Assembly (NCBI RefSeq): GCF_002954405.1
Contig: NZ_MQWC01000004.1
Coordinates: 2,097,909 to 2,161,908, forward strand
Source of the DNA: Salinibacter sp. 10B
GTDB lineage: Bacteria; Bacteroidota; Rhodothermia; Rhodothermales; Salinibacteraceae
Length of the DNA stretch: 64,000 nt
Direction of reading: 5' to 3'
This document shows, piece after piece, positions 1-64,000 of the stretch (positions are counted from its first letter, which is position 1; each line of letters begins with the position of its first letter). The position numbers and the translations under genes were made by a program. The notes below the pieces were generated by a model. That model had not been told where the DNA came from. It searched no databases and saw only the letters and a program-made list of their open reading frames with translations.

Positions 1-1
1 C

Positions 2-349
2 GACCTGCTCGTGGCCCACACGGCGGAGGAAGCCGAAGAAATTCTTGGACTTACCGAGGGAGCCGATCAACCCCGTCCCGACCTGGTACTGCTCGACATC
101 GACCTGCCAGTGAAAAGCGGACACCAGCTTCTCTCGGAAATTAAGTCGGACGCCCAACTCCGCCGCATTCCCGTCGTGATGCTCACCGGCTCGGAAGCAG
201 AGGAGGACATCGTGAAAAGCTACGACGAATACGCGAACGCATACGTCACGAAGCCCATCGACCTAAACGAAATCTCAAGGGTCGTCGATGCCATCGAGAA
301 TTTTTGGTTTCAAGTGGTTCGTCTTCCGTCGGAGCCCGAATCCTCCTAG
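2..349 (+). CDS. Response regulator receiver protein (5' truncated)
   Basis: The frame is open to the left edge of the window, so the N-terminus with its acidic pocket is missing. What remains is a CheY-like receiver domain: the phosphoacceptor Asp sits in LVLLDIDLP, the conserved Thr in VVMLTGS, and the conserved Lys in YVTKPID. Only a short tail follows the receiver fold and there is no DNA-binding domain, so it is a single-domain regulator of the Rcp1/CheY type that passes phosphate or docks to a partner. The gene ends 41 bases before a kinase that itself begins with a receiver domain, so the two probably form an operon and a phosphorelay (inference). The GTG at position 11 is an internal codon, not a start. 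Confidence 0.85.
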   Translation, partial: DLLVAHTAEEAEEILGLTEGADQPRPDLVLLDIDLPVKSGHQLLSEIKSDAQLRRIPVVMLTGSEAEEDIVKSYDEYANAYVTKPIDLNEISRVVDAIENFWFQVVRLPSEPESS

Positions 350-390
350 CACTTCGGATCGCCTTCTTTCTCATTGCAATGTGAGCCCTA

Positions 391-1854
391 ATGGCCGACG
401 ATCCCCCCCTCCGTGTGCTGTTAATTGAGGACAATCCCGGAGACGCCCGTCTCCTTAAAGAGTACCTACACCAAAGCGAGCAAGCGATGGAGATCCACTG
501 GGAACGGCAACTCGAAGCCGGAGTGGAGGCGCTTGCGTCCGCTCCCCACGACGTGACGGTTGTCGATCTGGGACTCCCGGACAGCAGTGGCCCAGAGACG
601 GTGCGACGATGCACAGCGGCCGCAGGGTCGGTGCCGGTTGTCGTCCTCACCGGACACCAAGAGTTGGAGATTGCCATGTCTGCTCTGGAGGCAGGGGCCG
701 TCGAGTACCTGCAAAAAGACGAGCTCACCTCAAGCCTAGCCGCCCGCACCCTGCGATGGGCCGCCGAGCGGGCCCGGATGCAAAAGGAGCTCCGTCTCCT
801 GTCAAAAGCCGTCGACCAATCGACCGAGGCCATTCTCATTACCGAGGCGACTCCCGTTCAGCATCCCGGGCCCAGCATCGTGTACGTCAACGAGGCCTTC
901 GAGGCCCTAACCGGCTACCGAGAAGAAGACGTTCTCGACCAGACGCTTCGACTCCTCGAAGGTCCCGAAACCGATCCGAAGGTGATGGACTCTCTTCTGC
1001 AGGCCATGGAACGTGATGAGCCCTGGCATGGGGAAGCCGTTCACTATCGCAAAGACGACACCCCTTACATTGTCCAGTGGAACATGGCCCCCGTCGCCAG
1101 TGCAGACGGCGAGACCGAGTTCTGGATCTCAGTCCAACGAGACGTCACGCCCGTTCGTCGCATGTGGGAGCGCCTGCTCGACGTGCAGGAAGAGGAGCGC
1201 CGTCGCATCGATCAGGAGATTCACGACGAGATGGGTGGGCTTCTAACCTCCATCCAGATGAAGGCCCAAATGGCCCGGTTTCAGGCCGAGAAGCACGGCC
1301 TTTCGCTCGATGTGCTCGATGAGATGAGTGAACTCCTGAACGATCTCTCAATCGCAGCCCGAACCATCGCCCGGCAGCTTCATCCCCGAGTGCTCGACAC
1401 ATACGGTCTCTCGGAGGCCGTTTCGAACCTCGTGGGGACGATGGAGGAGCAGCACGACCTCACGATTGAGATGCACAATGCGGTCACAACAGAAGGCGAT
1501 TATTCCTCCCTGGTCGAGCGCACAGCCTACCGGGTCATCCAGGAGGCATTATTAAACGTCGTTCGTCATGCCCAAGTGAATACCGCCGACGTCCGCCTGT
1601 ATGAGACCGATCGACAGCTTCACATCCAGGTGGTGGACGATGGCGTCGGCTTCGACTCCACGGAGAAAGAGGAAGAGGAAAACTATGGACTCAAGGGCAT
1701 TACCGAGCGGGTCGAGCGACTAAATGGGACGGTGGAAATTAATACTGCGGTGAACAACGGCACGACGATCACAGCGACGATTCCTCTCACGACCTCACCC
1801 TTCCCCTCACAGTTTGTAGCCAACAAAGAAAACGAACGCGTACACGACGAATAG
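391..1854 (+). CDS. REC-PAS sensor histidine kinase of the HisKA_3 (NarX/DesK) type
   Basis: This 487-residue cytoplasmic kinase has three parts. An N-terminal receiver domain covers about 5-125, with acidic residues in LLIEDNPGD, phosphoacceptor D59, T87 and K109. A PAS domain covers about 138-255. The transmitter follows: a HisKA_3 dimerisation helix with phosphorylatable H278 in RRIDQEIHDEMGG, then a HATPase_c domain with the N-box around RVIQEALLNVVRHA and the G-box DDGVGFDS. No transmembrane segment is visible. It lies 41 bases downstream of the single-domain receiver. HisKA_3 kinases usually pair with NarL/FixJ regulators, but none lies beside it, so its target is unknown. Its own receiver may accept phosphate from another kinase (inference). 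Confidence 0.88.
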   Translation: MADDPPLRVLLIEDNPGDARLLKEYLHQSEQAMEIHWERQLEAGVEALASAPHDVTVVDLGLPDSSGPETVRRCTAAAGSVPVVVLTGHQELEIAMSALEAGAVEYLQKDELTSSLAARTLRWAAERARMQKELRLLSKAVDQSTEAILITEATPVQHPGPSIVYVNEAFEALTGYREEDVLDQTLRLLEGPETDPKVMDSLLQAMERDEPWHGEAVHYRKDDTPYIVQWNMAPVASADGETEFWISVQRDVTPVRRMWERLLDVQEEERRRIDQEIHDEMGGLLTSIQMKAQMARFQAEKHGLSLDVLDEMSELLNDLSIAARTIARQLHPRVLDTYGLSEAVSNLVGTMEEQHDLTIEMHNAVTTEGDYSSLVERTAYRVIQEALLNVVRHAQVNTADVRLYETDRQLHIQVVDDGVGFDSTEKEEEENYGLKGITERVERLNGTVEINTAVNNGTTITATIPLTTSPFPSQFVANKENERVHDE

Positions 1855-2050
1855 AGCCGCCCGCGTCCTCGGCCGATGGCCCGCCTGCGCTCCGTCCGAT
1901 CGGATTCGAACAGGGCCTGCCGCTCCGACCAGGCACGCGCGGTCCCGTCCTCCGCTTTCCCTCTCGCCGCCCTCCCAAACGGGGGAACCCCCATAGACAG
2001 CGAGCATTGAGGCTTTCGTGTTGCGATCCGTCCAGAAGTACACTGCCTCG

Positions 2051-3037
2051 ATGCCCTTCGCCCGCATCAGGGCCCTCGGGCTCCTCCTCCTGTGCATGAC
2101 CGCCCCCGTCTGCGGCCAGCCGGGCGCCGACCTCACCAGCTTCCCCGTGCTTCGATTGGAACCGTCGGCTCGTACTGCGGCCATGGGAGGGGCGTTTGCG
2201 GCCGTGGCCGACGGCGACGTGAACGTGCTGTTCTTTAATCCGGCCGTTCCCGATTCGGCGACAAGCCGGCAGATCTCTTTTTCCTACACGAACCACCTGG
2301 CCGATCTTAACGCCGGCTCCGTCGCGTACAGCCGCACCCTCCCGGCGGTCGGAATGACGATGAGTGGGGGCCTTCGCTTTCTGCACGCCGGGACGTTCGA
2401 GGGCCGCGATCGGTACGGGGAGCCAACCGGTGACTTTGGGGCCGGGGACATCGTACTTACGGCCGGACTGTCTCGGGCGCTCGGCCCTCGATTCCGCTAC
2501 GGGGCCAACACCCACCTGCTCTACTCTCAGATCGACGACGTAACAGCCTCCGTGCTGGCCGCCGACCTGGGGGGCGTCTACCACCTACCAAGCCGTCAGC
2601 TGGCCGTGGGGGTCACGCTCCGCAACCTCGGCGTTACCCTCACCAGCTTCGACGGCACGTCGGAGGACCTCCCCCTCGACCTCCAGGTAGGGCTTTCGAA
2701 GCGCCTGGCCCACCTGCCCCTGCTGCTGACGGTAACGGGATACGACCTCACCAATCCGTCGAAGGGCGTGGAAGGGGGCGACACGTTCGACCACGTGCTG
2801 AGCCACTTGACGTTCGGGGCCGAGGTGCAACCGGGCGACGTGCTGCGCCTTCGGGTGGGCTACAACCACCGGCGCAGCCGTGACCTCGCCCTCACCGACC
2901 GGTTCGACCTGGCCGGACTCGGAATGGGCTTCGGCCTCACGGTGAGCGCCCTCACGGTCGATTACGCTTACAATTCTTGGTCGTCCCTCGGCGGCCTGCA
3001 TCAATTCACGCTCCGCACGGACCTGTCGAGCCTGTAA
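2051..3037 (+). CDS. porQ: PorQ-like type IX secretion system outer-membrane protein
   Basis: The protein has 328 residues if started at the ATG at 2051, which gives a compact signal peptide (MPFARIRALG, a Leu-rich core, then VCGQ). An in-frame GTG at 2018, preceded by GAGG, is an alternative start. The mature part opens with the PorV/PorQ signature (LRLEPSARTAAMGGA, then FFNPA), and the rest is alternating beta-strand sequence typical of an outer-membrane barrel. PorQ-family proteins belong to the type IX secretion machinery of Bacteroidota, near the PorU/PorV sortase complex. No other Por gene is in the window, which is normal because T9SS genes are scattered. It converges on the DUF5916 gene. 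The gene symbol is by family resemblance. Confidence 0.75.
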   Translation: MPFARIRALGLLLLCMTAPVCGQPGADLTSFPVLRLEPSARTAAMGGAFAAVADGDVNVLFFNPAVPDSATSRQISFSYTNHLADLNAGSVAYSRTLPAVGMTMSGGLRFLHAGTFEGRDRYGEPTGDFGAGDIVLTAGLSRALGPRFRYGANTHLLYSQIDDVTASVLAADLGGVYHLPSRQLAVGVTLRNLGVTLTSFDGTSEDLPLDLQVGLSKRLAHLPLLLTVTGYDLTNPSKGVEGGDTFDHVLSHLTFGAEVQPGDVLRLRVGYNHRRSRDLALTDRFDLAGLGMGFGLTVSALTVDYAYNSWSSLGGLHQFTLRTDLSSL

Positions 3038-3098
3038 TACCCGCTTCTACATCCCGAAAAAGGAGTCCGTAAAAGGACACAGCCATGCCTCCAGTGCC

Positions 3099-5393
3099 TC
3101 AGATCCGAAAGAGGTACTGGAACTTGAAGAAGAACTGTCGTCTCGTTTGGACGACACTGTCGGGCTGCGACGACGGGTTGAGAACATCGTAGTCGTGTGT
3201 GGTACCCACATAGAAGACGCTGAACGGATTGATCTCATAGGACAGGAGCGGTTCAAAATCAATGTCCCCACTGAAGTGGTTGTACTGCGTGATGAGCCGC
3301 AGTGAGAGTTCGCGGGTCACCTGCACGCTCGTCTTGGCGTGCAGGACATATCCGTCAAAGAAGGTGCTATCCGTCTCAACGTCGCGCATTCGCGCGTAAT
3401 TTGCCTCAGGCTCGATGGTGAGGCGCGAAACGGGCTGAAGAGTCCCCCATACACTCACGCTCCGGCTCCGGCCCTCCTGAGGCACATCGCCCCGAAAGAT
3501 GTCGCGTCCGCCGTTCACGTTGACGCCGAGACGCACAGGGTCGCTGAAGTTGCTATTGATCCCAACGCTCCAGGCGGACAGGTCGGGGAAGAGCACCCCG
3601 TCGAATCGCTCCCGGCGATACCCCACCTCGCCCCACACGTAGGTCTGCCGCTTCAGGCGCGCCTGGAGTTGAATCTCTCCTTCGGTTTCCTTTCCCACCC
3701 CGGCAAAGTTCTGCTCCGTCATTACGAACATGCCCGGCCGGACGCGCTCGACGAACCCGTCATTGTCGAAGTAGAACTGATAGCCCTGCCAGAGGCGCAC
3801 GCGCCGAAAGTCGTTGCTGCGTTCGAATCCATTGGGGGTGCGAAAAGTGGGGCTGTTGTGCTCGTAGGCAAGGTCAAAGTTCCAGTGCCGGGCGTTGCGG
3901 TCGACACTCGCGAACGTCCCGGTTCCCAGAAACTGCTCCCCGTCCAGCGCCCCCGTGTGTGCGCCTCGGTCGAAGGCTTCGACCTCCACCTCATCGGAGA
4001 GAGACGGCTGCGTCGGTTCGTGCACGCGGCTCACGGCCCATTGCGTCTCCAGACGATAATTCTTCCAGAACTGGATTTTGGCGTCCACGCTCGCCACCGA
4101 GCCCGCGCCCCCAACGTCCAGGTAGCGCTGATCGGTGACCGTAGCCCCAACGAACGAGTTCTCGCCAAACGTGCGCCGGGCCCGCAGGACGTTGGAGGCG
4201 CTCTGTCCCACCTCCAGCGTGGCGCTCTGCTCCTCGAACGGCAGGAGCATCGGGGTCTTCTGGTCGAGAGCACTGAGATACGCAACACTTGTGCGCCCGA
4301 CCCGCCCCGTCGTCTTGGCCGCCGCGATCGGGGCATTGATGGAGCGAGTGTACACTACGTCGATCCAGGTCTCAAACAGCTCACTGCCTTCCTGGAAAAA
4401 GGGGCGCCGTTCCGGATAGGAAAGCGCAAACGTCTCATTGACGTCGATGCGTGCGGCATCGGACTCCACCTGGCTAAAGTCGGGGTTGACCGTCGCCTCG
4501 GCGGAGAAGCTGGGCGTAAAGTTGTAGCGCAGGTTTACCGATGGCTCCATCGTGAGGCGATGGTCGTCGAGTCCGGACCGCGGAGCATCGGCATCAACCA
4601 GGTCTGCAGACTGGGTGCCAACCAGCGCCGGGATGACGTCGAAATTGGTGCTGGGCCGGACGCCCTCAATCCCGGTGAGCGTTCCCAGCTGGCACATCAG
4701 ACACGGATCGTCGCGGTCGACGCTGGCCCACGAGAACTGTTGACGCGAGGCCCGGGGCCGGGTGCGGATGAAGGTCAGGTTCCACTCCTGCACCGGCGCA
4801 GAGGGGAAACGCAGAGAGCTAAAGGGAATGGCCATCTCGACCTGATAGCCCTCGTCGGTGATCCGACCCTCGGACTGGTAGACGAGGTCGAACCCCACGT
4901 CCTCCTCCCCGGTGCTCGACATCAAAAGGTCGCCCTGAATGCCGTATGGATTGGCAAAGATCTCGTAGGCCTGGGTGGCGTCCCCGTACGGATCCATGAT
5001 TATACCGACCCAGTCGTCCGCAAAGATTTCGTCGCGGTTGCGCAGGGAGGCCCGAATCGAGGCCGGGTCGGGATCGTGGGCCCGAAAGGCGACGTAGAGG
5101 TGATGATCGTCGTAGCCCACAAACACGTCGGTGCAAACGTCGGGCACCGTCTGGTCACCGGGTTGGATCTCGGTGAACCCGCTCACGCGCGTAGCCTGCG
5201 CCCACGCCGGTTCCTGGATTCGTCCATCGACGTCAATCTGCCCGGTGAGACGCACCGCACGGGCCTCGGGCGTCGTCTTCGGCGTGAACTTCTGTGTGGC
5301 AACACACTGTGAGGGAGCAGGCGACGCCATGACGGCTGATGCGGAGAACACCAGAAGGGTGAAGCAAGCAACGGCGTGGAATCGGAGCAGCAT
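3099..5393 (-). CDS. DUF5916 outer-membrane beta-barrel protein with CBM9-like N-terminus
   Basis: This 764-residue exported protein begins with a signal peptide (MLLRFHAVACFTLLVFSAS). Residues about 45-230 match the carbohydrate-binding-module-9-like fold that opens DUF5916 proteins (GQIDVDGRIQEPAW, ADDWVGIIMDPYGD, FANPYGIQGD). The remainder is a barrel-like DUF5916 region with YNFTPSFSAEATVNPDFSQVE and YPERRPFFQEGSELF, the most recognisable stretch of the family, ending in aromatic strands (FKFQYLFRI). The function of DUF5916 proteins is unknown. A role in binding polysaccharide or in surface transport is inference from the CBM9 fold. It is divergent from the flavoprotein gene across a 254-base promoter region. 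Confidence 0.85.
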   Translation of the reverse strand: MLLRFHAVACFTLLVFSASAVMASPAPSQCVATQKFTPKTTPEARAVRLTGQIDVDGRIQEPAWAQATRVSGFTEIQPGDQTVPDVCTDVFVGYDDHHLYVAFRAHDPDPASIRASLRNRDEIFADDWVGIIMDPYGDATQAYEIFANPYGIQGDLLMSSTGEEDVGFDLVYQSEGRITDEGYQVEMAIPFSSLRFPSAPVQEWNLTFIRTRPRASRQQFSWASVDRDDPCLMCQLGTLTGIEGVRPSTNFDVIPALVGTQSADLVDADAPRSGLDDHRLTMEPSVNLRYNFTPSFSAEATVNPDFSQVESDAARIDVNETFALSYPERRPFFQEGSELFETWIDVVYTRSINAPIAAAKTTGRVGRTSVAYLSALDQKTPMLLPFEEQSATLEVGQSASNVLRARRTFGENSFVGATVTDQRYLDVGGAGSVASVDAKIQFWKNYRLETQWAVSRVHEPTQPSLSDEVEVEAFDRGAHTGALDGEQFLGTGTFASVDRNARHWNFDLAYEHNSPTFRTPNGFERSNDFRRVRLWQGYQFYFDNDGFVERVRPGMFVMTEQNFAGVGKETEGEIQLQARLKRQTYVWGEVGYRRERFDGVLFPDLSAWSVGINSNFSDPVRLGVNVNGGRDIFRGDVPQEGRSRSVSVWGTLQPVSRLTIEPEANYARMRDVETDSTFFDGYVLHAKTSVQVTRELSLRLITQYNHFSGDIDFEPLLSYEINPFSVFYVGTTHDYDVLNPSSQPDSVVQTRRQFFFKFQYLFRI

Positions 5394-5534
5394 GGAGACA
5401 ACGGAAACCGGATTGTGGAACGGATCGAGAAGCGAAACGAAACCGGCGAAAGTTACCCTCTCGCGCAGGCATTCGAGCAGTTCTTCGCCTCACCACCTGC
5501 AATTTCGCCCGGTACGACACGCCCCACAGAGAAA

Positions 5535-5548
5535 TGGTTTACAAACCA
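5535..5548. promoter_or_regulatory. Small palindrome in the 5394-5647 divergent promoter region
   Basis: The sequence tggtttacaaacca is a perfect inverted repeat with two 6-base arms and a 2-base centre. It stands between the divergent DUF5916 and flavoprotein genes, about 100 bases before the latter. It could be a regulator binding site. No regulator gene is adjacent, and a palindrome this short can arise by chance. Confidence 0.25.
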
Positions 5549-5647
5549 AAACGAACTTCACTTTTCGTCCTGTAACGCTTCCGAGAGGGCCACACGCATA
5601 GAGTGCGTCTTCCCGAGCGTTCTTCACTCTCGTCTTTATCCTGACGT

Positions 5648-7039
5648 ATGTCCGACTCCCCGTCCTACGACCTCATCGTTCTCGGTGCAGGACAGGGCGG
5701 CGGCCCGCTCGCCGGTGCCGCCGCTGACCACGGCCTTTCCTCCGCCCTCATCGAGCAGAAGCACGTCGGCGGCACCTGCGTGAACGAGGGCTGCACGCCC
5801 ACCAAAACAATGATCGCCAGTGCCCGCGTGGCCCATCTCGCCCGCCGCGCCGAGGACTACGGCGTCCACACCGGCGACATCTCTGTGGACATGAAGACGG
5901 TGCGCCGGCGCAAGCGCGACATTGTCGAGTCCTTCCGCTCGGGCAGCCGCAGCAGCGTCGAGGACACCGACGGGCTCGACCTAATCGAGGGCACCGGCCG
6001 GTTCGTCGCCCCCCACACTGTGGAAGTCACTTTCGACGACGGCTCGACCCAGACGCTTACGGCCGACCGGATCGTGATCGATACGGGCACGCGCCCCGTG
6101 ACTCCGCCCATCGATGGCCTCGACACGGTAGACGCCCTAACGTCCACCTCCATCATGGAGCTCGGCACCGTGCCCGACCACCTCCTCGTCCTCGGCGGCG
6201 GGTACATCGGCCTCGAATTCGGTCAGATGTTTCGGCGCTTTGGGGCCGACGTGACCCTCATCGATCGGGGCGAACACGTGCTCGGCAATGAAGATGCGGA
6301 CGTGGCCACCGCGCTTGAGGACATTCTCCGCGAGGACGGCCTCCGAATCCTCAACGAAACGACGATGACGGCGGTGGAGCAGAGCGACGACTCCGTCACG
6401 GCTCACCTGGACGGGCCGGACGCTCCGTCCTCGGTGAACGGCTCGCACCTGCTGGTGGCCGCGGGCCGCCGCCCGAACACCGACGACCTGAATATCGACG
6501 CCGCAAACGTCGACACCGACCGCCGCGGCTTCGTTCGTGTCAACGACCGTCTCGAAACGACGGCCAACGGCGTGTACGCGATCGGGGACGTGACGGGTGG
6601 CCCCGCCTTCACGCACGTCTCGTACGATGACTATAGAGTGCTTCGCGACAACTGGTTCGGCGGTTCCTCCCGCACGACGGACGACCGAATCGTCTCGTAC
6701 ACGCTCTTCACCGACCCGCAGCTCGGCCGCGTGGGGCCCACCGAAGAGCAGGCCCGAGAGCAGGGACTCGACGTGGAGGTGGCGCAGATGCCGATGACGC
6801 ACGTGGCCCGGGCACTGGAGGTGGACGAATCGCGCGGGCTTATGAAAGCGGTCGTCGATGCACAAACGAAGCAACTGGTGGGGGCCGCCATCTTGGGCAT
6901 TGAGGGCGGTGAGGTGATGTCGGTGCTTCAAACGGCGATGATGGGCGAGCTCCCCGTCACGCAACTTAAAGAGGCCCCCTTTGCCCACCCCACCCTGGCG
7001 GAGTCGCTGAACAACCTGTTTGCCGACCTCGACGCGTAA
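5648..7039 (+). CDS. Pyridine nucleotide-disulfide oxidoreductase (mercuric reductase/lipoamide dehydrogenase-like)
   Basis: This 463-residue class I flavoprotein disulfide reductase carries an FAD-binding GAGQGG near residues 13-18 and a redox-active pair C44/C49 in GGTCVNEGCTPTK. An NAD(P)H Rossmann motif (LVLGGGYIGLEFG) lies around 180-192, a second FAD motif is YAIGDVTGG, and the C-terminal dimer-interface catalytic dyad is H447/E452 in HPTLAE. It has neither the N-terminal metal-binding domain nor the C-terminal Cys pair of true MerA, and no lipoyl or 2-oxoacid dehydrogenase genes are nearby. The family is therefore clear but the substrate is not; an RclA- or MerA-like reductase of reactive species is plausible. 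It is followed 101 bases later by the epimerase gene on the same strand. Confidence 0.85.
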   Translation: MSDSPSYDLIVLGAGQGGGPLAGAAADHGLSSALIEQKHVGGTCVNEGCTPTKTMIASARVAHLARRAEDYGVHTGDISVDMKTVRRRKRDIVESFRSGSRSSVEDTDGLDLIEGTGRFVAPHTVEVTFDDGSTQTLTADRIVIDTGTRPVTPPIDGLDTVDALTSTSIMELGTVPDHLLVLGGGYIGLEFGQMFRRFGADVTLIDRGEHVLGNEDADVATALEDILREDGLRILNETTMTAVEQSDDSVTAHLDGPDAPSSVNGSHLLVAAGRRPNTDDLNIDAANVDTDRRGFVRVNDRLETTANGVYAIGDVTGGPAFTHVSYDDYRVLRDNWFGGSSRTTDDRIVSYTLFTDPQLGRVGPTEEQAREQGLDVEVAQMPMTHVARALEVDESRGLMKAVVDAQTKQLVGAAILGIEGGEVMSVLQTAMMGELPVTQLKEAPFAHPTLAESLNNLFADLDA

Positions 7040-7140
7040 AATCGATTATACGACTGTGCCTGAAAGCGGGCGTGCTCGGACCACAGTCGGGCCCGGAAGG
7101 TAGAGGTCCTTCTCCTGCTTTCCGCCAACGCTTTGCCTTC

Positions 7141-7881
7141 ATGACGCCGCCCTCTCGCAGCACCCCCATCCCCTGCGTCACGGCTGATCGCATGCGGGAG
7201 GTGAACCGGATCGCCACCGAGGAATACCGACTACACCGCCTCCAGATGCTGGAAACTGCCGGCTCCCATCTCGCCCGCCTGGCGCGCGACTCGTTTCTAG
7301 ACGGCGACGCTCAGACCGGCTCGGTGCTCGCGGTGTGCGGAACCGGCGGAAATGGAGCCGGTGGTCTCGCAGCCGCCCGTCGACTGCACGGATGGGGCGC
7401 CTCCGTTGCGATCGCAACCGCTCGTCCACCGGACGCGTACTCCGGACTTCCCGCGCACCAACTGGCCCTCCTGCAAAAGACGACGGTCCCCGTCTTTCAG
7501 ATGGGTCCGGAGGACTCATTGCCGGACGCCGACCTGCTGCTGGACGCACTTATCGGGTACGGCCTGGATGGCGATCTGCGGCCCGACATGGCCGACTGCA
7601 TCCATCGGGTCCTCTGGCACGGAGCTCCTGCCCTGAGTCTCGACGTGCCCTCCGGCCTCAACGCGACGACCGGCGTCCCGAACGACCAGACGGTGCACGC
7701 CGAGGCTACTCTCACGCTCGCCCTCCCGAAGTGCGGCCTCGATGCCCCTGCTGCGACATCGGCCGTCGGCGACCTCTACCTGGCCGACATTGGCATTCCG
7801 CCCTCCCTCTACGAACGTCTCGACCTGAATGGGGACGCCCGCGGCCTCTTTTCGCAACAAGACCTCATTCAGCTTCGATAA
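7141..7881 (+). CDS. YjeF_N-domain protein, putative NAD(P)H-hydrate epimerase
   Basis: This 246-residue single YjeF N-terminal domain protein starts at the ATG at 7141; a GTG 69 bases upstream is less likely. Family landmarks are VTADRMREVNRIA at the start, LLLDALIGYGLDG in the middle, and SLDVPSGLNATTG followed by TLTLALPKCGL. Family members epimerise damaged NAD(P)H hydrates, usually with the ADP-dependent dehydratase domain (NnrD) as a fusion partner, which is absent here. The glycine-rich loop reads GTGGNGAGG rather than the usual NNGGDG form, so the acidic residue is lost, and the usual Asp of PSGLDA is Asn. Enzymatic activity is therefore uncertain. It probably shares a transcript with the lipoprotein gene 27 bases downstream. 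Confidence 0.7.
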   Translation: MTPPSRSTPIPCVTADRMREVNRIATEEYRLHRLQMLETAGSHLARLARDSFLDGDAQTGSVLAVCGTGGNGAGGLAAARRLHGWGASVAIATARPPDAYSGLPAHQLALLQKTTVPVFQMGPEDSLPDADLLLDALIGYGLDGDLRPDMADCIHRVLWHGAPALSLDVPSGLNATTGVPNDQTVHAEATLTLALPKCGLDAPAATSAVGDLYLADIGIPPSLYERLDLNGDARGLFSQQDLIQLR

Positions 7882-7908
7882 CCTCGTTCCTCGTTCTCCT
7901 TTCCTCCC

Positions 7909-8847
7909 ATGACGCCTACCTGCTCGCCCCGCCGATGCCTCTTCGGCCTCCCCGTACTTGGAGGTGTCCTGCTTGTCCTGCTCCTTTTCGGGTGTGGTGA
8001 GGAGGACCCTTCGCCCGAATCAGCGGCCCCAACCGTCGTCCCCGAGAGTGAGGTGCAGCGCAAGGTCGAGGCAGCACGCCGGCGCCTCACGCGAAACGAG
8101 GGCGGACGGTGCGTCCTGCGGGCCATCGAGGCGCACGGCGGCCTTGCGGCCTGGTACCGCGCCCCCACCAGTTCGTACACCTGGACGTACGCCAACACAG
8201 GCGCCGACCTCCGCTTCACGTCCTTCCTCGTCGTCGACAACCGAACGCGCCAAGCCTACCACGATCTGCTGACGGTGGGCTCCTACGACAACGCGCAGCC
8301 GGTCGACGCGCGGTTTGCCTGGAACGGGGAGCAGGCCTGGATTGCGCCCGACACCCTGCAACAACCCAATCCCCGCTTCTGGGCCCTCACCGGCTTCTAC
8401 TTCCAACAGATTCCGTTCGTCTTCGCGGATCCAGGCGTCAACTACGCGGCGTTGCCCGACGACACGCTCGACGGCACCCCGCACGACATGGTCAAGATTA
8501 CGTTCGACCGCGGCACCGGCGATGCCCCCGGCGACACGTACATCCTCTATCTCGATAAGAATTCCGGTCAGGTCGACGCCATCCGTTACACCGTGAGCTT
8601 TGGACGAGACGTCCCCCCTGGCGCCGACCTCCCCCAAACGTTCTTCGACTACCAGGACTACGTGACGGTCGACGGCCTCACCGTACCCACTCAGTTCGAA
8701 GGATACGCGTACTCGAACGACACGGGCATCGGCGACACGCTCCGCAACAAGGCCACTGTGGACAGCATCTCGTACCGGCGTCCGTTTGATGCATCAAAGC
8801 TGGAGGCGCCCGAGAACGCGCGCGTCGTGCCGCTGCCGAACGGTTGA
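7909..8847 (+). CDS. Putative lipoprotein (DUF6503-like)
   Basis: The 312-residue product has a lipoprotein signal peptide whose lipobox LLFGC puts the acylated Cys near residue 29, so it is probably anchored in an envelope membrane. The body (AIEAHGGLAAWY near the start, repeated short beta-strands, FFDYQDYVTVDGLTVPT near the end) resembles the LolA/LppX-like fold of Bacteroidota lipoproteins annotated DUF6503. No catalytic motif is visible. It may bind lipids or other hydrophobic ligands, but that is fold-level inference only. It follows the epimerase gene at short distance on the same strand. Confidence 0.6.
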   Translation: MTPTCSPRRCLFGLPVLGGVLLVLLLFGCGEEDPSPESAAPTVVPESEVQRKVEAARRRLTRNEGGRCVLRAIEAHGGLAAWYRAPTSSYTWTYANTGADLRFTSFLVVDNRTRQAYHDLLTVGSYDNAQPVDARFAWNGEQAWIAPDTLQQPNPRFWALTGFYFQQIPFVFADPGVNYAALPDDTLDGTPHDMVKITFDRGTGDAPGDTYILYLDKNSGQVDAIRYTVSFGRDVPPGADLPQTFFDYQDYVTVDGLTVPTQFEGYAYSNDTGIGDTLRNKATVDSISYRRPFDASKLEAPENARVVPLPNG

Positions 8848-8947
8848 CCCGCTGCCTCCCGGCGATGCTCTGATCGCGACTGCCGTCCTGTACGACGAAG
8901 TGGATCGAGCATTGAGGAGCGCGGGGGCTGCCTCAAATCGCCTCCTG

Positions 8948-9639
8948 CTACTCCGAGTGGACGTAGGCACGCCACCCGTGATGCCGCCGGGCAAGGCTGC
9001 GGAGGGTCTCGACGGCGTCTGGCGGCAGGCCAAGGCGGTCCCGATCCTGATCCAAGCGGTTGGGCGCCCGGTGTCCGGCAACGTACGCGTTCGCAAGGGT
9101 GGCTGCCGGAGAACGAGCAAAGGCCTCGTCACTCGACAGCCGTCCCCGAAACGCTGACACGAGAGCGCCGTGGCGGCGGAGCTTGTAGTTCTGGTGATGG
9201 AGAGCGGCCGGGGAAAACGACGCCTTCTCAATGATGTCGACCGTTGCGTATCGTCGTGCCGTTCCTCTTCCGCCGCGCGGGACGCCCGTGCCAGGTCCGA
9301 TTGTGCAGCAGTCTGGGGAAAGAGGGCGTGTGCGTATCGACGCTTGGCGGGGGTCTGCGCCGGATCGTGATGAGTCCAGAAGTGGTTGAGAAGCTCCCGG
9401 TAGCTGAGCTGATCGGGGGCAAACGCCACCCGTACGGCCTCCACGTGATCACCGATGGCCGAATGGGTCGGATTGGGGGTCGTCCCGCCCGCAAAGCCGA
9501 CGCAGGTCCGCACGACGCCGTCCCGCCCCCCAAAGACCGGATCGGCCCCCCAGAGACAGCCCAGCGCGACGACCGCTATGGTCGTGTCGGACGGCACCGC
9601 ACGGTCTAGCGGCGAGCGGATGGAATCGTTAGCAGGCAT
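8948..9639 (-). pseudogene. msrA: Frameshifted peptide methionine sulfoxide reductase A paralog
   Basis: Read from 9639, the first frame gives an MsrA-like N-terminal half: the active-site motif is GCLWG (GCFWG in most MsrA), followed by VVRTCVGFAGGTTPNPT and LLNHFWTHHDP. After EEERHDDTQ the match jumps to another frame, which supplies VDIIEKASFSPA, HHQNYKLRRH and the C-terminal part ending YVHSE at 8948. The break is near 9238-9246, and one extra base there would restore the frame. The deduced protein aligns along its whole length with the intact MsrA encoded at 49137-49787. This is either a recently inactivated second copy or a one-base sequencing or assembly error. Confidence 0.8.
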
Positions 9640-9703
9640 AGGGGTCAGTTCGTGCTTCGTGCAGGAGGCGTTTCCTTACCTCGCCCGTACGCAAAGGATT
9701 CAA

Positions 9704-9745
9704 CAAAAAAAGCGCCGGCTGCACGGCAGTCGTGCCCCCGGCGCT
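9704..9745 (-). terminator. Rho-independent terminator
   Basis: On the minus strand an agcgccgg/ccggcgct stem encloses a loop region and is followed by seven T residues. It lies just downstream of the AhpD-like gene and before the msrA remnant, so it probably ends the AhpD transcript. Confidence 0.75.
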
Positions 9746-9772
9746 CGCCTTTTCTCGCACGTCCTCGCAGCA

Positions 9773-10294
9773 TTACGGTCGAAACGGCTCGTCCACCTCC
9801 GTCCCTGCAATGTGGTTGACGTAGTTACTGATCGTCTTCACGCCTACGAGACCAATGATCTCGTAGAGCTCCGGCCGCCCCAGCCCGAGATCGTCGAATT
9901 CCTCCTCGTCGGCGCCGGAGAGCCACCCCCGTTTGCCGAGAATCCGGCGGGTGGCGCGAACGAGGCTCCGGAGCCGCTCGTCGTCCGGCAGGCCGCCCTC
10001 GTTGATCGTCGCGGTGGTCTCGGCGTCGAGCCCAGCCTGTTGTCCAGCCACGGCGTGCGCCTTCGTACAGTAGTGACAATCGTTGTAGCTGGAGACGGCC
10101 AGAATGACGGCCTGCTGCTCAGCGGGTGAGAGTACTCCGCCCTCTTCGATTATGCCCTGCGAGCTCAAGTATGCATCCCCAACGGCGGGATTCTCCTTCG
10201 TGATCTCGCTGACAAGATTCGGGACGAACCCGAGGGCCTGCTTTGCTTTGTCGTGCACCTGTTCGGCGTGGTCGGTCTGGGAGGCAGTGGCCAT
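9773..10294 (-). CDS. AhpD-like carboxymuconolactone decarboxylase family protein
   Basis: The start is taken at ATG 10294 (MATASQTDHA), giving 173 residues. The conserved alkylhydroperoxidase core is present: a helix with NDCHYCTKAHA, where C73 and C76 form the redox CxxC and H80 follows at the usual spacing. Members of this family are helical trimers; AhpD itself reduces the lipoylated partner of AhpC, and others act on peroxides or are uncharacterised. No ahpC is adjacent. Its position beside the msrA remnant hints at oxidative-stress functions, but this is context only. The gene ends before a strong terminator. Confidence 0.8.
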   Translation of the reverse strand: MATASQTDHAEQVHDKAKQALGFVPNLVSEITKENPAVGDAYLSSQGIIEEGGVLSPAEQQAVILAVSSYNDCHYCTKAHAVAGQQAGLDAETTATINEGGLPDDERLRSLVRATRRILGKRGWLSGADEEEFDDLGLGRPELYEIIGLVGVKTISNYVNHIAGTEVDEPFRP

Positions 10295-10521
10295 AGGCGT
10301 ACATGGTTTGTTGCGCAGTGTCGTTGAACACCGGCGAATAAACACCGGCGGTGCAATTCAGAAGAGCAATGCGCTCCTCCTTACACGGCGCTTTGTGCCC
10401 CCGGAGGGGAACACGTTACAACGGGAGCGACGCGATGCTGAGACGTTGCCCCTCCCCCCCACCGGTCGGTTCAGTTCCCCCTCAAGCACGTCCCTGATGC
10501 CGAGCCGGCAGCCGACCGATG

Positions 10522-10995
10522 TCACGAACTCGGTGTCGCTTCTTTGCGGATCGGCCGATCCTCGACTGCCGACGAAAGAACGATGGACGTCGTAATCTCC
10601 CCGTAGTCGAGAAATGCATCCAGATGCTCCTCTAGACGGTTGACCGACGCGGCGCGCAACCGCAGGACGATGTCGTCGCTTCCCGTCACCCGGTGACACT
10701 CGCTGACCGCCTCGTGCGAGCGCACCTGCTCAAAAAAGGCCTCAAGATCAGCCCCGTGAAACCGGATGCGGATGAAGGCCGACACGGGAAGCCCCACCTT
10801 CTCCGGTCGGACACGAGTGGTATATCCGTCAATGACCCCACTCTCTTCTAGGCTCTTCACGCGCTCAGTAACGGCGGGGGCCGAAAGGCCTACGCGCCGC
10901 CCAATCTCCGCGTAAGAAAGCCGAGCATTCTCTTGCAGCTCACTGAGAATGGCCCAGTCCAATGAGTCAAGCGTGTATGGCGTGTTTTCGCTCAT
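10522..10995 (-). CDS. Lrp/AsnC family transcriptional regulator
   Basis: The 157-residue protein has an N-terminal winged helix-turn-helix (LDWAILSELQENARLSYAEI, then GLSAPAVTERVKSLEESGVI) and a C-terminal RAM/AsnC ligand-binding domain from about 70 to 145 (VSAFIRIRFHG, VTGSDDIVLRLRA). Such proteins form octamers and respond to amino acids. It is transcribed divergently from an EamA-family exporter across an AT-rich 150-base gap, a typical arrangement in which the regulator controls an amino-acid efflux gene (inference). Confidence 0.9.
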   Translation of the reverse strand: MSENTPYTLDSLDWAILSELQENARLSYAEIGRRVGLSAPAVTERVKSLEESGVIDGYTTRVRPEKVGLPVSAFIRIRFHGADLEAFFEQVRSHEAVSECHRVTGSDDIVLRLRAASVNRLEEHLDAFLDYGEITTSIVLSSAVEDRPIRKEATPSS

Positions 10996-11145
10996 TTCGA
11001 TTCAAAAGCTATACCTGGTTATTTTATTTTATTCCACTGCATAGACCGCAATATTTGCCTTATTACATGCCTCCTACACGGAAACCACCCTCATAATCGC
11101 AGGTTTCATTTTGCAGTGCCGAGTCCTCTTATCACATCCACAGAT
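10996..11145. promoter_or_regulatory. AT-rich divergent promoter region between lrp-like and EamA genes
   Basis: This 150-base gap is clearly richer in A and T than its surroundings (runs such as ttattttattttatt near 11019-11033 and caatatttgcc near 11049). It must hold the promoters of both divergent genes, and Lrp-family proteins favour such AT-rich targets. No exact operator can be assigned by eye. Confidence 0.4.
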
Positions 11146-12090
11146 ATGTCCGAGACCCTGAAAGCCGTTGCGGCCGCTCTCACGACTGTTCTTCTCTGGG
11201 GATCTGCATTTCCCGGTATTGAAGCTGGGCTGGAGGCTTACGCCCCCGGACAACTGGCTCTTCTTCGGTATCTCTTCGCGTCGGTGACAATGGCTGTCAT
11301 TGCCTTCTTTCGCCCCTTTCGCGCTCCTCGTCGGCGCGACCTTCCGGGCATCATTGGACTCGGCATGATGGGATTCACTGTGTACCACGGGGCCCTCAAC
11401 TACGGTCAGGTGACGGTGACCGCCGGATCGGCCAGCTTCCTCGTGGAGACGGCTCCCGTCTTTGCCACCCTTCTGGCTGTTCTTTTCCTCGGTGAGCGAC
11501 TCTCGATCTGGGGATGGGGAGGTGTGCTCATCAGCTTTGGCGGCGCGGCGCTGATTGCTCTCGGGGAAAGCGGAGGCCTTCATCTGAATCCGGGCGCTCT
11601 CCTCGTCCTGCTGGCCGCGGTGTCCGGCGCGGGCTACTTTACCCTTCAGAAATCGTACCTGGAGCGGTACTCCCCATTGGCGCTCACCAGCTATGCCCTG
11701 TGGAGCGGCACGCTATTGATGGCCATCGTGTGGGGTGCCGACCTGCCCGAACAGGTGGCTGCTGCCCCTACAAATACCACCCTTGCCGTCGCCTATATCG
11801 GCGTCCTGCCCGGGGCACTCGGCTACGTGACGTACGCCTACGTCCTCTCGCGCCTGCCTCTGGCCCAAACGGCAAGCCTGCTCTACCTCGTGCCCCTCGC
11901 CGCCCTGCCCGTAGCGTGGGTGTGGCACGGGGAGGTCCCGCACATCACGGCCTTGATCGGAGGGGCGATCACGCTCGTCGGGGTCGCGCTCGTGCAGCGC
12001 AACGGGGCGGGCGCCGCTTCCCCAAAGCCCGATTCGTCTTCTCAGGTATCCACTACGCCGAAGAACGCGCCCCCCAGAGAGACCCCGTAG
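11146..12090 (+). CDS. EamA-family (drug/metabolite) membrane transporter
   Basis: The start is set at ATG 11146 (MSETLKAV), giving 314 residues. The protein is almost entirely hydrophobic, with about ten predicted helices in two EamA repeats. The first repeat begins TVLLWGSAFPGIEAGL and the second around AAVSGAGYFTLQKSYL. The C-terminal tail is short and hydrophilic. EamA proteins are secondary transporters, often amino-acid or metabolite exporters such as RhaT or YdcZ relatives. Control by the divergent Lrp-family regulator suggests an amino-acid exporter (inference). The gene converges on the flavodoxin-like pseudogene 22 bases downstream. Confidence 0.85.
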   Translation: MSETLKAVAAALTTVLLWGSAFPGIEAGLEAYAPGQLALLRYLFASVTMAVIAFFRPFRAPRRRDLPGIIGLGMMGFTVYHGALNYGQVTVTAGSASFLVETAPVFATLLAVLFLGERLSIWGWGGVLISFGGAALIALGESGGLHLNPGALLVLLAAVSGAGYFTLQKSYLERYSPLALTSYALWSGTLLMAIVWGADLPEQVAAAPTNTTLAVAYIGVLPGALGYVTYAYVLSRLPLAQTASLLYLVPLAALPVAWVWHGEVPHITALIGGAITLVGVALVQRNGAGAASPKPDSSSQVSTTPKNAPPRETP

Positions 12091-12112
12091 CCGACCCGGC
12101 TCCGCCGTCCGC

Positions 12113-12858
12113 TCACCGGTGCTCCGGATTGGGGTGATCGAACCGGCAGCCGGCCTCCCATTCGGAACGCTGGTTGCCGTGGGCGGGGACGCCCCCGGCC
12201 TCGTACAGGCGCAGGGCCGTATGCATGAGATTCCACGTCATGAACGTGGTGTTGCGCTGAGTAAAGTCATTGTCGAGTCCGGCGCGGGAGCCGTCCTCCA
12301 GCTCGTCGCCGTAACTGGGACCGGGGCCGGCCTCGCCGATCCAGCCTGCATCGGCCTGCGGGGGAATCGTGTATCCGAGGTGCTGGAGCGCGTAGAGGAT
12401 CCCCATCGAGCAGTGCTTGATGCCATCCTCATTGCCGGTGACGAGGCAGCCGCCCACCCGGCCGTAGTAGGCGTACTGTCCCTTCTCGTTGAGGTCCGAC
12501 GAGTTGGCGTAGAGGCGCTCGATTACCTGCTGACAAACGGACGATTTTTCCCCGAGCCAGATGGGCGAACCGAGCACGAGAATGTCGGCGTCGAGCACTT
12601 TCCGATACAGCTCGGGCCAGTCGTCGTTTTCGAACCCGTGCTCGGTCATGTCGCCGTACACGCCCGGAGCAAGATCGTAGTCGACCGGTCGCAGGACCTC
12701 AACATCAACGTCGTTTTCCTCCATGATGGCGGCGGAGACGTCGATGAGGGTGCGGGTGTCGACGGCTTGAGAGTGCAGTTGAGGAAGAGGGCGCTGAGGT
12801 CGCTGTAGTCGTGCGGTGAGTCGTCGCAGAGGGCTTGCTGGCGTTCGGTTAGAGACAT
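12113..12858 (-). pseudogene. Frameshifted flavodoxin-fold NAD(P)H/FMN reductase
   Basis: From ATG 12858 the first frame encodes DLSALFLNCTLK, the usual beta-1 and phosphate-loop start of this flavodoxin-like reductase family. Immediately afterwards, near 12760-12766, the match moves to another frame with AVDTRTLIDVSAAIM, EVLRPVDYDLAPGVYGDM, DILVLGSPIWLGEKSS and NEDGIKHCSMGILYAL, ending at 12113. A one-base indel explains the break. The downstream frame alone starts at ATG 12724 but would lack the FMN phosphate loop. The likely role when intact is an FMN-dependent NAD(P)H oxidoreductase. It lies 54 bases downstream of the amidotransferase gene on the same strand. A sequencing error is possible. 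Confidence 0.75.
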
Positions 12859-12912
12859 AAACGATGATGAGGCTGGACGATCAAGACTGAGGAGATGGAG
12901 ATCCGGTGCAGG

Positions 12913-13788
12913 TCACGGGCCCTGCAGGGCTTCAAGGTGGAGGGCGCCCGTATCGCCGGCCTGGAACACGGAGCCGTTGGGCACTTCTTGCCAATTTTCG
13001 TCCGTGAGACGCTCGGACGCGAGGGTCGTCGAGTGATACGGTTTGTCGTCGAGGAGATCGACATCGTCCTCGTCGTAGAGAGGGCACATGTGAACGTGGT
13101 CGCGCTCAAGCGCCCAGAGCGTACGGTTGAGCCGGGCACCGCTCAGGGTTTCCCCGTCCGTCCACAGCAGGTTGAGACCCAGGAGGTCTTCGAGTTCATC
13201 GTGACCGAGTGTGCTGGTGTCGGCGTCCACCGCTTCAACCGTTGCGTGAGAGACTTCGTCCTGCACCCAGTCTTGCACTAGAGCCACCGCCTCGCGGGTG
13301 ATGGTATGAAGAGGCGCGTCCGGCTGCTCCTCTCGCAATTGCAGAAGCAACACAAAGAGGTGTTCGCTGTCTGTGCTTCCGCGAATGGACTGGCGCCGCT
13401 CCTCGTCCAATCGGTCGAGCAGATGCGGTCGGACCCGATCGAAGGCTGGAACGTGCCCGTTGTGAATGAGCAGCGACGAGCCCCGCCGAAACGGATGGGT
13501 ATTGGGATGCTTCGGATCGCCTATCGTGGCGCGGCGGACGTGGGCAAGAACGGTGGTACCTGCCGTCAGCAGGGCCTTCTTTCGATATTCGGCGCTCTCC
13601 GACGCTGGCTCGACCTGTCGAAAGCAGGCGGTCGTGCCGTTGGCCACGTGCCCCATGCCCCACCCGTGCGGATTGGAAAGACCGCGAGCGTCCGTCCGGC
13701 TCTGCTGGATGAGCGCATTCTGGGCATCGAGAAGCTCGCACGCCGCGCGGCTCGGATGTGTGGCTTGCAATCCGTACAGTCTACACAT
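12913..13788 (-). CDS. Class II glutamine amidotransferase (YafJ/EgtC-like)
   Basis: Initiation at ATG 13788 leaves Cys2 (MCRLYG) as the N-terminal nucleophile after Met removal, as in Ntn-type class II amidotransferases. The 291-residue protein contains NPHGWGMGHVANG, VLAHVRRATIGDP with THPF following, and LLIHNGHVPAF, which line the glutamine-binding site, and GSTDSEHLF. There is no synthetase domain, so it resembles the free-standing YafJ/EgtC group (EgtC hydrolyses a gamma-glutamyl bond in ergothioneine synthesis). No ergothioneine genes are nearby, so the substrate is unknown. A longer upstream frame exists but would bury the Cys. Confidence 0.85.
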   Translation of the reverse strand: MCRLYGLQATHPSRAACELLDAQNALIQQSRTDARGLSNPHGWGMGHVANGTTACFRQVEPASESAEYRKKALLTAGTTVLAHVRRATIGDPKHPNTHPFRRGSSLLIHNGHVPAFDRVRPHLLDRLDEERRQSIRGSTDSEHLFVLLLQLREEQPDAPLHTITREAVALVQDWVQDEVSHATVEAVDADTSTLGHDELEDLLGLNLLWTDGETLSGARLNRTLWALERDHVHMCPLYDEDDVDLLDDKPYHSTTLASERLTDENWQEVPNGSVFQAGDTGALHLEALQGP

Positions 13789-14010
13789 GGAAAACCAGGA
13801 CGGTTGAGAGGAGCACTCAGCATCGATCAGGGGCTTCGTACCTTCCATCGGCCGGATCGTTACATCCACAAACAGGGAGTGCCGACGCAATCCGGGACGA
13901 GACGTTCAACGCATGCGAGTCGCGCCAAATGATTGTGCGTAGGCGTCCGGGATTTTCGTTTCTTATGCGCTCACGCTTGTTCGTCCCCTTCGCCTCTGTG
14001 CGGAGTCTCC

Positions 14011-14409
14011 ATGATACGCCTCCCCGCTGTCCTTTTGCTACTGGCCCTCCCCGGCTGCATGACCACCGACTACGTCGGCTCCACGTACCCCGCCACCACG
14101 CAGGTCGACCTCTTCTTCGACGAGGCCGACATCGCACGCCCTTACACCGTGATGGGCGAGCTCCGCGTGGAAGGCGACAACCACCTCTTCATGCGCTCCG
14201 AAAAGATGCAGCGCAGGCTGATCGAGAAGGCCCGCGAGCGTGGAGCGGACGGCATTCTCGTCGCCCCCGTCTCGATTCGGGTCACGGGCGAGACGGAGCA
14301 CACCACCGGATCCGAGCGGGGCGAGGACTGGTCGTCCTCAACCACGGCCACGGCGCAAGAGGTGAAAGAACTGCGAGGCCTCCTCATCAAATACAAGCCC
14401 GCCTCGTAA
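14011..14409 (+). CDS. Small putative lipoprotein of unknown function
   Basis: From ATG 14011 the 132-residue product has a short lipoprotein signal (MIRLPAVLLLLALPGC) with the Cys at residue 16. The remainder includes VDLFFDEADIARPYTVMGE, which in other Bacteroidota lipoproteins marks an unknown conserved fold of small mixed alpha/beta domains (ARERGADGILVAPV), then a Ser/Thr-rich stretch. I do not recognise a specific family. It is monocistronic, followed by a good terminator. Confidence 0.7.
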   Translation: MIRLPAVLLLLALPGCMTTDYVGSTYPATTQVDLFFDEADIARPYTVMGELRVEGDNHLFMRSEKMQRRLIEKARERGADGILVAPVSIRVTGETEHTTGSERGEDWSSSTTATAQEVKELRGLLIKYKPAS

Positions 14410-14437
14410 TCCCTCCCATTCCCAAAGGAGGACGAAG

Positions 14438-14473
14438 CGCCCGCTGCGGGATCCACCCGTGGCGGGCGTTTTT
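14438..14473 (+). terminator. Rho-independent terminator
   Basis: A cgcccgc/gcgggcg stem with a GC-rich inner part is followed by five T residues. It lies about 30 bases after the small lipoprotein gene. Confidence 0.75.
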
Positions 14474-14713
14474 CGTTTGAGGAAGGAGAGTCCCTAAACG
14501 GGCAGTCGACGAGCCCCCGATGGGTAGATTCCTCACACTTCTTTTCTGTGGATGCGTGTAAAAGTGAAACACCACAAGCGGACCAATGGCCCTTACGGCC
14601 CATCTGAGCGGATTCAGGACGGATAAGCAACGACGGAATGGGGTTTGTACCCTTTTGCAGGCACAGAAAGAAGATGCCGCTCTCCAGCACGCCGAACCAA
14701 TCCTGCTCTCGCC

Positions 14714-14902
14714 ATGACCCCGTCTCTTAGCCTCATTCTCTTCGTCGCGATCTTCTGGACCCTGCCGGCCTCAGCTGCTGTTCTCGCCTACCGTCGGCAC
14801 GACAGCTCCGTGGAAAAGCTGAAGGCCTCCGTGCGCCGCTCGGCTGACCCTATTCTGAGCGCGCTTCATACCGACGACGCGAAGGCCGGCCTCGACGCGT
14901 AG
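14714..14902 (+). CDS. Small single-helix membrane protein (hypothetical)
   Basis: A 62-residue frame starts at ATG 14714 with a hydrophobic helix (LSLILFVAIFWTLPASAAV) followed by YRRHDSSVEKLKASVRR and an Asp-rich end (HTDDAKAGLDA). The composition (one N-terminal membrane helix, then a charged acidic tail) fits a real small membrane protein of a halophile. There is no homology that I recognise and no operon partner, so it could be spurious. Confidence 0.4.
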   Translation: MTPSLSLILFVAIFWTLPASAAVLAYRRHDSSVEKLKASVRRSADPILSALHTDDAKAGLDA

Positions 14903-15096
14903 CCATTGTGCGTTGCCGGGATGGGGGTTTGCCCCGTGCGCCCCTTGCCCCCGACGCTGTTTTGATTTCCACGGATCGCACTGCATAGCAGCTGCGACCG
15001 ACTGCAGGCCTTTGGCCTCGGCCCTAACGGCCCAGCGCCCTCAGGACCGGTCTGCGGATCCGCCTTTCCCCGGAGGCTCGGAATCGAAACAGGGTC

Positions 15097-16182
15097 TCAT
15101 ATCCACTCCTTCTGTCGGAAGTAGACAAGAAGGACGACTGCGATTACACCCATCCCGGTCATCGCTACAGGGTAGCCGTACCAGACCGTAAGCTCGGGCA
15201 TGTATTCGAAGTTCATCCCATAGATGCCCGCTATGAACGTGAGGGGGATGAAGATCGTCCCGATGATCGTGAGGACCTTCATGATCTCGTTCATCCGATT
15301 GGAGAGGGAGGTCATGTACAGGTCCGTGAGTCCCCCAACCACATCCCGCAGCGACTCGACGAGGTCGAGCACCTGCACGGCGTGGTCGTAGGTGTCCCGC
15401 ACGAAGGGGTGCGTATCGTCCTCCCAAAGCGGAGAGTCTAGTCGCTGTAGTTGGGAGAGGAGCTCCCTCACTGGCCACGTCATACGCCGCATGAAAATGA
15501 GGTCGCGCCGCAGGTCGTTGATGCGCTCCTGCGTCTCCGGCTGCGGATCGTCCAGCACTTCGTCTTCGATCTCCTCCGTCCGCCCGCCCAGCTCTTCCAG
15601 GATCACGAAGTAGTGATCGACGATCACGTCGATCAGGGCGTAGGTGAGGTAGTCCGTCCCCGCACCGCGAATGCGCCCTCGTCCCTTCCGCAGGCGTTCG
15701 CGCACGGGCTCGAACACATCGCCCGAATCTTCCTGGAATGAAATCAGGTAGTTGCCCCCGAGCACAAAGCTCACCTGCTCGGCGCGGAGGTGGTCCTCCT
15801 GATCGTCGTGGTACAGCATCTTCGAGACGATGTAGACGTTGTCGTCGTACGTCTCGAGCTTGGGCCGTTGACCGGTGTGGGCAATGTCCTCCTGGATGAG
15901 TGGGTGGAGGCCGAAGTGATCCCCGATCGTGCGGATAATCTCCTCGTCGTGTACCCCATTTACGTTGATCCATGTGGTGGTCGGCGAGTCGCGGTAGGGC
16001 AACACATCGTCCACGGTTTCAACATCCGTCTCGTCGAGACGGTCGGCCGTATAGTCGATCACGGAAAACTGCACCGGCTCGGTCTTTTCTTCTCCGATGA
16101 AGACGACGGAGCCCGGCGGGAGTCCGACGTGCTTTTTGCGGAGAAAGGAGGCGGCGCCGGAAAGGAGATGAGACGGAAGCAT
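15097..16182 (-). CDS. corA: CorA-type magnesium/cobalt transporter
   Basis: The start is set at ATG 16182 (MLPSHLLSGA), giving 361 residues; the open frame extends further upstream but with low-complexity, non-homologous sequence. The long soluble N-terminal domain (TTTWINVNGVHDEE, HPLIQEDIAHTGQRPK, VSFVLGGNYLISFQE) and a long helix lead to two C-terminal transmembrane helices. The first ends in the CorA selectivity motif GMN within GIYGMNFEYMPEL, and the cationic tail is RQKEWI. CorA is a homopentameric Mg2+ channel of the inner membrane. It is divergent from the M48 peptidase gene, with 171 bases between them. Confidence 0.92.
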   Translation of the reverse strand: MLPSHLLSGAASFLRKKHVGLPPGSVVFIGEEKTEPVQFSVIDYTADRLDETDVETVDDVLPYRDSPTTTWINVNGVHDEEIIRTIGDHFGLHPLIQEDIAHTGQRPKLETYDDNVYIVSKMLYHDDQEDHLRAEQVSFVLGGNYLISFQEDSGDVFEPVRERLRKGRGRIRGAGTDYLTYALIDVIVDHYFVILEELGGRTEEIEDEVLDDPQPETQERINDLRRDLIFMRRMTWPVRELLSQLQRLDSPLWEDDTHPFVRDTYDHAVQVLDLVESLRDVVGGLTDLYMTSLSNRMNEIMKVLTIIGTIFIPLTFIAGIYGMNFEYMPELTVWYGYPVAMTGMGVIAVVLLVYFRQKEWI

Positions 16183-16353
16183 GGCAGTGCGAGAGACGGG
16201 AAACAGACTGAAGGCGCAGTTTCCGCACCCATGCCCCCCGACATCTGTTTCCTGCAACGAATCTCCTAATCCCCAGTCGGGGCTCGGATCAACCGTCGTC
16301 GAAGAATCGTTGGCAGACGCATTTCTCTTTTCATTGCCCTCCTCCCTGTTGCC

Positions 16354-17778
16354 GTGCGGTTCTCTTCTGTTTTCCGTCTGGTCGCCCCGATCGGCGGCCG
16401 ACCGCTCCTCGTACTGCTTCTTTGTGTTTCCGCTCCCCTTCCCGCCTACGCGCAGCCCCGTCTCGACGTGGCGGCGGCTCGGCAATACGCTCAGTCTCTC
16501 GAGAGTAATTTTTGGGAGCAGGCCTGGGTGGATCATCTGAGCGAGCGCGCCGGCGCAAACGGCACCCTCGACTGGGCATACGGCGATCGCCAACAACTCA
16601 GCGAGCTCACCAACGATTACCAGCGGGCCATCGGCGAGGTCGAAGGGTTCTGGACGAACCTGCAGGTGCAAGACTACCTGCAGCGCCAGCTCCTCACGGT
16701 ACAGCCGAATCCCATGATGCCGGGACGTCCCGGGGCCTTTCGACTGCGCGTACTGAGCACGACCACGCCCAATGCCCTTGCCCTAAACGACGGCACGATC
16801 CTTCTTACCACCGGACTTATCACCACACTGGAGACCGCGGCGCAACTCCGAGCCATTTTGGCCCACGAGGTCGCCCACATTGTACTGGACCACGCCCTCG
16901 CCACGTACCGCGCCGGGCAAAAGCGAAGCCGGGCACGCAACCTTCTCGGCACCCTCATCGGCGGCGTCACGTCGGTGGTCACACCCGGGCTGGGACGGCG
17001 CCCCATCGAATCCACCGTCTACGGCCTCAGCTCCGACCTGGCCACCAAGTACCTGGACCGCGAGTTTATCGCGGCGGCCGGCCTGAAATATAGCCCGGCT
17101 CAGGAGGCCGCCGCCAACCGGCTCGCCCAGAAATGGCTGCTGGCGCAGGATCAGCCGCCCGGGGCCCTGCATTCGGCCCTACAGACGTTGCAGCGGGCCG
17201 GAACGTACACGAGTGTCACCCACGGCGCTTCGTTCCTCGACACCCACCCCAGCTCCAACAATCGACGGGCAGAGCTCGGAGACATTCTCCGGCAGGCAGA
17301 CGTCGATCCCTCTGCCCTCGACGCTTCCCCTCCTGGCCCCGACTCCACCTACGACACGCAGATCACCGCTGTGCTCGAACACGAGGCGGAAATGGACCTC
17401 TCTGCTCGCCGCTTCCACTCGGCCCTCGGTGTGCTCAACCGCACTCTCCGAACCGAATGGACAACCCCGCAGACCTTTCTGTACAAGGCCATTGCGATCC
17501 GCAACACAACGGCCACCCCGAACGACATTCAGGACGCCTTCGTGCTGCTCAATCAGGCGGAAGCTGCGTCTGATGCTCCGGAGCCCCGAATCGAAGCAGA
17601 GCGCGCTCTCCTGCAGGTACGACAAGGAAACATTCCACAGGCACGTCGCCACCTTGCCTTGTGCCAAAAACAAATCGACACATTGCGGGCCGGGGCGGAC
17701 CGCCCCCAGAATCTGATAGCGATGCACGACAGCCTCTACGCGTGGGCCGCCCGAATGGAGGTCCGCCTTCGTCCCTAG
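16354..17778 (+). CDS. M48 family metallopeptidase with C-terminal helical repeat region
   Basis: This 474-residue exported protein has a GTG start and a signal peptide ending near AYAQ. The peptidase motif HEVAH is at residues 171-175 (zinc ligands H171 and H175, catalytic E172). The third ligand region reads EAAAN at 251-255, where family members normally have ExxAD, so the Asp is Asn. Residues from about 330 on form TPR-like helices (EHEAEMDLSARRFHSALGVL). It resembles BepA/LoiP-type periplasmic proteases that check outer-membrane protein assembly. It converges on the L,D-transpeptidase gene with 17 bases between, next to other envelope enzymes. Confidence 0.85.
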   Translation: MRFSSVFRLVAPIGGRPLLVLLLCVSAPLPAYAQPRLDVAAARQYAQSLESNFWEQAWVDHLSERAGANGTLDWAYGDRQQLSELTNDYQRAIGEVEGFWTNLQVQDYLQRQLLTVQPNPMMPGRPGAFRLRVLSTTTPNALALNDGTILLTTGLITTLETAAQLRAILAHEVAHIVLDHALATYRAGQKRSRARNLLGTLIGGVTSVVTPGLGRRPIESTVYGLSSDLATKYLDREFIAAAGLKYSPAQEAAANRLAQKWLLAQDQPPGALHSALQTLQRAGTYTSVTHGASFLDTHPSSNNRRAELGDILRQADVDPSALDASPPGPDSTYDTQITAVLEHEAEMDLSARRFHSALGVLNRTLRTEWTTPQTFLYKAIAIRNTTATPNDIQDAFVLLNQAEAASDAPEPRIEAERALLQVRQGNIPQARRHLALCQKQIDTLRAGADRPQNLIAMHDSLYAWAARMEVRLRP

Positions 17779-17795
17779 CTCGTTCCGACAGAGGG

Positions 17796-19550
17796 CTAAC
17801 GGTCCTGGAATGAGCGGCTGGACGCGGCCGACGCAGAACGACGGGAAGAAAACGCTGCAGGAGCAGCAAGCGCCGACGCAACGGCTCCGTCACGCTGGTA
17901 AATATCCTTGCGGAAGTGGAGCGTGCCCTCCTCCATCCAGGCGGTCCAGTAGAGCAGGTGCACCGGCACCTTCTGCTGCAAAACGACGGTCCGTTCGTCC
18001 TGCTTTTCCATTTCCTCTTGTACCCGCTCTGTCGTCCAGCCTGCATTGTCCTGCAGGAGGTACGCGGCAAGCTCAACCGGATACTCCACACGGATGCATC
18101 CGGAGCTAAATGTGCGTGCCGTCTGTCCGAAGAGGGAGCGCGACGGTGTATCGTGGAGATACACGTTGTGGCGATTGGGAAACATAAATTTGACGCGGCC
18201 GAGAGCGTTGTAAGGGCCGGGGCGCTGGCGCAGACGGTACGGAAACGTCTGGGCCGAAAGGCGATCCCACGCAATGGTTGTCGGATCAACCCTCTGGGCG
18301 TCCGCTCCCCATCCCCGGAGGACCTCAAAGCCCCACCTCGACACAAGCGACGGGTCGCGCTGAAACTCAGGCAGTTTGTCCTCAGCCGCAATGCGCGGCG
18401 GCACATGCCAGTACGGATTGAACACCAAATACGAAATCCGATCCGAAAAAATAGGCGTCTGTCGGTATTGGGTCCCGACCACCACGCGCATTTGAAGCGC
18501 ATTGTCTCCGTCTTCAACGACCCGCAGCCAGAAATCGGCAATGTTGACCATCACGTGCGGATTCCCCAGATCGTGGGGGAGCCAGCGCCAGCGCTCCATG
18601 TTCACCTCGATCTGCCGGATGCGCTCCCCGACCGGCACGTTCATCGCCGCCCGGGTGGCCGGGCCAACCACGCCATCAATGTCGAGCCCATGCCGCTCTT
18701 GAAATCGGGCGACGCCCTGTCGAAGTGCCTCATCGAACCGTAGCGAATCGTCTACAGAAGACGCCTCAGCGATGTCCCCGGTTGCCGCCAGGCGCTCTCG
18801 AAGCACCGGCACGCGCGGGTCCTTCATACCCTGTTCGAGTGTAGGTCCGTCCGGAACGGTAAACCAGCCGCCGCTCGCTTCGAGGACACGGTATCGGGCA
18901 AGAGCGCGCCGAAACGACGCGTACTCCGGCTGGGGCGGACGCAACGCATCCAGCGTGGCACGGACGTCCCCGTTCATCAAGGCCGCCTGCAAGTGCCGGG
19001 GGAGATCCGTTCGCTGCGGCGGAAGCGTCCAGGTTGACACTAGCTCAACCGGATCTACGCGTCCGCTATGAAGGTGAGTGCCGTAAAGGAGAAACGCATC
19101 CGTACACAGTAGCTCGAAATCAGCGAGGGCCCCCGCGTCCATCGACGGCCCTGCATCGACCTGGGCCTGCAGAAGACGCCGAAGCGAATCAATGGAGGAC
19201 ACGTGATAATCGGACGGACGCAATCCGTCCGTGTGGGCCTCCTGCAAAACAGCGAGCAAACTGTCAGCAAGCGGCGTCGGCCCGTCCGGACCGGTCCATC
19301 CCGGCTCAAATCCGTTCTGACGATAGTATTGTGCCACCAAACGATGGGCGCGGACCTGTTCGTCTCCCACCGTCATTGCCGCCGTAGAGCCGGCTTGGGC
19401 AGACTCAATCCGACGTCGCAACTGCGTCTCTATGTCGTCGAGCGGGCGAGGCGACCCGTCCATCCCCAGAAGCACACCGAGGACGCAGAGCGCGGCGACG
19501 AGAGCTTGAAGCCGAACGCGTAAAGAGGACGACACACGAAGGTGCAACAT
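17796..19550 (-). CDS. YcbB-type murein L,D-transpeptidase
   Basis: The start is put at ATG 19550, giving 584 residues with an N-terminal membrane/signal helix (LQALVAALCVLGVLLGM). The order is that of LdtD/YcbB: a helical scaffold domain (NGFEPGWTGPDG, SDYHVSSIDSL), a peptidoglycan-binding domain (GVARFQERHGLDIDGVVGPAT), then the YkuD catalytic domain. The YkuD domain has VGTQYRQTPIFSDRISYLVF, VYLHDTPSRSLFGQ and the nucleophile Cys in RTFSSGCIRV. It forms 3-3 crosslinks or attaches proteins to murein in the periplasm. The C-terminus is an Ala/Ser-rich tail. It lies 102 bases downstream of an M15-like peptidase on the same strand, probably one operon. Confidence 0.92.
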   Translation of the reverse strand: MLHLRVSSSLRVRLQALVAALCVLGVLLGMDGSPRPLDDIETQLRRRIESAQAGSTAAMTVGDEQVRAHRLVAQYYRQNGFEPGWTGPDGPTPLADSLLAVLQEAHTDGLRPSDYHVSSIDSLRRLLQAQVDAGPSMDAGALADFELLCTDAFLLYGTHLHSGRVDPVELVSTWTLPPQRTDLPRHLQAALMNGDVRATLDALRPPQPEYASFRRALARYRVLEASGGWFTVPDGPTLEQGMKDPRVPVLRERLAATGDIAEASSVDDSLRFDEALRQGVARFQERHGLDIDGVVGPATRAAMNVPVGERIRQIEVNMERWRWLPHDLGNPHVMVNIADFWLRVVEDGDNALQMRVVVGTQYRQTPIFSDRISYLVFNPYWHVPPRIAAEDKLPEFQRDPSLVSRWGFEVLRGWGADAQRVDPTTIAWDRLSAQTFPYRLRQRPGPYNALGRVKFMFPNRHNVYLHDTPSRSLFGQTARTFSSGCIRVEYPVELAAYLLQDNAGWTTERVQEEMEKQDERTVVLQQKVPVHLLYWTAWMEEGTLHFRKDIYQRDGAVASALAAPAAFSSRRSASAASSRSFQDR

Positions 19551-19652
19551 TGGGCGAAAGGCGAAAAGGAAAGACACCGCGGGGTCCCCGATGGCAGTGT
19601 CCCCCATGGGATAAGAGGGAACGCGCAGCTCGCGACAAAGCTCCCCCCTGCA

Positions 19653-20612
19653 CTACCACCGTGCGCGATACCCCCGGAGATCCACATGAATAAAGGGGCC
19701 GCGGTGCGAGGCAGCGCTGTAGATGCCGAGCCCCCCGTTGAAGCGGTCGTCACCGGGGGTGGGGTCGTCCCGCACAAGGGCCGCCAGATAGCGGGCGTCC
19801 GCCTCGGTTGCGCGCCCGTCGCCCGTCAGGTCGTCCATCCATCGATCTCCGTCGGTATCCACGAAAACATCGGCGGCGTCGCCGTAAAGGTGGCGGCTAT
19901 ACTCCGTCGTGTTGCCGATGGCGCGGTTGTAGTACGGCGTTCGGTAGCCACTCATAACGTGAAGCGTGGACGCATCATGCCCTCGCGCATTCAGGGCAGC
20001 AAGAAGTCCTTCCAGCCGGTGAAGGAGACGGGTTCGAATGAGCGCAAACTGCGGAGTAGCCTCCGTCTGTTTGCAGAGGAACTGCTCCAACCGGAAGTGT
20101 GGCGCTACAAGCACGTCTTTGTTCGCGTCCGTCACCTCAATAAACCCCGAGGGCGGCTCGTACGTCTCCAGCCCGCGCCGGGCATGCTGCTCGTAGCGCC
20201 CGATGCGGTAGCCTGCGAGTTTCCGTCCGTCGTGATCCCACGGCGTCAATACGAAGACCTGAAGCCGAACGGTATCCCGAGCGGTTGTGTCGGTCACCAC
20301 CACGGGGTAGAGGCCCGGCTCCGACGGTGCCGAGAAGCGCCACTGCCCATCGGAAACGGAACGGACTGTTTCTGCGGGCGCATCAATCCGATACCCCCCA
20401 CCCATGGAGCTCCCCCCCGCCGCTACGCGGACCGGGGCGTTTGGCAAAGCCGTCACGGCCATGATGCGATGCGTGACCACCGCGTCGCCGAACTGCACCG
20501 TGAACGCCGCCCGTCCCGGATCAAAAGCAGTCGTCTCGGCAGAGACCGTGGGCACAACAAGGAGTAATCCCCCTAGGCCCAGAAGCGCGAGGTATACACG
20601 GAGAGACGACAT
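19653..20612 (-). CDS. M15-like (DUF882/YcbK-type) murein peptidase
   Basis: This 319-residue exported protein has a signal peptide (MSSLRVYLALLGLGGLLLVV). A beta-rich N-terminal region of unknown role precedes a C-terminal peptidase_M15 fold from about 165. Zinc-site motifs are HVMSGYRTPYYN, SRHLYGDAADVFVD and HVDLRG near the end, which supply the His/Asp/His set of this family. An Asp-rich insertion (DTDGDRWMDDLTGDG) lies between them and looks like a calcium-binding dockerin/EF-hand-type loop. It probably cleaves D-containing bonds in peptidoglycan and is co-transcribed with the L,D-transpeptidase. Confidence 0.82.
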   Translation of the reverse strand: MSSLRVYLALLGLGGLLLVVPTVSAETTAFDPGRAAFTVQFGDAVVTHRIMAVTALPNAPVRVAAGGSSMGGGYRIDAPAETVRSVSDGQWRFSAPSEPGLYPVVVTDTTARDTVRLQVFVLTPWDHDGRKLAGYRIGRYEQHARRGLETYEPPSGFIEVTDANKDVLVAPHFRLEQFLCKQTEATPQFALIRTRLLHRLEGLLAALNARGHDASTLHVMSGYRTPYYNRAIGNTTEYSRHLYGDAADVFVDTDGDRWMDDLTGDGRATEADARYLAALVRDDPTPGDDRFNGGLGIYSAASHRGPFIHVDLRGYRARW

Positions 20613-20725
20613 AGGACCGAATGGCTGTAACCACGTTCAACGCATATAGAATGGCACCTTCACCCTCAGCGCTGGTTCCCCACCTCCGTGACGCGCGGGA
20701 GGTCGCCCCGTCCAACCCCCAGACG

Positions 20726-21592
20726 TTAGGACGCCGGCGTCGGTGAGGCTGACGATTCCACTCCCGCCCCCGACACCGGCGCAGCGTCCGTCTCGACGGA
20801 GGAAGCGCCCTCATCCTCGTCCTCCGTCCAGTAGAGGTCCACGAGCATAGCGGCCGGCCCAACCAGAAAGAGCGCGTAGAACGGCGCCGCGATGAATTCG
20901 GCCAGGCGAAGGAAAAACTCAACAATCGCAATAAGGACCGTCACCCACATCTCTCCTTTCCTAGACGACACCGTCGTCACCGGGTCCGTAATCATAAAGA
21001 GCGCAAAGAGCTGATACATCGGCCCGGTGAGGGGCGCCACCTCGGTCCAGAAGCCGTCGCCCGTCACGAAGCCGCGCACGAACGCCAGCGCGACGAACGC
21101 GGCAATGTAGGTCGCCGTGATGTGGAAGCGCTTGACCTTCCAGATCGTGTAGAGTCCCACGATCCAGATGACCAGCATCGGCCACATGTTGTTGCCCCAC
21201 TGCGTGTTGAGCGGAGCAATGTCGAGCATCCCGTAGGCCGCCGGGAAGAAGAGGACGCAGAGTCCAAAGTTGGAGGGATTCCAGAGGTGACGGCCCTTCA
21301 CGCGAAGGACGTACTTCGACATGATCGAGAGCACGCTGCAGAGCGCAAAGGGCCAGAGCAGCGGGGAGCGCACCAGAATGCCCACGCTGATGCCGGAGGT
21401 GTAGGCACTGGCGGGATGCGGCCACTCCCCCCACATGAGACGCCCCAGCACCAATTCCGTCACGACGGCCGCTGCGATGGCCAGCAGGATGGCGTCAAAG
21501 CCCCGAAGAATGCCGAAGGAGAAGTGTCCCGCGATCAGAATGAGCGAAATCAGAACCGGCGGGACGAGGCGAACGTCAATCTTGTTCATCAT
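20726..21592 (-). CDS. Orphan RnfD/NqrB-like membrane protein
   Basis: The 288-residue protein has about nine or ten hydrophobic helices and an acidic Ser/Asp/Ala-rich C-terminal tail. It matches the NqrB/RnfD family at RHLWNPSNFGLCVLFFP and LFALFMITDPVTTVSS. In true NqrB/RnfD an SGAT-type Thr carries covalent FMN; no such motif is seen here, so the flavin site may be missing. No other rnf or nqr gene lies in the window. Instead it is directly downstream of two CRTAC1 genes on the same strand, with a 54-base gap, so it is probably a subunit of a membrane/surface system with them (inference). Confidence 0.75.
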   Translation of the reverse strand: MMNKIDVRLVPPVLISLILIAGHFSFGILRGFDAILLAIAAAVVTELVLGRLMWGEWPHPASAYTSGISVGILVRSPLLWPFALCSVLSIMSKYVLRVKGRHLWNPSNFGLCVLFFPAAYGMLDIAPLNTQWGNNMWPMLVIWIVGLYTIWKVKRFHITATYIAAFVALAFVRGFVTGDGFWTEVAPLTGPMYQLFALFMITDPVTTVSSRKGEMWVTVLIAIVEFFLRLAEFIAAPFYALFLVGPAAMLVDLYWTEDEDEGASSVETDAAPVSGAGVESSASPTPAS

Positions 21593-21646
21593 AGCACGTG
21601 CCGATCACAAATTGCAGGATCGCTCAGTCTTCGGGAAAGAAGAAGA

Positions 21647-23479
21647 TTACTGACGCTCAGAGATTGTCTCTCGTTCTGGCTCCGTCACCTCGTGCCTCCT
21701 GTTGACCTCCGGAGCATCGAGCGTCTGCGTGATGCCGGAAGGCCAGTGGATCACAGCTTTCTCGACGGTGGCGGCCGTACCGAGACCAAAATGGAGTGGG
21801 CGCTGGTTCTGCGCGCCAAATCCACTGCCCCCGTACACTTGCTGTACCTGCTTCTGGTCCTTCCAGTGGAGCACAACGCGGGCCCCGATCGCGCTCCGAT
21901 TGCTCTGCGTTCCCGTCAGGTCAAACCCAATCCAGTTGCGCTGCGCGTCCACCTCATTGCGGTACACCTCTACCGGCCCACGCTGATTGGCCACAACGGC
22001 GTCGAGCGTGCCCCGCCCCCACAGATCCACGAGCGCCACGGCCCGCCCGTCGTGCGTGGAGGCGCCCCCCACTGCTGGAGCCACGTTCTGGAACTGCCCC
22101 GCCCCGTCGTTGAGCCAGATGCGCGTCTGCTGGTGGCCCGAGAGGCTCCGCCCCTCCATCGCGGGCCAGTTGTCGGCATCCTCGATGATGTTCTTGTACC
22201 CCCCCGCAATTTTTGAAAAGTCGTACCAGTAGCTCTCCTCCTGCGAACCGGAGTAGAAGCCGTTGACCACAAAGAGATCCTGCCATCCGTCGTTGTTGAG
22301 GTCGCCGAATTGCGCTCCGTAGCTCCACCCGGCCTTCGCCACTCCCATCGTGCCGGCGAGATTTTCGAATTCGGGCGTGCTTCCCCCCTGAGCCGTGTCG
22401 GGCATCCACAAGTTGTTGCCCTGCACGAGCACCCCTTCCTCCGTGAGGTTGCTTACGTAAAGCGCCTGCGTTCCCTGATTCAACACATCCCCCGTGGATG
22501 CATTCATGCCGCTCTTTGGAATCCGGCCCAGGTTCGATACCCGGCTTGCGTTGCGAAATCCCTCCCCCTTCTCATTGACGAAAAACTGGTCCGCCCCAAA
22601 GTCATTGGCGACGAAGAGGTCGGGGTACCCGGACCCGGTATAGTCGGTAGCGAGAGCGGCGAGCGTCCATCGCGTGCCGGTGAGCCCCCACTCCTCGGCA
22701 ACCTCTCGAAACGTGCCATCGCCCTGATTAAGGAAGAGATAATTCGTACCGCCGTTGTTTGCGTACTCGTAGCTCTCCGGCATCACGCGGGTGGTCTCCA
22801 GATCCCAGAGATTGAATTGCTCCGCGTAGAAGGTCCCCACGAACAGGTCAAGGTGTCCGTCTCGGTTCACATCCGTCCAGATGGCCGTATTGGCATTAAT
22901 CCAATCGGGCAGTCCCTTCAGCTTATCGGTGACGCGCGTGAAACCGGTTCCGGCGCCCGATCCGGTATCGTTTCGGAAAAGAATGCACTGCCCCCATTTG
23001 TAGAGGAAGAGGTCCTCGTCCCCATCGTTGTCGTAGTCGCCCCACACGCTGCCCATGGAGGTGCCGGTGCCCTTCTGATTGACGTCGCCCACGCCAAGTT
23101 GGGACGCGACATTCTGGAAGGATCCGTCGCCCTGGTTGCGGTACAGTGCGTTGGTCGTGCCGTACGCGCTGTTGGTGACGTAGAGGTCCGAGTCGCCGTC
23201 GTTGTCGAAGTCGGCGACAGACACCGACGCTCCTACCTGCGCCACCTCCGGCATGATGTGGGCGACGGACGAGTCGAGGGTGGGCGCCTGGTGGGTAAAG
23301 TCGATGCCCACCTCTTCGGCCTCCTCGTTGAGCACAAAGCCATAACGCTCCAGGGCCACCTGGCGGTCAAGCGTGCCGCCTGCCCCCTCGGCGGGCCAAT
23401 AGTTCAGAATCAGCGGCACGGAGAGCAAACCGACGAAGATAATCCCAAGGACACTTCGCAGGATGGTGCGATTCGTCAT
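21647..23479 (-). CDS. CRTAC1 family protein (FG-GAP propeller with ASPIC/UnbV domain)
   Basis: The 610-residue protein has an N-terminal signal or anchor helix (TILRSVLGIIFVGLLSVPLIL). Residues about 60-480 carry repeated FG-GAP/VCBS blades with calcium-binding Asp clusters: DFDNDGDSDLYV, DYDNDGDEDLFL, DVNRDGHLDLFV and DLNNDGWQDLFV. The C-terminal ASPIC/UnbV domain runs from about 515 (NWIGFDLTGTQSNRSAIGARV, HFGLGTAATVEKAVIHWPSG). Such proteins are extracytoplasmic beta-propellers of unknown function related to human cartilage acidic protein 1. It lies between a TPR-CRTAC1 lipoprotein gene and the RnfD-like gene in the same orientation. Confidence 0.9.
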   Translation of the reverse strand: MTNRTILRSVLGIIFVGLLSVPLILNYWPAEGAGGTLDRQVALERYGFVLNEEAEEVGIDFTHQAPTLDSSVAHIMPEVAQVGASVSVADFDNDGDSDLYVTNSAYGTTNALYRNQGDGSFQNVASQLGVGDVNQKGTGTSMGSVWGDYDNDGDEDLFLYKWGQCILFRNDTGSGAGTGFTRVTDKLKGLPDWINANTAIWTDVNRDGHLDLFVGTFYAEQFNLWDLETTRVMPESYEYANNGGTNYLFLNQGDGTFREVAEEWGLTGTRWTLAALATDYTGSGYPDLFVANDFGADQFFVNEKGEGFRNASRVSNLGRIPKSGMNASTGDVLNQGTQALYVSNLTEEGVLVQGNNLWMPDTAQGGSTPEFENLAGTMGVAKAGWSYGAQFGDLNNDGWQDLFVVNGFYSGSQEESYWYDFSKIAGGYKNIIEDADNWPAMEGRSLSGHQQTRIWLNDGAGQFQNVAPAVGGASTHDGRAVALVDLWGRGTLDAVVANQRGPVEVYRNEVDAQRNWIGFDLTGTQSNRSAIGARVVLHWKDQKQVQQVYGGSGFGAQNQRPLHFGLGTAATVEKAVIHWPSGITQTLDAPEVNRRHEVTEPERETISERQ

Positions 23480-23492
23480 GGTTACTGTGGTT

Positions 23493-23550
23493 TATTGCGT
23501 ATTGCGTATTTCGTATTGCGTATGAGAGCGAGTGGCACCACGAAATACGC
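23493..23550. repeat. Heptanucleotide tandem repeat overlapping an 11-bp inverted repeat
   Basis: Positions 23493-23520 are four 7-base units, tattgcg, tattgcg, tatttcg, tattgcg. The arm gcgtatttcgt (23504-23514) has an exact inverted copy, acgaaatacgc, at 23540-23550. The element sits in the gap between the two CRTAC1 genes, just upstream of the start at 23479. Similar 'tacgcaatacgcaat' simple repeats recur in intergenic DNA of many bacteria, so it may be a mobile or slippage-generated repeat, or a hairpin affecting the downstream gene. Confidence 0.6.
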
Positions 23551-23592
23551 ACGACAGGCAAAATATCATCGGCGAGCAGCTCCGATCGGGGA

Positions 23593-26500
23593 CTACCTCT
23601 CCCTCCCAACGGTCAGCGCCTGATGAAAGCCCCGCGGCGTCACGTAGCGCGTGTGGTAGGTCTGCCAGTCCTGCGGGTGCATTCGGTACGCCGGATCCTC
23701 CTCCAACGGTCCAGGGGGAGTCGAATAATCCTCCATTCCATGGTAGGGGAGCGGACGTACGGTTTTCGAGTAGCCGGTGTTGTAGTCTCCGTCCTTCACC
23801 CAGCCGTCGCCAATGAGCACGAAGTCGCGCGTCCAGCCCTCTGGCGGGGGCGGCGGGGCCTCGAAGCGCAGCACCATCTCGTCCCCGGCGTTCATGATCA
23901 CGTAGCGATCGTCCGTCTGCGTGAGAAGGGGGCGCACGTCGCCGAAGCGCGTGTGGTAGCCTTCGAGGTCACGCCAGATCGGCGCCGTGCTCGCAATCGA
24001 GTCGTAGACCGGCACCGTCGGCTTCCGGCGCTCGGTCTGCACAACTTTTGAGAAGCCGCGATAGCGGAGGCGGGCTGAATCCGGCGTCATTACGTGGGTT
24101 TGCACCTCCGTGTCCGGGCGGCCGGTGGCCCATGCGAGGCGGTCCCAGTAGATTTCCATGTTGGTGCGCAGACGCACACGGTGCGGCCCATCCGCCCCCC
24201 CGACATCCGAGAGATCAATGAGCATGGTCTTCGATTTGCCCGCCGGAAAGCCGATGTCGGACTTCGCAACGGTCCAGCCCCCCGTTCCGTCCGGCACCTC
24301 CAGCGTGAGGCTCCGCGGCGCGTCGTGGTCGCCCTGACTGATGGCGAGATTGATGGACGTATCCGTCGGGTACACCCAGCCGTCGGCCACCAGCCAGAGC
24401 GGTCCGTCCGTCGGCACGTCCTCGCCCAGGTCTACCGTGACGGAATGGGCGGCGGCCCGCCCCTGAAACGGCCCCAGCTCAAAGGTGTCGAGGTAGCGCC
24501 CGTCCTTCGCCTGTACCCGGTCGGTCACGTCGCGGCCTGCCTGATCCGTGGCGTTCGCCACCGGCTGTGGATCGGAAAGCGGAACGAGCGTCTGATCCGG
24601 CGGCGGCATGTGGAAACGCTCATCGATGCGCACCGGGGTGTCCGCGGGATGATCGACGGCCATCAACTCAACCCGATCAAAGAAGTGGCTCTCCCACAGC
24701 TCGCCCGTAATGCGGATGTCGTACATGCCGTTGCGACGCGCCACGTGCTCCCCCGGAATAAAGATCCGATCTTCGCTGTGGATGACCTGCGCCTTCCCCT
24801 GCGCGTTGATACGGAGGCCGAGCGCCGTGCGCCAAAGGAAGTCGGTTGCGAAGCGCATGCCCTCTCCGTCGTAGGTGTACACCCACGGACACGACCCCTT
24901 CAATCGCTGGCGGGCCCGAGCGGTCTGGGTAGACACGAGATCAAACTCGGCCTGGACGGTGCCGTTGGGCCAGGTAATGCGCGCGACGTCGGCCCCCGTT
25001 CGACGACCAATCCCAAAGTGGACGGTGGGATCGTCAATGACGCGCTTCTGATAAAGCAGGCCGCTCCGGAGTTCGATTTCACCGCCCAGGCCAAACGGAT
25101 TGATCCGGCGGTCGCCCTGGGTGCGGGCCGCCCGGGGCTGAATGCGCTGCGATTGATAGTTTGCGGTGCCCTCATTCGTCAGGCGAAGCGGAGTCCCGTC
25201 CGGACCGAGCCCCACGAGATCGAGGCGCCCCGCCCCTCGCACGTCCGCCGCCCCAAAGGCTGGGTGTTCAATGGGTGTGGACAGCGCCGTAAACGTCTGC
25301 GTCGAATCGCGGAGCCACACCTGTCCCCCTTCTGGCCCCGACGCCAGCACGTCGACGCCGCCGTTGTTGTCAAAGTCGCCGGTCAGGAGCCGAGCGTCGG
25401 CAGGCGCCTCGTCCCACTGAAAGAGGACCTCGCTCGTCCACCCCGACGAGCCGGCATCGGTGAGGCGCCGGATTGCCCCGTTCTCATGGAGCAGCAGAAG
25501 GTCGAGCGTGGCGTCCCCATTTACATCCGTCACCGCAAGGGCATGGGCGGGGGCAAGTGTGTCCGGCACGGTCCGGCGCTGGAAGCGAGGCGTGGCAGAA
25601 CGACGGTTGTCGTAGACGTGGAGCTGCCCCTCCGCATCGAGCATAGCAGCCTCCGGAGGGCCGTCGCCATCCAGGTCGCCCCACACGAACGCCCGGAGCG
25701 CCTGCACGTCATCGAAGTAGTTGCGCGTACTGAAGGTTGCGTCCCCGTTGTTGCGAAGCACCACAGGCGCGCCCTGCGCCCGCGCCGCAACAAGATCAAG
25801 ATCGCCGTCCATGTCAAGGTCGGCCGTCCAAATGCCAGCGTACGCCCCATTGCGAACGGACGCCGGAACGGCCTCAGACGGCAGCGCCCGAAACGACGTG
25901 TCGGCCGCCTGGCGGTACACCTGAAGTCCGCCCGCGCCCGCGGCCGCCAGGTCCGTACGGAAATCGTAGTCCAGATCCAGTGCCGCGACGGCGTGCCCCG
26001 ACGGCGCCGTGCCGCCCCCTGGAAACGACATCGTCTCGGTGCGCCCAAGCCCGGTCTCCACCCGCAGGGTTTGGCGGTTGGCCATCATCACGTCCGGCGG
26101 CACCCCGTCCGAAAGCGTCATCGGGGCGACCCAATCCCACGTCCCCGCCGTCGTCACCGTGTCGGGCGTAAAGGCGAGGCCGGTGTCTGCCGGTGCGGGC
26201 CGCGAGTCCGGCGTCTGGAGGCGAAGGGGCCGTGCCAGCACGGAGCCGAGCTGTTCTCCCGGTGGCTGCACGACCTGCCGGTCGGCCTGGTAGGCCTCTA
26301 CGCGTTTGAGGTCATTCTTCAGGAACGCTACTGTCGAGGCGGCCTTCGACGGAGTGCCCATCACGTCCTGCACGTCCCGAAACGATTGCTGTACCGATTC
26401 CGGCCACGCTGACGCATGGTCGGCCAGTTGCTCGACGGCCTCTCGCAGCCCCTCCGTGTGCCCTCCCTTTGCAGCGAGACGCGCTCGTTCCACGAGGACC

Positions 26501-27042
26501 GCCACGTTGCCCGGTTCCAGTCGGAGCAACCGGTCCATGAGTTGGAGGGCCTCGGTTGTCGCCCCCTCGCCGCCTCGCTGCTCAATCACCTGAGCGAGGG
26601 TGTAGACGGCGCGCCGGTTGGTGGAGTCGAGTTCGGCCGCCCGGCGCAGGTAGGCAATGGACTGCTCGTACTCCCCCTGCTCGCGTGCCAGAAGGCCCGA
26701 CAGGTACTGGATGGGGCCGTGGTCCGGCGCCAATCCTCGCGCCCGTTCCAGATACTGCGCAGCCGTTTCGTACTTCCGGGTGCGGAGGTCGATCAGGCCC
26801 CGATTGGCCCAGACAGCCGGCTCGCCGGGGGCCTTCTTTGCTGCCGTCTCCAGGTGATTCCGCGCGCGAAAATTCTCACCGACCTGGAGAGCCGTTACCC
26901 CAGTGTAGAAGGCCGTCACGGCCTCCTGGTACGCCCCGGCGCCGGGGGTCGGGACACGATCGGACTGGCAGGCCCCGAGTCCAAGAACAAGAACCAACAG
27001 CCCCATGGAGCGTGTCCAGGGCCGCCGCAGCAGAGACATCAT
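23593..27042 (-). CDS. Giant TPR-FG-GAP-ASPIC/UnbV lipoprotein (CRTAC1 family)
   Basis: The start is set at ATG 27042 (or the adjacent ATG 27039), giving about 1149 residues. A lipoprotein signal ends at LGLGAC. Residues about 35-190 form TPR repeats (AVTAFYTGVTALQVG, AAQYLERARGLAPDHG, SIAYLRRAAELDSTN). FG-GAP blades cover about 330-690 (DLDMDGDLDLVAAR, DLDGDGPPEAAML, DVNGDATLDLLLL, DFDNNGGVDVLAS). An ASPIC/UnbV motif (HFGIGRRTGADVARITWPNG) is near 750. The last 350 residues are a separate domain beginning GSCPWVYTYDGEGMRFATDF. It is the first gene of the apparent operon with the second CRTAC1 and the RnfD-like gene. Its function is unknown; surface scaffolding or assembly is inference. Confidence 0.85.
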   Translation of the reverse strand: MMSLLRRPWTRSMGLLVLVLGLGACQSDRVPTPGAGAYQEAVTAFYTGVTALQVGENFRARNHLETAAKKAPGEPAVWANRGLIDLRTRKYETAAQYLERARGLAPDHGPIQYLSGLLAREQGEYEQSIAYLRRAAELDSTNRRAVYTLAQVIEQRGGEGATTEALQLMDRLLRLEPGNVAVLVERARLAAKGGHTEGLREAVEQLADHASAWPESVQQSFRDVQDVMGTPSKAASTVAFLKNDLKRVEAYQADRQVVQPPGEQLGSVLARPLRLQTPDSRPAPADTGLAFTPDTVTTAGTWDWVAPMTLSDGVPPDVMMANRQTLRVETGLGRTETMSFPGGGTAPSGHAVAALDLDYDFRTDLAAAGAGGLQVYRQAADTSFRALPSEAVPASVRNGAYAGIWTADLDMDGDLDLVAARAQGAPVVLRNNGDATFSTRNYFDDVQALRAFVWGDLDGDGPPEAAMLDAEGQLHVYDNRRSATPRFQRRTVPDTLAPAHALAVTDVNGDATLDLLLLHENGAIRRLTDAGSSGWTSEVLFQWDEAPADARLLTGDFDNNGGVDVLASGPEGGQVWLRDSTQTFTALSTPIEHPAFGAADVRGAGRLDLVGLGPDGTPLRLTNEGTANYQSQRIQPRAARTQGDRRINPFGLGGEIELRSGLLYQKRVIDDPTVHFGIGRRTGADVARITWPNGTVQAEFDLVSTQTARARQRLKGSCPWVYTYDGEGMRFATDFLWRTALGLRINAQGKAQVIHSEDRIFIPGEHVARRNGMYDIRITGELWESHFFDRVELMAVDHPADTPVRIDERFHMPPPDQTLVPLSDPQPVANATDQAGRDVTDRVQAKDGRYLDTFELGPFQGRAAAHSVTVDLGEDVPTDGPLWLVADGWVYPTDTSINLAISQGDHDAPRSLTLEVPDGTGGWTVAKSDIGFPAGKSKTMLIDLSDVGGADGPHRVRLRTNMEIYWDRLAWATGRPDTEVQTHVMTPDSARLRYRGFSKVVQTERRKPTVPVYDSIASTAPIWRDLEGYHTRFGDVRPLLTQTDDRYVIMNAGDEMVLRFEAPPPPPEGWTRDFVLIGDGWVKDGDYNTGYSKTVRPLPYHGMEDYSTPPGPLEEDPAYRMHPQDWQTYHTRYVTPRGFHQALTVGRER

Positions 27043-27275
27043 GCAGAGGGAAAGATGAATGTCAGAGCAAGACAACCGGTAGGATCTCTTCGTACCAGTG
27101 CTCGTGGTCTTGGTTCACCCTCCCCGGTCCCCGATCGGTCGACTCGGCTTCCCTGTTCGCCCGCTCTCCATCAGGAGGACCTGCCCGTTCCCCTTCGGGT
27201 CTCTTCTTGCCCGCTCATTTCGTCGAGGCAGTCCACACGGATGGTCCCGCCTCCCCCTCGCTCCCCTCCAACCGA

Positions 27276-28778
27276 TTACCGTCGCCAAAACGCCGGGGCC
27301 AACAGAATGAGCACGGTGTAAATTTCGAGCCGGCCCGCGACCATTAAAAAGGAGAGCACCCACTTGCCGAGGGCCGGAATGTGCGCGTAGTTGTCAGTGG
27401 GCCCTACGGTCCCGAAGGCCGGTCCAATGTTACCGATACAGGAAAGGGCCGCCGTGAAGGCGCTCCAGAGATCGAGCCCAAGTGCGCTCACGATGATTGT
27501 GCCGACGAAGAGAAGCCCGAGGTAGAGGACAATGAACGCCAGAATGTTGTTGACGGCCTCCCGAGAAACGACCTCATCGTTGAGACGAATGGGGAGCACC
27601 GCCTGCGGATGAACGAGCTGGCGGATTTCCTTGTAGGTCGTTTTGCCCAACACCACGTGGCGCACCACCTTCACGCCGCCGCCGGTGGACCCGGCCATGC
27701 CCCCACAAAAGAAGAGCAGAAAGAGAATCCCGGTGGCCAGGGGGGCCCACAACTCATAGTCGGCCGTGCCGAAACCGGTGGTGGTTACAATGGCCACGAC
27801 CTGGAAAACAGCATACCGGAAGGCCGTGACGATGGAATCATAGGTGTTCGCCACCTCCTCCATCGGAAGCAGGGAGACGGTGGGCTCCCACGTCGCAAAC
27901 ACAAGCAAGAGTGTGGCGCCGCCCACGATGCTCGCGTATACCCGAAACTCCGTGTCGCGTGCGGCCGTCAGGGGCTCGCCGCGCAGCATTCGATAGTGAA
28001 GGGCAAAGTTCATCCCGGCGAGAAACATGAACACCGTGATCACGCCGTCGACGTAGGCCGAGTTGTAGTCGCCCACCGACCCGCCCTCGGGCGAGAAGCC
28101 GCCGGTCGCCATCGTAGCGAAGGCGTGGTTGACGGCGTCGAAGAGACTCATAGCGGGGAGGAGCGCCACGACCTCGACCGCCGTGATGCCGACGTACAGA
28201 AGCCACAGGCGCCGCGCCGTGGCCCGCACGCGGGGCGTTAGCTTGTCCGCCGACGGGCCGGGCACCTCAGCGCGGAAGAGCTGCATTCCCCCCACGCCCA
28301 GGATGGGCAGCACGGCAAGCGTAAGAACAATAATCCCCATCCCTCCCATCCAATGGGCGAGACTCCGCCAAAAGTGGAAGGCCCGGGGGATGGCCTCGAT
28401 GCCGGGTGAATGGGCGCCGCCGAGAATGGTGGCCCCGGTTGTGGTGAACCCACTCATCGTCTCGAAGAACGCATCGGTGTACGACGGCAGGACCCCACCA
28501 AAGACGAACGGGAGCGCCCCAATCAGAGAAAGGGTGATCCAGGACAACCCCACAATTGCAAATCCTTCTCGGGCCCCTACGTCCTCCCGTCCCGGCGCCC
28601 CCAAAAAGGCCCATGCACTCCCGCCCAGAGCAAAAGCCAGCGCGGCCGCCCACACGAAGCCCCAGGCCGACGGCTCAGTGTAGACCCAGCCCACCAGGGC
28701 CGGCATCAACAGCGCAACGCCGAGGAAGAGAAGCAATCCTCCAAGCGTCCGAACAACGACAGGCAGGTTCAGAACCAC
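27276..28778 (-). CDS. trkH: TrkH potassium uptake channel subunit
   Basis: This 500-residue integral membrane protein has the four pore repeats of the Trk/Ktr family. Selectivity-loop sequences are visible in FETMSGFTTTGATIL, FATMATGGFSPEGG, VAIVTTTGFGTADY and LSCIGNIGPAFGTVG. The C-terminus (ALGKWVLSFLMVAGRLEIYTVL) is characteristic of TrkH. It forms the K+ translocating dimer gated by the TrkA ring. The trkA gene lies 173 bases upstream in the same orientation. In a salt-in halophile this is a central osmotic function. Confidence 0.95.
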   Translation of the reverse strand: MVLNLPVVVRTLGGLLLFLGVALLMPALVGWVYTEPSAWGFVWAAALAFALGGSAWAFLGAPGREDVGAREGFAIVGLSWITLSLIGALPFVFGGVLPSYTDAFFETMSGFTTTGATILGGAHSPGIEAIPRAFHFWRSLAHWMGGMGIIVLTLAVLPILGVGGMQLFRAEVPGPSADKLTPRVRATARRLWLLYVGITAVEVVALLPAMSLFDAVNHAFATMATGGFSPEGGSVGDYNSAYVDGVITVFMFLAGMNFALHYRMLRGEPLTAARDTEFRVYASIVGGATLLLVFATWEPTVSLLPMEEVANTYDSIVTAFRYAVFQVVAIVTTTGFGTADYELWAPLATGILFLLFFCGGMAGSTGGGVKVVRHVVLGKTTYKEIRQLVHPQAVLPIRLNDEVVSREAVNNILAFIVLYLGLLFVGTIIVSALGLDLWSAFTAALSCIGNIGPAFGTVGPTDNYAHIPALGKWVLSFLMVAGRLEIYTVLILLAPAFWRR

Positions 28779-28951
28779 GGGTTTGCGTGTGGGAGTCTGG
28801 GCGTGTATGCGTTACGGAATTCCCCCTCTCCAATCAATTTTCCCCGTGGCCGACGGGACGGTGGGTCGTCGGCCGGAATGGGGACACAAGGGAGACGCTA
28901 TTGGAATGGCAGATGGATGCAATAGCCCCACTCGTGCGGACAAAACACAGC

Positions 28952-30301
28952 TCACGCCTCGAACAATTTCTCCACCGCCCCGACCTGGTTCGGTAGCACG
29001 AATACAATCACGCGATCCCCCGGCGAAATTTTCGTCGTCCCCGTGGCGATCTCCGTCCGATCGTCATGTTCAACCGCGCCGATCAGCACACCGGACGGCA
29101 GATTCAGCTCCCGAAGCGGCTCCATCGTCACCGGTGCCCGAGGTTCGGCGCGGATTTCCAGAATTTCGGCATCGAGGCCGTGAACGGTCGCCACACTGAG
29201 GACGTGCTTGCCGCGCAGGTAGCGCCGCACCTCGCGGGAGACCGCCAGCTTCTTACTCACCGCTGCGTCGAGTCCAATGGCCTCACTGATTGGAATGTAA
29301 GCGGCCTTTGACAGGAGGGAGACCGTCTTGTACACCCCTAAGTGCTTGGCCATGAGACACGTCACGAGATTCGATTCCTGGTCGTCCGTGACGGCCACAA
29401 AGGCATCCATGCCCCCCAGATTTTCGCGGACGAGCAGGTCGATGTCGGTCGAGTCGGCATGGAGCACCAGCACGTCGTCAAACTGTTCGGCAAGCTCCTG
29501 CGCCCGCTCGGCGTCCGGCTCGATCAGTTTGATGCGCTTGTCATTGTGCTCGCTCAGTTTGCGCGCCACGGTCGCACCTACCCGCGTACCGCCCAAAATC
29601 ATGACGTGGGACATTGTGACCTTGCCCTTGCCCAGCAGCCGCGTGACCGGCGTTACGTACTTCGGCCGGGTGAGAACGAAGAGCTGGTCGCCGGCCTGCA
29701 AAACCTCGTCGCCGTCCGGGATGCGGGTCTGTCCCTTCCGAACGAGCCCTTTTACCCGAAACTCCAGTTCGGGATGGTCGGCCACTACTTCGTGGAGCGG
29801 CTGTCCGACCACCGGGGCGTCGGCGTCGAGGCGCACGCCGAGCAGTTGTACGTGGCCGTCGCAGAAGCTGAGGACGTCGGTTGCCCCGGCCCGACGGATC
29901 AGTTGCGTGATCTCCGTGGCGGCGCTTTCCTCCGGGTGAATGACGAGGTCAATACCAAAGTCCTTTGCCTCCAGCACCGAGTGGGTGCGCTCCAGCTCGT
30001 CGGTGCGGGTCCGCGCTATTGTCGTGTCGACCCCGAGCCGATCGGCCATCATGCAGGCAATGAGGTTGACCTCGTCTACGGCCGTGACGGCAATGAGGAG
30101 ATCCGCCCCCCGAATGCCCGCCTCCTCCAGCACCTGGGCCGAGGTGCCGTTGCCCTGAATCGCCATGACGTCGAGGGTGTCGCGCACCTCTCGCAGCACG
30201 TCCTCGTCCGTGTCAATCACGGTCACGTCGTGCTGCTCCAGGGCGAGGATGCGGGCCACGTCGTACCCCACCTCTCCAGCCCCTACCACCACAGTCTGCA
30301 T
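28952..30301 (-). CDS. trkA: TrkA potassium channel regulatory subunit
   Basis: The 449-residue cytoplasmic protein contains two tandem RCK units. The first has a Rossmann motif VVGAGEVGYDVARIL and a TrkA_C domain around 140-225. The second Rossmann domain begins MILGGTRVGATVARKL and ends with TrkA_C near 370-449 (SGVLIGAVEHDD, GDRVIVFVLP). This double-RCK layout is that of TrkA proteins that form the NAD(H)-binding gating ring on TrkH. It is upstream of trkH on the same strand and is probably co-transcribed. Confidence 0.95.
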   Translation of the reverse strand: MQTVVVGAGEVGYDVARILALEQHDVTVIDTDEDVLREVRDTLDVMAIQGNGTSAQVLEEAGIRGADLLIAVTAVDEVNLIACMMADRLGVDTTIARTRTDELERTHSVLEAKDFGIDLVIHPEESAATEITQLIRRAGATDVLSFCDGHVQLLGVRLDADAPVVGQPLHEVVADHPELEFRVKGLVRKGQTRIPDGDEVLQAGDQLFVLTRPKYVTPVTRLLGKGKVTMSHVMILGGTRVGATVARKLSEHNDKRIKLIEPDAERAQELAEQFDDVLVLHADSTDIDLLVRENLGGMDAFVAVTDDQESNLVTCLMAKHLGVYKTVSLLSKAAYIPISEAIGLDAAVSKKLAVSREVRRYLRGKHVLSVATVHGLDAEILEIRAEPRAPVTMEPLRELNLPSGVLIGAVEHDDRTEIATGTTKISPGDRVIVFVLPNQVGAVEKLFEA

Positions 30302-30597
30302 GAAATCGAAACGGGGTGATCCAAAAGGACAAACGGAAGCAAAGTAGGGCGTGATCGTCGTGGAGGCAAATACGCCTGAGCGAGCCTGCCTGGAAGGAAC
30401 TCCCTCACCTGACTGTCTCCCTCCGGTCCCCTACGGGCCCGCCCCTCCAGTTCTCTCGACGATCGCCCCATGCGGATTCCCGTCAAAGCAAACGGGGCGA
30501 GGCACAACTCCCCACACGCCCCCCTGATCCCAACACAATCGGAAGGAGTACAGCACGACGCCTCCATCCTCGGCCAAATCCTCCCCTCGTATTCGCA

Positions 30598-30963
30598 TTA
30601 CAACGGCCCCGTGTCCTCTTTGCGTCGCCCCTGAAAGAGCCGTTTTTGCTCGAAGATACGGTGGTGAGTATCAACGTGGTCGCCGAATTTCTCGACCCCT
30701 TCCCGGCGCATTTCATCGGCGTGCTCGTCGAAATAGGCCTGCAAAGCGTCCCGGTCGCGCACCTGATAGTGAAGGGTCCATTCGCGCGGATCCGTGGCGT
30801 CCTCGTCCTCGGGAACGGTGTCGCCGTCGTCGTGACGGTTAAACCAAACGGCGGCCTCAAAGCCATCGAGGGCCAGCATTTCGCGCACGTGTTCTCGGAG
30901 CCACGTGCTGTAGCGCGGGGCAATCTCGCCGTCGACGGTCAAGTTGACTTCGTAGATGAGCAT
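30598..30963 (-). CDS. DUF4286 family protein
   Basis: The 121-residue protein opens with MLIYEVNLTVDGEIAPRYSTWL and contains REWTLHYQVRDRDALQAYFDE, the pattern of DUF4286, a small dimeric alpha/beta-barrel-like (ferredoxin-type) domain common in Bacteroidota. No catalytic residue is obvious and the function is unknown. It is strongly acidic, like many proteins here. It lies downstream of archease in the same orientation, but 383 bases away. Confidence 0.75.
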   Translation of the reverse strand: MLIYEVNLTVDGEIAPRYSTWLREHVREMLALDGFEAAVWFNRHDDGDTVPEDEDATDPREWTLHYQVRDRDALQAYFDEHADEMRREGVEKFGDHVDTHHRIFEQKRLFQGRRKEDTGPL

Positions 30964-31346
30964 GAGGCAAACGGGATTCGTGAAGAGGCGGCGGACATTG
31001 CATCGTATTCAGAGCACGTATCCACACCGGAACCGTGAGGGTCCGCTTCGCCGCGAAGAATCGCGCAAAGATCGTGTGGAAGGCCAGGGCGACCACTCGG
31101 ATAAGCACCACTTCGAATGATGGCGGCTCGCCTGCCGTCGTTCTTTCTTTTGTGCCAGGAATGTATGGGCTAAGCGTGACGCACTCGTGCGTCTTGAGGA
31201 TTCGGCGGCGCGTCCGGAACGAGGGCAGCCCCCGACTCAAGACGTACGATGTGATTGCCGTGTGTCCCCCGTTTGCAGACGCCCGTTCCCACAACGGGTG
31301 CGCTCTCATCTCCCCCCTTCAGCCTCCTGATCTTCAGCACAGAACC
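30964..31346. other. Gene-poor interval with one hairpin
   Basis: I see no convincing gene in these 383 bases; long frames here on the plus strand are antisense to archease. A compact palindrome, gacgcactcgtgcgtc, lies at 31178-31193 between archease and the DUF4286 gene. It has no T-run, so it is not a clear terminator. Confidence 0.4.
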
Positions 31347-31787
31347 CTACATGTCAAAAATCACCTGCACGCGCCATCCGTCCTCCGTCTCTTCGACCCT
31401 GAGCCCGTGAAAGGTGATGGCTTTGATTTCGGTATAAACGGTATGGCGCTGCGCATCGATGGGCTCGCCCCGTACCGTCGCCGTAAGGGTAAGTCCCTCC
31501 TCCGCCTCCGCGATCGACTGGACTGTGCAGTCGTAATAGAGACGATCCTCGACGGTATGCCGATAGTTAAGCTCCGAGAGCCAGCGCACCATGAGCGCCT
31601 CCCGGTCCCGCCCGGCCACCGTAAGCGTCGTCTCCTCACTCGACCGCACCGCAGAGAGGTCCGTGAGCACGTGAAACATCCCCACGGCGGCACGCTCGAA
31701 CAACTGCGGCAGCGTCTCGGCGGTGACCCGAATGCCGATGTCGCCGGTATGATCGATTTCGTGGAGCCAGTCGGGCATCGAAGACAT
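31347..31787 (-). CDS. Archease (RtcB RNA ligase activator)
   Basis: From ATG 31787 the product has 146 residues (ATG 31778 is an alternative). Archease signatures are HEIDHTGDIGIRV near the N-terminus with the metal-binding Asp residues, LMVRWLSELNYRHTVEDRLY in the middle, EIKAITFHGLRV, and the C-terminal VQVIFDM, where the penultimate Asp is conserved. Archease binds Ca2+ or Mg2+ and speeds guanylylation and turnover of the RNA ligase RtcB. In most genomes it sits beside rtcB, but no rtcB is in this window, so the partner must lie elsewhere or be absent. Confidence 0.9.
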   Translation of the reverse strand: MSSMPDWLHEIDHTGDIGIRVTAETLPQLFERAAVGMFHVLTDLSAVRSSEETTLTVAGRDREALMVRWLSELNYRHTVEDRLYYDCTVQSIAEAEEGLTLTATVRGEPIDAQRHTVYTEIKAITFHGLRVEETEDGWRVQVIFDM

Positions 31788-31940
31788 GAGACGTTGCAAA
31801 ACGAAGAGGGGCGATTATGATTCTGTTGCCGATTGGAAAAACGCCGCGCTATACCCGACGTTTACATTCGGACTCGGTGCCCCTAACGGATGTCGTGTTC
31901 GAGATTCTCCCACCCCTCCACTCAACAGTCCCCTCAATTT

Positions 31941-33347
31941 ATGCAGGACCGCCGCCACTTTTTGAAGCAAGCCAGCGCCTTCGCCGTCGGCTTCGCCGGT
32001 CTCCACGCGTTTGTTGGCTGTGATGATCCCCGCTCCCAGTCCTCCTCGGTTGGTTTCGGCCCCCTTCAGCCGGATCCTGAGGGCATTTTCGATCTGCCGG
32101 AGAACTTCTCCTACCAGATCGTGTCGCGCCACGGCGATTCGATGGACGACGGCTTCCGCGTGCCGCACCGGCCGGACGGGATGGCCACGTTTCCCGGCCC
32201 CGACGGCACCACGCTGCTGGTGCGCAACCACGAGATTGACGCCGATGCTCCTCGGGACGAGGGACCGTTCCGGTCAGAGGGCGACGCGTCGATGAGCCAA
32301 CTCCCCGACGAGGAGCGGTACGACGCCGGAAGGAAGGAGCGCGGCGGCCTTGGCGGCACAACCACGGTCGTCTATGACACCGAAAATCAAGCCGTTCGCC
32401 GTCAATTTCTGAGCCTCACCGGCACCATTCGCAACTGCGCCGGCGGGCCCACGCCCTGGAACAGTTGGCTCACGTGCGAGGAGACGGTCCAGCGCGCCAA
32501 CGACACGTTTGCCAAAGACCACGGCTACGTCTTTGAGGTGCCCGCCACAGCGCAGTCCCAGCTCGCCACCCCGCAGCCGATCAAGGCCATGGGCCGCTTC
32601 AATCACGAGGCGGTGGCCGTGGACCCAAATAGCGGCGCCGTCTACCTCTCAGAGGACCGTCACGACGGCCTTCTCTACCGGTACCTCCCCAACGAGCCGG
32701 GGACACTACAGAAGGGGGGCACGCTCCAGGCCTGCCGCGTCCGGGAACAGGAAAGCCTCGATACGCGCAACTGGGGCGACGGCCCGGACATCTCTCCGGG
32801 CACTACCTTCGAGGTCGAGTGGATGGACCTCGAAAATGTCGACACGCCGACGGACGACCTCCGGAAACGGGGCTTCGCCAACGGAGCGGCCCGCTTTGCC
32901 CGCGAAGAGGGCATGTGGTACGGCGAGGGCGCAGTCTACACCGCCTGCACCAACGGCGGGAAGATCCAGAAGGGGCAGGTCTGGCGCTACGTGCCCAGCC
33001 CCCATGAGGGTACGGACCGGGAGACCGAACAGCCCGGCACCCTGGAGCTGTTCGTGGAGCCGAACGACACAACCGTCCTGGAGAATGCCGACAACCTGAC
33101 CGTCGCGCCCTGGGGAGACGTGATTGCCTGCGAAGACGGATCGGGCACCGATACGCTCGTGGGCATCACCCCAGAAGGGCAGTTCTACAAGCTCGGCCGC
33201 AACGCCATGAGCGAGTCGGAGCTCGCCGGAGCCGTCTTTTCGCCCGACGGGAGCACCCTCTTCATGAACATCCAGCACGAGGGATTGACGCTGGCAATTA
33301 CGGGCCCGTGGCCGCAGCAACGTAACGGGACCGGTGCCTCCGCCTAA
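31941..33347 (+). CDS. PhoX-like DUF839 phosphatase with Tat signal
   Basis: Starting at ATG 31941 gives 468 residues. The N-terminus has a twin-arginine signal (RRHFLKQASAFAVGFAG) followed by FVGC, possibly a Tat lipoprotein. The body matches the PhoX/DUF839 propeller: LVRNHEID, GGTTTVVYD, GPTPWNSWLTCEET, RFNHEAVAVDPNSGAVYLSE with EDRHDGLLYRYLP, and NLTVAPWGDVIACED. PhoX enzymes are Ca2+/Fe-dependent alkaline phosphatases, folded before export. No other phosphate-regulon genes are visible beside it. It ends before a strong hairpin shared with the convergent S9 peptidase gene. Confidence 0.85.
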   Translation: MQDRRHFLKQASAFAVGFAGLHAFVGCDDPRSQSSSVGFGPLQPDPEGIFDLPENFSYQIVSRHGDSMDDGFRVPHRPDGMATFPGPDGTTLLVRNHEIDADAPRDEGPFRSEGDASMSQLPDEERYDAGRKERGGLGGTTTVVYDTENQAVRRQFLSLTGTIRNCAGGPTPWNSWLTCEETVQRANDTFAKDHGYVFEVPATAQSQLATPQPIKAMGRFNHEAVAVDPNSGAVYLSEDRHDGLLYRYLPNEPGTLQKGGTLQACRVREQESLDTRNWGDGPDISPGTTFEVEWMDLENVDTPTDDLRKRGFANGAARFAREEGMWYGEGAVYTACTNGGKIQKGQVWRYVPSPHEGTDRETEQPGTLELFVEPNDTTVLENADNLTVAPWGDVIACEDGSGTDTLVGITPEGQFYKLGRNAMSESELAGAVFSPDGSTLFMNIQHEGLTLAITGPWPQQRNGTGASA

Positions 33348-33425
33348 CCGCGGACCAGCACCCGGACCGGGAATCCCTGCCGGATCCAGTGCGGGGAAGA
33401 AAGACACGAAAAGGAATTCGAAACG

Positions 33426-33464
33426 CAAGACGCTCGCCCTGGACGATTCGGGGCGAGCGTCTTG
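33426..33464. terminator. Bidirectional terminator hairpin between convergent genes
   Basis: A perfect 14-base stem, caagacgctcgccc (33426-33439) and gggcgagcgtcttg (33451-33464), lies between the PhoX-like gene (plus) and the S9 peptidase gene (minus). T-rich sequence flanks it only weakly, but the position and the strong stem fit a shared terminator. Confidence 0.7.
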
Positions 33465-33501
33465 TATTTCAGTCGTGCTTTGCGGACGGCGTCCGTCCTT
33501 C

Positions 33502-36351
33502 TCACCGGGACGCCTTTTTCTCCTCCTTCTTCTGTTCGATCTGCTTGAGGTAGGGAATGCCGTCTTCAATCCAAGACGGACCGGTCTCCTCCTTCAGATA
33601 GTGGTCAAACCACTCCAGCACCCGGTTGCGGTAATCGACCGAGTTTTTGTCCTGCTTGCTGATACCGTGATTCTCGTCATCGTAGACGAGGAAGGCCAAC
33701 TGCTTGCCAGCCCGGCGGGCGGCGTTGTAAAACTCGACGCCCTGATTGAATTCGACGGCGCCATCATCGGTGCCGAATGCCATCAGGAAGGGCGTATTCA
33801 ACGATTCGATGTGGTGGAGAGGCGAGTTGGCCACGTAGGCGTCCATGTCTTCCCAGGGGGGCACCTCCATGCGGCCCTGACTGATCTCGAAGATGCGGGC
33901 GTCGGTGCCGCCGCTCCGCCAGTAGATCGAGTTGTACATCGACACCATGTTCGTGAGCGGAGCCCCGGCCACTGCCGCCGCAAACAGGTCCGTCTGCGTG
34001 GCGGTGAAGGTCGTCTGGTAGCCGCCCCAGGAGTGGCCCGTCAGTCCTACGCGGTCGCCGTCGACGGGCGTCGTATCGACCACCTTCTGCACGGCAGGGA
34101 CGATGGCATCGACCGCCGAGCGGCCCGGATCGCGAGGGCGATAGCGGATGTCGGGCTGGAAGACGAAGTAGCCTTCCTGCGTGAACACCGTCGTATTGTA
34201 CGGATGCTCGCGGGTAGGCACCACGTAGTTGCGGGCCGAGGGCGAGCGGATTTCGTAGATGTAGGTAATCATCGGGTAGCTCTTCTCCGGGTCGTAATTC
34301 GCCGGATAGAAGAGTGCGCCCTGGAGCGTCTTGCCATCGGCCGTCTCGTAGGTGACAAGCTCGGAGCGGCCCCAGGCGTACTCCTCCTGAAAGGGATTGG
34401 TGTCGGTGACCGGCTCCGCATCGGCCAACGCGGGTCCGGCCCGGAAATAGTCCGGCGAGTCCTCGAAGTCCTCCACGCGGTAGGCGTAGACGTCGGCGGA
34501 GTCGGCCCGCGTAAGGCCCGTCACCATCTTCGGTTTCCACACCGCCCGCTCTGGCGTCGCCGTCAGCTGCGTTGATCGGGCGTAGCCGTGCTCCTCGGTC
34601 CACTCGTCGTAGAGCGACCAGTACAGCGGCTCGTTCCGCGGAATCACATCAGGCTCGCCGGGATCCTCCTCCGTCAGGTCCACGTAGCGATGCTCCACTG
34701 AATCGGCGCGCCCCTTGGTGAGGCGCTCGGACTCAGCCCCGTCCGGCGCGAGGCGCCAGGCGTCGTACTCACTATAGACGACAACCGACCGGTCGCCCTC
34801 CGTCCAGCCCGCCACCCCAAACGGCGGCTTCTGCTCCACCGTGTGGTCGTCGGCTGTATCGACGACGGGGACGGGCACGTCGGCGGTGACCGTGGCAGTC
34901 TCGCCCTGCTGGACGTCGTAGGTGTGGTACTGGTCGTCCTTCAGCCAGAGGAGGTAGCGCCCGTTGGGACTGGGTCCCTCCCAGTACTGCACCTTCTGCG
35001 CCACACGCTTACGCTCGCCGGTCGTCACGTCGATCACGTAGAGATCGTGGTAGACCGGCCCAAACATACGCTCCTGGCGATAGGGCGTCTCGTCGAGCCC
35101 CACCGCCCGATCACCGCCGTGGAGGACCTCCACATCTTCGGTGCGCTCAGTGCCAAGGCGGGTCCACACAGACGCCTCGCCCGCGTCCAGGTGCCAAGCG
35201 GTGAGGAAATTATCCTGGCGGTCGTGCTCGGCCCGCACCTCCTGCCACGGAATAATCTCCACGTCGCTGGTGTGCCAGACCTGCACGTCCGCCGGGTCGT
35301 ACTCTTCGAGGCTGGAGTCTGCGGCCGCAGAGTCGGCAGCGGGACCGTTCTCGTCGTCGTTCTCCTCGGCAGCCTCCCGCTTCTGCACCCCAAAGAAGAG
35401 GCGATCGCCGTCCGTGGCCCACTCGGGCGTGCGGTACTCCACAATGCGGAGGGAGTCGGGAAAGACGTCGACCTCGGCGGGATCGAAGCGGTGCGTCTCG
35501 ACGGGCCCACCCGCGAGGTTCCGCCACGCGAGGACGACGTGCGTCTTGTGCTCCCAGTCGTCGGACGAGCGCGCCCGCATCGCCGCGAGCCCAGTGCCCG
35601 ACGGCTGCCACGAAAGCCCGGTGTAGTCGCCCGGCTCGGAGGCGAGGGTGCGGAGACGTCCGGAAGCGGCATTGTAGAGGCGAATGCCATTGCCAGCCTG
35701 CTCGGCCCCGTCGATCGTCATCGCCAGCCGTGGCCCCTCGTCCTGCCACGCAAAGTCGGACACGTTGCCGAAGCTGGTGTAGGTGCCGCTCTGGAGGTCG
35801 CGAAGGAGGAGGTCCGCCCCCTCCATGCCGTCCGGCGCCTCCTGGGGCGGGTAGCGCATCATGGCCAGCCAGCGCCCATCGTCACTAAAGGCAAAGTCAG
35901 CGACCGACGGGACGAGCGTCGTGTCGCCGGTCTGCAGGTTCAAGAGGCCCAGCGTTCGACGAACAGGTTTCTCCTGCTTGCGCAGCTTCTCCCGCTTCTC
36001 CTCCGACATGCCGATGCTGTAGGCAAGCCAACGGCCGTCGGCCGAAAAGGACGGATCGCGCCCAAAGTCGACCGCAATGGTGGAGTCCTGCTCGGTATGG
36101 TGGATGCGAAGCACATTCTTGTCGTTGACGCGCCGAATGGGCGTCGCCATCCAGTCCCCCTCTGGAGAGAGGGTGGCCCCGCCGAGGCGTTCCCATTTCC
36201 CGTAATCGGTCTCATCGAGCGTGGCCCCTGCCGGGGCTGCCTGTCCCACTGCAACATTCGACCGAAGCAAGCCGACCGACAGCAGCAGCCCCACACAGAG
36301 GCCGGCGGCGATCGGCCATCGTTTGAAAGAGCGGACGGAAGAGGAAATCAT
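33502..36351 (-). CDS. S9 family serine peptidase (prolyl oligopeptidase/acylaminoacyl type)
   Basis: The 949-residue protein has an N-terminal signal or anchor helix (WPIAAGLCVGLLLSVGL). Its long beta-propeller region (WD40-like blades such as SFSADGRWLAYSIG and DFAFSDDGRWLAMMRYP) runs to about 640. A C-terminal alpha/beta hydrolase follows, with the nucleophile elbow GHSWGGYQ (S774), catalytic Asp in FGTDDGAVEF (D862 or D863) and His in DDENHGIS (H895). It cleaves peptides in the periplasm or at the surface. Acidic insertions and a Lys-rich C-terminus are present. It is monocistronic, with 372 gene-free bases upstream. Confidence 0.9.
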   Translation of the reverse strand: MISSSVRSFKRWPIAAGLCVGLLLSVGLLRSNVAVGQAAPAGATLDETDYGKWERLGGATLSPEGDWMATPIRRVNDKNVLRIHHTEQDSTIAVDFGRDPSFSADGRWLAYSIGMSEEKREKLRKQEKPVRRTLGLLNLQTGDTTLVPSVADFAFSDDGRWLAMMRYPPQEAPDGMEGADLLLRDLQSGTYTSFGNVSDFAWQDEGPRLAMTIDGAEQAGNGIRLYNAASGRLRTLASEPGDYTGLSWQPSGTGLAAMRARSSDDWEHKTHVVLAWRNLAGGPVETHRFDPAEVDVFPDSLRIVEYRTPEWATDGDRLFFGVQKREAAEENDDENGPAADSAAADSSLEEYDPADVQVWHTSDVEIIPWQEVRAEHDRQDNFLTAWHLDAGEASVWTRLGTERTEDVEVLHGGDRAVGLDETPYRQERMFGPVYHDLYVIDVTTGERKRVAQKVQYWEGPSPNGRYLLWLKDDQYHTYDVQQGETATVTADVPVPVVDTADDHTVEQKPPFGVAGWTEGDRSVVVYSEYDAWRLAPDGAESERLTKGRADSVEHRYVDLTEEDPGEPDVIPRNEPLYWSLYDEWTEEHGYARSTQLTATPERAVWKPKMVTGLTRADSADVYAYRVEDFEDSPDYFRAGPALADAEPVTDTNPFQEEYAWGRSELVTYETADGKTLQGALFYPANYDPEKSYPMITYIYEIRSPSARNYVVPTREHPYNTTVFTQEGYFVFQPDIRYRPRDPGRSAVDAIVPAVQKVVDTTPVDGDRVGLTGHSWGGYQTTFTATQTDLFAAAVAGAPLTNMVSMYNSIYWRSGGTDARIFEISQGRMEVPPWEDMDAYVANSPLHHIESLNTPFLMAFGTDDGAVEFNQGVEFYNAARRAGKQLAFLVYDDENHGISKQDKNSVDYRNRVLEWFDHYLKEETGPSWIEDGIPYLKQIEQKKEEKKASR

Positions 36352-36723
36352 AACGAGAGGACGTCAAAAGGAGGCAGTAATTCGTTGGGCAAATTTTAAC
36401 GTTCTCGCGATGGAAATTCCAGCAAGAGGAACGCGTCTCATCGACCGTCCCTGTGCTTTTGCCCCACCTCACCCGTACCATGGAGTGCGGACTGCTCAGC
36501 GAATGCGCCTATGCCGGTGGGTAACGAGAAGCTGCTCGGCCAGCCCCTCAGGAATGGATCCGCTCTGTCCCCTCCAGGGACTATTGAGGCGACTCCTTCC
36601 TTCTCCTCCTCAACCAAACCGTCCCTGAACAACGTACCGTTTGCCTCGCCTCCAGCAAGCACAATTCGATGCGGAGGCCTCTTCCTCGCCGACTCCTCGT
36701 CACTACCGAATGGATGACGCATC
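36352..36723. other. Intergenic region between S9 peptidase and nitrilase genes
   Basis: These 372 bases lie between the divergent S9 peptidase and nitrilase-family genes and must hold both promoters. An A/T-rich stretch at about 36366-36400 is next to the peptidase start. Frames across the region have no recognisable features and I call no gene. Confidence 0.4.
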
Positions 36724-37680
36724 ATGCAAGACCTTCGCGCCGCCGCCGTTCAGTTCAACCATGCCCCAGGCGACAAGGACGCCAACCGAGCGACCGTGCG
36801 TGCCTTTACCGAACAGGCCGCCGCCCAGAACGTCGATCTCCTGTCGTTTCCAGAGATGTGCATCACCGGATACTGGCACCTCCGCACCGCCGACCGGACG
36901 ACGCTCGACTCGCTGGCCGAGCCCATCCCCGACGGGCCGTCCACGCAGATGCTGCTGACGCTCGCGGACACGCACGACATGGTCGTAGCTGCCGGCTTTA
37001 TCGAAAAAGACGAGGACGCGCTCTATAACGCGTTCGTCGTGGCGCAGCCGAACGGCGAGATCGCCGTGCACCGGAAGCTGCACTGCTTCCTCAACGAACA
37101 CATGTCGAGCGGCGACACCTACACCGTCTTCGACGCACCAGGGCTCGGACGGCTGGGCGTGCTCACGTGCTGGGACAACAATCTCGTCGAGAACGCGCGC
37201 ATCACGGCCCTGAAGGGGGCGGAGCTCCTCCTCGCCCCCCACCAGACCGGCGGCTGCGACTCGCGGAGTCCTGACGCCATGGGCCTCATCGATCCGAAGC
37301 TCTGGCACAACCGTCACGAAAACCCAGAGGCCATCGAAGCAGAATTTCGAGGCCCCAAGGGACGAGAATGGCTCATGCGCTGGCTCCCTGCCCGCGCTCA
37401 CGACAACGGGATGTTTCTCGTCTTCAGCAACGGCGTGGGCCTCGACGACAACGAGGTGCGCACCGGCAACGCCATGCTCCTCGATCCCTACGGCCGCATC
37501 GTCGAGGAGACGTGGAAGGCCGAAGACAAAATGGTAGTCGCAGACCTAGACGCGGGACTTCTCGACATGTGCACCGGACAGCGCTGGCTGCGGGGTCGCC
37601 GGCCGGAGCTCTATGCCCCGATCGCCACTCGTACCGGAGAGGAGCTCGATCCACGAGCAGCCCGCTTTCAGGAGGAGTAA
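36724..37680 (+). CDS. Nitrilase/carbon-nitrogen hydrolase family amidase
   Basis: The 318-residue protein carries the C-N hydrolase triad: E44 in LSFPEMCITGYW, K118 in VHRKLHCFLNE and nucleophile C149 in GVLTCWDNN. After the Cys, the usual RFPE-type continuation is replaced by DNNLVENARITALKGAE. Family members hydrolyse amides, carbamoyl groups or nitriles. Similarity to N-carbamoylputrescine amidase or beta-ureidopropionase is general and the substrate cannot be assigned. It contains the family segment GNAMLLDPYGRIVEET near the C-terminus. It appears to be monocistronic. Confidence 0.87.
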   Translation: MQDLRAAAVQFNHAPGDKDANRATVRAFTEQAAAQNVDLLSFPEMCITGYWHLRTADRTTLDSLAEPIPDGPSTQMLLTLADTHDMVVAAGFIEKDEDALYNAFVVAQPNGEIAVHRKLHCFLNEHMSSGDTYTVFDAPGLGRLGVLTCWDNNLVENARITALKGAELLLAPHQTGGCDSRSPDAMGLIDPKLWHNRHENPEAIEAEFRGPKGREWLMRWLPARAHDNGMFLVFSNGVGLDDNEVRTGNAMLLDPYGRIVEETWKAEDKMVVADLDAGLLDMCTGQRWLRGRRPELYAPIATRTGEELDPRAARFQEE

Positions 37681-38188
37681 TCCCCTGCACGGGGCGCTAC
37701 AGGCCCGGATTCTGCTCATGCCTTCCTGCCGAGTATGCTCACCGGGCAGAAGCAACCGCCGCACAGCCGAGCGAGGCATCGTAGTCTACCTCAATCTGCT
37801 CAATGACTTCGTTCTCGCCCCCTCAGCCTTGATCGTGGGCATGGGGGAAGTGCCTGACGGTCTGCAGAGTGAGAGGCCTTCCGTCCATCTGTCCCATCGT
37901 CCGGCATCAGCACCAAACCGAACGCAAATACGAGGAGAGGCGCACAGGGAAAGCGTTCTTCTCTCATTCGTCCCCTTCCTCCCAACTCCGCAGGATGTCG
38001 TTGACCCGGAGCCGAGGTCCAATGTGGCAAGATGGGTCTTGAATTGCCTTCCAGAGGAGTCGACGAAGTCCCCTAGAGAGACACGATCGCCGTGCGTCCA
38101 CGACACGTTAGATTAACGTTTTACACGTGTCTGGAACATGAAGATTGTTTCGCAACGTCCCTCGCTGCCAACACGCCTCGCCCTCATC
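37681..38188. other. Gene-poor interval
   Basis: About 500 bases without a credible gene. The open frames here have basic, Cys/Ser-rich compositions unlike the acidic proteins of this genome and lack homology that I recognise. An upstream ATG at 38138 is an alternative start for the lipoprotein gene. Confidence 0.4.
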
Positions 38189-38659
38189 ATGGCTGATCGT
38201 GATCCTTTTCCGCTCCTCTCCCGGCGGCTCTTTCTGACCCTCCTCCTGCTCGTTGGCCTCGCCCTTCCCGCGTGCGGCCCGACTATTTCGGAATTTAGCG
38301 CCCGCGCTTACGAGCGCGCCACGTCCCTCAAGGTCGAGTCCCTTGCGCTGATGGAGAACGCAACAGAGCCCTACGCCACTCACGCATCGGCCGTCCAGTC
38401 GCTCCGTACAGAGCTCCGAAAGGCACGCGAGTTCGCGGAGGGACGGCCCAACAATCAGATTTCGGCTCAGCAATGGCAGATCCTCATTGACCCGGAGCGC
38501 GACCTGCTCGGAGGCTTCCTGCGCGACTGGAAGAAGCAATCGTCGTTCTCGGAGGCCTTCGTGACAGAAAAGAAGAAGCAGATCGCCCAGGCTTTCGACA
38601 CGATCATCGAACTAGAAAGCGGAAAGCGTGCGCCCGACGAGGTGCCAACCGCCAACTAA
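38189..38659 (+). CDS. Putative lipoprotein of unknown function
   Basis: The start is placed at ATG 38189, giving 156 residues; ATG 38138 would add 17. A lipoprotein signal (LSRRLFLTLLLLVGLALPAC) places the acyl-Cys near residue 29. The mature part is helical and charged (RAYERATSLKVESLALMEN, AVQSLRTELRKAREFAEG), with no recognised domain. The overall pattern, a short helical lipoprotein, fits an envelope accessory protein. It is followed 49 bases later by a helical soluble protein gene, probably in the same operon. Confidence 0.7.
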   Translation: MADRDPFPLLSRRLFLTLLLLVGLALPACGPTISEFSARAYERATSLKVESLALMENATEPYATHASAVQSLRTELRKAREFAEGRPNNQISAQQWQILIDPERDLLGGFLRDWKKQSSFSEAFVTEKKKQIAQAFDTIIELESGKRAPDEVPTAN

Positions 38660-38708
38660 CTCTCGACAGATCCTTTCGGATTGTCTTTGACGTTTCCCCT
38701 CCAGCCCC

Positions 38709-39035
38709 ATGCCCAATTTCGATGACCTTCTCGATGCCCTCAAGAATGAGATCGTCAATCTGGCCGAGTCTCACTTCGACGAGTACCGGGAGCAGGCCGT
38801 GACCGATGGGAAAGCCTTCCTGGACGCAACGAAAGAGGACCTACAGCGGTGGACCCGCCTGATGGACGAGGGCGAGCTCTCACAGCAAGAATTCGAATCT
38901 CTGGTGCGCGGCAAAAAAGACCTTGCCGAGATGGCCGCCCTGAAGCAGGCGGGACTCGCCGCCGCGAGGGCAGACCAGTTTCGGGACGCAATCATCGACC
39001 GCACCGTCGACACCGCAGCCCAGGTGCTTCTGTAA
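38709..39035 (+). CDS. Small helical hypothetical protein
   Basis: A 108-residue, strongly acidic protein made of amphipathic helices (FDDLLDALKNEIVNLAESHF, DLQRWTRLMDEGELSQQEF, MAALKQAGLAAARADQF). No signal peptide or known domain is visible. It lies 49 bases after the lipoprotein gene and is followed by a terminator, so the two form a two-gene unit; it could be the cytoplasmic or periplasmic partner of the lipoprotein. Function unknown. Confidence 0.65.
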   Translation: MPNFDDLLDALKNEIVNLAESHFDEYREQAVTDGKAFLDATKEDLQRWTRLMDEGELSQQEFESLVRGKKDLAEMAALKQAGLAAARADQFRDAIIDRTVDTAAQVLL

Positions 39036-39528
39036 GGGAGACCGTCGTGGATCACTGCCCTCGATCTCGTCGGCTCCGCACGCAAATGGGACAAAATACA
39101 AAATGCCCACAGGCCTCGGCGGACCGGTGGGCTGCTGCAATAAAAAAAGCTCCCCTCTGTGACGGGCGAGCTGTTTTTCCTTCAATCACGTCTGCCTACA
39201 GTATAACAAAATCACCCCCGGGGTTTGAATAAACTCAGCGTGACAATTTTGCAACGAGAAGAGCTCTGTGCCACTGGGCCTCCTCCGGCTGCCCCTCCTT
39301 TGTAGAAGCTGTTTTCATTTCATACGCTTTGAGTCTCGCGGACCCGTTCCTCCCCGCCGGGGATGCAGACGCCGATGTGCTTTCTGTCTACGATCCCATC
39401 GGCATCGGATGTGGAGACGGGCGTACATTAAAGCAGGTGCGTAGGGCCTTCTTTCTCCTCCGCCTCCCGACCGTCCGCGGCGATGCGGAAACTGCTAGAT
39501 GACGATGATTCGCACTTCCGTTCGGGTC
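39036..39528. other. Gene-poor interval containing a terminator
   Basis: About 490 bases between the small helical gene and the first HNH gene, which converge here. A terminator lies at 39148-39178. Beyond it, sequence such as tataacaaaatcacccc (about 39199-39215) and the stretch to 39528 shows no gene that I can support. Confidence 0.4.
39148..39178 (+). terminator. Rho-independent terminator
   Basis: An agctcccc arm pairs with gggcgagct (one bulged base), followed by gttttt. A run of A residues precedes it, so it could act in both directions. It lies 113 bases after the small helical gene. Confidence 0.65.
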
Positions 39529-40497
39529 TCACTTCCGGAATATGTTCTCGCGGTGCTGCTCCAAATACTCGGGATCCGGCCAGAGAGCGTCTTCCTCAGG
39601 AAGATGTGGGGAGCGACCATCGAGCGTGTCCAGCATGCCCGTCGTATTGTAGGAGGCCGTCAGTTCCGAAGAGGTGCGGATGGTGTACTCGGGAGAAATC
39701 GTGATGAGGCCGTTCTCGAAGGCCCAGTGGCAGAGCTTGTTGAGGGCAATTCCGTTCCGTGGATCGTCGTTGTGGCTTTCGCTCCAGGGAACGATGTGCG
39801 CAGCATCCACGGCGGTGTGGGCGTCGGCCGTTAAAATTCGGATGCCGCTAACGGCACAGCGATGGTCGTACGCTTCTACGACCACGCGACGAAACCCTTT
39901 GTCGCGCACGTGTGCTTCCGGCTCGTCAACCTCCGCTGTTTCCTCCGACTGGACAAGGTCCAGGAGCCTGCGACTGTACCGATACGCTTTCTCGTGAACG
40001 TGTCCTTTCTCGTACAGGACCTCGTGTACATCCTCGGCAAAGTACGTCTCGATCAAGGTCCGGCGCAGAGGCTCCCGGTCTTCTTCATTCTGCATCAGCT
40101 CAAACAGGGAATCGTCAAGTCGTGCGCCGTCGGTGTGCTCGTGCAGCAGGCGCGTCGACCGCAATCGCCGACCGGACTCCACGACATTTTCGTGCCCCGG
40201 TGACGGGATGAGATGCCAGAAGCCTTCGCTCGTCAGGTGGTAAAAGGGAAGAGCGATGTTCGGGGGATGATCGATCGGCATCACCGCCCGCCAGTATTCC
40301 GAGAACGGATCCCCGAGTGCTGGATCCAATGGAATCCGATTCTCCTCGATGCTTCCCTCCGCAAATCGATCGACCACCGCAAGAAGGAGAAGCGGCTTGT
40401 GTGGAGAGGCCTGCAGGGTGGTCGTCGGATAGCGCTCCTGGTTGTGGTCCTGTCGCAGACGGGAGAAGTGATCGATATATTCGGACAATACGGACAT
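39529..40497 (-). CDS. HNH endonuclease with N-terminal sulfur-binding-domain-like region
   Basis: The 322-residue protein has two parts. The C-terminal HNH nuclease (HNH_2 type) is clear: AYDHRCAVSGIR, VDAAHIVPWSESHNDDPRNG with H234 and N248, then ALNKLCHWAFENGLI with H257. The N-terminal 170 residues contain QASPHKPLLLLAVVDRF (H33, K34, P35) and LPFYHLTSEGFWHL, a layout like the DNA-sulfur-binding domain of ScoMcrA-type type IV restriction enzymes that cut phosphorothioate-modified DNA. Assignment of that domain is from the motif pattern only. A second HNH gene of similar architecture lies 146 bases upstream on the same strand, suggesting a restriction pair. Confidence 0.8.
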   Translation of the reverse strand: MSVLSEYIDHFSRLRQDHNQERYPTTTLQASPHKPLLLLAVVDRFAEGSIEENRIPLDPALGDPFSEYWRAVMPIDHPPNIALPFYHLTSEGFWHLIPSPGHENVVESGRRLRSTRLLHEHTDGARLDDSLFELMQNEEDREPLRRTLIETYFAEDVHEVLYEKGHVHEKAYRYSRRLLDLVQSEETAEVDEPEAHVRDKGFRRVVVEAYDHRCAVSGIRILTADAHTAVDAAHIVPWSESHNDDPRNGIALNKLCHWAFENGLITISPEYTIRTSSELTASYNTTGMLDTLDGRSPHLPEEDALWPDPEYLEQHRENIFRK

Positions 40498-40643
40498 GGA
40501 TGTGGGAACGGAGGAGCGAGATCAACGGGATATCCAGTGACGTGACGTTTGCCTTCGACGCTCACCAACAGATTCGACAAACAAACGGATGAGCGATGTA
40601 GCTGCACCGGAGGACTTTTGTGAGTCAGACACGGCCTCCTGCT

Positions 40644-41552
40644 CTACATTTGATACGCTCCCGCTGGGCCTCGAAAGACTTCCTCCACGTGCCACGTTAC
40701 GACCTCACCGTCTGGATAGTACGTCGTGCGTTGGGGCGTATGAATGCGCTTACCATGGTGGTCACGTAGGCGAGAGAGGTGGGGATCTGATCCATGAACG
40801 GCTTCCGAGACGAGAAGGTAGAGGTCCTCCGTGACGTGCAGAGCGCCCTTGTCAAGCATCTTGTGGTGAAGAGCACAAAGCGCTAAGCCGTTCGATACAT
40901 CGTCCGGTCCTTGTGCTTGCTTCCACTTGATGTGAGCCGCTTCGAGTCCGATAGGCGTACCAGTCGCTCCGATTCGAAGATCGAAGCCACAAATTGCACA
41001 CTGATACTGGTAGGCCTGAAGCACCTGGAGGCGGAAGTCAGGGTCGCGGTACGTGGATGCACTTTCAAGATCGAGCCCCGCTGCAACAGCAATGTCCTCA
41101 TGAAGCGACGACGGAAAATGTGAGGACAGAAGCAGACGAGCAATGCTTCGTCGAAGTCCCGGGTCTTCCCGAAGAGATTCGTAAATGTCTTCAGGAAACC
41201 CACCTCTAATGTTCTTCTCCCGGAGTTCGGTAATTCTCGGCGGATCCGAAGTATTTTCCGGTGCGTCCAGACGGTCGGACTCTGGAATAACCCATACACC
41301 ATCAGTCCGCAGGTGCCAGAATGGGTACTCTGGATGATGGCGCTTTCGGGGCGGTCCAAACTCAACCAGTAGATTCCGCAGGTCCTCTTCGATGTTCGAA
41401 TACGTCAACCAACGGTCTCCCTGGGCGAGGCGACCCAATGCATAGAGAATGAGGAGCGGCTTGTTTGAAGCACGTTGCTCGCCCTGTTTCCAGACGGTGA
41501 GCTCTTCGAACTGGCTTTGTAAGCGTTCACGCCGCGAAGACGATGCCTGCAT
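40644..41552 (-). CDS. HNH endonuclease, probable phosphorothioated-DNA-binding type
   Basis: The start is set at ATG 41552, giving 302 residues; the open frame continues upstream with unrelated sequence. The N-terminal domain has RASNKPLLILYALGRL, NLLVEFGPPRKRHHPEYPFW (Y76/P77) and TDGVWVIPES, which fits the sulfur-binding domain of SBD-HNH restriction enzymes, whose Tyr-Pro pair lines the sulfur pocket. The HNH domain has CAICG (C185, C188), LEAAHIKWK (H207), SNGLALCALHHKMLDKGAL (N221, H229/H230). Such proteins cut phosphorothioated or otherwise modified foreign DNA. No dnd modification genes are seen, consistent with restriction of invading modified DNA (inference). Confidence 0.82.
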   Translation of the reverse strand: MQASSSRRERLQSQFEELTVWKQGEQRASNKPLLILYALGRLAQGDRWLTYSNIEEDLRNLLVEFGPPRKRHHPEYPFWHLRTDGVWVIPESDRLDAPENTSDPPRITELREKNIRGGFPEDIYESLREDPGLRRSIARLLLSSHFPSSLHEDIAVAAGLDLESASTYRDPDFRLQVLQAYQYQCAICGFDLRIGATGTPIGLEAAHIKWKQAQGPDDVSNGLALCALHHKMLDKGALHVTEDLYLLVSEAVHGSDPHLSRLRDHHGKRIHTPQRTTYYPDGEVVTWHVEEVFRGPAGAYQM

Positions 41553-41699
41553 CAGATATATGGAGTCTCGCTGCTTGTAGCCAAATCTGTTGGAATGGCT
41601 GCCAGACCTACCGGTGGACAGGTCGGGCGCCTGTCGAGCGTGCAGTCGATTTTCTCCTCTGCCGTACGCCCCCCACGTCCACACTCTCATGCCCAGACC

Positions 41700-42152
41700 T
41701 TACCCCGTCACCTGCGTGTCGGCCAGCTCGTCGCCCCAGCGTCGGCCGTCGTCGCGCGTGAGCACGCGATAGGCCTCGTACAGCCCCACGGCCAGCCCCA
41801 GGAAGCCCACAGCAGCGCTAAAGAATCCGCCGAAGAGGGGAAAGGCAGCCACGGCACTCGCGACCGGGCCGAGGCCCCACATCCAGTTGCGGCGCACCGA
41901 CGTTTCGATGTCCATCGGCCGCCCGTCGAGCCGGTGCACGTGCAGATCCATCAGGTGCTTGCCGAGGGAGCGCTCGTGCATAAACTCCAGCTCCAGGCCG
42001 TCGCGCACCACGAAGTATCCGGCGCCTAGCAGTCCCCCAATCATGGGAATGCTGGAGAGTACCCCCGCAACAATACTGTCAATGAGAAGGGCGAGAAAGC
42101 GGGTCAGTTTTTCTGGAGCCGTACCAGCGGAGGACGGAGAGGAGGGAGACAT
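41700..42152 (-). CDS. RDD family membrane protein
   Basis: Starting from ATG 42152 gives 150 residues. The RDD pattern is present: LTRFLALLIDSIVAGVL for the first helix (the charged R and D on one face) and ERSLGKHLMDLHVHRLDG for the cytoplasmic loop, then RRNWMWGLGP and two more helices, ending GRRWGDELADTQV. RDD proteins are small three-helix membrane proteins; some act as Na+(Li+,K+)/H+ antiporters, but most are uncharacterised. It stands 147 bases upstream of the second HNH gene on the same strand, without obvious functional link. Confidence 0.8.
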   Translation of the reverse strand: MSPSSPSSAGTAPEKLTRFLALLIDSIVAGVLSSIPMIGGLLGAGYFVVRDGLELEFMHERSLGKHLMDLHVHRLDGRPMDIETSVRRNWMWGLGPVASAVAAFPLFGGFFSAAVGFLGLAVGLYEAYRVLTRDDGRRWGDELADTQVTG

Positions 42153-42273
42153 ATCGGAGCTGAAAATAGGTATATGACAAAAAGCTGTACTGCGAAGAAA
42201 ACGGGACGAACGGGAAAGGGCAAGTTCAGAATGCCCCCGACCGTCCATTCCCCTGAATGGTTCTCAGCCATCG

Positions 42274-42636
42274 TCACGACGCCAGAATGTCTCGTTCCAA
42301 ATCCCGAAGCGCCTGCAGGACTCGCCTCCGATCAGATTCCGTCTCCAGGTCGACCTCCTGCAAGGGCAGAGGGGCGGTCGTGGCCTCCATGCCAGTGCCA
42401 GCCTCCGTGGTCGTGATGACAGCCAGACGAAGCGGGGCGTCCCGACCTGCCGGCGTGGACCCGAGCCGGATCCGCATCTCCCGCTTCGCGTCCGCAACAG
42501 CCCTCATCAAGCGCGCGGCGGAAGGCGTGTCCACCGAGCGTGGCAGGACAGTGTCGACGAGATCAATGGGCGTGCCATCCGATCCGCAGATTTGTTCCGA
42601 GAAATGCTCACTTGCGACCGCAAGATAGGACCTCAT
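42274..42636 (-). CDS. Hypothetical protein
   Basis: A 120-residue frame from ATG 42636 whose longer upstream extension overlaps the SDR gene antisense and is not credible. The protein is soluble, alpha/beta in pattern (APLRLAVITTTEAGTGMEA, VDLETESDRRRVLQALRDLE) and acidic. No domain is recognised. It is divergent from the SDR gene. Confidence rests on composition only. Confidence 0.5.
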   Translation of the reverse strand: MRSYLAVASEHFSEQICGSDGTPIDLVDTVLPRSVDTPSAARLMRAVADAKREMRIRLGSTPAGRDAPLRLAVITTTEAGTGMEATTAPLPLQEVDLETESDRRRVLQALRDLERDILAS

Positions 42637-42780
42637 GACGTGGGGGGTGTGTTCACCTGACTCGTGGGAGGAATCCAACGCGATGCTTCGTACATCGTCT
42701 CGACGGACGTATGCCACAGGGCGGCTGGGGTTCATCCCCCCTCCCACTCCCGCCCGACCCATTACCCTCCTGTCCTCGCC

Positions 42781-43710
42781 ATGTCTCAATCCCCTGAAGC
42801 CCGCGCGAATCTTGAAGAGACCGACCTTTCCGACCAAACTGCCCTCGTCACCGGCTCCACCAATGGCATCGGGCGGGCGGTCGCCCTTGCCCTGGGGCGC
42901 CTTGGAGCCGACGTTCTCGTGCACGGGCGCGAGTCCAGTGCCGGCGAGAGCCTCGTGGAAGAGTTGACCGACCTGAGCGTCCGGGCGACGTTCGTCCAGG
43001 CGGACTTCGCCGATCCCGACTCCGTGCTCTCCCTGGCCGAAACCGCTCAAGACTGGTGCGACGGGCTCGATCTGCTCTTCAATAACGCCGGTGCCCTATT
43101 CCAGGCTGGGGACCGAACTCCCACCGGGATCGAGCGAACCTTTCAGGTCAACCACCTGGCTCCCTACCTGCTAACGGCCCAGTTGCTCGACCACCTGAGG
43201 GACGGAGCTCGTATCGTCACGACGGCCTCGGATGCGCATCGGGGCGCCGTCCTCAATCTCGAACGGGTGCGGGGATCGGAGCCGTTCTCGGGCATGGAGG
43301 CATATAGCCACTCCAAGCTCGCCAACATTCTGTTTGCGTCGGAGCTGGCACGGCGGCTGGATGCGACCGGACGCGCCGTCCAGTCGCACAGCGTCCATCC
43401 GGGCTTCGTCCCTGGCAGTCAATTCGGACGATTTCTTCCGGGGCCTCTCTCTGGCCTCTTCCGCATGCTGGGCGTGGTGCCGGGCACAGCCTCCGTGGCC
43501 GACGGGGCCGCCGAACTGCTCCACGCGGCCCTCTCGCCGGACGCCGCGGAGACCTCTGGGCGCTACTTTACCGGACGGGCCCCTGTCGAGCCGTCGAGCG
43601 CAGCCCGCGATGCCGATGCAGCAGCCCGCCTCTGGACGCGCAGTGCCGAGATGCTCGACATGGCAGAACCCCTCGCCGACGCCCGGCCCCGCTCCTCAGC
43701 ACAGTCATAG
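42781..43710 (+). CDS. Short-chain dehydrogenase/reductase (retinol dehydrogenase-like)
   Basis: Start at ATG 42781; 309 residues. Classical SDR motifs are all present: cofactor loop TGSTNGIGRAV, an Asp-containing beta-3 end (FVQADFADPDS), NNAG, VNHLAPYLLT, and the catalytic YSHSK with a preceding TTASDAHRG that supplies the Ser. Substrate-loop sequence VHPGFVPGSQFGRFL and length are like human retinol dehydrogenase/WW-oxidoreductase type SDRs; substrate unknown. The Arg in the GRES stretch after beta-2 suggests NADP(H). A hypothetical gene follows 30 bases later. Confidence 0.88.
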   Translation: MSQSPEARANLEETDLSDQTALVTGSTNGIGRAVALALGRLGADVLVHGRESSAGESLVEELTDLSVRATFVQADFADPDSVLSLAETAQDWCDGLDLLFNNAGALFQAGDRTPTGIERTFQVNHLAPYLLTAQLLDHLRDGARIVTTASDAHRGAVLNLERVRGSEPFSGMEAYSHSKLANILFASELARRLDATGRAVQSHSVHPGFVPGSQFGRFLPGPLSGLFRMLGVVPGTASVADGAAELLHAALSPDAAETSGRYFTGRAPVEPSSAARDADAAARLWTRSAEMLDMAEPLADARPRSSAQS

Positions 43711-43740
43711 CTTCCCCTCGCCCCCCTGATTGCTTCCTCC

Positions 43741-44097
43741 ATGCCTCCTTCTTCACCACAGGAGTCCCCTCCCCGCTGGGCAGGCTACTGGCGAGTCCTC
43801 CGGTACAACGGTACGCGGCCGAAGCCCCCCACCTACTACGACGCCTCCCTCACTTCGTGGGACGTCCTGACGGAGACCTCCCCCTCCACTCTGTCGGTTG
43901 CGCGTCATCCCATTCTAGACATTCGGGACAACATTCTCGTGTTGAAGGATGAGGGTGAGCCGGACGAGAATACCGAACAGTGGGAGATCGACCTCGAAAA
44001 TGAGCGGCTTCGCGTCACGGCCCTGACCGGTCCTCACGAGGGCGCAACGGGCCTTGCGGAACGCATCGACGAGAACCCGCGCGAATCGTTCGCGTGA
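43741..44097 (+). CDS. Hypothetical acidic protein
   Basis: A 118-residue soluble protein (RWAGYWRVLRYNGTRPKPPT at the N-terminus, then IRDNILVLKDEGEPDENTEQ and EIDLENERLRVTALTGPHEG). The Trp/Arg-rich start and Glu/Asp-rich remainder look like a real halophile protein. No domain is recognised. It lies 30 bases downstream of the SDR gene on the same strand and may be co-transcribed. Confidence 0.6.
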   Translation: MPPSSPQESPPRWAGYWRVLRYNGTRPKPPTYYDASLTSWDVLTETSPSTLSVARHPILDIRDNILVLKDEGEPDENTEQWEIDLENERLRVTALTGPHEGATGLAERIDENPRESFA

Positions 44098-44115
44098 CCC
44101 TTCCCGCACGCCGAG

Positions 44116-44907
44116 CTACCGCCCCAGCTCTTGACGAAGACGCTTCACCTGCCGCTTCACGGCCACTACCTCGTCGCGGTCTGCGGCCTCCAAGGCCCTC
44201 TCGAAGTACTCCAGCGCCTTCTCGTTTCCCTCCCGACCATCACTGGAGAGCATCACCTCTCCCGCCCGACGATAGGCCTTTGCCTTCCACCGACGCCCCA
44301 ATTCGTCGGGCTCCACAGCCGTGAGGTAGGCACGGGCGCGATTGATCTTCTCCTCAGGAATCTGCTCCGGATCCTCATTTTCCAGAATTTGCTCCACGCG
44401 GCGCAATACGTCGTATGGATCCTTGCACTCGACGTACCGCTGGCATTCCGCCTCCGACAGCAGCCGGTCTCGGCCCAACACCTCTACTTTCTTTTCAAGC
44501 TGCAGGGCATCGTGCTGCTTGGCCACGAGGGTGCGGAGATCGTTCCATACCTCTGACTTCGAGCGTGGGAACGCGTCCTGCCATGCCTGATCGGCGATCC
44601 GGTCATAGACCGTCCGGAACTCCTCCCATTCCATATCGGCTCGTAAAACGAACCGTGCGACCTCCCGAACCACCGACGGAGTCGGGGTCTGGTATGCCTC
44701 GTGGAACCCCTCCCCCTCCGGAGCACTCATCACTCCCTGGAGATCGAAAATGAGAATCTCCACGTACAGAAAGCCGGCCCGTTTCCACTGTCCCTCCTGT
44801 CGTATGTACTCGGCCGTGTCGTACCGCACGTTCCGATACCGCCCCCACTGCTCACGCTCGGCGTACTGCTTCGCTTCGTCGCTGAGGTTGGACAACGGAC
44901 CGGCCAT
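44116..44907 (-). CDS. Hypothetical helical repeat protein
   Basis: Starting at ATG 44907 (MAGPLSNLSDEAKQYAEREQ) gives 263 residues. The N-terminal half is an unrecognised mixed domain (RYDTAEYIRQEGQWKRAGF, LYVEILIFDLQGV). The C-terminal half is a short TPR-like pair (RWKAKAYRRAGEVML, NEKALEYFERALEAADRDEV) ending in a basic helix (VKRQVKRLRQELGR). No catalytic motif is visible. It is convergent with the previous gene. The Arg/Trp content argues that it is real, but the function is unknown. Confidence 0.6.
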   Translation of the reverse strand: MAGPLSNLSDEAKQYAEREQWGRYRNVRYDTAEYIRQEGQWKRAGFLYVEILIFDLQGVMSAPEGEGFHEAYQTPTPSVVREVARFVLRADMEWEEFRTVYDRIADQAWQDAFPRSKSEVWNDLRTLVAKQHDALQLEKKVEVLGRDRLLSEAECQRYVECKDPYDVLRRVEQILENEDPEQIPEEKINRARAYLTAVEPDELGRRWKAKAYRRAGEVMLSSDGREGNEKALEYFERALEAADRDEVVAVKRQVKRLRQELGR

Positions 44908-45589
44908 ATTCAACGCAAGAAGTTGGGATAACGAGCAGTCGTGCTGCTCGTGCCGGACGTCTTCATCCTGCCGGGGCTGGACGCTGCACGTCCTGTGCCC
45001 AACCAACCACTGCCCTATCGACTATTCCCCCTCTGGATGGCGAAGAGCGGATAACGGGGTTATCGACACGAGCGGCGCGTTCAGGAGTGGGAAACGCCGG
45101 GAGTAAAAGGCCTGCCTGAGTTGCAAGAAGCAGGCACTTCCTCCAATATTTAGTCACGAGATTTTGACGGAAGCAGCCTCTCAGTGTGCAATCAAGATCC
45201 GCCGCTAACGGACGGAAAAAGGTCGCTTGATGAAAGAACTGCCCATCAGGTCACAGTGCCGCAGTACCAGACACTTGTTTGCATAGAATGTAACAAACTT
45301 ACACCCCGGGATCGTTTAATCTAAGGATTACTAATATGTAACGATATCAGGCTTTCGCCCCTCTCACCCAACACAGATGCCCCTTCCCATGGAGTCAGGA
45401 CGAGCCCCCTCATGTCCTCCCCCAATTTTGGCTGTAGCGGGAATGGTATTTGTCCGAACGAAACGCCCCCGGTTAGGTTGAGCCTCCCTTCTCCCCCTCC
45501 ACGTAGGTCCTCCACCGGAGCCTTGCCCACGCCTTCCGGGTCGTCCCCAGCATCATCGTTTCGTCGTACAGACTGTACGTAGCCCCCTC
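44908..45589. other. Long gene-poor interval upstream of the multi-PAS kinase
   Basis: These 682 bases hold no gene that I can support. The centre (about 45130-45350) is visibly AT-rich and contains ttgttt (45275-45280) facing aacaaa (45292-45297), a possible regulatory palindrome. A 14-base direct repeat, agccccctcatgtc, occurs at 45403-45416 and again at 45581-45594, where its ATG is the start codon of the kinase. The region is presumably the regulatory region of the kinase gene. Confidence 0.4.
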
Positions 45590-48500
45590 ATGTCGTTGAA
45601 CGGCTCCGACGTACTACCGAGCGATTGTGGCTCGGACGACGTGTATTCACTGCTTTCCGCCAGTGGGGACTTCTCGATCGTGGTTCGTCCAGACGACGCG
45701 GTCGCCTGCTGGAGCGACGCCCTCTTAACGCTGACCGGATACTCTTCTTCAGAGGTGGACTCTGCCTCCCTCCCGTCCCTCTTTGCCCCGGACGACCGAC
45801 CCGACCTCATCGATCTCCTGTCACGGGTCCGCTCGGGGCACGCCCCGAAAGAAGAGCGGCTCCATCTCCACACCAAACAAGGAGAGATGATCTCGGCCCG
45901 AATCACTGGGGTCCCGCTTCACTCTGCCCCTTCCGACGGCACGGTCGCCCTCATTGGCCACGACGCTCAGCCCCAGTCCTCCCCCGACCCCGAGACGAGC
46001 TTCCGGGCCCTGTTCCGCAACGTGCAGGATGCTGCCTTCCTGCTCAGGGTACAACCGGGGACGTCCGCCCCCCAGTTTCGGGTCGTCGAGACCAACGCGG
46101 CGTTTCGAACCCTTACCGGCTGTCCGCGCTCCTCGACTCCGCTGTCTCTTGAAGACGTCTTTGGCCCGAACAACGGATCCACCCTCTCCTCCCATGCCCA
46201 AGCGTGCGTCCGCGATCACACGCCCCTTACGTACGAGGACCCAGTGGCGACGCCCTCGGAGGACGTGGATCGGATTGTCCGGACAACCCTCTCGCCCGTA
46301 CCGGACGAGCGCCCTGCAGCCTACCTCCTCGGCATCGCCCACGACATTACTGAGCGGCGCGTCATGGCCAATCGGCTCCGCGAGCGTCGGCGGTGGATTC
46401 GGGTCATCACCCAGAACGTGTCGGAGGGCATTTACCGTAGCACCCCCGACGAGGGACTGGTGTATGCCAACCAGGCCTTCGCCCAACTCTTCGGATACGA
46501 CGATCCCGATGAGCTACTCCTGCTCGACTCGGCGGACCTGTACGCCCACCCCGACCAACGCGAGGAGCTGCTTCGCCTCGAGCACACGACGGGCGGGGTG
46601 GAGGGAGTGGAGATCCAGTTTCAACGCAAAGACGGCTCGACCTTCACCGGGCTTGTGAGCAGCACCGTGGTGCGGGACGATACTGGAGCCGTGCAGTACT
46701 ACGACGGCGTCGTAACCGACATCACGGAGCGCAAAGAAGCCGAGCGCGCTCTGCGGGCCAGCGAGCGGCTGTTTCGGGAAATGTTCGAGGAGCACAGTGC
46801 CCCCATGCTGCTCATTGATCCGAAATCGGGCGAGATCGTGCGCGCCAACGCCGCTGCTGCTTCCTTCTACGGCTACTCGCGCGAGGCGCTGACGAACCAA
46901 TCGATCCAGGACATCAATCAGCTGGACGCGGACGCCGTGGCCGAGAAACGCGAGCAGGCCATGAGCCAGGCCCACAATCGGTTCCTCTTCTCCCATCGTC
47001 TCCATGACGGCACGGTGCGCACCGTCGAGGTCCACTCCTCCCCCATTGAGGTAGAGGACCGCAAATTGCTCTTCTCCATCATCCACGACGTCACGGAGCG
47101 AAAACAACACGAACGGGAACTGCAGAACGAACGCGACCGGTTTGCGACTCTCTTCGAAAACCTTCCGTCGCCGGTTGTCCATGGGCACATGGAGAACGAC
47201 AAAACGGTGGTCCGCGACGTCAACGAGGCGTTCGAGGAGGTCTTCGGCTACGATGCGAATGCGATCGAAGGGACGCCGCTGCCGTCCCTGATTGCACCTG
47301 AGGGCCACGAGGCGGAAATGACCCGCGTCACACGGGCCGCGCTGGAGCAGGGCACGCTCCAGACAGAGGTGCAGCGGGACACGAGGAACGGCGTGCGCGA
47401 CTTCCAGCTGCACGTAGCCATGCGGGAGTCCAATGCCTCTCTCCGCGAGGGGTATGCCATGTACGTCGACATTACCGAACGGAAGCAGCGCGAGAAGGCC
47501 CTCGAAGAACGACGGGATAAGGTGGAGGCCCTCTATGCTGCCACCGGCAAGCTCCTGCGCGCCGACCTCCGCACAGAAGTGGCCGCCCGAATCGAGGCCC
47601 TGATCAATGACACGTTCGGCTATCCCTTTGCGGCGGTGCGGCTCGAAGAAAACGACCAACTCGTCCCGGTCCGCCTCTCCCCCCAGTCGGCCACGTACAT
47701 GCCGGAGCGCCCCCCTCGCTCCCTGGACGGCGACAGCCTGGGAGCGCAGGTCTATCGTTCCGGCACCACCCGACGGGTGCCCGACCTGCAGTCCTTCGAC
47801 AACGACCTGGACTACGGCACGCTTCGGGGGGCGGCCTGTGCCCCCATCGGCGACCACGGCGTCGTGGATCTCGCAAGTCCCGAGGAAGGAGGCATCGACG
47901 CATTCGATCTCCGCCTCGTCGAAATTCTTGCCGGAAACGCGGCTGTTGTTTTCGATCGCCTCGAACACGAGCGGGAGTTGATGGCGGCCAAGGAGGAGGC
48001 CGAAACGGCCAACCAGGTCAAAAGCGCCTTTCTAGCCAACATGAGCCATGAGATTCGAACGCCCCTGACCTCCATCATCGGCTTTGCGGAGGCCATCGGC
48101 GACGAGATGGATGTGCAACCTGATGAAGCAAATAACGGGGAGCCGATCGGGCACTTCGCGGACCTCATTGCCAAGAGCGGCAACCGGCTCCTCGAAACGC
48201 TCGACTCGGTGCTCGACCTCTCTCAGCTAGAGGCGGGCTCCATGGAGATGGACGCAGAGCGAATCGACGTAACGACGGAGGCCGAGGACGCCCTTTCCCT
48301 AATCATGCCTCGCGCCGAGGAGGCCGGCCTCTCCCTCCATGCCGATACGCCAGACGCTCCGTGTTGGGCCCGCGCCGATCGAAGTGCCCTGCGACGCGTG
48401 CTTCACAACCTGCTCAGCAATGCCGTCAAATTTACCGATCGCGGCGGATCGGTCACGGCCCGGGTTCGCTGCGCGGACGACACCGTCGCGATTGCTGTGG

Positions 48501-48727
48501 AGGACACCGGCGTGGGAATCGATCCGGAGCGCCTGCCTGAACTCTTCGAGCCGTTCAAGCAAGCCGCCACCGGCTCTGAGCATGGCCACAGCGGGAGTGG
48601 ACTGGGCCTTGCCGTAACGAAGCGCCTAATCGAACACATGAACGGCTCGATCGAGGTAGACACTGAGAAAGGCGTCGGAACGTGCTTCAAGGTGCATCTT
48701 CCCTCTCCGTCTGCCTCCTCCTCGTGA
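45590..48727 (+). CDS. Multi-PAS/GAF hybrid-type sensor histidine kinase
   Basis: This 1045-residue soluble kinase carries about five PAS domains in series (roughly 15-125, 135-255, 262-385, 388-510, 515-640). Several end in the PAC signature DITERK or DVTERK. A GAF-like domain follows (about 650-790) that resembles those of haloarchaeal bacterio-opsin-activator sensors (VEALYAATGKLLRADLRTEV). The transmitter has a HisKA helix with H820 in NMSHEIRTPLTSIIGF and a HATPase_c domain (HNLLSNAVKFTDRGG, DTGVGIDPERLPELFEPF, GSGLGLAVTKRLIEHMNG). No receiver or membrane segment is present. Its partner regulator is unknown. The stack suggests integration of several cytoplasmic signals, probably redox or light (inference). 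Confidence 0.9.
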   Translation: MSLNGSDVLPSDCGSDDVYSLLSASGDFSIVVRPDDAVACWSDALLTLTGYSSSEVDSASLPSLFAPDDRPDLIDLLSRVRSGHAPKEERLHLHTKQGEMISARITGVPLHSAPSDGTVALIGHDAQPQSSPDPETSFRALFRNVQDAAFLLRVQPGTSAPQFRVVETNAAFRTLTGCPRSSTPLSLEDVFGPNNGSTLSSHAQACVRDHTPLTYEDPVATPSEDVDRIVRTTLSPVPDERPAAYLLGIAHDITERRVMANRLRERRRWIRVITQNVSEGIYRSTPDEGLVYANQAFAQLFGYDDPDELLLLDSADLYAHPDQREELLRLEHTTGGVEGVEIQFQRKDGSTFTGLVSSTVVRDDTGAVQYYDGVVTDITERKEAERALRASERLFREMFEEHSAPMLLIDPKSGEIVRANAAAASFYGYSREALTNQSIQDINQLDADAVAEKREQAMSQAHNRFLFSHRLHDGTVRTVEVHSSPIEVEDRKLLFSIIHDVTERKQHERELQNERDRFATLFENLPSPVVHGHMENDKTVVRDVNEAFEEVFGYDANAIEGTPLPSLIAPEGHEAEMTRVTRAALEQGTLQTEVQRDTRNGVRDFQLHVAMRESNASLREGYAMYVDITERKQREKALEERRDKVEALYAATGKLLRADLRTEVAARIEALINDTFGYPFAAVRLEENDQLVPVRLSPQSATYMPERPPRSLDGDSLGAQVYRSGTTRRVPDLQSFDNDLDYGTLRGAACAPIGDHGVVDLASPEEGGIDAFDLRLVEILAGNAAVVFDRLEHERELMAAKEEAETANQVKSAFLANMSHEIRTPLTSIIGFAEAIGDEMDVQPDEANNGEPIGHFADLIAKSGNRLLETLDSVLDLSQLEAGSMEMDAERIDVTTEAEDALSLIMPRAEEAGLSLHADTPDAPCWARADRSALRRVLHNLLSNAVKFTDRGGSVTARVRCADDTVAIAVEDTGVGIDPERLPELFEPFKQAATGSEHGHSGSGLGLAVTKRLIEHMNGSIEVDTEKGVGTCFKVHLPSPSASSS

Positions 48728-48858
48728 TCCGCACCAGGCCGCAAACAACCATCCGCTCGGAACGCCCCCTTCGTCCCTTTCATTCGCTGTGTTCAGCGCA
48801 CGGTCCAGAACCGGCGCCTCATACTTCTCACTCTGTTTCCACAACCCCCCACACTCTG

Positions 48859-49137
48859 ATGGACGACCTTGAAATGGACGAGCCGAGTCCGGAATTCATG
48901 GCCGCAACCTACGTGGCCCAAATCGCCCCTCTTCTCTTCGACGTGGCCGACCAGGCCCGCGAGATTGGCGACGAGCCCCAGCACGTGGCCGTGGCCGAGG
49001 AAACCGTGACCGCTCACATCAAGCGGCAAAACTTCGACGTCGAGCGTACCGTGGCCACCGTGCAGAAGGTGGAAGACGGCATCGAAATTGAATACCAGGG
49101 CCGTACTGCTACCCTCTCCTTCGACGACGACGAATAA
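48859..49137 (+). CDS. Small acidic hypothetical protein coupled to msrA
   Basis: A 92-residue, strongly acidic protein from ATG 48859 (MDDLEMDEPSPEFM). It has a helix-rich start (YVAQIAPLLFDVADQAREIG) and a beta C-terminus (GIEIEYQGRTATLSFDDDE). No known domain. Its stop codon overlaps the ATG of msrA (taatg), a classic translational-coupling arrangement, so it probably works with or is expressed with MsrA. It is too small to be an oxidoreductase and lacks Cys. Confidence 0.6.
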   Translation: MDDLEMDEPSPEFMAATYVAQIAPLLFDVADQAREIGDEPQHVAVAEETVTAHIKRQNFDVERTVATVQKVEDGIEIEYQGRTATLSFDDDE

Positions 49138-49787
49138 TGCGTCCCCCAATCGATCAGACTGCCCCGTCCGACACGGCCGAGGCGGCCTTCGGCCTCGGCT
49201 GTTTCTGGGGCCCGGATGCTCTTTTTGGGGCGATGACCGGCGTCGTGCGTACGTGCGTCGGGTATGCCGGGGGGACCACCCCCGCCCCGACCTACGAGGA
49301 GATTGGCGATCACATCGAGACGGTGCGCGTCGAATACGACCCCACAACGCTTTCCTACGTCGATCTCCTCGACGCCTTCTGGGCCGCCCACGACCCGACG
49401 CGCGCCCCTTTCAAGCGTCAGTACCAGACGGCCCTGTTCCCGTGCACCGAGGAGCAGGCCCAGCAGGCTCATTCCTCACGCACCGCGGTTGCCGAGCGGA
49501 TAGACGCCCCCCTCACTACTGAGATTATTGCAGAGGCGTCTTTTTCTCGGGCCGAAGCCTATCACCAGAAACACAAGCTCCGCCGCCATCCCGATCTCTT
49601 CGAGGCCCTGCGCGCCTTCTATCCGAGTGACGAAGCATGCGTGAACGCCCCGGCTGCCGCCCTCCTCAACGGCTACGTTGGGGGACAGCGGGCCCCGCGG
49701 CATCTTGCGGACGACGGCCCTCGGCTGGGCCTGCCTCCAGAGACCACCGATCACCTTCGCACGCTGGTGGAACGTCGACACGCCTGA
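49137..49787 (+). CDS. msrA: Peptide methionine sulfoxide reductase A
   Basis: The 216-residue intact copy has the MsrA active-site motif GCFWG with nucleophilic C22, VVRTCVGYAGGTTPAPTYEEIG, VRVEYDPTTLSYVDLLDAFW, AAHDPT and QYQTALFP. The usual Glu after the active site (GCFWGxE) is Asp (GPDALF). It reduces S-methionine sulfoxide in damaged proteins. A single further Cys in DEACVNAP may be the resolving residue. It overlaps the preceding acidic protein gene by one base. A frameshifted paralog lies at 8948-9639, so this is probably the functional copy. Confidence 0.9.
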   Translation: MRPPIDQTAPSDTAEAAFGLGCFWGPDALFGAMTGVVRTCVGYAGGTTPAPTYEEIGDHIETVRVEYDPTTLSYVDLLDAFWAAHDPTRAPFKRQYQTALFPCTEEQAQQAHSSRTAVAERIDAPLTTEIIAEASFSRAEAYHQKHKLRRHPDLFEALRAFYPSDEACVNAPAAALLNGYVGGQRAPRHLADDGPRLGLPPETTDHLRTLVERRHA

Positions 49788-49789
49788 TG

Positions 49790-50044
49790 CTACGCATCTC
49801 CTGACGCGGTGAGAGCAATCACCTCTTTAAAATCCAACGCCACGAGGATTTCCTGCCCGTTTTTGTGGTAGCGGTAAAGCTCGCTCTCCTTGGTTCCGTT
49901 CGTCGCATTTCGGTACTGAACAAAATCCTCCGCCATCTTCTCAGCCTCCGAGCGGGGCACCGCCTCCAACGTGCGCTCGTGGATCGAAGCACTGTCTGGC
50001 TCATGATTCCGAGCCGGAGTGCGAAACGTGATCTTTACATCCAT
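49790..50044 (-). CDS. Small hypothetical protein
   Basis: An 84-residue frame from ATG 50044 (MDVKITFRTPARNHEPD); a longer frame upstream has unlikely composition. The product is acidic, alpha/beta in pattern (PRSEAEKMAEDFVQYRNATN, YRYHKNGQEILVALDFKEVI). I recognise no domain. It is convergent with msrA, two bases between them, on the opposite strand. Confidence 0.5.
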   Translation of the reverse strand: MDVKITFRTPARNHEPDSASIHERTLEAVPRSEAEKMAEDFVQYRNATNGTKESELYRYHKNGQEILVALDFKEVIALTASGDA

Positions 50045-50318
50045 GACTGCTGCCGTTCTGCGTGAGGTTAGGCCTTTAAAACATACAAAGCCGTCGCAAC
50101 CAAACAATACTGGAGAATACGCACTTTCGGAGAAAGCTGGTTCTACCGTAAGGCGCTTGCGTCGCAAACAATATGAAATATGCGTTGTTCGTGGAGAAAC
50201 TTTACGATCAGGAGAACGCCGATCCCATCCGCTGTAAACAGTCACACGAAGACCCCTCCCTCCCTAAGGCACATTCCGTCTTTGTCCCCGAGAGCACTCA
50301 GAGCAACCCGGGCCGGCC

Positions 50319-53012
50319 CTACCGTTGTCCCCCAGCGTTGTCGATGCGGCGGACCCGGCCGGTCTGTCCATCCAGTTCCACCTCGTCGCCTGTTTCCAGT
50401 TGGTCAACGATTCCCGGCAGGGAAACGATGGAGGGAATGCCGATCTCCCGCGAGACGATGGCTGCGTGGGACAGCAGACTGCCGCGCTCGACCAGAAGCC
50501 CCGACGCCCCAGCAAAAAGCGTGACCCAGCCCGGGCCGGCCCGCTCCGTCACTAGGATTTCGCCCGGTTCTAGCGTCGCGTCTCGCGGGTCCCGAACGAC
50601 CCGTACCGGTCCCCGCACGGTCCCGGAACAGCAGCCCGTTCCCACCCATCCATCGTCGGCGGACGCGCGCGCTTCCTCTTCGTCGGCCCCGTTCGTTTCC
50701 GGAATGAGATCAAAAACATGCACAGCCCCACGGGTCCGGACGCGATCCGGCGGAGGAGGCGCCGCATGATACTGCTCAAACTCGTTGCGCCGGGCGTCCA
50801 CCAGTGCCCGCAGGTGGGTCGACGAGGCCGTGCCCTCCACCACGCCCAGGAGTTCGCCGCGCTCCAGGTAAAATACGTCGCGAGCATCGTCCAGCCGATC
50901 ATTGGCGACGAGGCGACGCCCCATCTCCAGGAAGATGCGCCGAACCTTCCCAAAGACTCGCGTCCGTTCGAAACGAAGATCCTCCCGCGCCGCAATCCGG
51001 TCGCGCGCATGTCGCAGTGCCCATCGGGCTCCCCAGTATCGTACGGGCTTGCCGGACAAGGCCTCGTCCAATGCATCCTCCGCCTTCTTCCGCATGCGCT
51101 GCTCATCCGGGCCCGACGCCGCATCGTCCTCCTGGGCTCGCCGCGCCATCGCCCCTATCGACTGCCAGAGTGATCGCGGATTGTCCCGAAGGGTCGGGCT
51201 CTCCAGCTTGAGTTCATTGAGGCACCGGTCGCCGAAGCGATCCAGATACGCTTCGTACTTCGCGCGGAGCTCAGGCCGATGGTCGAGTGCAGCCTCAATC
51301 TCGTGCAGCGACCCGTGGAGGAGCGTCGTCGTGAGCCGCGGCCGCCCCGTCACGTGCTCCGCCATGTCGTGCATGCGGCGAGCGGGCTCGGTACTTGCGT
51401 GCGTCCCATGGCCCGTGAGAAGATGCTTGTACTGGCCGGCGGCCGCACCGCCCCAGCGCTCCACCGCCCGCTTCGAAAGGCCGAAAAAGACCATAGCGAA
51501 CACGTTGTTGGCGATGGGGACATCCCACCGATCCAGCAGCTTCTCCTCCAGCGTGCGGTAGGCGTCGGCCAGCTCGTCGAGACGCATGTGCTCCAGGCCA
51601 GGCGACGACGTCAGGGTGCGGTCGAGCAGATCATGAAAATCATCAATCCGGTCGCCCATGCGGACATGATACCACGCCAGGTGCAGCCCCGACCACATAA
51701 TGCGGAGAGCGTTCCACACCCTTTCCCCCACGGAAGCTGCCTCCCGCTCCGGGAGCAGCTCTGCCGGCAGCCGTTCCTTCACCCCCATCATGTCTTCCAT
51801 GAAGGCGCGGTTGAATCGGAAGCCGGGAAGCTGCGCCAGGGCCCGGTACCAGCTCAGCAGGTTGTAGTAGACGCGCCCCCGAATGAGTCCAATCATGGAG
51901 CGGAAGGTGTCCGCGTGAGCCTCGAGGACGGACTCTGGAACCTGCACGGCCCGAAGAAAGCGCTGGGAGGCCGCTTCGTAGGCACGACGAGCAACCGTAA
52001 AGGTAAGCGGGGTCGTGACCCCACTGTAGTTTTCGGAAATGTTGCTGTTGTCCCACACCCGAAGAGGCGCGTCGGGATCAGGGCGCCCAGCGAGCTTCGG
52101 AATGGGGCAGGCTTGAAGAAGAAAGAGAGTGTCCCCCTTCCAGGCCCACTCCACGCTCTGCGGACAACCAAAATGGCGCTCAACCCGGCGTGCCTGTTTA
52201 GCCACAGCCGTGGCCTGTTCGTCCGTAAGCGCCGGCGCAGAGCCGTCCTCCTCCATCAGCGTAGCTTCGCGCAGTCCCGAGCGGCCCTCCCGATGCCACC
52301 GGTGTGCCACGTGCTGCTTCCGGATCGTCCGCTCGGCCACCTGTCCGTCCCGATCAATGCAAAACGTGTCGCCGTCCTCGGCCCCATCCACCAGTGCGGT
52401 TCCTACGCCCCGCACGGCCCCGATCACACAGATCCCGCGTCGGCCCGTCGACGGATCTGCCGAAAACGCAACCCCGGCACGGTCGGGATTGATCATGCGC
52501 TGCACGACGATAGCGGGCAGAGACGGGGATCCGCCCCTCCCCTGCGCCCGCCGGTCCTCAAATGCCGACGGCCGAAACGCCGACCGCCACACGTCTGCCA
52601 CACGATCGGCCACCTCAAGCGAGGGGACGAAGAAAAAGCGGTCCAGCGACTCCGCCCCACTCTGATCGACGGCCTCCTGCCCCAACGCCGACGCTCGCAC
52701 GGCGAACAACAGGTCCTCGTCCTCCTCGAACGTGCGACCAATCGCGTCGGCCAGGGCGTCCCGCACCGCCAGAGACAGCCTCATGTCCGCACGGTCGACA
52801 TCAGAACGCCGCCCCTCGCTCCACGCCTCCTGCTGCTCCATCGAGAGACTGTCCCACAACCCCTTGGGCGTGACGGCAAACCAGTCCGGCACCGTAAACC
52901 CTGCGTCGACGAGGGCGTGGAGGGACCGGGCCTTGTCCCCGAGCTCCGGGGGGGAGGTATCGTCTCCCGGCGCCCAGGTGTATCGAACGTCGGCAGCAGC
53001 GCGTGTAGACAT
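50319..53012 (-). CDS. PEP synthase/rifampicin phosphotransferase-like enzyme
   Basis: Start at ATG 53012; 897 residues. The N-terminal ATP-grasp domain of PPDK-N type contains LGDKARSLHALVDAGFTVPDW, FAVRASALGQEA, VVQRMINPDRAGVAFSADPS and WAWKGDTLFLLQACPIP. A helical middle region (about 340-700) follows, then the mobile swivelling domain with phospho-His H849 in GSLLSHAAIVSREIGIPSI. The PEP/pyruvate-binding TIM barrel of real PEP synthase and PPDK is absent: the protein ends just after the swivel domain. That ATP-middle-His order is the one of rifampicin phosphotransferase, which transfers the ATP beta-phosphate to a substrate bound by the middle domain. The substrate here is unknown. Confidence 0.8.
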   Translation of the reverse strand: MSTRAAADVRYTWAPGDDTSPPELGDKARSLHALVDAGFTVPDWFAVTPKGLWDSLSMEQQEAWSEGRRSDVDRADMRLSLAVRDALADAIGRTFEEDEDLLFAVRASALGQEAVDQSGAESLDRFFFVPSLEVADRVADVWRSAFRPSAFEDRRAQGRGGSPSLPAIVVQRMINPDRAGVAFSADPSTGRRGICVIGAVRGVGTALVDGAEDGDTFCIDRDGQVAERTIRKQHVAHRWHREGRSGLREATLMEEDGSAPALTDEQATAVAKQARRVERHFGCPQSVEWAWKGDTLFLLQACPIPKLAGRPDPDAPLRVWDNSNISENYSGVTTPLTFTVARRAYEAASQRFLRAVQVPESVLEAHADTFRSMIGLIRGRVYYNLLSWYRALAQLPGFRFNRAFMEDMMGVKERLPAELLPEREAASVGERVWNALRIMWSGLHLAWYHVRMGDRIDDFHDLLDRTLTSSPGLEHMRLDELADAYRTLEEKLLDRWDVPIANNVFAMVFFGLSKRAVERWGGAAAGQYKHLLTGHGTHASTEPARRMHDMAEHVTGRPRLTTTLLHGSLHEIEAALDHRPELRAKYEAYLDRFGDRCLNELKLESPTLRDNPRSLWQSIGAMARRAQEDDAASGPDEQRMRKKAEDALDEALSGKPVRYWGARWALRHARDRIAAREDLRFERTRVFGKVRRIFLEMGRRLVANDRLDDARDVFYLERGELLGVVEGTASSTHLRALVDARRNEFEQYHAAPPPPDRVRTRGAVHVFDLIPETNGADEEEARASADDGWVGTGCCSGTVRGPVRVVRDPRDATLEPGEILVTERAGPGWVTLFAGASGLLVERGSLLSHAAIVSREIGIPSIVSLPGIVDQLETGDEVELDGQTGRVRRIDNAGGQR

Positions 53013-53246
53013 CAGATTGTGCCGTTCTGGTGAACAGGAGTCGATGAGCACCGGAGGTCATCATGATGGTGAATTCCCGCCCCGCTCATCGAGCGGCGGT
53101 CGACCGTCAGCTCCAAAGGCGCACGCCCCCCATCGTGGCGCCCCGTACTCGCCAAACAGCTCCTACCAGAAGTCCAAGCACGCCGGCCGTCTAGGTTCCC
53201 CTTCCTATCCGTAGCGGAGAAGCAGAGCGCCCCAGCACGCCTTCAG

Positions 53247-54209
53247 CTACTGCCCAAACGGAATGGTCACGCCGAGCCAGGGGGCCGCGATAAAGTCGCC
53301 GGTCTCCTCTCCCAACGGACGGAACAAGGCAAAGTCGACCGCAAAATTTTCGGGCGCCCATCGAACCCCAAACGACATCACTCCATTGCCCTCGGCAAAG
53401 AAGTAATTTTCACTGATGAGATAGGTCGTTCGGCTAATGCGGGTCATGCCACTCACATTGATCACAGGTGTCTCCGAAAATTCGTCCTCTGCGTAGCCGT
53501 AGCCGAGTCCGAAGGTCGCGTTGTGATCCCGATTTCCGATCGTGGAGGCCCCATAGACGAGCCCGACCCCTACATTCTCCTCGGCAAGAACGCCCCCAAT
53601 GACAGCCCCCCCGGCAAGGTGAACGTTTTCTGTAGGCGAGACCGACACCTTCGGGAGCACCCAAATCGGCAATGCATTGGCCCCGAACAAGAAGATGGGA
53701 ACGGTGCCGCCCCCAATCGAGACGTTGTCGGACACGCCGTAGTGCACATTGTTAAGTAGGATCCAGGTGTTCTGGTAGTAGCCGTGTCCCTCGGGGATCC
53801 CAATCGCATTCGGGGCAAAGAGATAGCGTGTGGACTGGGGATTGCGGAACCAATACTCTCCATCTCGGATGCGGGCGGGGTCCACCTCCTCCATGCGTTT
53901 GATGTTGGCCCGCTCAATCGTCACCTCTCCAAGCTGTCGCGTATCGATCACGATGTCCTGCTCATTCTCGGCGACCAGTGCCCCGATGACGGTCTGTCCT
54001 TCGGTCGTTTCGATCCTATAGAATCGTTTTGGCTCCTCGCTCTCTTGGGCGTAGAGGGGACCGCTGGGAAGGCAGGCGACACACAGACCAAGAATCATCA
54101 CCGCAACGCCGATCGGGATCGGGGTTTTCCTCCGGATGTATGGTCGTGCCCGCACTTCCCGTGAACGCAGCCGAGCGAAGAGGGACTGAATACGCGAAAG
54201 GAGAAACAT
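53247..54209 (-). CDS. Outer-membrane beta-barrel protein (hypothetical)
   Basis: Start at ATG 54209; 320 residues. An N-terminal membrane or signal segment (IGVAVMILGLCVACLPSG, cleavage around LYAQ) is followed by a beta domain with an LSm/SH3-like strand pattern (FYRIETTEGQTVIGALVAEN, DIVIDTRQLGEVTIERANIK). A Gly/aromatic-rich barrel of about eight or ten strands follows, with terminal FIAAPWLGVTIPFGQ. Unknown function; similar proteins occur widely in Bacteroidota. It is upstream of the PPDK-like gene on the same strand, 234 bases apart, so co-transcription is uncertain. Confidence 0.7.
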   Translation of the reverse strand: MFLLSRIQSLFARLRSREVRARPYIRRKTPIPIGVAVMILGLCVACLPSGPLYAQESEEPKRFYRIETTEGQTVIGALVAENEQDIVIDTRQLGEVTIERANIKRMEEVDPARIRDGEYWFRNPQSTRYLFAPNAIGIPEGHGYYQNTWILLNNVHYGVSDNVSIGGGTVPIFLFGANALPIWVLPKVSVSPTENVHLAGGAVIGGVLAEENVGVGLVYGASTIGNRDHNATFGLGYGYAEDEFSETPVINVSGMTRISRTTYLISENYFFAEGNGVMSFGVRWAPENFAVDFALFRPLGEETGDFIAAPWLGVTIPFGQ

Positions 54210-54433
54210 GACAGTATTGGAATACAAGAGACAAAGCACGACGTACATTTTAAGGGCCCAATTCGCCCCTTACGCTTCTCCAAAGAATCTCTTCAATAAT
54301 GGGACGCAGGATTCTCGCGATCCGTCACATCTAATTCACCGATCCGAGGTCTCTTTGGCGTCCCACCAGTTGAATTCCAGCGCCCCCTTCACAAAAAGAG
54401 GAGGCGTCCACGACAAACCAGACATCCGTCCGG

Positions 54434-54460
54434 AAAAATCGGCCGTGGCCGGTTTTTTTG
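54434..54460 (-). terminator. Rho-independent terminator of the kinase-AraC gene
   Basis: An aaaaatcggcc/ggccggttttttt hairpin (one mismatch) starts four bases after the stop codon of the AraC-type hybrid kinase gene. On the minus strand its stem is followed by a T-run. Confidence 0.75.
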
Positions 54461-54463
54461 GTC

Positions 54464-56791
54464 TTATGTCCGATCCTCAGGGGGACCCTGGGCCTGCTCG
54501 GCGTACTCGGTCGGCGGACAGCCGTGGGTCTCGCGGAAGAGACGAGAAAAGTAGCTGGCGTCGCGGTAGCCTACGGCATCGGCAACGTCCGAGATGGTGT
54601 CCGCTCCCTCCTCAAGCAGTGCAGCCGCGTGCTGCAGGCGTCGTGTGCGAATGAACCCGGCGGGCGATAGACGGGTCACGTCCTTGAGTTTGCGGCGGAG
54701 GTGGCGTGTGCTAAGGTCCATCTCGTCGGCCAGCCAGTCGACTCCAAAGTTGCTGTTGTCGATGTGCTCGTCGACGATTTCGCTGAGGGATTCGAGAAAA
54801 TCCGCCTCCTCCGATGCGACCGATGCGTCCTTGGGCTCCATCCACTCCGGCACCCGCACCTGCGCTTGCACGAGCTGGCGAATTTCGATCAGGTTTTCGA
54901 TCCGCGCCTCCAGCTCCAGCGGATCGAACGGCTTGGCCACGTAGGCATCGGCTCCAGCCTGAAGGCCACTGAGGCGCGTGTCGTCGTCCGACTGCGCCGT
55001 GAGCAAAATGACCGGAAGGGAGCGGTGCTGTTCATCCGCGCGGATGGCCCGGCAGAGCGCCACTCCGTCGCGGCCCGGCATGGTAGTATCGCTGATCACC
55101 AGATCGAGACGCTGCTCTTGGAGCACCTCAAGAGCATCATCGCCATCGCTTGCCGTGACGACCCGGTAGGTGGGCCGAAGGAGTGACTGGAGATAGTCCC
55201 GCATCTCTGCCTCGTCGTCTACGACAAGCACTGCCGGTCCCTCGGCCTCCGGTTCTTCTGCCTCTGTCTCCGGCCCCGGCAGATGGGTGCGCCAGGACGA
55301 AAGGTCCAAGGAGCCCACTGCAATCCGCTCCTCGTCCTCGGCCACATCTTCATCCGACACATGCTCGTCGCCCCGCGGGAGCCGCACGACAAACTCCGTC
55401 CCAAATCCCGGCTCGCTCTCGACGTCGATTTGCCCCTGATGGCGCTGCACGAGCGCACGAGTGTGTGCCAATCCAATTCCCATCCCAATCCACTGCTCTG
55501 CCGCCGCAGCAGTGTCCGGACCGCCCTGAGTCTTTCCCACCGGAATGGCACTCTCCTCCTGCCCAAATACCCGCGCCCGAAGGCCCTCCGGCAGTCCCGG
55601 TCCCGTATCACGGATTGCCACCTCGACGGCTCCATCCACAGGCCCAATGCGCACCCGGACCGTCCCCCCGTCCGGCGTGTACGTAATGGCGTTCGTGAGC
55701 AGAGTGGCGAGAATTTCCGCGAACCGATCCGGATCCATCCAGACGTTGAGGCGGTCGGCGTCGATCTCGCACTGCAACGAAATTCCTTTCTCCTGCGCCC
55801 ATTGCCGAAAGGGGGGCACCACGCGACGGGCGAGTGCAACGAGGTCGACCTCCTGCAGGGCGAGCTGCAACCGTCCCTCGTCCAGCGCGGACAACTCCAA
55901 GAGCTGATTTACGAGCCGCTCCATCCGGCGACCCTGATCCTCCATGAGATCGAGGCGATGCTGAAGCGGGACTGCCAGGTCCCCAAAGCGCCCGTCCAAG
56001 GCCTCGCGGATGGAGCCAAGAAGAAGCGTGAGGGGCGTGCGAAACTCGTGGGACACGTCGGCAAAGAAGCGACTCTTCGCTCGCTCAAGCTCAGCGACCT
56101 GGTCGTGGAGTCGCTCCGCCGTACGCCGGGCCCGGTGCTGCTGGTAGCGGGTGGAAAGGAGCAACGCCGAAATGACAGCGAGCGCGGCTGATGCAAATCC
56201 CGTTCGCAGCAGATGACTCGTCTGCACCAGCTCCGGATTCGCTGCTCTCGTCCCCACCACCCCGTAGTGCCCAATCCCAAAAAAGACACTGAGGAGCATG
56301 CCCCCCAAGAGAAGAGCCTGCCAGGGCCGGTATGGGATAACGGCCACCGTCAGCACATTGACGAGAATAACGTACTCGACACTCAGAATGCCCCGGAAGG
56401 CATCGTGCACCAGCGACACCGCCGCAATCCCCACCGCGAGGAGGCCGCCCAACAGTCGCCCTGTTCGCAACCGACAGCCCGATCGGCCCAGCCCAACCGC
56501 TGCTGCACACGCAAGCATGACCGCCCCCTTGTCCCAAAGCACGTACGTTGCGGGCGTGATCGTTTCTGGATACCACCACATGGTCGGCCGCCCAAGCACG
56601 CCCCAATTGATTATCCCCAACACGAGCATGCCGAGGCCCCCGATCATTCCTCCCCATTGAAGACCGATGCGCATCACCTCCGCAAGTGTCTCCCGAAAGT
56701 CTCGATCGTTTTCGAGACTCCGGGGCGAAAGGAAGACACGACGGGCTCGTTCTGCGTACGTCCGATCCTCCATAACCACATCCGCTCTCAT
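54464..56791 (-). CDS. Membrane hybrid histidine kinase with receiver and AraC output domains
   Basis: A 775-residue one-protein signalling chain. Residues about 42-215 are six hydrophobic helices, the presumed sensor. Then comes HisKA with H248 in FFADVSHEFRTPLT, HATPase_c (LLTNAITYTPDGGT, RDTGPGLPEG, GMGIGLAHTRAL), a receiver domain (about 520-640: VLVVDDEAEMRD, D568 in LVISDTTMPGRDG, K in YVAKPFDPLELEARI) and an AraC helix-turn-helix (about 680-765: GVDWLADEMDLSTRHLRRKL, VADAVGYRDASYFSRLFRET). The order is like Bacteroidetes HTCS proteins but with a membrane bundle in place of their periplasmic propeller. It is divergent from PBP1C. ATG 56773 is a possible alternative start. Confidence 0.9.
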   Translation of the reverse strand: MRADVVMEDRTYAERARRVFLSPRSLENDRDFRETLAEVMRIGLQWGGMIGGLGMLVLGIINWGVLGRPTMWWYPETITPATYVLWDKGAVMLACAAAVGLGRSGCRLRTGRLLGGLLAVGIAAVSLVHDAFRGILSVEYVILVNVLTVAVIPYRPWQALLLGGMLLSVFFGIGHYGVVGTRAANPELVQTSHLLRTGFASAALAVISALLLSTRYQQHRARRTAERLHDQVAELERAKSRFFADVSHEFRTPLTLLLGSIREALDGRFGDLAVPLQHRLDLMEDQGRRMERLVNQLLELSALDEGRLQLALQEVDLVALARRVVPPFRQWAQEKGISLQCEIDADRLNVWMDPDRFAEILATLLTNAITYTPDGGTVRVRIGPVDGAVEVAIRDTGPGLPEGLRARVFGQEESAIPVGKTQGGPDTAAAAEQWIGMGIGLAHTRALVQRHQGQIDVESEPGFGTEFVVRLPRGDEHVSDEDVAEDEERIAVGSLDLSSWRTHLPGPETEAEEPEAEGPAVLVVDDEAEMRDYLQSLLRPTYRVVTASDGDDALEVLQEQRLDLVISDTTMPGRDGVALCRAIRADEQHRSLPVILLTAQSDDDTRLSGLQAGADAYVAKPFDPLELEARIENLIEIRQLVQAQVRVPEWMEPKDASVASEEADFLESLSEIVDEHIDNSNFGVDWLADEMDLSTRHLRRKLKDVTRLSPAGFIRTRRLQHAAALLEEGADTISDVADAVGYRDASYFSRLFRETHGCPPTEYAEQAQGPPEDRT

Positions 56792-56950
56792 TCAAAAAAA
56801 TCGCCCTCACCCCTGCTGAACCAGCCTGAGGGGTGTACGCACTCTGCTTCCATGCGTTGGACACGAATCTCTGCCAAAAAGAGTGGACTTTCCCGAATGC
56901 AGAGAATTAGTTTATAGTCGCATGCTAAAATTTAACTGTACCCGCGGTCT

Positions 56951-59368
56951 GTGTTCGGCCTTCCTGTCCCTTCCCTCCGGTGGACGAGCGGACTCCTGCT
57001 CGTCCTGTTCGCCCTCTCCCTTCTCTGGCCGTTGCCGGGATCCGTCTCTCCAAGTGCCGCGCCGTCCACCCTCTCAATCACAGCCCAGGACCGGACGCCA
57101 CTGCGCGAGGTGTACCCAGAGGGGCGAAGCCGTCCGGTCTCGGTGCAGACGCTTCCACAACACGTCACGGACGCCTTGATCGCAACCGAGGATCAGCGGT
57201 TTTTTTTCCACCCCGGCATCGACCCGATTGCGATCGTGCGAGCGCTGTGGAGCAACTGGACGCACGGGCGCATCGTGAGCGGCGGCTCTACGATTACGAT
57301 GCAGGTGGCTCGCCTCCTGCGCAAAGACCCGCCCCGAACGATCGGCAACAAGCTGATCGAGATGCACCTTGCCCTGCGGCTGGAGTTGCGGTTGTCCAAG
57401 CAGGAGATTCTGTCGCTGTGGTTGAACCGCGTCTCGTACGGCAACCGCACCCACGGCATTGAGGCAGCCGCGCACCTCTACTTCGGCAAGTCGGCCCGCG
57501 ACCTCACACGCGCCCAGGCCGCCTACCTGGTCGGCCTCCCCCGCAGCCCGAGCCGCTACAATCCGTTTCGCCACCCCGAGCGCGCCGAGCAACGACACCA
57601 CCACGTCCTGCGGGCCATGCAGCAGCATGAGGTCCTCACCCCGGCCGAGCGCACCCGTCTGGCGGCCATTCCGATCAATCCGCAGCGCTCCGATCCGGCG
57701 TTTGACGCCCCACACCTCACGCGATGGCTCTTGCAGAATCGCCTCGCTCGTTCGGATACGCCGCTGACGGAGGCGCGGACGACGATCGACCCGGCGCTCC
57801 AAGAGACGGTCGCTCGCCTCGTGCATGGCCACGTAGCAGTCTTCGAGGAGGAAACGCTGACCAACGCAGCGGCCGTAGTTCTCGACAATCGGACGGGCGC
57901 CATCCGGGCCTACGTCGGCAGCGCCGACTTCTGGGACGACCGGCACGGAGGGCAGAACGATGGCGTGCGGATGCTGCGGCAGCCGGGCAGCACGCTGAAG
58001 CCCTTTACCTACGCCCATGCGCTGGCCTCGCGGCGCTATACGCCCGCCTCCATTCTGTCAGACATTGAGTTGAACGTGCCGGAGGCGAGTGGCGCCTTCA
58101 CGCCGGAAAACTACGACAATTCGTACCACGGTCCCACGCCGCTCCGAGAGGCACTGGCCTCCAGCTTCAACGTCCCCGCCGTACGGCTGGCGCGTGAATT
58201 TGGGCCGCCGGCGCTCCTGGAACGACTGCACGACTTTGGCTTCACGTCCCTCGACCGCCCCCCCTCCTACTACGGCGTCGGGCTTACCCTCGGAAATGGG
58301 GAGGTCCAACTCATCGAGCTGGCCCGGGCCTACGCGGGACTGGCGCGGGGCGGATCGTTGCCCCCGGTGCATGCCCTGCAATGGATGCGGACGGCTGAAG
58401 GCGACACCGTGCACACCCGCGTTCCGCCCCCGGAATCCGCCGACCTCTCGCCTGGCGTCGCGCACCTCATCACACAGATTCTAGACGACCCTGCTGCCCG
58501 GGCGCCCGGCTTTGGGCGAGGCGGACCGCTAGAGTTGCCGTTCCCCGTGGCCGCAAAGACGGGCACCTCGAAGGACTACCGCGACAACTGGACGGTCGGA
58601 TACACGCCGCGGCACACCGTGGCGGTGTGGGCCGGAAATTTCGACGGGTCGCCGATGGATCGGATGAGTGGGGTCTCCGGCGCGGCGCCGCTCTTCCACA
58701 GCATCATGCGCGAGGTGGGGTCGGGCGGGGCATTCGACCGCCCCGGATCCCTGCGTGCAGCCCGCATCTGCCCGGCCAGCGGCACACGGCCCGGCGCCCA
58801 CTGTCCCGCCCCGACGCGCGAATGGTTTCTGCCCGGCACGGCGCCGTCCGACACCTGCACCGTGCACCGCGTCGTGGCGGTTGACACACGAACAGGCCGC
58901 CGCGCGACGCCGGAGACCGATCCCGCTATTGTCGACAGCACCCTGTACACCGTGTATCCGGCCCGCTATCACGACTGGATGCGACGGCACGACGTGCCCC
59001 TTCCGCCTCCTGCCCCGGTCGAGTCCTCCCAGACACCCGTCGAAACGACCGCTCTCTCGGCCCACCTCCGCATCCAGTATCCCGCCGACGATGCGCGCTT
59101 CTACGTCGATCCGGTGCTGCGTCGCCCCTACCAGAAGATCTCCCTGCGTGGGACGGCGCCCGACGCTCTTCGCGACGTGCACTGGACGATCGATGGCACC
59201 CGCCACGCCTCCGGGCTGCGGGACGTAACGTGGCAACTGGTCCCGGGACGCCATCGCATCCAGCTCCGGGGACGACACGATGGACAGATCGTGCGCAGCT
59301 CTCCGGTGGATGTGCGGGTGGTGGCGGCTTCTCGCGACCAATCGCCCCCCCGCCGCCGTTCTCCGTAG
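56951..59368 (+). CDS. pbpC: Penicillin-binding protein 1C
   Basis: GTG start at 56951; 805 residues. One N-terminal membrane helix, then a GT51 glycosyltransferase ([16 protein letters not shown] with E80, [27 protein letters not shown]). The transpeptidase domain has S347 in [17 protein letters not shown] and [12 protein letters not shown], and a BiPBP_C domain follows ([18 protein letters not shown] to the end). The GT-TP-BiPBP_C layout is that of PBP1C. In many bacteria pbpC is paired with a bacterial alpha-2-macroglobulin gene, and here that gene follows, but an 895-base gap holding a decayed transposase intervenes. Confidence 0.92.
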
Positions 59369-59409
59369 GGGTCGTTTACGCCCCTGTTCTACAAGGTTGG
59401 CCCTTCTCC

Positions 59410-60006
59410 ATGGCTCACCGTCGCCGATACCATTCCGGTTCGCCTAGACGAAAAGGCTGGGACTATCGTCGGCCGGCATGGTACTTCATCACCATCTGCA
59501 CGGACCACCGTCCCCATATTTTGGCGAAGTGCGACACGGCATCATGGGATGTGTGTGGCACTGCACTACTGGACGAAAATCGCCGAATTGAACGATCATG
59601 CCGTACTGGACACGTTCATCGTCATGCCGAATCACGTCCACGGGCTGCTGGGATTGGTGCCTGAACCGAATGTCAACGACGCCCTAGAAGTAGGTTCGTT
59701 GGACTCCAACGAGCCTACTTCGAAGCCAAACGTCGCAACTGCAAGTACTTCCAAAAACCGAGACCTCGACGGCCAGACGTCGCGGATTCACCGGACCCCG
59801 GGTCTGTATCGGTGATCATTCGATCCTACAATGCTGCTGTCACCAAACGGGTGCGCGGCAACCTCAGAACCGATTTCGAGTGGCAGTCTCGGCTTCACGA
59901 CCACATCGTCCGAACGAGGAAGGCATTCTACAACATCCGTCGATACATTCGAACGCCCCCTGCACGGTGGCTCCAGGACCAGTTTCACCCATCAAGAGAA
60001 TCTTGA
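59410..60006 (+). pseudogene. Decayed REP-associated tyrosine transposase (Y1_Tnp/RAYT)
   Basis: The pieces of a RAYT/IS200-like transposase are spread over three frames. The first frame, from ATG 59410, gives RYHSGSPRRKGWDYRRPAWY then FITICTDHRPHIL. A second frame supplies DHAVLDTFIVMPNHVHGLL, with the HUH metal/histidine motif HVH. From about 59790 the first frame returns with SPDPGSVSVIIRSY and AVTKRVRGNLRTDFEWQSR, then LHDHIVR, NIRRYIRTPPARW. A nearby third frame contributes EVRHGIM around 59525-59545. At least two indels must have occurred, so it is a true remnant. It separates pbpC from the alpha-2-macroglobulin gene. Confidence 0.85.
59687..59721. repeat. REP-like palindrome inside the transposase remnant
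   Basis: Two 16-base arms, gaagtaggttcgttgg and ccaacgagcctacttc, surround a 3-base centre; one position is a G-T mismatch. Its core cgttggactccaacg matches the palindrome at 60038. RAYT proteins act on such REP hairpins, so this may be a recognition site, here within the transposase coding region. Confidence 0.65.
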
Positions 60007-60037
60007 ATGACCCGTCTCATGTGCGGAATCGCCCTGT

Positions 60038-60058
60038 CGTCGTTGGAGTCCAACGACG
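60038..60058. repeat. REP-like palindrome downstream of the transposase remnant
   Basis: The sequence cgtcgttgg, agt, ccaacgacg is a perfect 9-base-arm palindrome sharing its core with the one at 59687-59721. It begins 32 bases after the transposase stop codon, as expected for a RAYT-associated REP element. Confidence 0.65.
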
Positions 60059-60262
60059 CTACAGAGAGGATATTAACTTTGTAGACAACGACCAATCCAG
60101 TGTCATGGCATGTCGGTCCTGCGATTAATCTCGTAACGGCCCAGCCTAACGGGGCTACGGCAAGCAGAATACTTCGAGAATGAGCAACTCATTCGATACT
60201 AGACCTCTTACCTCGACTCGAACACGTATGCGAGGTGTGACCCACAAAACTCTGTCTCTCAA

Positions 60263-63200
60263 ATGAATAGACACTTCCTTCACGTCCTTTCCCTGGGCAT
60301 TCTGGCCGGTTGTCTCGCCGGATGCGGCGGCGGGGTGCGCTCCGGACAGGCCCCATCCGGCGACAGTGTGACGGTCGAAACGGTGGACCTCGACACCGAT
60401 GCCGCGTCCGATGGCTATGTCCCCACCCTCGACGGCCCGCTGCGGATCCTCAGCGCCGCGCCCGCCGGACAACTTGAGGCCATGAGAGGGCGTCAGCCGA
60501 TCTCCGTCACGTTCAGCCGCCCGATGGTGGCGTTGGGCGACGCGTCTCCGCCCTCGTCAAATGCGATCACAGTGGAGCCGGCGGTGCCCGGCTCGCTGCG
60601 GTGGGAGGGGACGCAGACGCTCGTCTACCAGCCCGCTGAGCGCTTGCCCCCCGCCACCGAATTTACGGTGCGCCTTTCCGACGAGATCACAGACCGCGAT
60701 GGCAACGCGCTCTCGGAACCGTACACCTGGACCTTTCAGACGCCGCGTCCTCGTATTGTATCGTCATCGCCCGCCGACGGCGCCGAGTTTGCCGCCCCCG
60801 ACTCGTCGGTCCGCCTCTCGTTTAGCCGGCCAGTCGAGGCCGCCTCCGCAACGCCTTATCTAGACCCCAGCTTCCCCGTCGCCTCCATCACGAACGACGG
60901 CGACAGTACCCTGGTCGTGACTCCTTCTCGTCCGCTATCGCAGGGGGAGCGGTACACGGTCACGGCGCAGGCGGGCCTCCCAAGCACCGGCTACCCACTC
61001 GGTCTCGGGGCAGACCGGACCGTTCGATTCCGCGTGCGCCCGACGCCTGCTCTCACCGACATCACTCAACCGCGGCGGTACGGTGACGGGCCATTTGCGC
61101 CGGACCGCGGCCTCACGCTGCAATTCAGGACGCCGGTGTCTTTTGGCGATGTGCGGGAAGCAATCTCGTTCAGTCCTTCGGTCGAATGGTCGACAGGCGC
61201 CGGCGCGCGCGACGCCAACGAGGATGTGCGGCACTCGCTCCCTGTCAATTTCGAGCCCAACACGCAGTACACGCTCACGATTGCGGGGTTGACGGACCAA
61301 TTTGGGCAACGCCTCCCGCGCACGACGCGCTCTTTTCAGACGGGCGCCTACGAGCCGCACTTCTACATGAACCAGGGCATGATGGTGATCGAAGCGGATC
61401 AACATCCGGTAGTGCCCCTGCAGGTGACGAACGTCGAGTCGGTCCAACTCGGCATGGAACGCCTCTCGGCCGATGAGATCGTGCCCGCCCTCCCGGCCTA
61501 CGATCAGCAGACGAGCTACGACCGACGGGACGACGCCCAGACTCGCCCGCCGGTGGCCGCCGACCGAACGCACGAGCTTCCGATCGAGCGCAACACGCTG
61601 GAAACGGTGCCGCTCCGGCTCGACTCACTGCTCTCTGCCGACAGCACGGGCATCGTGGGCGTGCGTCTGATTCGCCCACGATTCCGGGAGTACGATGATC
61701 CAGACCTTCGGGCCCTCGCACAGATAACCCACCTCGGCGTGACGGGCAAATTCAGTCCGCACCAGAATCTCGTCGTCGTCACCGACCTGTCAAGCGACAC
61801 GCCCGTGGAGGGGGCCACGGTCACCATTCGAGACGCCAAGAACGAGGTCCACTGGCGCGGCACGACCGACGCCGAGGGCCGCGTGCAAACGCCCGGCTGG
61901 CACGAGCTCGGCATCGAGCAACCGACCAAATATTCCAACCCAGCGCAGTACGCTATTGTCGAGCACGAGGGGGATGTCGCCTTCACCAGCAACCGGTACG
62001 ACGACGGATTGGAGCCGTACCGCTTTGACCTCAACTACTCCTGGAACCCGGAGCCCGTCACGCGCACGGGTACCATCTTCTCCGACCGCGGCCTCTACAA
62101 GACCGGCGAAACCGTTCACCTAAAGGGCCTCCTGCGCACGAAGACGGATGCCGACTGGCAGACGACTCGCGACAGCGTGCAGGTCGTCGTTCGTGATCCG
62201 CGAGACGAGATCGTGCTGGATCGTCGTCTCCGCCCCAGCGAGCTCGGAGCCTTTGCCCTCGACTGGAACGTGCCTTCCGGGGCGGCCCTCGGCTACTACC
62301 GCGTGCAGGTGCTCCCCGCCGATGCATCGGAAGAGGACGCCCGCCGCGGATACCGGAACGACCAAATCGCGTCCGGCAATTTTCAGGTGAACGCGTTCCG
62401 GCGCGCGAGCTTCGCCGTGAACGCGCAGTCCGGACTCGACAGCTACGTGGCCGGTGATTTCTTCGAGGGTCGCGTGTCCGGGCACTACCTTTTCGGTGCG
62501 GGCATGGCGGGCCAGCCGGTCACGATGGAGCTCAACCGCCGCTCCGGCTCGTATTCGCCGCCCGGCTTCCAGGGCTTCCGCTTCAGCCCCATCGAGACCG
62601 ATTATCTCGGCGAGACGCTCCTCCGCACCGAAACTACGCTCGACTCCACGAGCAGCGTCGTGGCCGAACGGGTGCGCCTGCCCGGCAACCCCCAGGGCGC
62701 CCCAGCAGAGCTCGTCTGGCGCGGCACCGTGACGGCCCCGTCCCGCCAACAGATCAGCGACCAGACGACCGTCCCGCTCCATCCCGGCCGCTACTACGTG
62801 GGCCTGAAGCCGGGCACCTCGTTCATGGACCTCTCGCAGGACAGCACACTGGCGGTGGACGTTGTAACGGTGGACCCGACGGGCGCACCGGTCTCTGGGA
62901 AAGACGTGACGGTCGAACTGGTGCGGCTGCAGTGGAACAGCGTGCGCGAGGTGGGGGCCGACGGACGGTTGAATTGGCGTAGCGAGCGGACCGAGACGGT
63001 CGTGCGCTCGAAGACGGTGACGACGCCGCAGGGCAAGATGAGTCGCCTCCGCATGACCGTGCCCACAGGCGGCCAGTACCGTCTCCGTGCCACGAGCCAG
63101 GACGTGCGTGGCAACACCATTCGGTCGGCGACCTACCTCTACGCCTCGGGCGAGGGGTACGTGGCCTGGCAGCGCAACAACGATGACCGGATCAACCTCG

Positions 63201-64000
63201 TCCCCGAGAAGACGGACTACGCCCCCGGTGAGACGGCCCGGTTGATGGTGCAATCGCCGTACGAGGAGACCACCGCCCTCATTACTGTGGAGCGAGAGGG
63301 CATCCTCACGAGCCGCGTCGAGACGCTCACGGGCAGTACACCGATGATCGAGGTGCCGATTACGGACGAATACCTGCCGAACGTCTTCGTAAGCGTGATT
63401 CTGCTGAAGGGCCGCACCGCCCCACCGAAGGCCGGGAGCGACCCCGGCGCCCCAAGCTTCAAGATCGGCTACGCGAGCCTGTCGGTAGACCCCGACCAGC
63501 AGCACCTACGCGTCGACGTGTCGCCGGACCAGGAGGAATATCGTCCGGGTGAGGAGGTGAACGTGGACCTGCAGCTGACGAATGCGAGCGGTACGGGCGT
63601 GCCCGGCGAAATTGCCTTCAGTGCGGCGGATGCGGGCGTCCTCAACCTCATCGACTACCGGCTACCCGATCCGTTCGACACGTTCTATGGCCCGCGCCCG
63701 CTCGGCGTCACGACCACCGAAACGCGCGCACGAATCGTGGAGCAGCGCAGCTATGGGCAAAAGGCCGAAAACACCGGCGGTGGAGGGACAGAGCAACGAT
63801 CCTCAGTACGGCAGGACTTCCGTCCACTCGCCCACTGGGCACCGGCCGTCGAGACCAACGCGGACGGGGAGGCCACCGTGTCGTTCGATCTGCCCGAGAG
63901 CCTGACGACGTTCCGCCTCATGGCCTCGGCGTACACCGAAAACAACAAATTCGGCGCCGACCAGACGGACATTGTCGTCACCAAGCCGCTGGTGTTGAAA
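60263..64000 (+). CDS. Bacterial alpha-2-macroglobulin family lipoprotein (3' truncated by window)
   Basis: From ATG 60263 the frame stays open for 1246 codons to the end of the window. A lipoprotein signal (LGILAGCLAGC) anchors it in the envelope. An N-terminal Ig-like domain (VTFSRPMVALGD, TEFTVRLSDEITDRDGNAL) and further MG-type strands follow; MG2/bait-region landmarks are YSWNPEPVTRTGTIFSDRGL and YKTGETVHLKGLLRTK. Near the end EIAFSAADAGVLNLIDYRLP and FRPLAHWAPAVETNADGEAT lead into the A2M domain. The thioester motif would lie beyond the window. Bacterial alpha-2-macroglobulins trap foreign peptidases in the periplasm and work with PBP1C, the gene upstream. Confidence 0.92.
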   Translation, partial: MNRHFLHVLSLGILAGCLAGCGGGVRSGQAPSGDSVTVETVDLDTDAASDGYVPTLDGPLRILSAAPAGQLEAMRGRQPISVTFSRPMVALGDASPPSSNAITVEPAVPGSLRWEGTQTLVYQPAERLPPATEFTVRLSDEITDRDGNALSEPYTWTFQTPRPRIVSSSPADGAEFAAPDSSVRLSFSRPVEAASATPYLDPSFPVASITNDGDSTLVVTPSRPLSQGERYTVTAQAGLPSTGYPLGLGADRTVRFRVRPTPALTDITQPRRYGDGPFAPDRGLTLQFRTPVSFGDVREAISFSPSVEWSTGAGARDANEDVRHSLPVNFEPNTQYTLTIAGLTDQFGQRLPRTTRSFQTGAYEPHFYMNQGMMVIEADQHPVVPLQVTNVESVQLGMERLSADEIVPALPAYDQQTSYDRRDDAQTRPPVAADRTHELPIERNTLETVPLRLDSLLSADSTGIVGVRLIRPRFREYDDPDLRALAQITHLGVTGKFSPHQNLVVVTDLSSDTPVEGATVTIRDAKNEVHWRGTTDAEGRVQTPGWHELGIEQPTKYSNPAQYAIVEHEGDVAFTSNRYDDGLEPYRFDLNYSWNPEPVTRTGTIFSDRGLYKTGETVHLKGLLRTKTDADWQTTRDSVQVVVRDPRDEIVLDRRLRPSELGAFALDWNVPSGAALGYYRVQVLPADASEEDARRGYRNDQIASGNFQVNAFRRASFAVNAQSGLDSYVAGDFFEGRVSGHYLFGAGMAGQPVTMELNRRSGSYSPPGFQGFRFSPIETDYLGETLLRTETTLDSTSSVVAERVRLPGNPQGAPAELVWRGTVTAPSRQQISDQTTVPLHPGRYYVGLKPGTSFMDLSQDSTLAVDVVTVDPTGAPVSGKDVTVELVRLQWNSVREVGADGRLNWRSERTETVVRSKTVTTPQGKMSRLRMTVPTGGQYRLRATSQDVRGNTIRSATYLYASGEGYVAWQRNNDDRINLVPEKTDYAPGETARLMVQSPYEETTALITVEREGILTSRVETLTGSTPMIEVPITDEYLPNVFVSVILLKGRTAPPKAGSDPGAPSFKIGYASLSVDPDQQHLRVDVSPDQEEYRPGEEVNVDLQLTNASGTGVPGEIAFSAADAGVLNLIDYRLPDPFDTFYGPRPLGVTTTETRARIVEQRSYGQKAENTGGGGTEQRSSVRQDFRPLAHWAPAVETNADGEATVSFDLPESLTTFRLMASAYTENNKFGADQTDIVVTKPLVLK

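Follow-up and report, generated by a model that had tools for sequence, protein, structure and literature searches.

The products of the enediyne polyketide synthase (PKS) cassette are iodinated polyenes and polyynes. One study describes iodine as essential for anthraquinone-fused enediynes (PMC9464397), and a 2024 study calls E4 and E5 of the cassette indispensable, gives the role of E3, E4 and E5 as uncertain, and reports that co-overexpression of tnmE3, tnmE4 and tnmE5 did not raise the tiancimycin titer (PMC11069151). E4 and E5, also named UnbV and UnbU, are neighbors in the cassette; the former is a protein of the CRTAC1 type and the latter resembles RnfD and NqrB, membrane subunits of the Rnf and Nqr complexes. 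In NqrB, two papers assign riboflavin-ligand roles to Thr162, Asn200, Asn203 and Asp346 (PMC9325719, PMC10643135), and the D346A substitution is stated to drastically lower voltage generation (PMC10643135). Two-subunit Nqr/Rnf-like complexes are also known, in which the NqrB/RnfD-like subunit is reported to have lost the flavin-bearing Thr while keeping an apparent non-covalent flavin site (PMC10979944) and to work with one membrane-anchored extracytosolic partner (PMC10979944, PMC8238504).

The window analyzed here, a stretch of 64,000 nucleotides from Salinibacter sp. 10B, carries a stand-alone, PKS-free UnbU-UnbV pair, with a TPR-CRTAC1 lipoprotein as third member in this genome and in the majority of relatives. 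Our searches of the open-access literature, which reached mostly titles and abstracts, returned no description of the pair outside PKS clusters and no paper that treats RnfD and CRTAC1 together; a search for enediyne with ASPIC yielded nothing relevant, only unrelated lichen work. The three genes are:

23593..27042, minus strand: lipoprotein of TPR-FG-GAP-ASPIC layout (TPR-CRTAC1), completing the trio (Pfam TPR, FG-GAP_3 and UnbV_ASPIC; lipobox-like LGAC)
21647..23479, minus strand: UnbV, a CRTAC1 propeller anchored in the membrane and carrying an ASPIC domain (PF13517, PF07593), enediyne E4 homologue
20726..21592, minus strand: UnbU, a membrane protein of the RnfD/NqrB fold that lacks the covalent-FMN loop (PF03116), enediyne E5 homologue

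Results

The open reading frames and Pfam matches confirm the arrangement that the original prediction had described, three same-strand genes with intergenic gaps of 113 and 54 bases. UnbV_ASPIC scores 27.7 bits in the TPR-CRTAC1 protein (cut-off 23.4), alongside TPR and FG-GAP matches, and 74.7 bits in UnbV, again with FG-GAP; PF03116 scores 34.3 bits in UnbU (cut-off 27.7). The TPR-CRTAC1 frame extends to 23593-27075 if a TTG start is used, the ATG chosen originally lying at 27042, and the lipobox-like LGAC, a putative lipidation site judged from the sequence, sits downstream of a hydrophobic stretch near the N-terminus. Following the UnbU gene on the same strand are a peptidase-like gene (19653-20612) and then an L,D-transpeptidase-like gene (17796-19607), which we do not count as partners because they lie 6.7 kb from the RnfD-like gene in the nearest relative.

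The RnfD-like gene is associated with CRTAC1 genes far above chance. A CRTAC1-type gene lies within 1.5 kb of the UnbU-like gene at nine of ten loci in a 148-genome sample of the phylum and at 28 of 30 loci in the class, both misses falling at contig ends (the two samples overlap), versus none of 30 RnfD/NqrB loci in the comparison set; these counts rule out chance adjacency. Conversely, no UnbU-like frame of 60 amino acids or more was found beside other CRTAC1 genes at 16 loci, in a search that recovered its three positive controls. The order TPR-CRTAC1, UnbV, UnbU recurs at 22 of the 29 other distinct loci, with L002 and L117, which are one contig, counted once. Elsewhere the UnbU-like gene has other neighbors: in G045 it adjoins a DUF2330 gene, not CRTAC1, and in Metabacillus, with no CRTAC1 nearby, it is overlapped by an AhpC/redoxin gene. 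The gene is patchy, occurring in 45 of 244 genomes of the class and in two of 13 listed genomes of the genus. The association in other phyla mentioned in the original prediction exists in Actinomycetota and in Pseudomonadota (Serratia; Sinorhizobium, by comparison of reading frames); these examples were taken from plasmid records and hence are not a survey of the pairing rate outside the phylum.

By sequence, the RnfD-like and CRTAC1 genes are identifiable as homologues of E5 and E4. A tblastn search with UnbU matched the E5 of C-1027 on plasmid SGLP1 of Streptomyces globisporus (30.1% identity over 63% of the query, E 2e-7), and UnbU has beside it an UnbV/E4 gene of the same clade. The two loci share both protein families, their order and their strand, and C-1027 E5 resembles UnbU in missing the FMN loop and in carrying the invariant His, Asn and Asp. 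Named plasmid records of Actinomycetota likewise show a CRTAC1-type gene on one side of an UnbU homologue and a type I PKS gene on the other. Identity between UnbU and the PKS-linked rows of our alignment is only 20-28%, and the PKS-free form makes up its own groups in both UnbU and UnbV. The locus differs from the enediyne cassette in its third, TPR-CRTAC1 gene, in the SusC/SusD genes that stand beside many relatives of the pair, and in that neither the enediyne PKS (PKSE) nor E3 was found: in the Salinibacter genome the C-1027 PKS matches only frames of 340-468 amino acids, the size of fatty-acid synthesis enzymes, and a single E3 protein query, taken from G103 in place of the DUF1702 profile PF08012, has no match. 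G103, which belongs to the same phylum and holds a complete E3-E4-E5-PKS cassette, is the only one of ten genomes searched with a full-length PKSE match and likewise the only one with an E3 match. The membrane-to-surface system proposed originally is therefore not wholly uncharacterized, being the enediyne E4/E5 pair, and its membrane-to-surface character may still hold. A carboxymuconolactone-decarboxylase-like gene adjoins UnbV at L017 and L013 (both by Pfam), too few cases for such genes to be taken as part of the system. The C-1027 plasmid also carries a similar frame, annotated 'peroxidase-related enzyme'.

UnbV and E4 group in a single clade (support 100/96) that excludes the 27 other CRTAC1 rows, showing that UnbU and UnbV are co-inherited. 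UnbV combines an FG-GAP propeller, an ASPIC domain and, in its structure model, a predicted CRTAC1 fold: murine CRTAC1 (PDB 9etn), which shares the propeller and ASPIC domain, is both its best structural match (TM 0.69/0.76) and its sole PDB sequence match at E ≤0.01. An N-terminal hydrophobic helix (residues 6-24) distinguishes UnbV from the murine protein, and among seven UnbV/E4 N-termini, the two from C-1027 and S. goshikiensis do not pass the hydrophobic-stretch test. W162, M233 and W271 are examples of pair-specific residues that are mostly absent from the other CRTAC1 rows, murine CRTAC1 not being among these rows.

The structure model of UnbU (mean pLDDT 81.8) matches RnfD (Z 23.2) and NqrB (Z 21.0) well ahead of the next families, urea transporters (Z 12.5) and AmtB (Z 12.0); predicted fold and PF03116 profile match thus both point to the RnfD/NqrB family. 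The score against TIGR01946 (rnfD) is 26.3 bits, far under the cut-off of 207.05. The NPSNFGL and TDPVTT landmarks noted before are both present, and three segments align with riboflavin-ligand positions of NqrB:

21395..21397, minus strand: UnbU Ser66, aligned with the riboflavin ligand Thr162
21263..21289, minus strand: UnbU H102 to G110 (HLWNPSNFG), in which His102 replaces Asn200 and Asn105 aligns with the riboflavin ligand Asn203
20972..20989, minus strand: UnbU T202 to T207 (TDPVTT), in which Asp203 aligns with the riboflavin ligand Asp346

We found that the covalent-FMN position is a gap in all 17 UnbU rows, while the 30 RnfD/NqrB rows have Thr (21) or Ser (9), and the [ST]GA[ST] motif occurs in none of the 17 family members; UnbU indeed has no SGAT-type flavin-attachment motif, as had been read from the sequence, and the proposed alignment with NqrB and RnfD finds it without the FMN Thr. 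Three of the four riboflavin side-chain ligands of NqrB are kept: the Thr162 column holds Ser (11) or Thr (6) in UnbU versus Thr in 30 of 30 RnfD/NqrB rows, the Asn203 column holds Asn in 17 of 17, and the Asp346 column holds Asp in 17 of 17 and 30 of 30. The missing attachment motif therefore need not mean that UnbU is flavin-free. However, the Asn200 column holds His in all 17 UnbU rows, and only ten of them have Gly at the Gly198 position, so the pocket may hold something other than riboflavin. ApbE has one match in the Salinibacter genome and no match in six of 27 UnbU genomes searched, indicating that UnbU does not need flavinylation; we discarded covalent flavinylation by ApbE since UnbU has no attachment site.

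Profile searches of the genome (listed as 99.97% complete) gave one PF03116 match and no match to PF02508, making the RnfD-like protein an orphan; PF02508 was also without a match in seven of ten UnbU genomes searched. With these profiles no rnf/nqr partners, first noted as missing at the locus, were found anywhere in the genome, nor was an rnf/nqr operon lacking its own rnfD, which would have spoken for a displaced subunit. UnbU is like RnfD/NqrB in predicted fold (Z about 20-23), PF03116 and the T162, N203 and D346 positions, and unlike them in the absent FMN loop, the Asn200-to-His change, the sub-threshold TIGR01946 score and the lack of any partner subunits found. The two-subunit Nqr/Rnf-like complexes share with it a Thr-less membrane subunit and one membrane-anchored extracytosolic partner; in those complexes (PMC10979944, PMC8238504), however, an NqrC/RnfG-like protein serves as the partner and an NAD-binding domain is part of the membrane subunit. 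Pfam detected neither a C-terminal NAD-binding domain nor an FMN-bind partner here, its matches being confined to PF03116 for UnbU and to FG-GAP/ASPIC for UnbV.

Around the trio, which in many cases has additional long CRTAC1 genes as neighbors, SusD is present in 12 of 28 stretches (1.26 expected) and a 3-keto-disaccharide hydrolase in six of 28 (0.85 expected). Thirteen of 28 have no SusC and 22 of 28 no hydrolase, in some cases because contigs end, and the 24 kb compared at the window's own locus hold no SusC, SusD or 3-keto-hydrolase.

Discussion

We propose, giving it about an even chance of being right, that UnbU and UnbV together make up a membrane redox module of two proteins, containing a single non-covalent flavin and serving an extracytoplasmic reaction. 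In the mechanism we infer, UnbU would descend from RnfD/NqrB and carry electrons in the membrane, having dropped the covalent FMN but holding one non-covalent flavin, probably riboflavin, in the former NqrB pocket. With its single N-terminal helix as tether, UnbV would dock on the outer face of UnbU and hold the substrate or a substrate carrier, and electrons would pass from this extracytoplasmic substrate via the flavin of UnbU into the quinone pool. The substrate in polyketide clusters might be the PKS polyene, dehydrogenated towards polyynes; in Rhodothermia it might be an imported compound, perhaps a sugar, given the SusC/SusD and sometimes 3-keto-sugar genes nearby. The pairing counts, the shared clade of UnbV and E4, the retained flavin-ligand positions, the UnbU genomes without an ApbE match, the AhpC/redoxin overlap in Metabacillus, the enrichment of 3-keto-disaccharide hydrolase and SusD, and the two-subunit precedent support this redox model, which is weakened by the His at the Asn200 column and the variable Gly198 position, by the missing SusC, SusD and 3-keto-hydrolase at the window's own locus, by the neighbors in G045 and Metabacillus, by the two N-termini that do not pass the hydrophobic-stretch test and by the patchy distribution. 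A further counterpoint is that without FMN an electron from outside would travel further. The tnmE3/E4/E5 titer result is silent on mechanism and lends the model no support.

That UnbU is instead a channel, transporter or flippase, its FMN loss a return to transport and UnbV a substrate-binding cap, seems to us possible if rather unlikely. Urea and ammonium transporters have the NqrB/RnfD fold and rank next in the structural comparison, and SusC/SusD neighbors in about half of the stretches would fit an uptake chain; against this, the fold is much closer to RnfD/NqrB than to transporters, and all 17 rows retain S/T66, N105 and D203 at the flavin-ligand positions. The pathway of the PKS-linked relatives, moreover, has oxidative steps. 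The presence of two CRTAC1-type proteins in the trio, often beside more of them, would suit a UnbU that anchors CRTAC1 surface proteins in the membrane or helps to assemble them, or that takes part in calcium-dependent sensing, with no electron transfer. We consider this distinctly improbable: UnbV possesses its own hydrophobic helix, an anchor does not require polar flavin ligands, and the 16 other CRTAC1 loci indicate that CRTAC1 proteins generally need no UnbU.

Two readings would make the pair a leftover of something larger. Its E4/E5 homology, and the complete cassette of G103 in the same phylum, could suggest a remnant of an enediyne cluster after PKS loss, which becomes very improbable in view of the separate PKS-free groups in both proteins, the recurrence across the class, the usually constant third partner and the confinement of full-length PKSE and E3 matches, among the ten genomes searched, to G103. 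PF03116 homology is likewise what a detached subunit of an Rnf/Nqr complex encoded elsewhere in the genome would display; we reject this possibility, whose chance is close to nil, because the genome has no second PF03116 and no PF02508 gene, and the absent FMN loop and the UnbU genomes without a PF02508 match also speak against it.

Because it occurs free of a PKS, this lineage separates the pair's own job from that of the polyketide pathway and offers a new way to learn the role of a pair otherwise known from enediyne anticancer-antibiotic clusters. The conserved flavin-ligand positions pose a direct question: does UnbU contain a flavin, and are H102, N105 and D203 important? If the redox module proposed here is real, it would extend the RnfD/NqrB family by a small membrane redox device and place CRTAC1 proteins in a functional context. 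A bolder idea, which we think unlikely, is that UnbU-UnbV predates antibiotics, or is independent of them, and works as a general extracytoplasmic oxidase module: the CRTAC1 propeller would be catalytic or substrate-holding, and UnbU would drain electrons by way of one non-covalent flavin. Enediyne pathways would have recruited the module for polyene desaturation, and Rhodothermia would apply it to imported nutrients. Were that so, a bacterial CRTAC1-family protein would gain a biochemical role.

Association of UnbU with CRTAC1 genes

UnbU, the RnfD-like protein of family PF03116, is encoded in 10 of the 148 genomes in the phylum sample, and at 9 of these 10 loci a CRTAC1-type ORF lies beside the gene (1.5 kb flanks), the neighbour in G119 being of the TPR-CRTAC1 type only. 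At the tenth (locus L020, genome G045), the neighbour is a DUF2330 gene:

L020 (own phylum), 7823-10138: UnbU-like gene, then DUF2330 gene where CRTAC1 would stand

Of 244 class genomes searched with a profile, 52 gave a match. We took 45 as UnbU family, all at E below 1e-29 and three with partial matches; the other seven genomes, left out of the count, have weak matches, six covering the C-terminal half, which we take to be NqrB or fragments. Among the class loci listed, 28 of 30 carry a CRTAC1-type ORF within 1.5 kb, and the remaining two end at contig ends. For comparison, the 148-genome sample holds 55 strong RnfD/NqrB matches, and none of the 30 whose loci were listed has a CRTAC1-type ORF beside it. 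Set against this 0/30, the two counts (9/10 and 28/30, which overlap in that the class sample shares 7 of the 10 phylum-sample UnbU genomes) place the adjacency proposed in the original prediction beyond chance; the UnbU-CRTAC1 association is real.

Checking of ORFs and Pfam domains in the window likewise bore out the described trio of TPR-CRTAC1 lipoprotein, UnbV and UnbU, and two PMSR genes and an HNH_2 gene lie elsewhere in the window:

20726-27042 (-): the three genes
20726-21592 (-): UnbU
8794-9639 (-) and 49137-49787 (+): two peptide methionine sulfoxide reductase (PMSR) genes, 40 kb apart
39529-40497 (-): protein with HNH_2 endonuclease domain

UnbU is an orphan without rnf/nqr partners, as had been claimed: profile searches of its own genome, listed as 99.97% complete, returned UnbU as the sole PF03116 match and no match to PF02508 (RnfA/RnfE/NqrD/NqrE). 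The closest relative found (86%) is encoded on a Salinivenus MAG contig, L117, which is also present in the class sample as a genome of the window organism's own genus; the organism would therefore belong to the Rhodothermia.

UnbU and UnbV as an inherited pair

A CRTAC1 tree of 55 rows (20 PKS-free UnbV, 8 E4, 7 long CRTAC1, 4 TPR-CRTAC1 and 16 other CRTAC1) joined the UnbV and E4 rows in a single group at 100/96 that excludes all others, including another short CRTAC1 of the window's own genome. Single-sequence and profile searches, which detected three positive controls, found an UnbU-like ORF at none of the loci of the 16 other CRTAC1 rows. The UnbU tree (40 rows, including 10 of the 30 RnfD/NqrB rows; midpoint rooting only) placed the 6 PKS-linked and 22 PKS-free UnbU rows in one group each at 100/99 or better and separated all UnbU rows from NqrB/RnfD at 100/100; two UnbU rows whose partners differ sit on long branches, and their placement is unsure. 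Ten residues (I75, A84, W162, M233, N242, W271, W418, W438, G448 and A497) occur in all 28 UnbV/E4 rows, while their frequency among the 23 other CRTAC1 rows is 0 to 13%. Most of these 23 have a gap at N242, W418 and W438; W418 and W438 sit in low-confidence stretches of the UnbV model. UnbU and UnbV form one pair that has been inherited together.

Relation to the enediyne PKS cassette

A tblastn search of 72,556 plasmid records with the RnfD-like protein matched 46, of which 43 are Streptomyces, and "enediyne biosynthesis protein" or "UnbU" is a common annotation among the 40 listed. The C-1027 plasmid has the order DUF1702, DUF1702, CRTAC1, RnfD-like, type I PKS; CRTAC1-type, RnfD-like and PKS genes also follow one another in S. 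goshikiensis, S. clavuligerus and two more Streptomyces (sp. NBC_00887 and NBC_00726). The DUF1702, CRTAC1, RnfD-like and PKS genes are those numbered E3, E4, E5 and PKSE. On a Serratia plasmid, a ketosynthase gene lies upstream of DUF1702, VCBS (CRTAC1-like) and RnfD-like genes, and ORF comparison found the same families on an unannotated Sinorhizobium plasmid, where the stretch is, by homology, a complete enediyne-type cassette:

L023, Serratia proteamaculans AGR_495 plasmid, 4026-9720: DUF1702, VCBS/CRTAC1-like, UnbU-like, then directly L-histidine N-alpha-methyltransferase gene
L025, Sinorhizobium meliloti T073 pSymA, 4733-14852: DUF1702-like, CRTAC1, UnbU-like, 1911-aa PKS-like frame, short thioesterase-like ORF

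The cassette E10/E/E5/E4/E3 is named in PMC5181780. The plasmids of Streptomyces sp. NBC_00887 and NBC_00726 (L143, L144) carry CRTAC1-UnbU-PKS with a carotenoid oxygenase gene nearby and no DUF1702 gene in the stretch shown, perhaps a polyene pathway rather than an enediyne one.

Within the phylum, the DUF1702, CRTAC1, RnfD-like and PKS genes are consecutive in G103. The other 9 of the 10 UnbU genomes searched, including that of the window, have neither a full-length PKSE match nor a match to the E3 of G103; a 3843-aa frame in G123, with PKSE similarity in two short parts at 30%, is taken to be a different PKS. The window pair is E4/E5-like, without its polyketide pathway. Carboxymuconolactone-decarboxylase-like genes adjoin UnbV at L013 (9950-10849) and L017 (10375-11560), and the C-1027 plasmid has a similar ORF.

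Gene order and surroundings

Of the 29 distinct loci other than the window, 22 maintain the order TPR-CRTAC1, CRTAC1, RnfD-like in longer stretches, counting L113 and L121, where a contig end cuts the first gene. The exceptions are:

L013: without TPR-CRTAC1
L014: RnfD-like first, TPR-CRTAC1 second
L017: TPR-CRTAC1 inverted, 6.9 kb off
L111: TPR-CRTAC1 placed after
L114: contig end
L020: without CRTAC1
L021: PKS cassette

At L108, L107, L120, L125 and similar loci, the layout is long CRTAC1 (about 1110-1120 aa), TPR-CRTAC1, UnbV, UnbU, SusC, SusD, with a second long CRTAC1 after SusD where the contig extends.

Across 28 stretches, window included (SusC/SusD counted by BLAST clusters, two members each Pfam-checked), 15 have SusC-like genes and 12 have SusD-like genes. 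For SusD, the density in these genomes would predict 1.26 (Poisson P about 1e-8). Six 3-keto-disaccharide hydrolases, all Pfam-confirmed, compare with 0.85 expected (P about 3e-4). Both P values are too small because the loci are related and observed and expected numbers were counted by different methods. GH3, GH9, GH65, aldose epimerase, LacI regulators, GFO/IDH/MocA oxidoreductase and a copper-binding (plastocyanin/azurin) domain protein appear at single or few loci. Since the 24 kb compared at the window's own locus hold no SusC, SusD or 3-keto-disaccharide hydrolase, we treat a sugar or polysaccharide as a lead to the substrate rather than a finding.

Flavin site and mechanism

The AlphaFold2 model of UnbU (mean pLDDT 81.8) matches RnfD (Z 23.2, rmsd 4.5 over 257 residues) and NqrB (Z 21.0), with urea transporters well below (Z 12.5). 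According to PMC9325719 and PMC10643135, the covalent FMN of NqrB, near the periplasm, hands the electron to a riboflavin that lies closer to the cytoplasm, from which it reaches ubiquinone, and the riboflavin contacts include the side chains of Thr162, Asn200, Asn203 and Asp346. Alignment with RnfD/NqrB confirmed that UnbU has no flavin-attachment site, the FMN residue and its loop being missing in 17/17 UnbU rows. All 17 have Ser or Thr at the Thr162 position, Asn at Asn203, Asp at Asp346 and His at Asn200; Gly stands at the Gly198 position in only 10. With the FMN site lost and the Thr162, Asn203 and Asp346 positions kept, UnbU would be expected, with some reserve, to hold a single non-covalent flavin. 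Two-subunit Nqr/Rnf-like complexes, as presented in PMC10979944, likewise have an NqrB/RnfD-like subunit without the Thr and retain an apparent non-covalent flavin site beside an extracytosolic partner, a precedent for UnbU-UnbV. UnbV is modelled with a CRTAC1 fold and has an N-terminal helix in sequence and model; 5 of 7 UnbV/E4 proteins pass an N-terminal hydrophobicity test, those of C-1027 and S. goshikiensis falling under the threshold.

Transport is the main rival to a redox mechanism, and we consider it rather unlikely. A Metabacillus plasmid with no CRTAC1 annotated near its UnbU-like gene has a redoxin gene overlapping the latter, which suits redox and not transport:

L022, Metabacillus sp. 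B2-18 plasmid, 5234-6621: UnbU-like gene and AhpC/redoxin gene, four-base overlap

A redox mechanism for UnbU-UnbV is the best-supported reading, one to which we would give an even chance.
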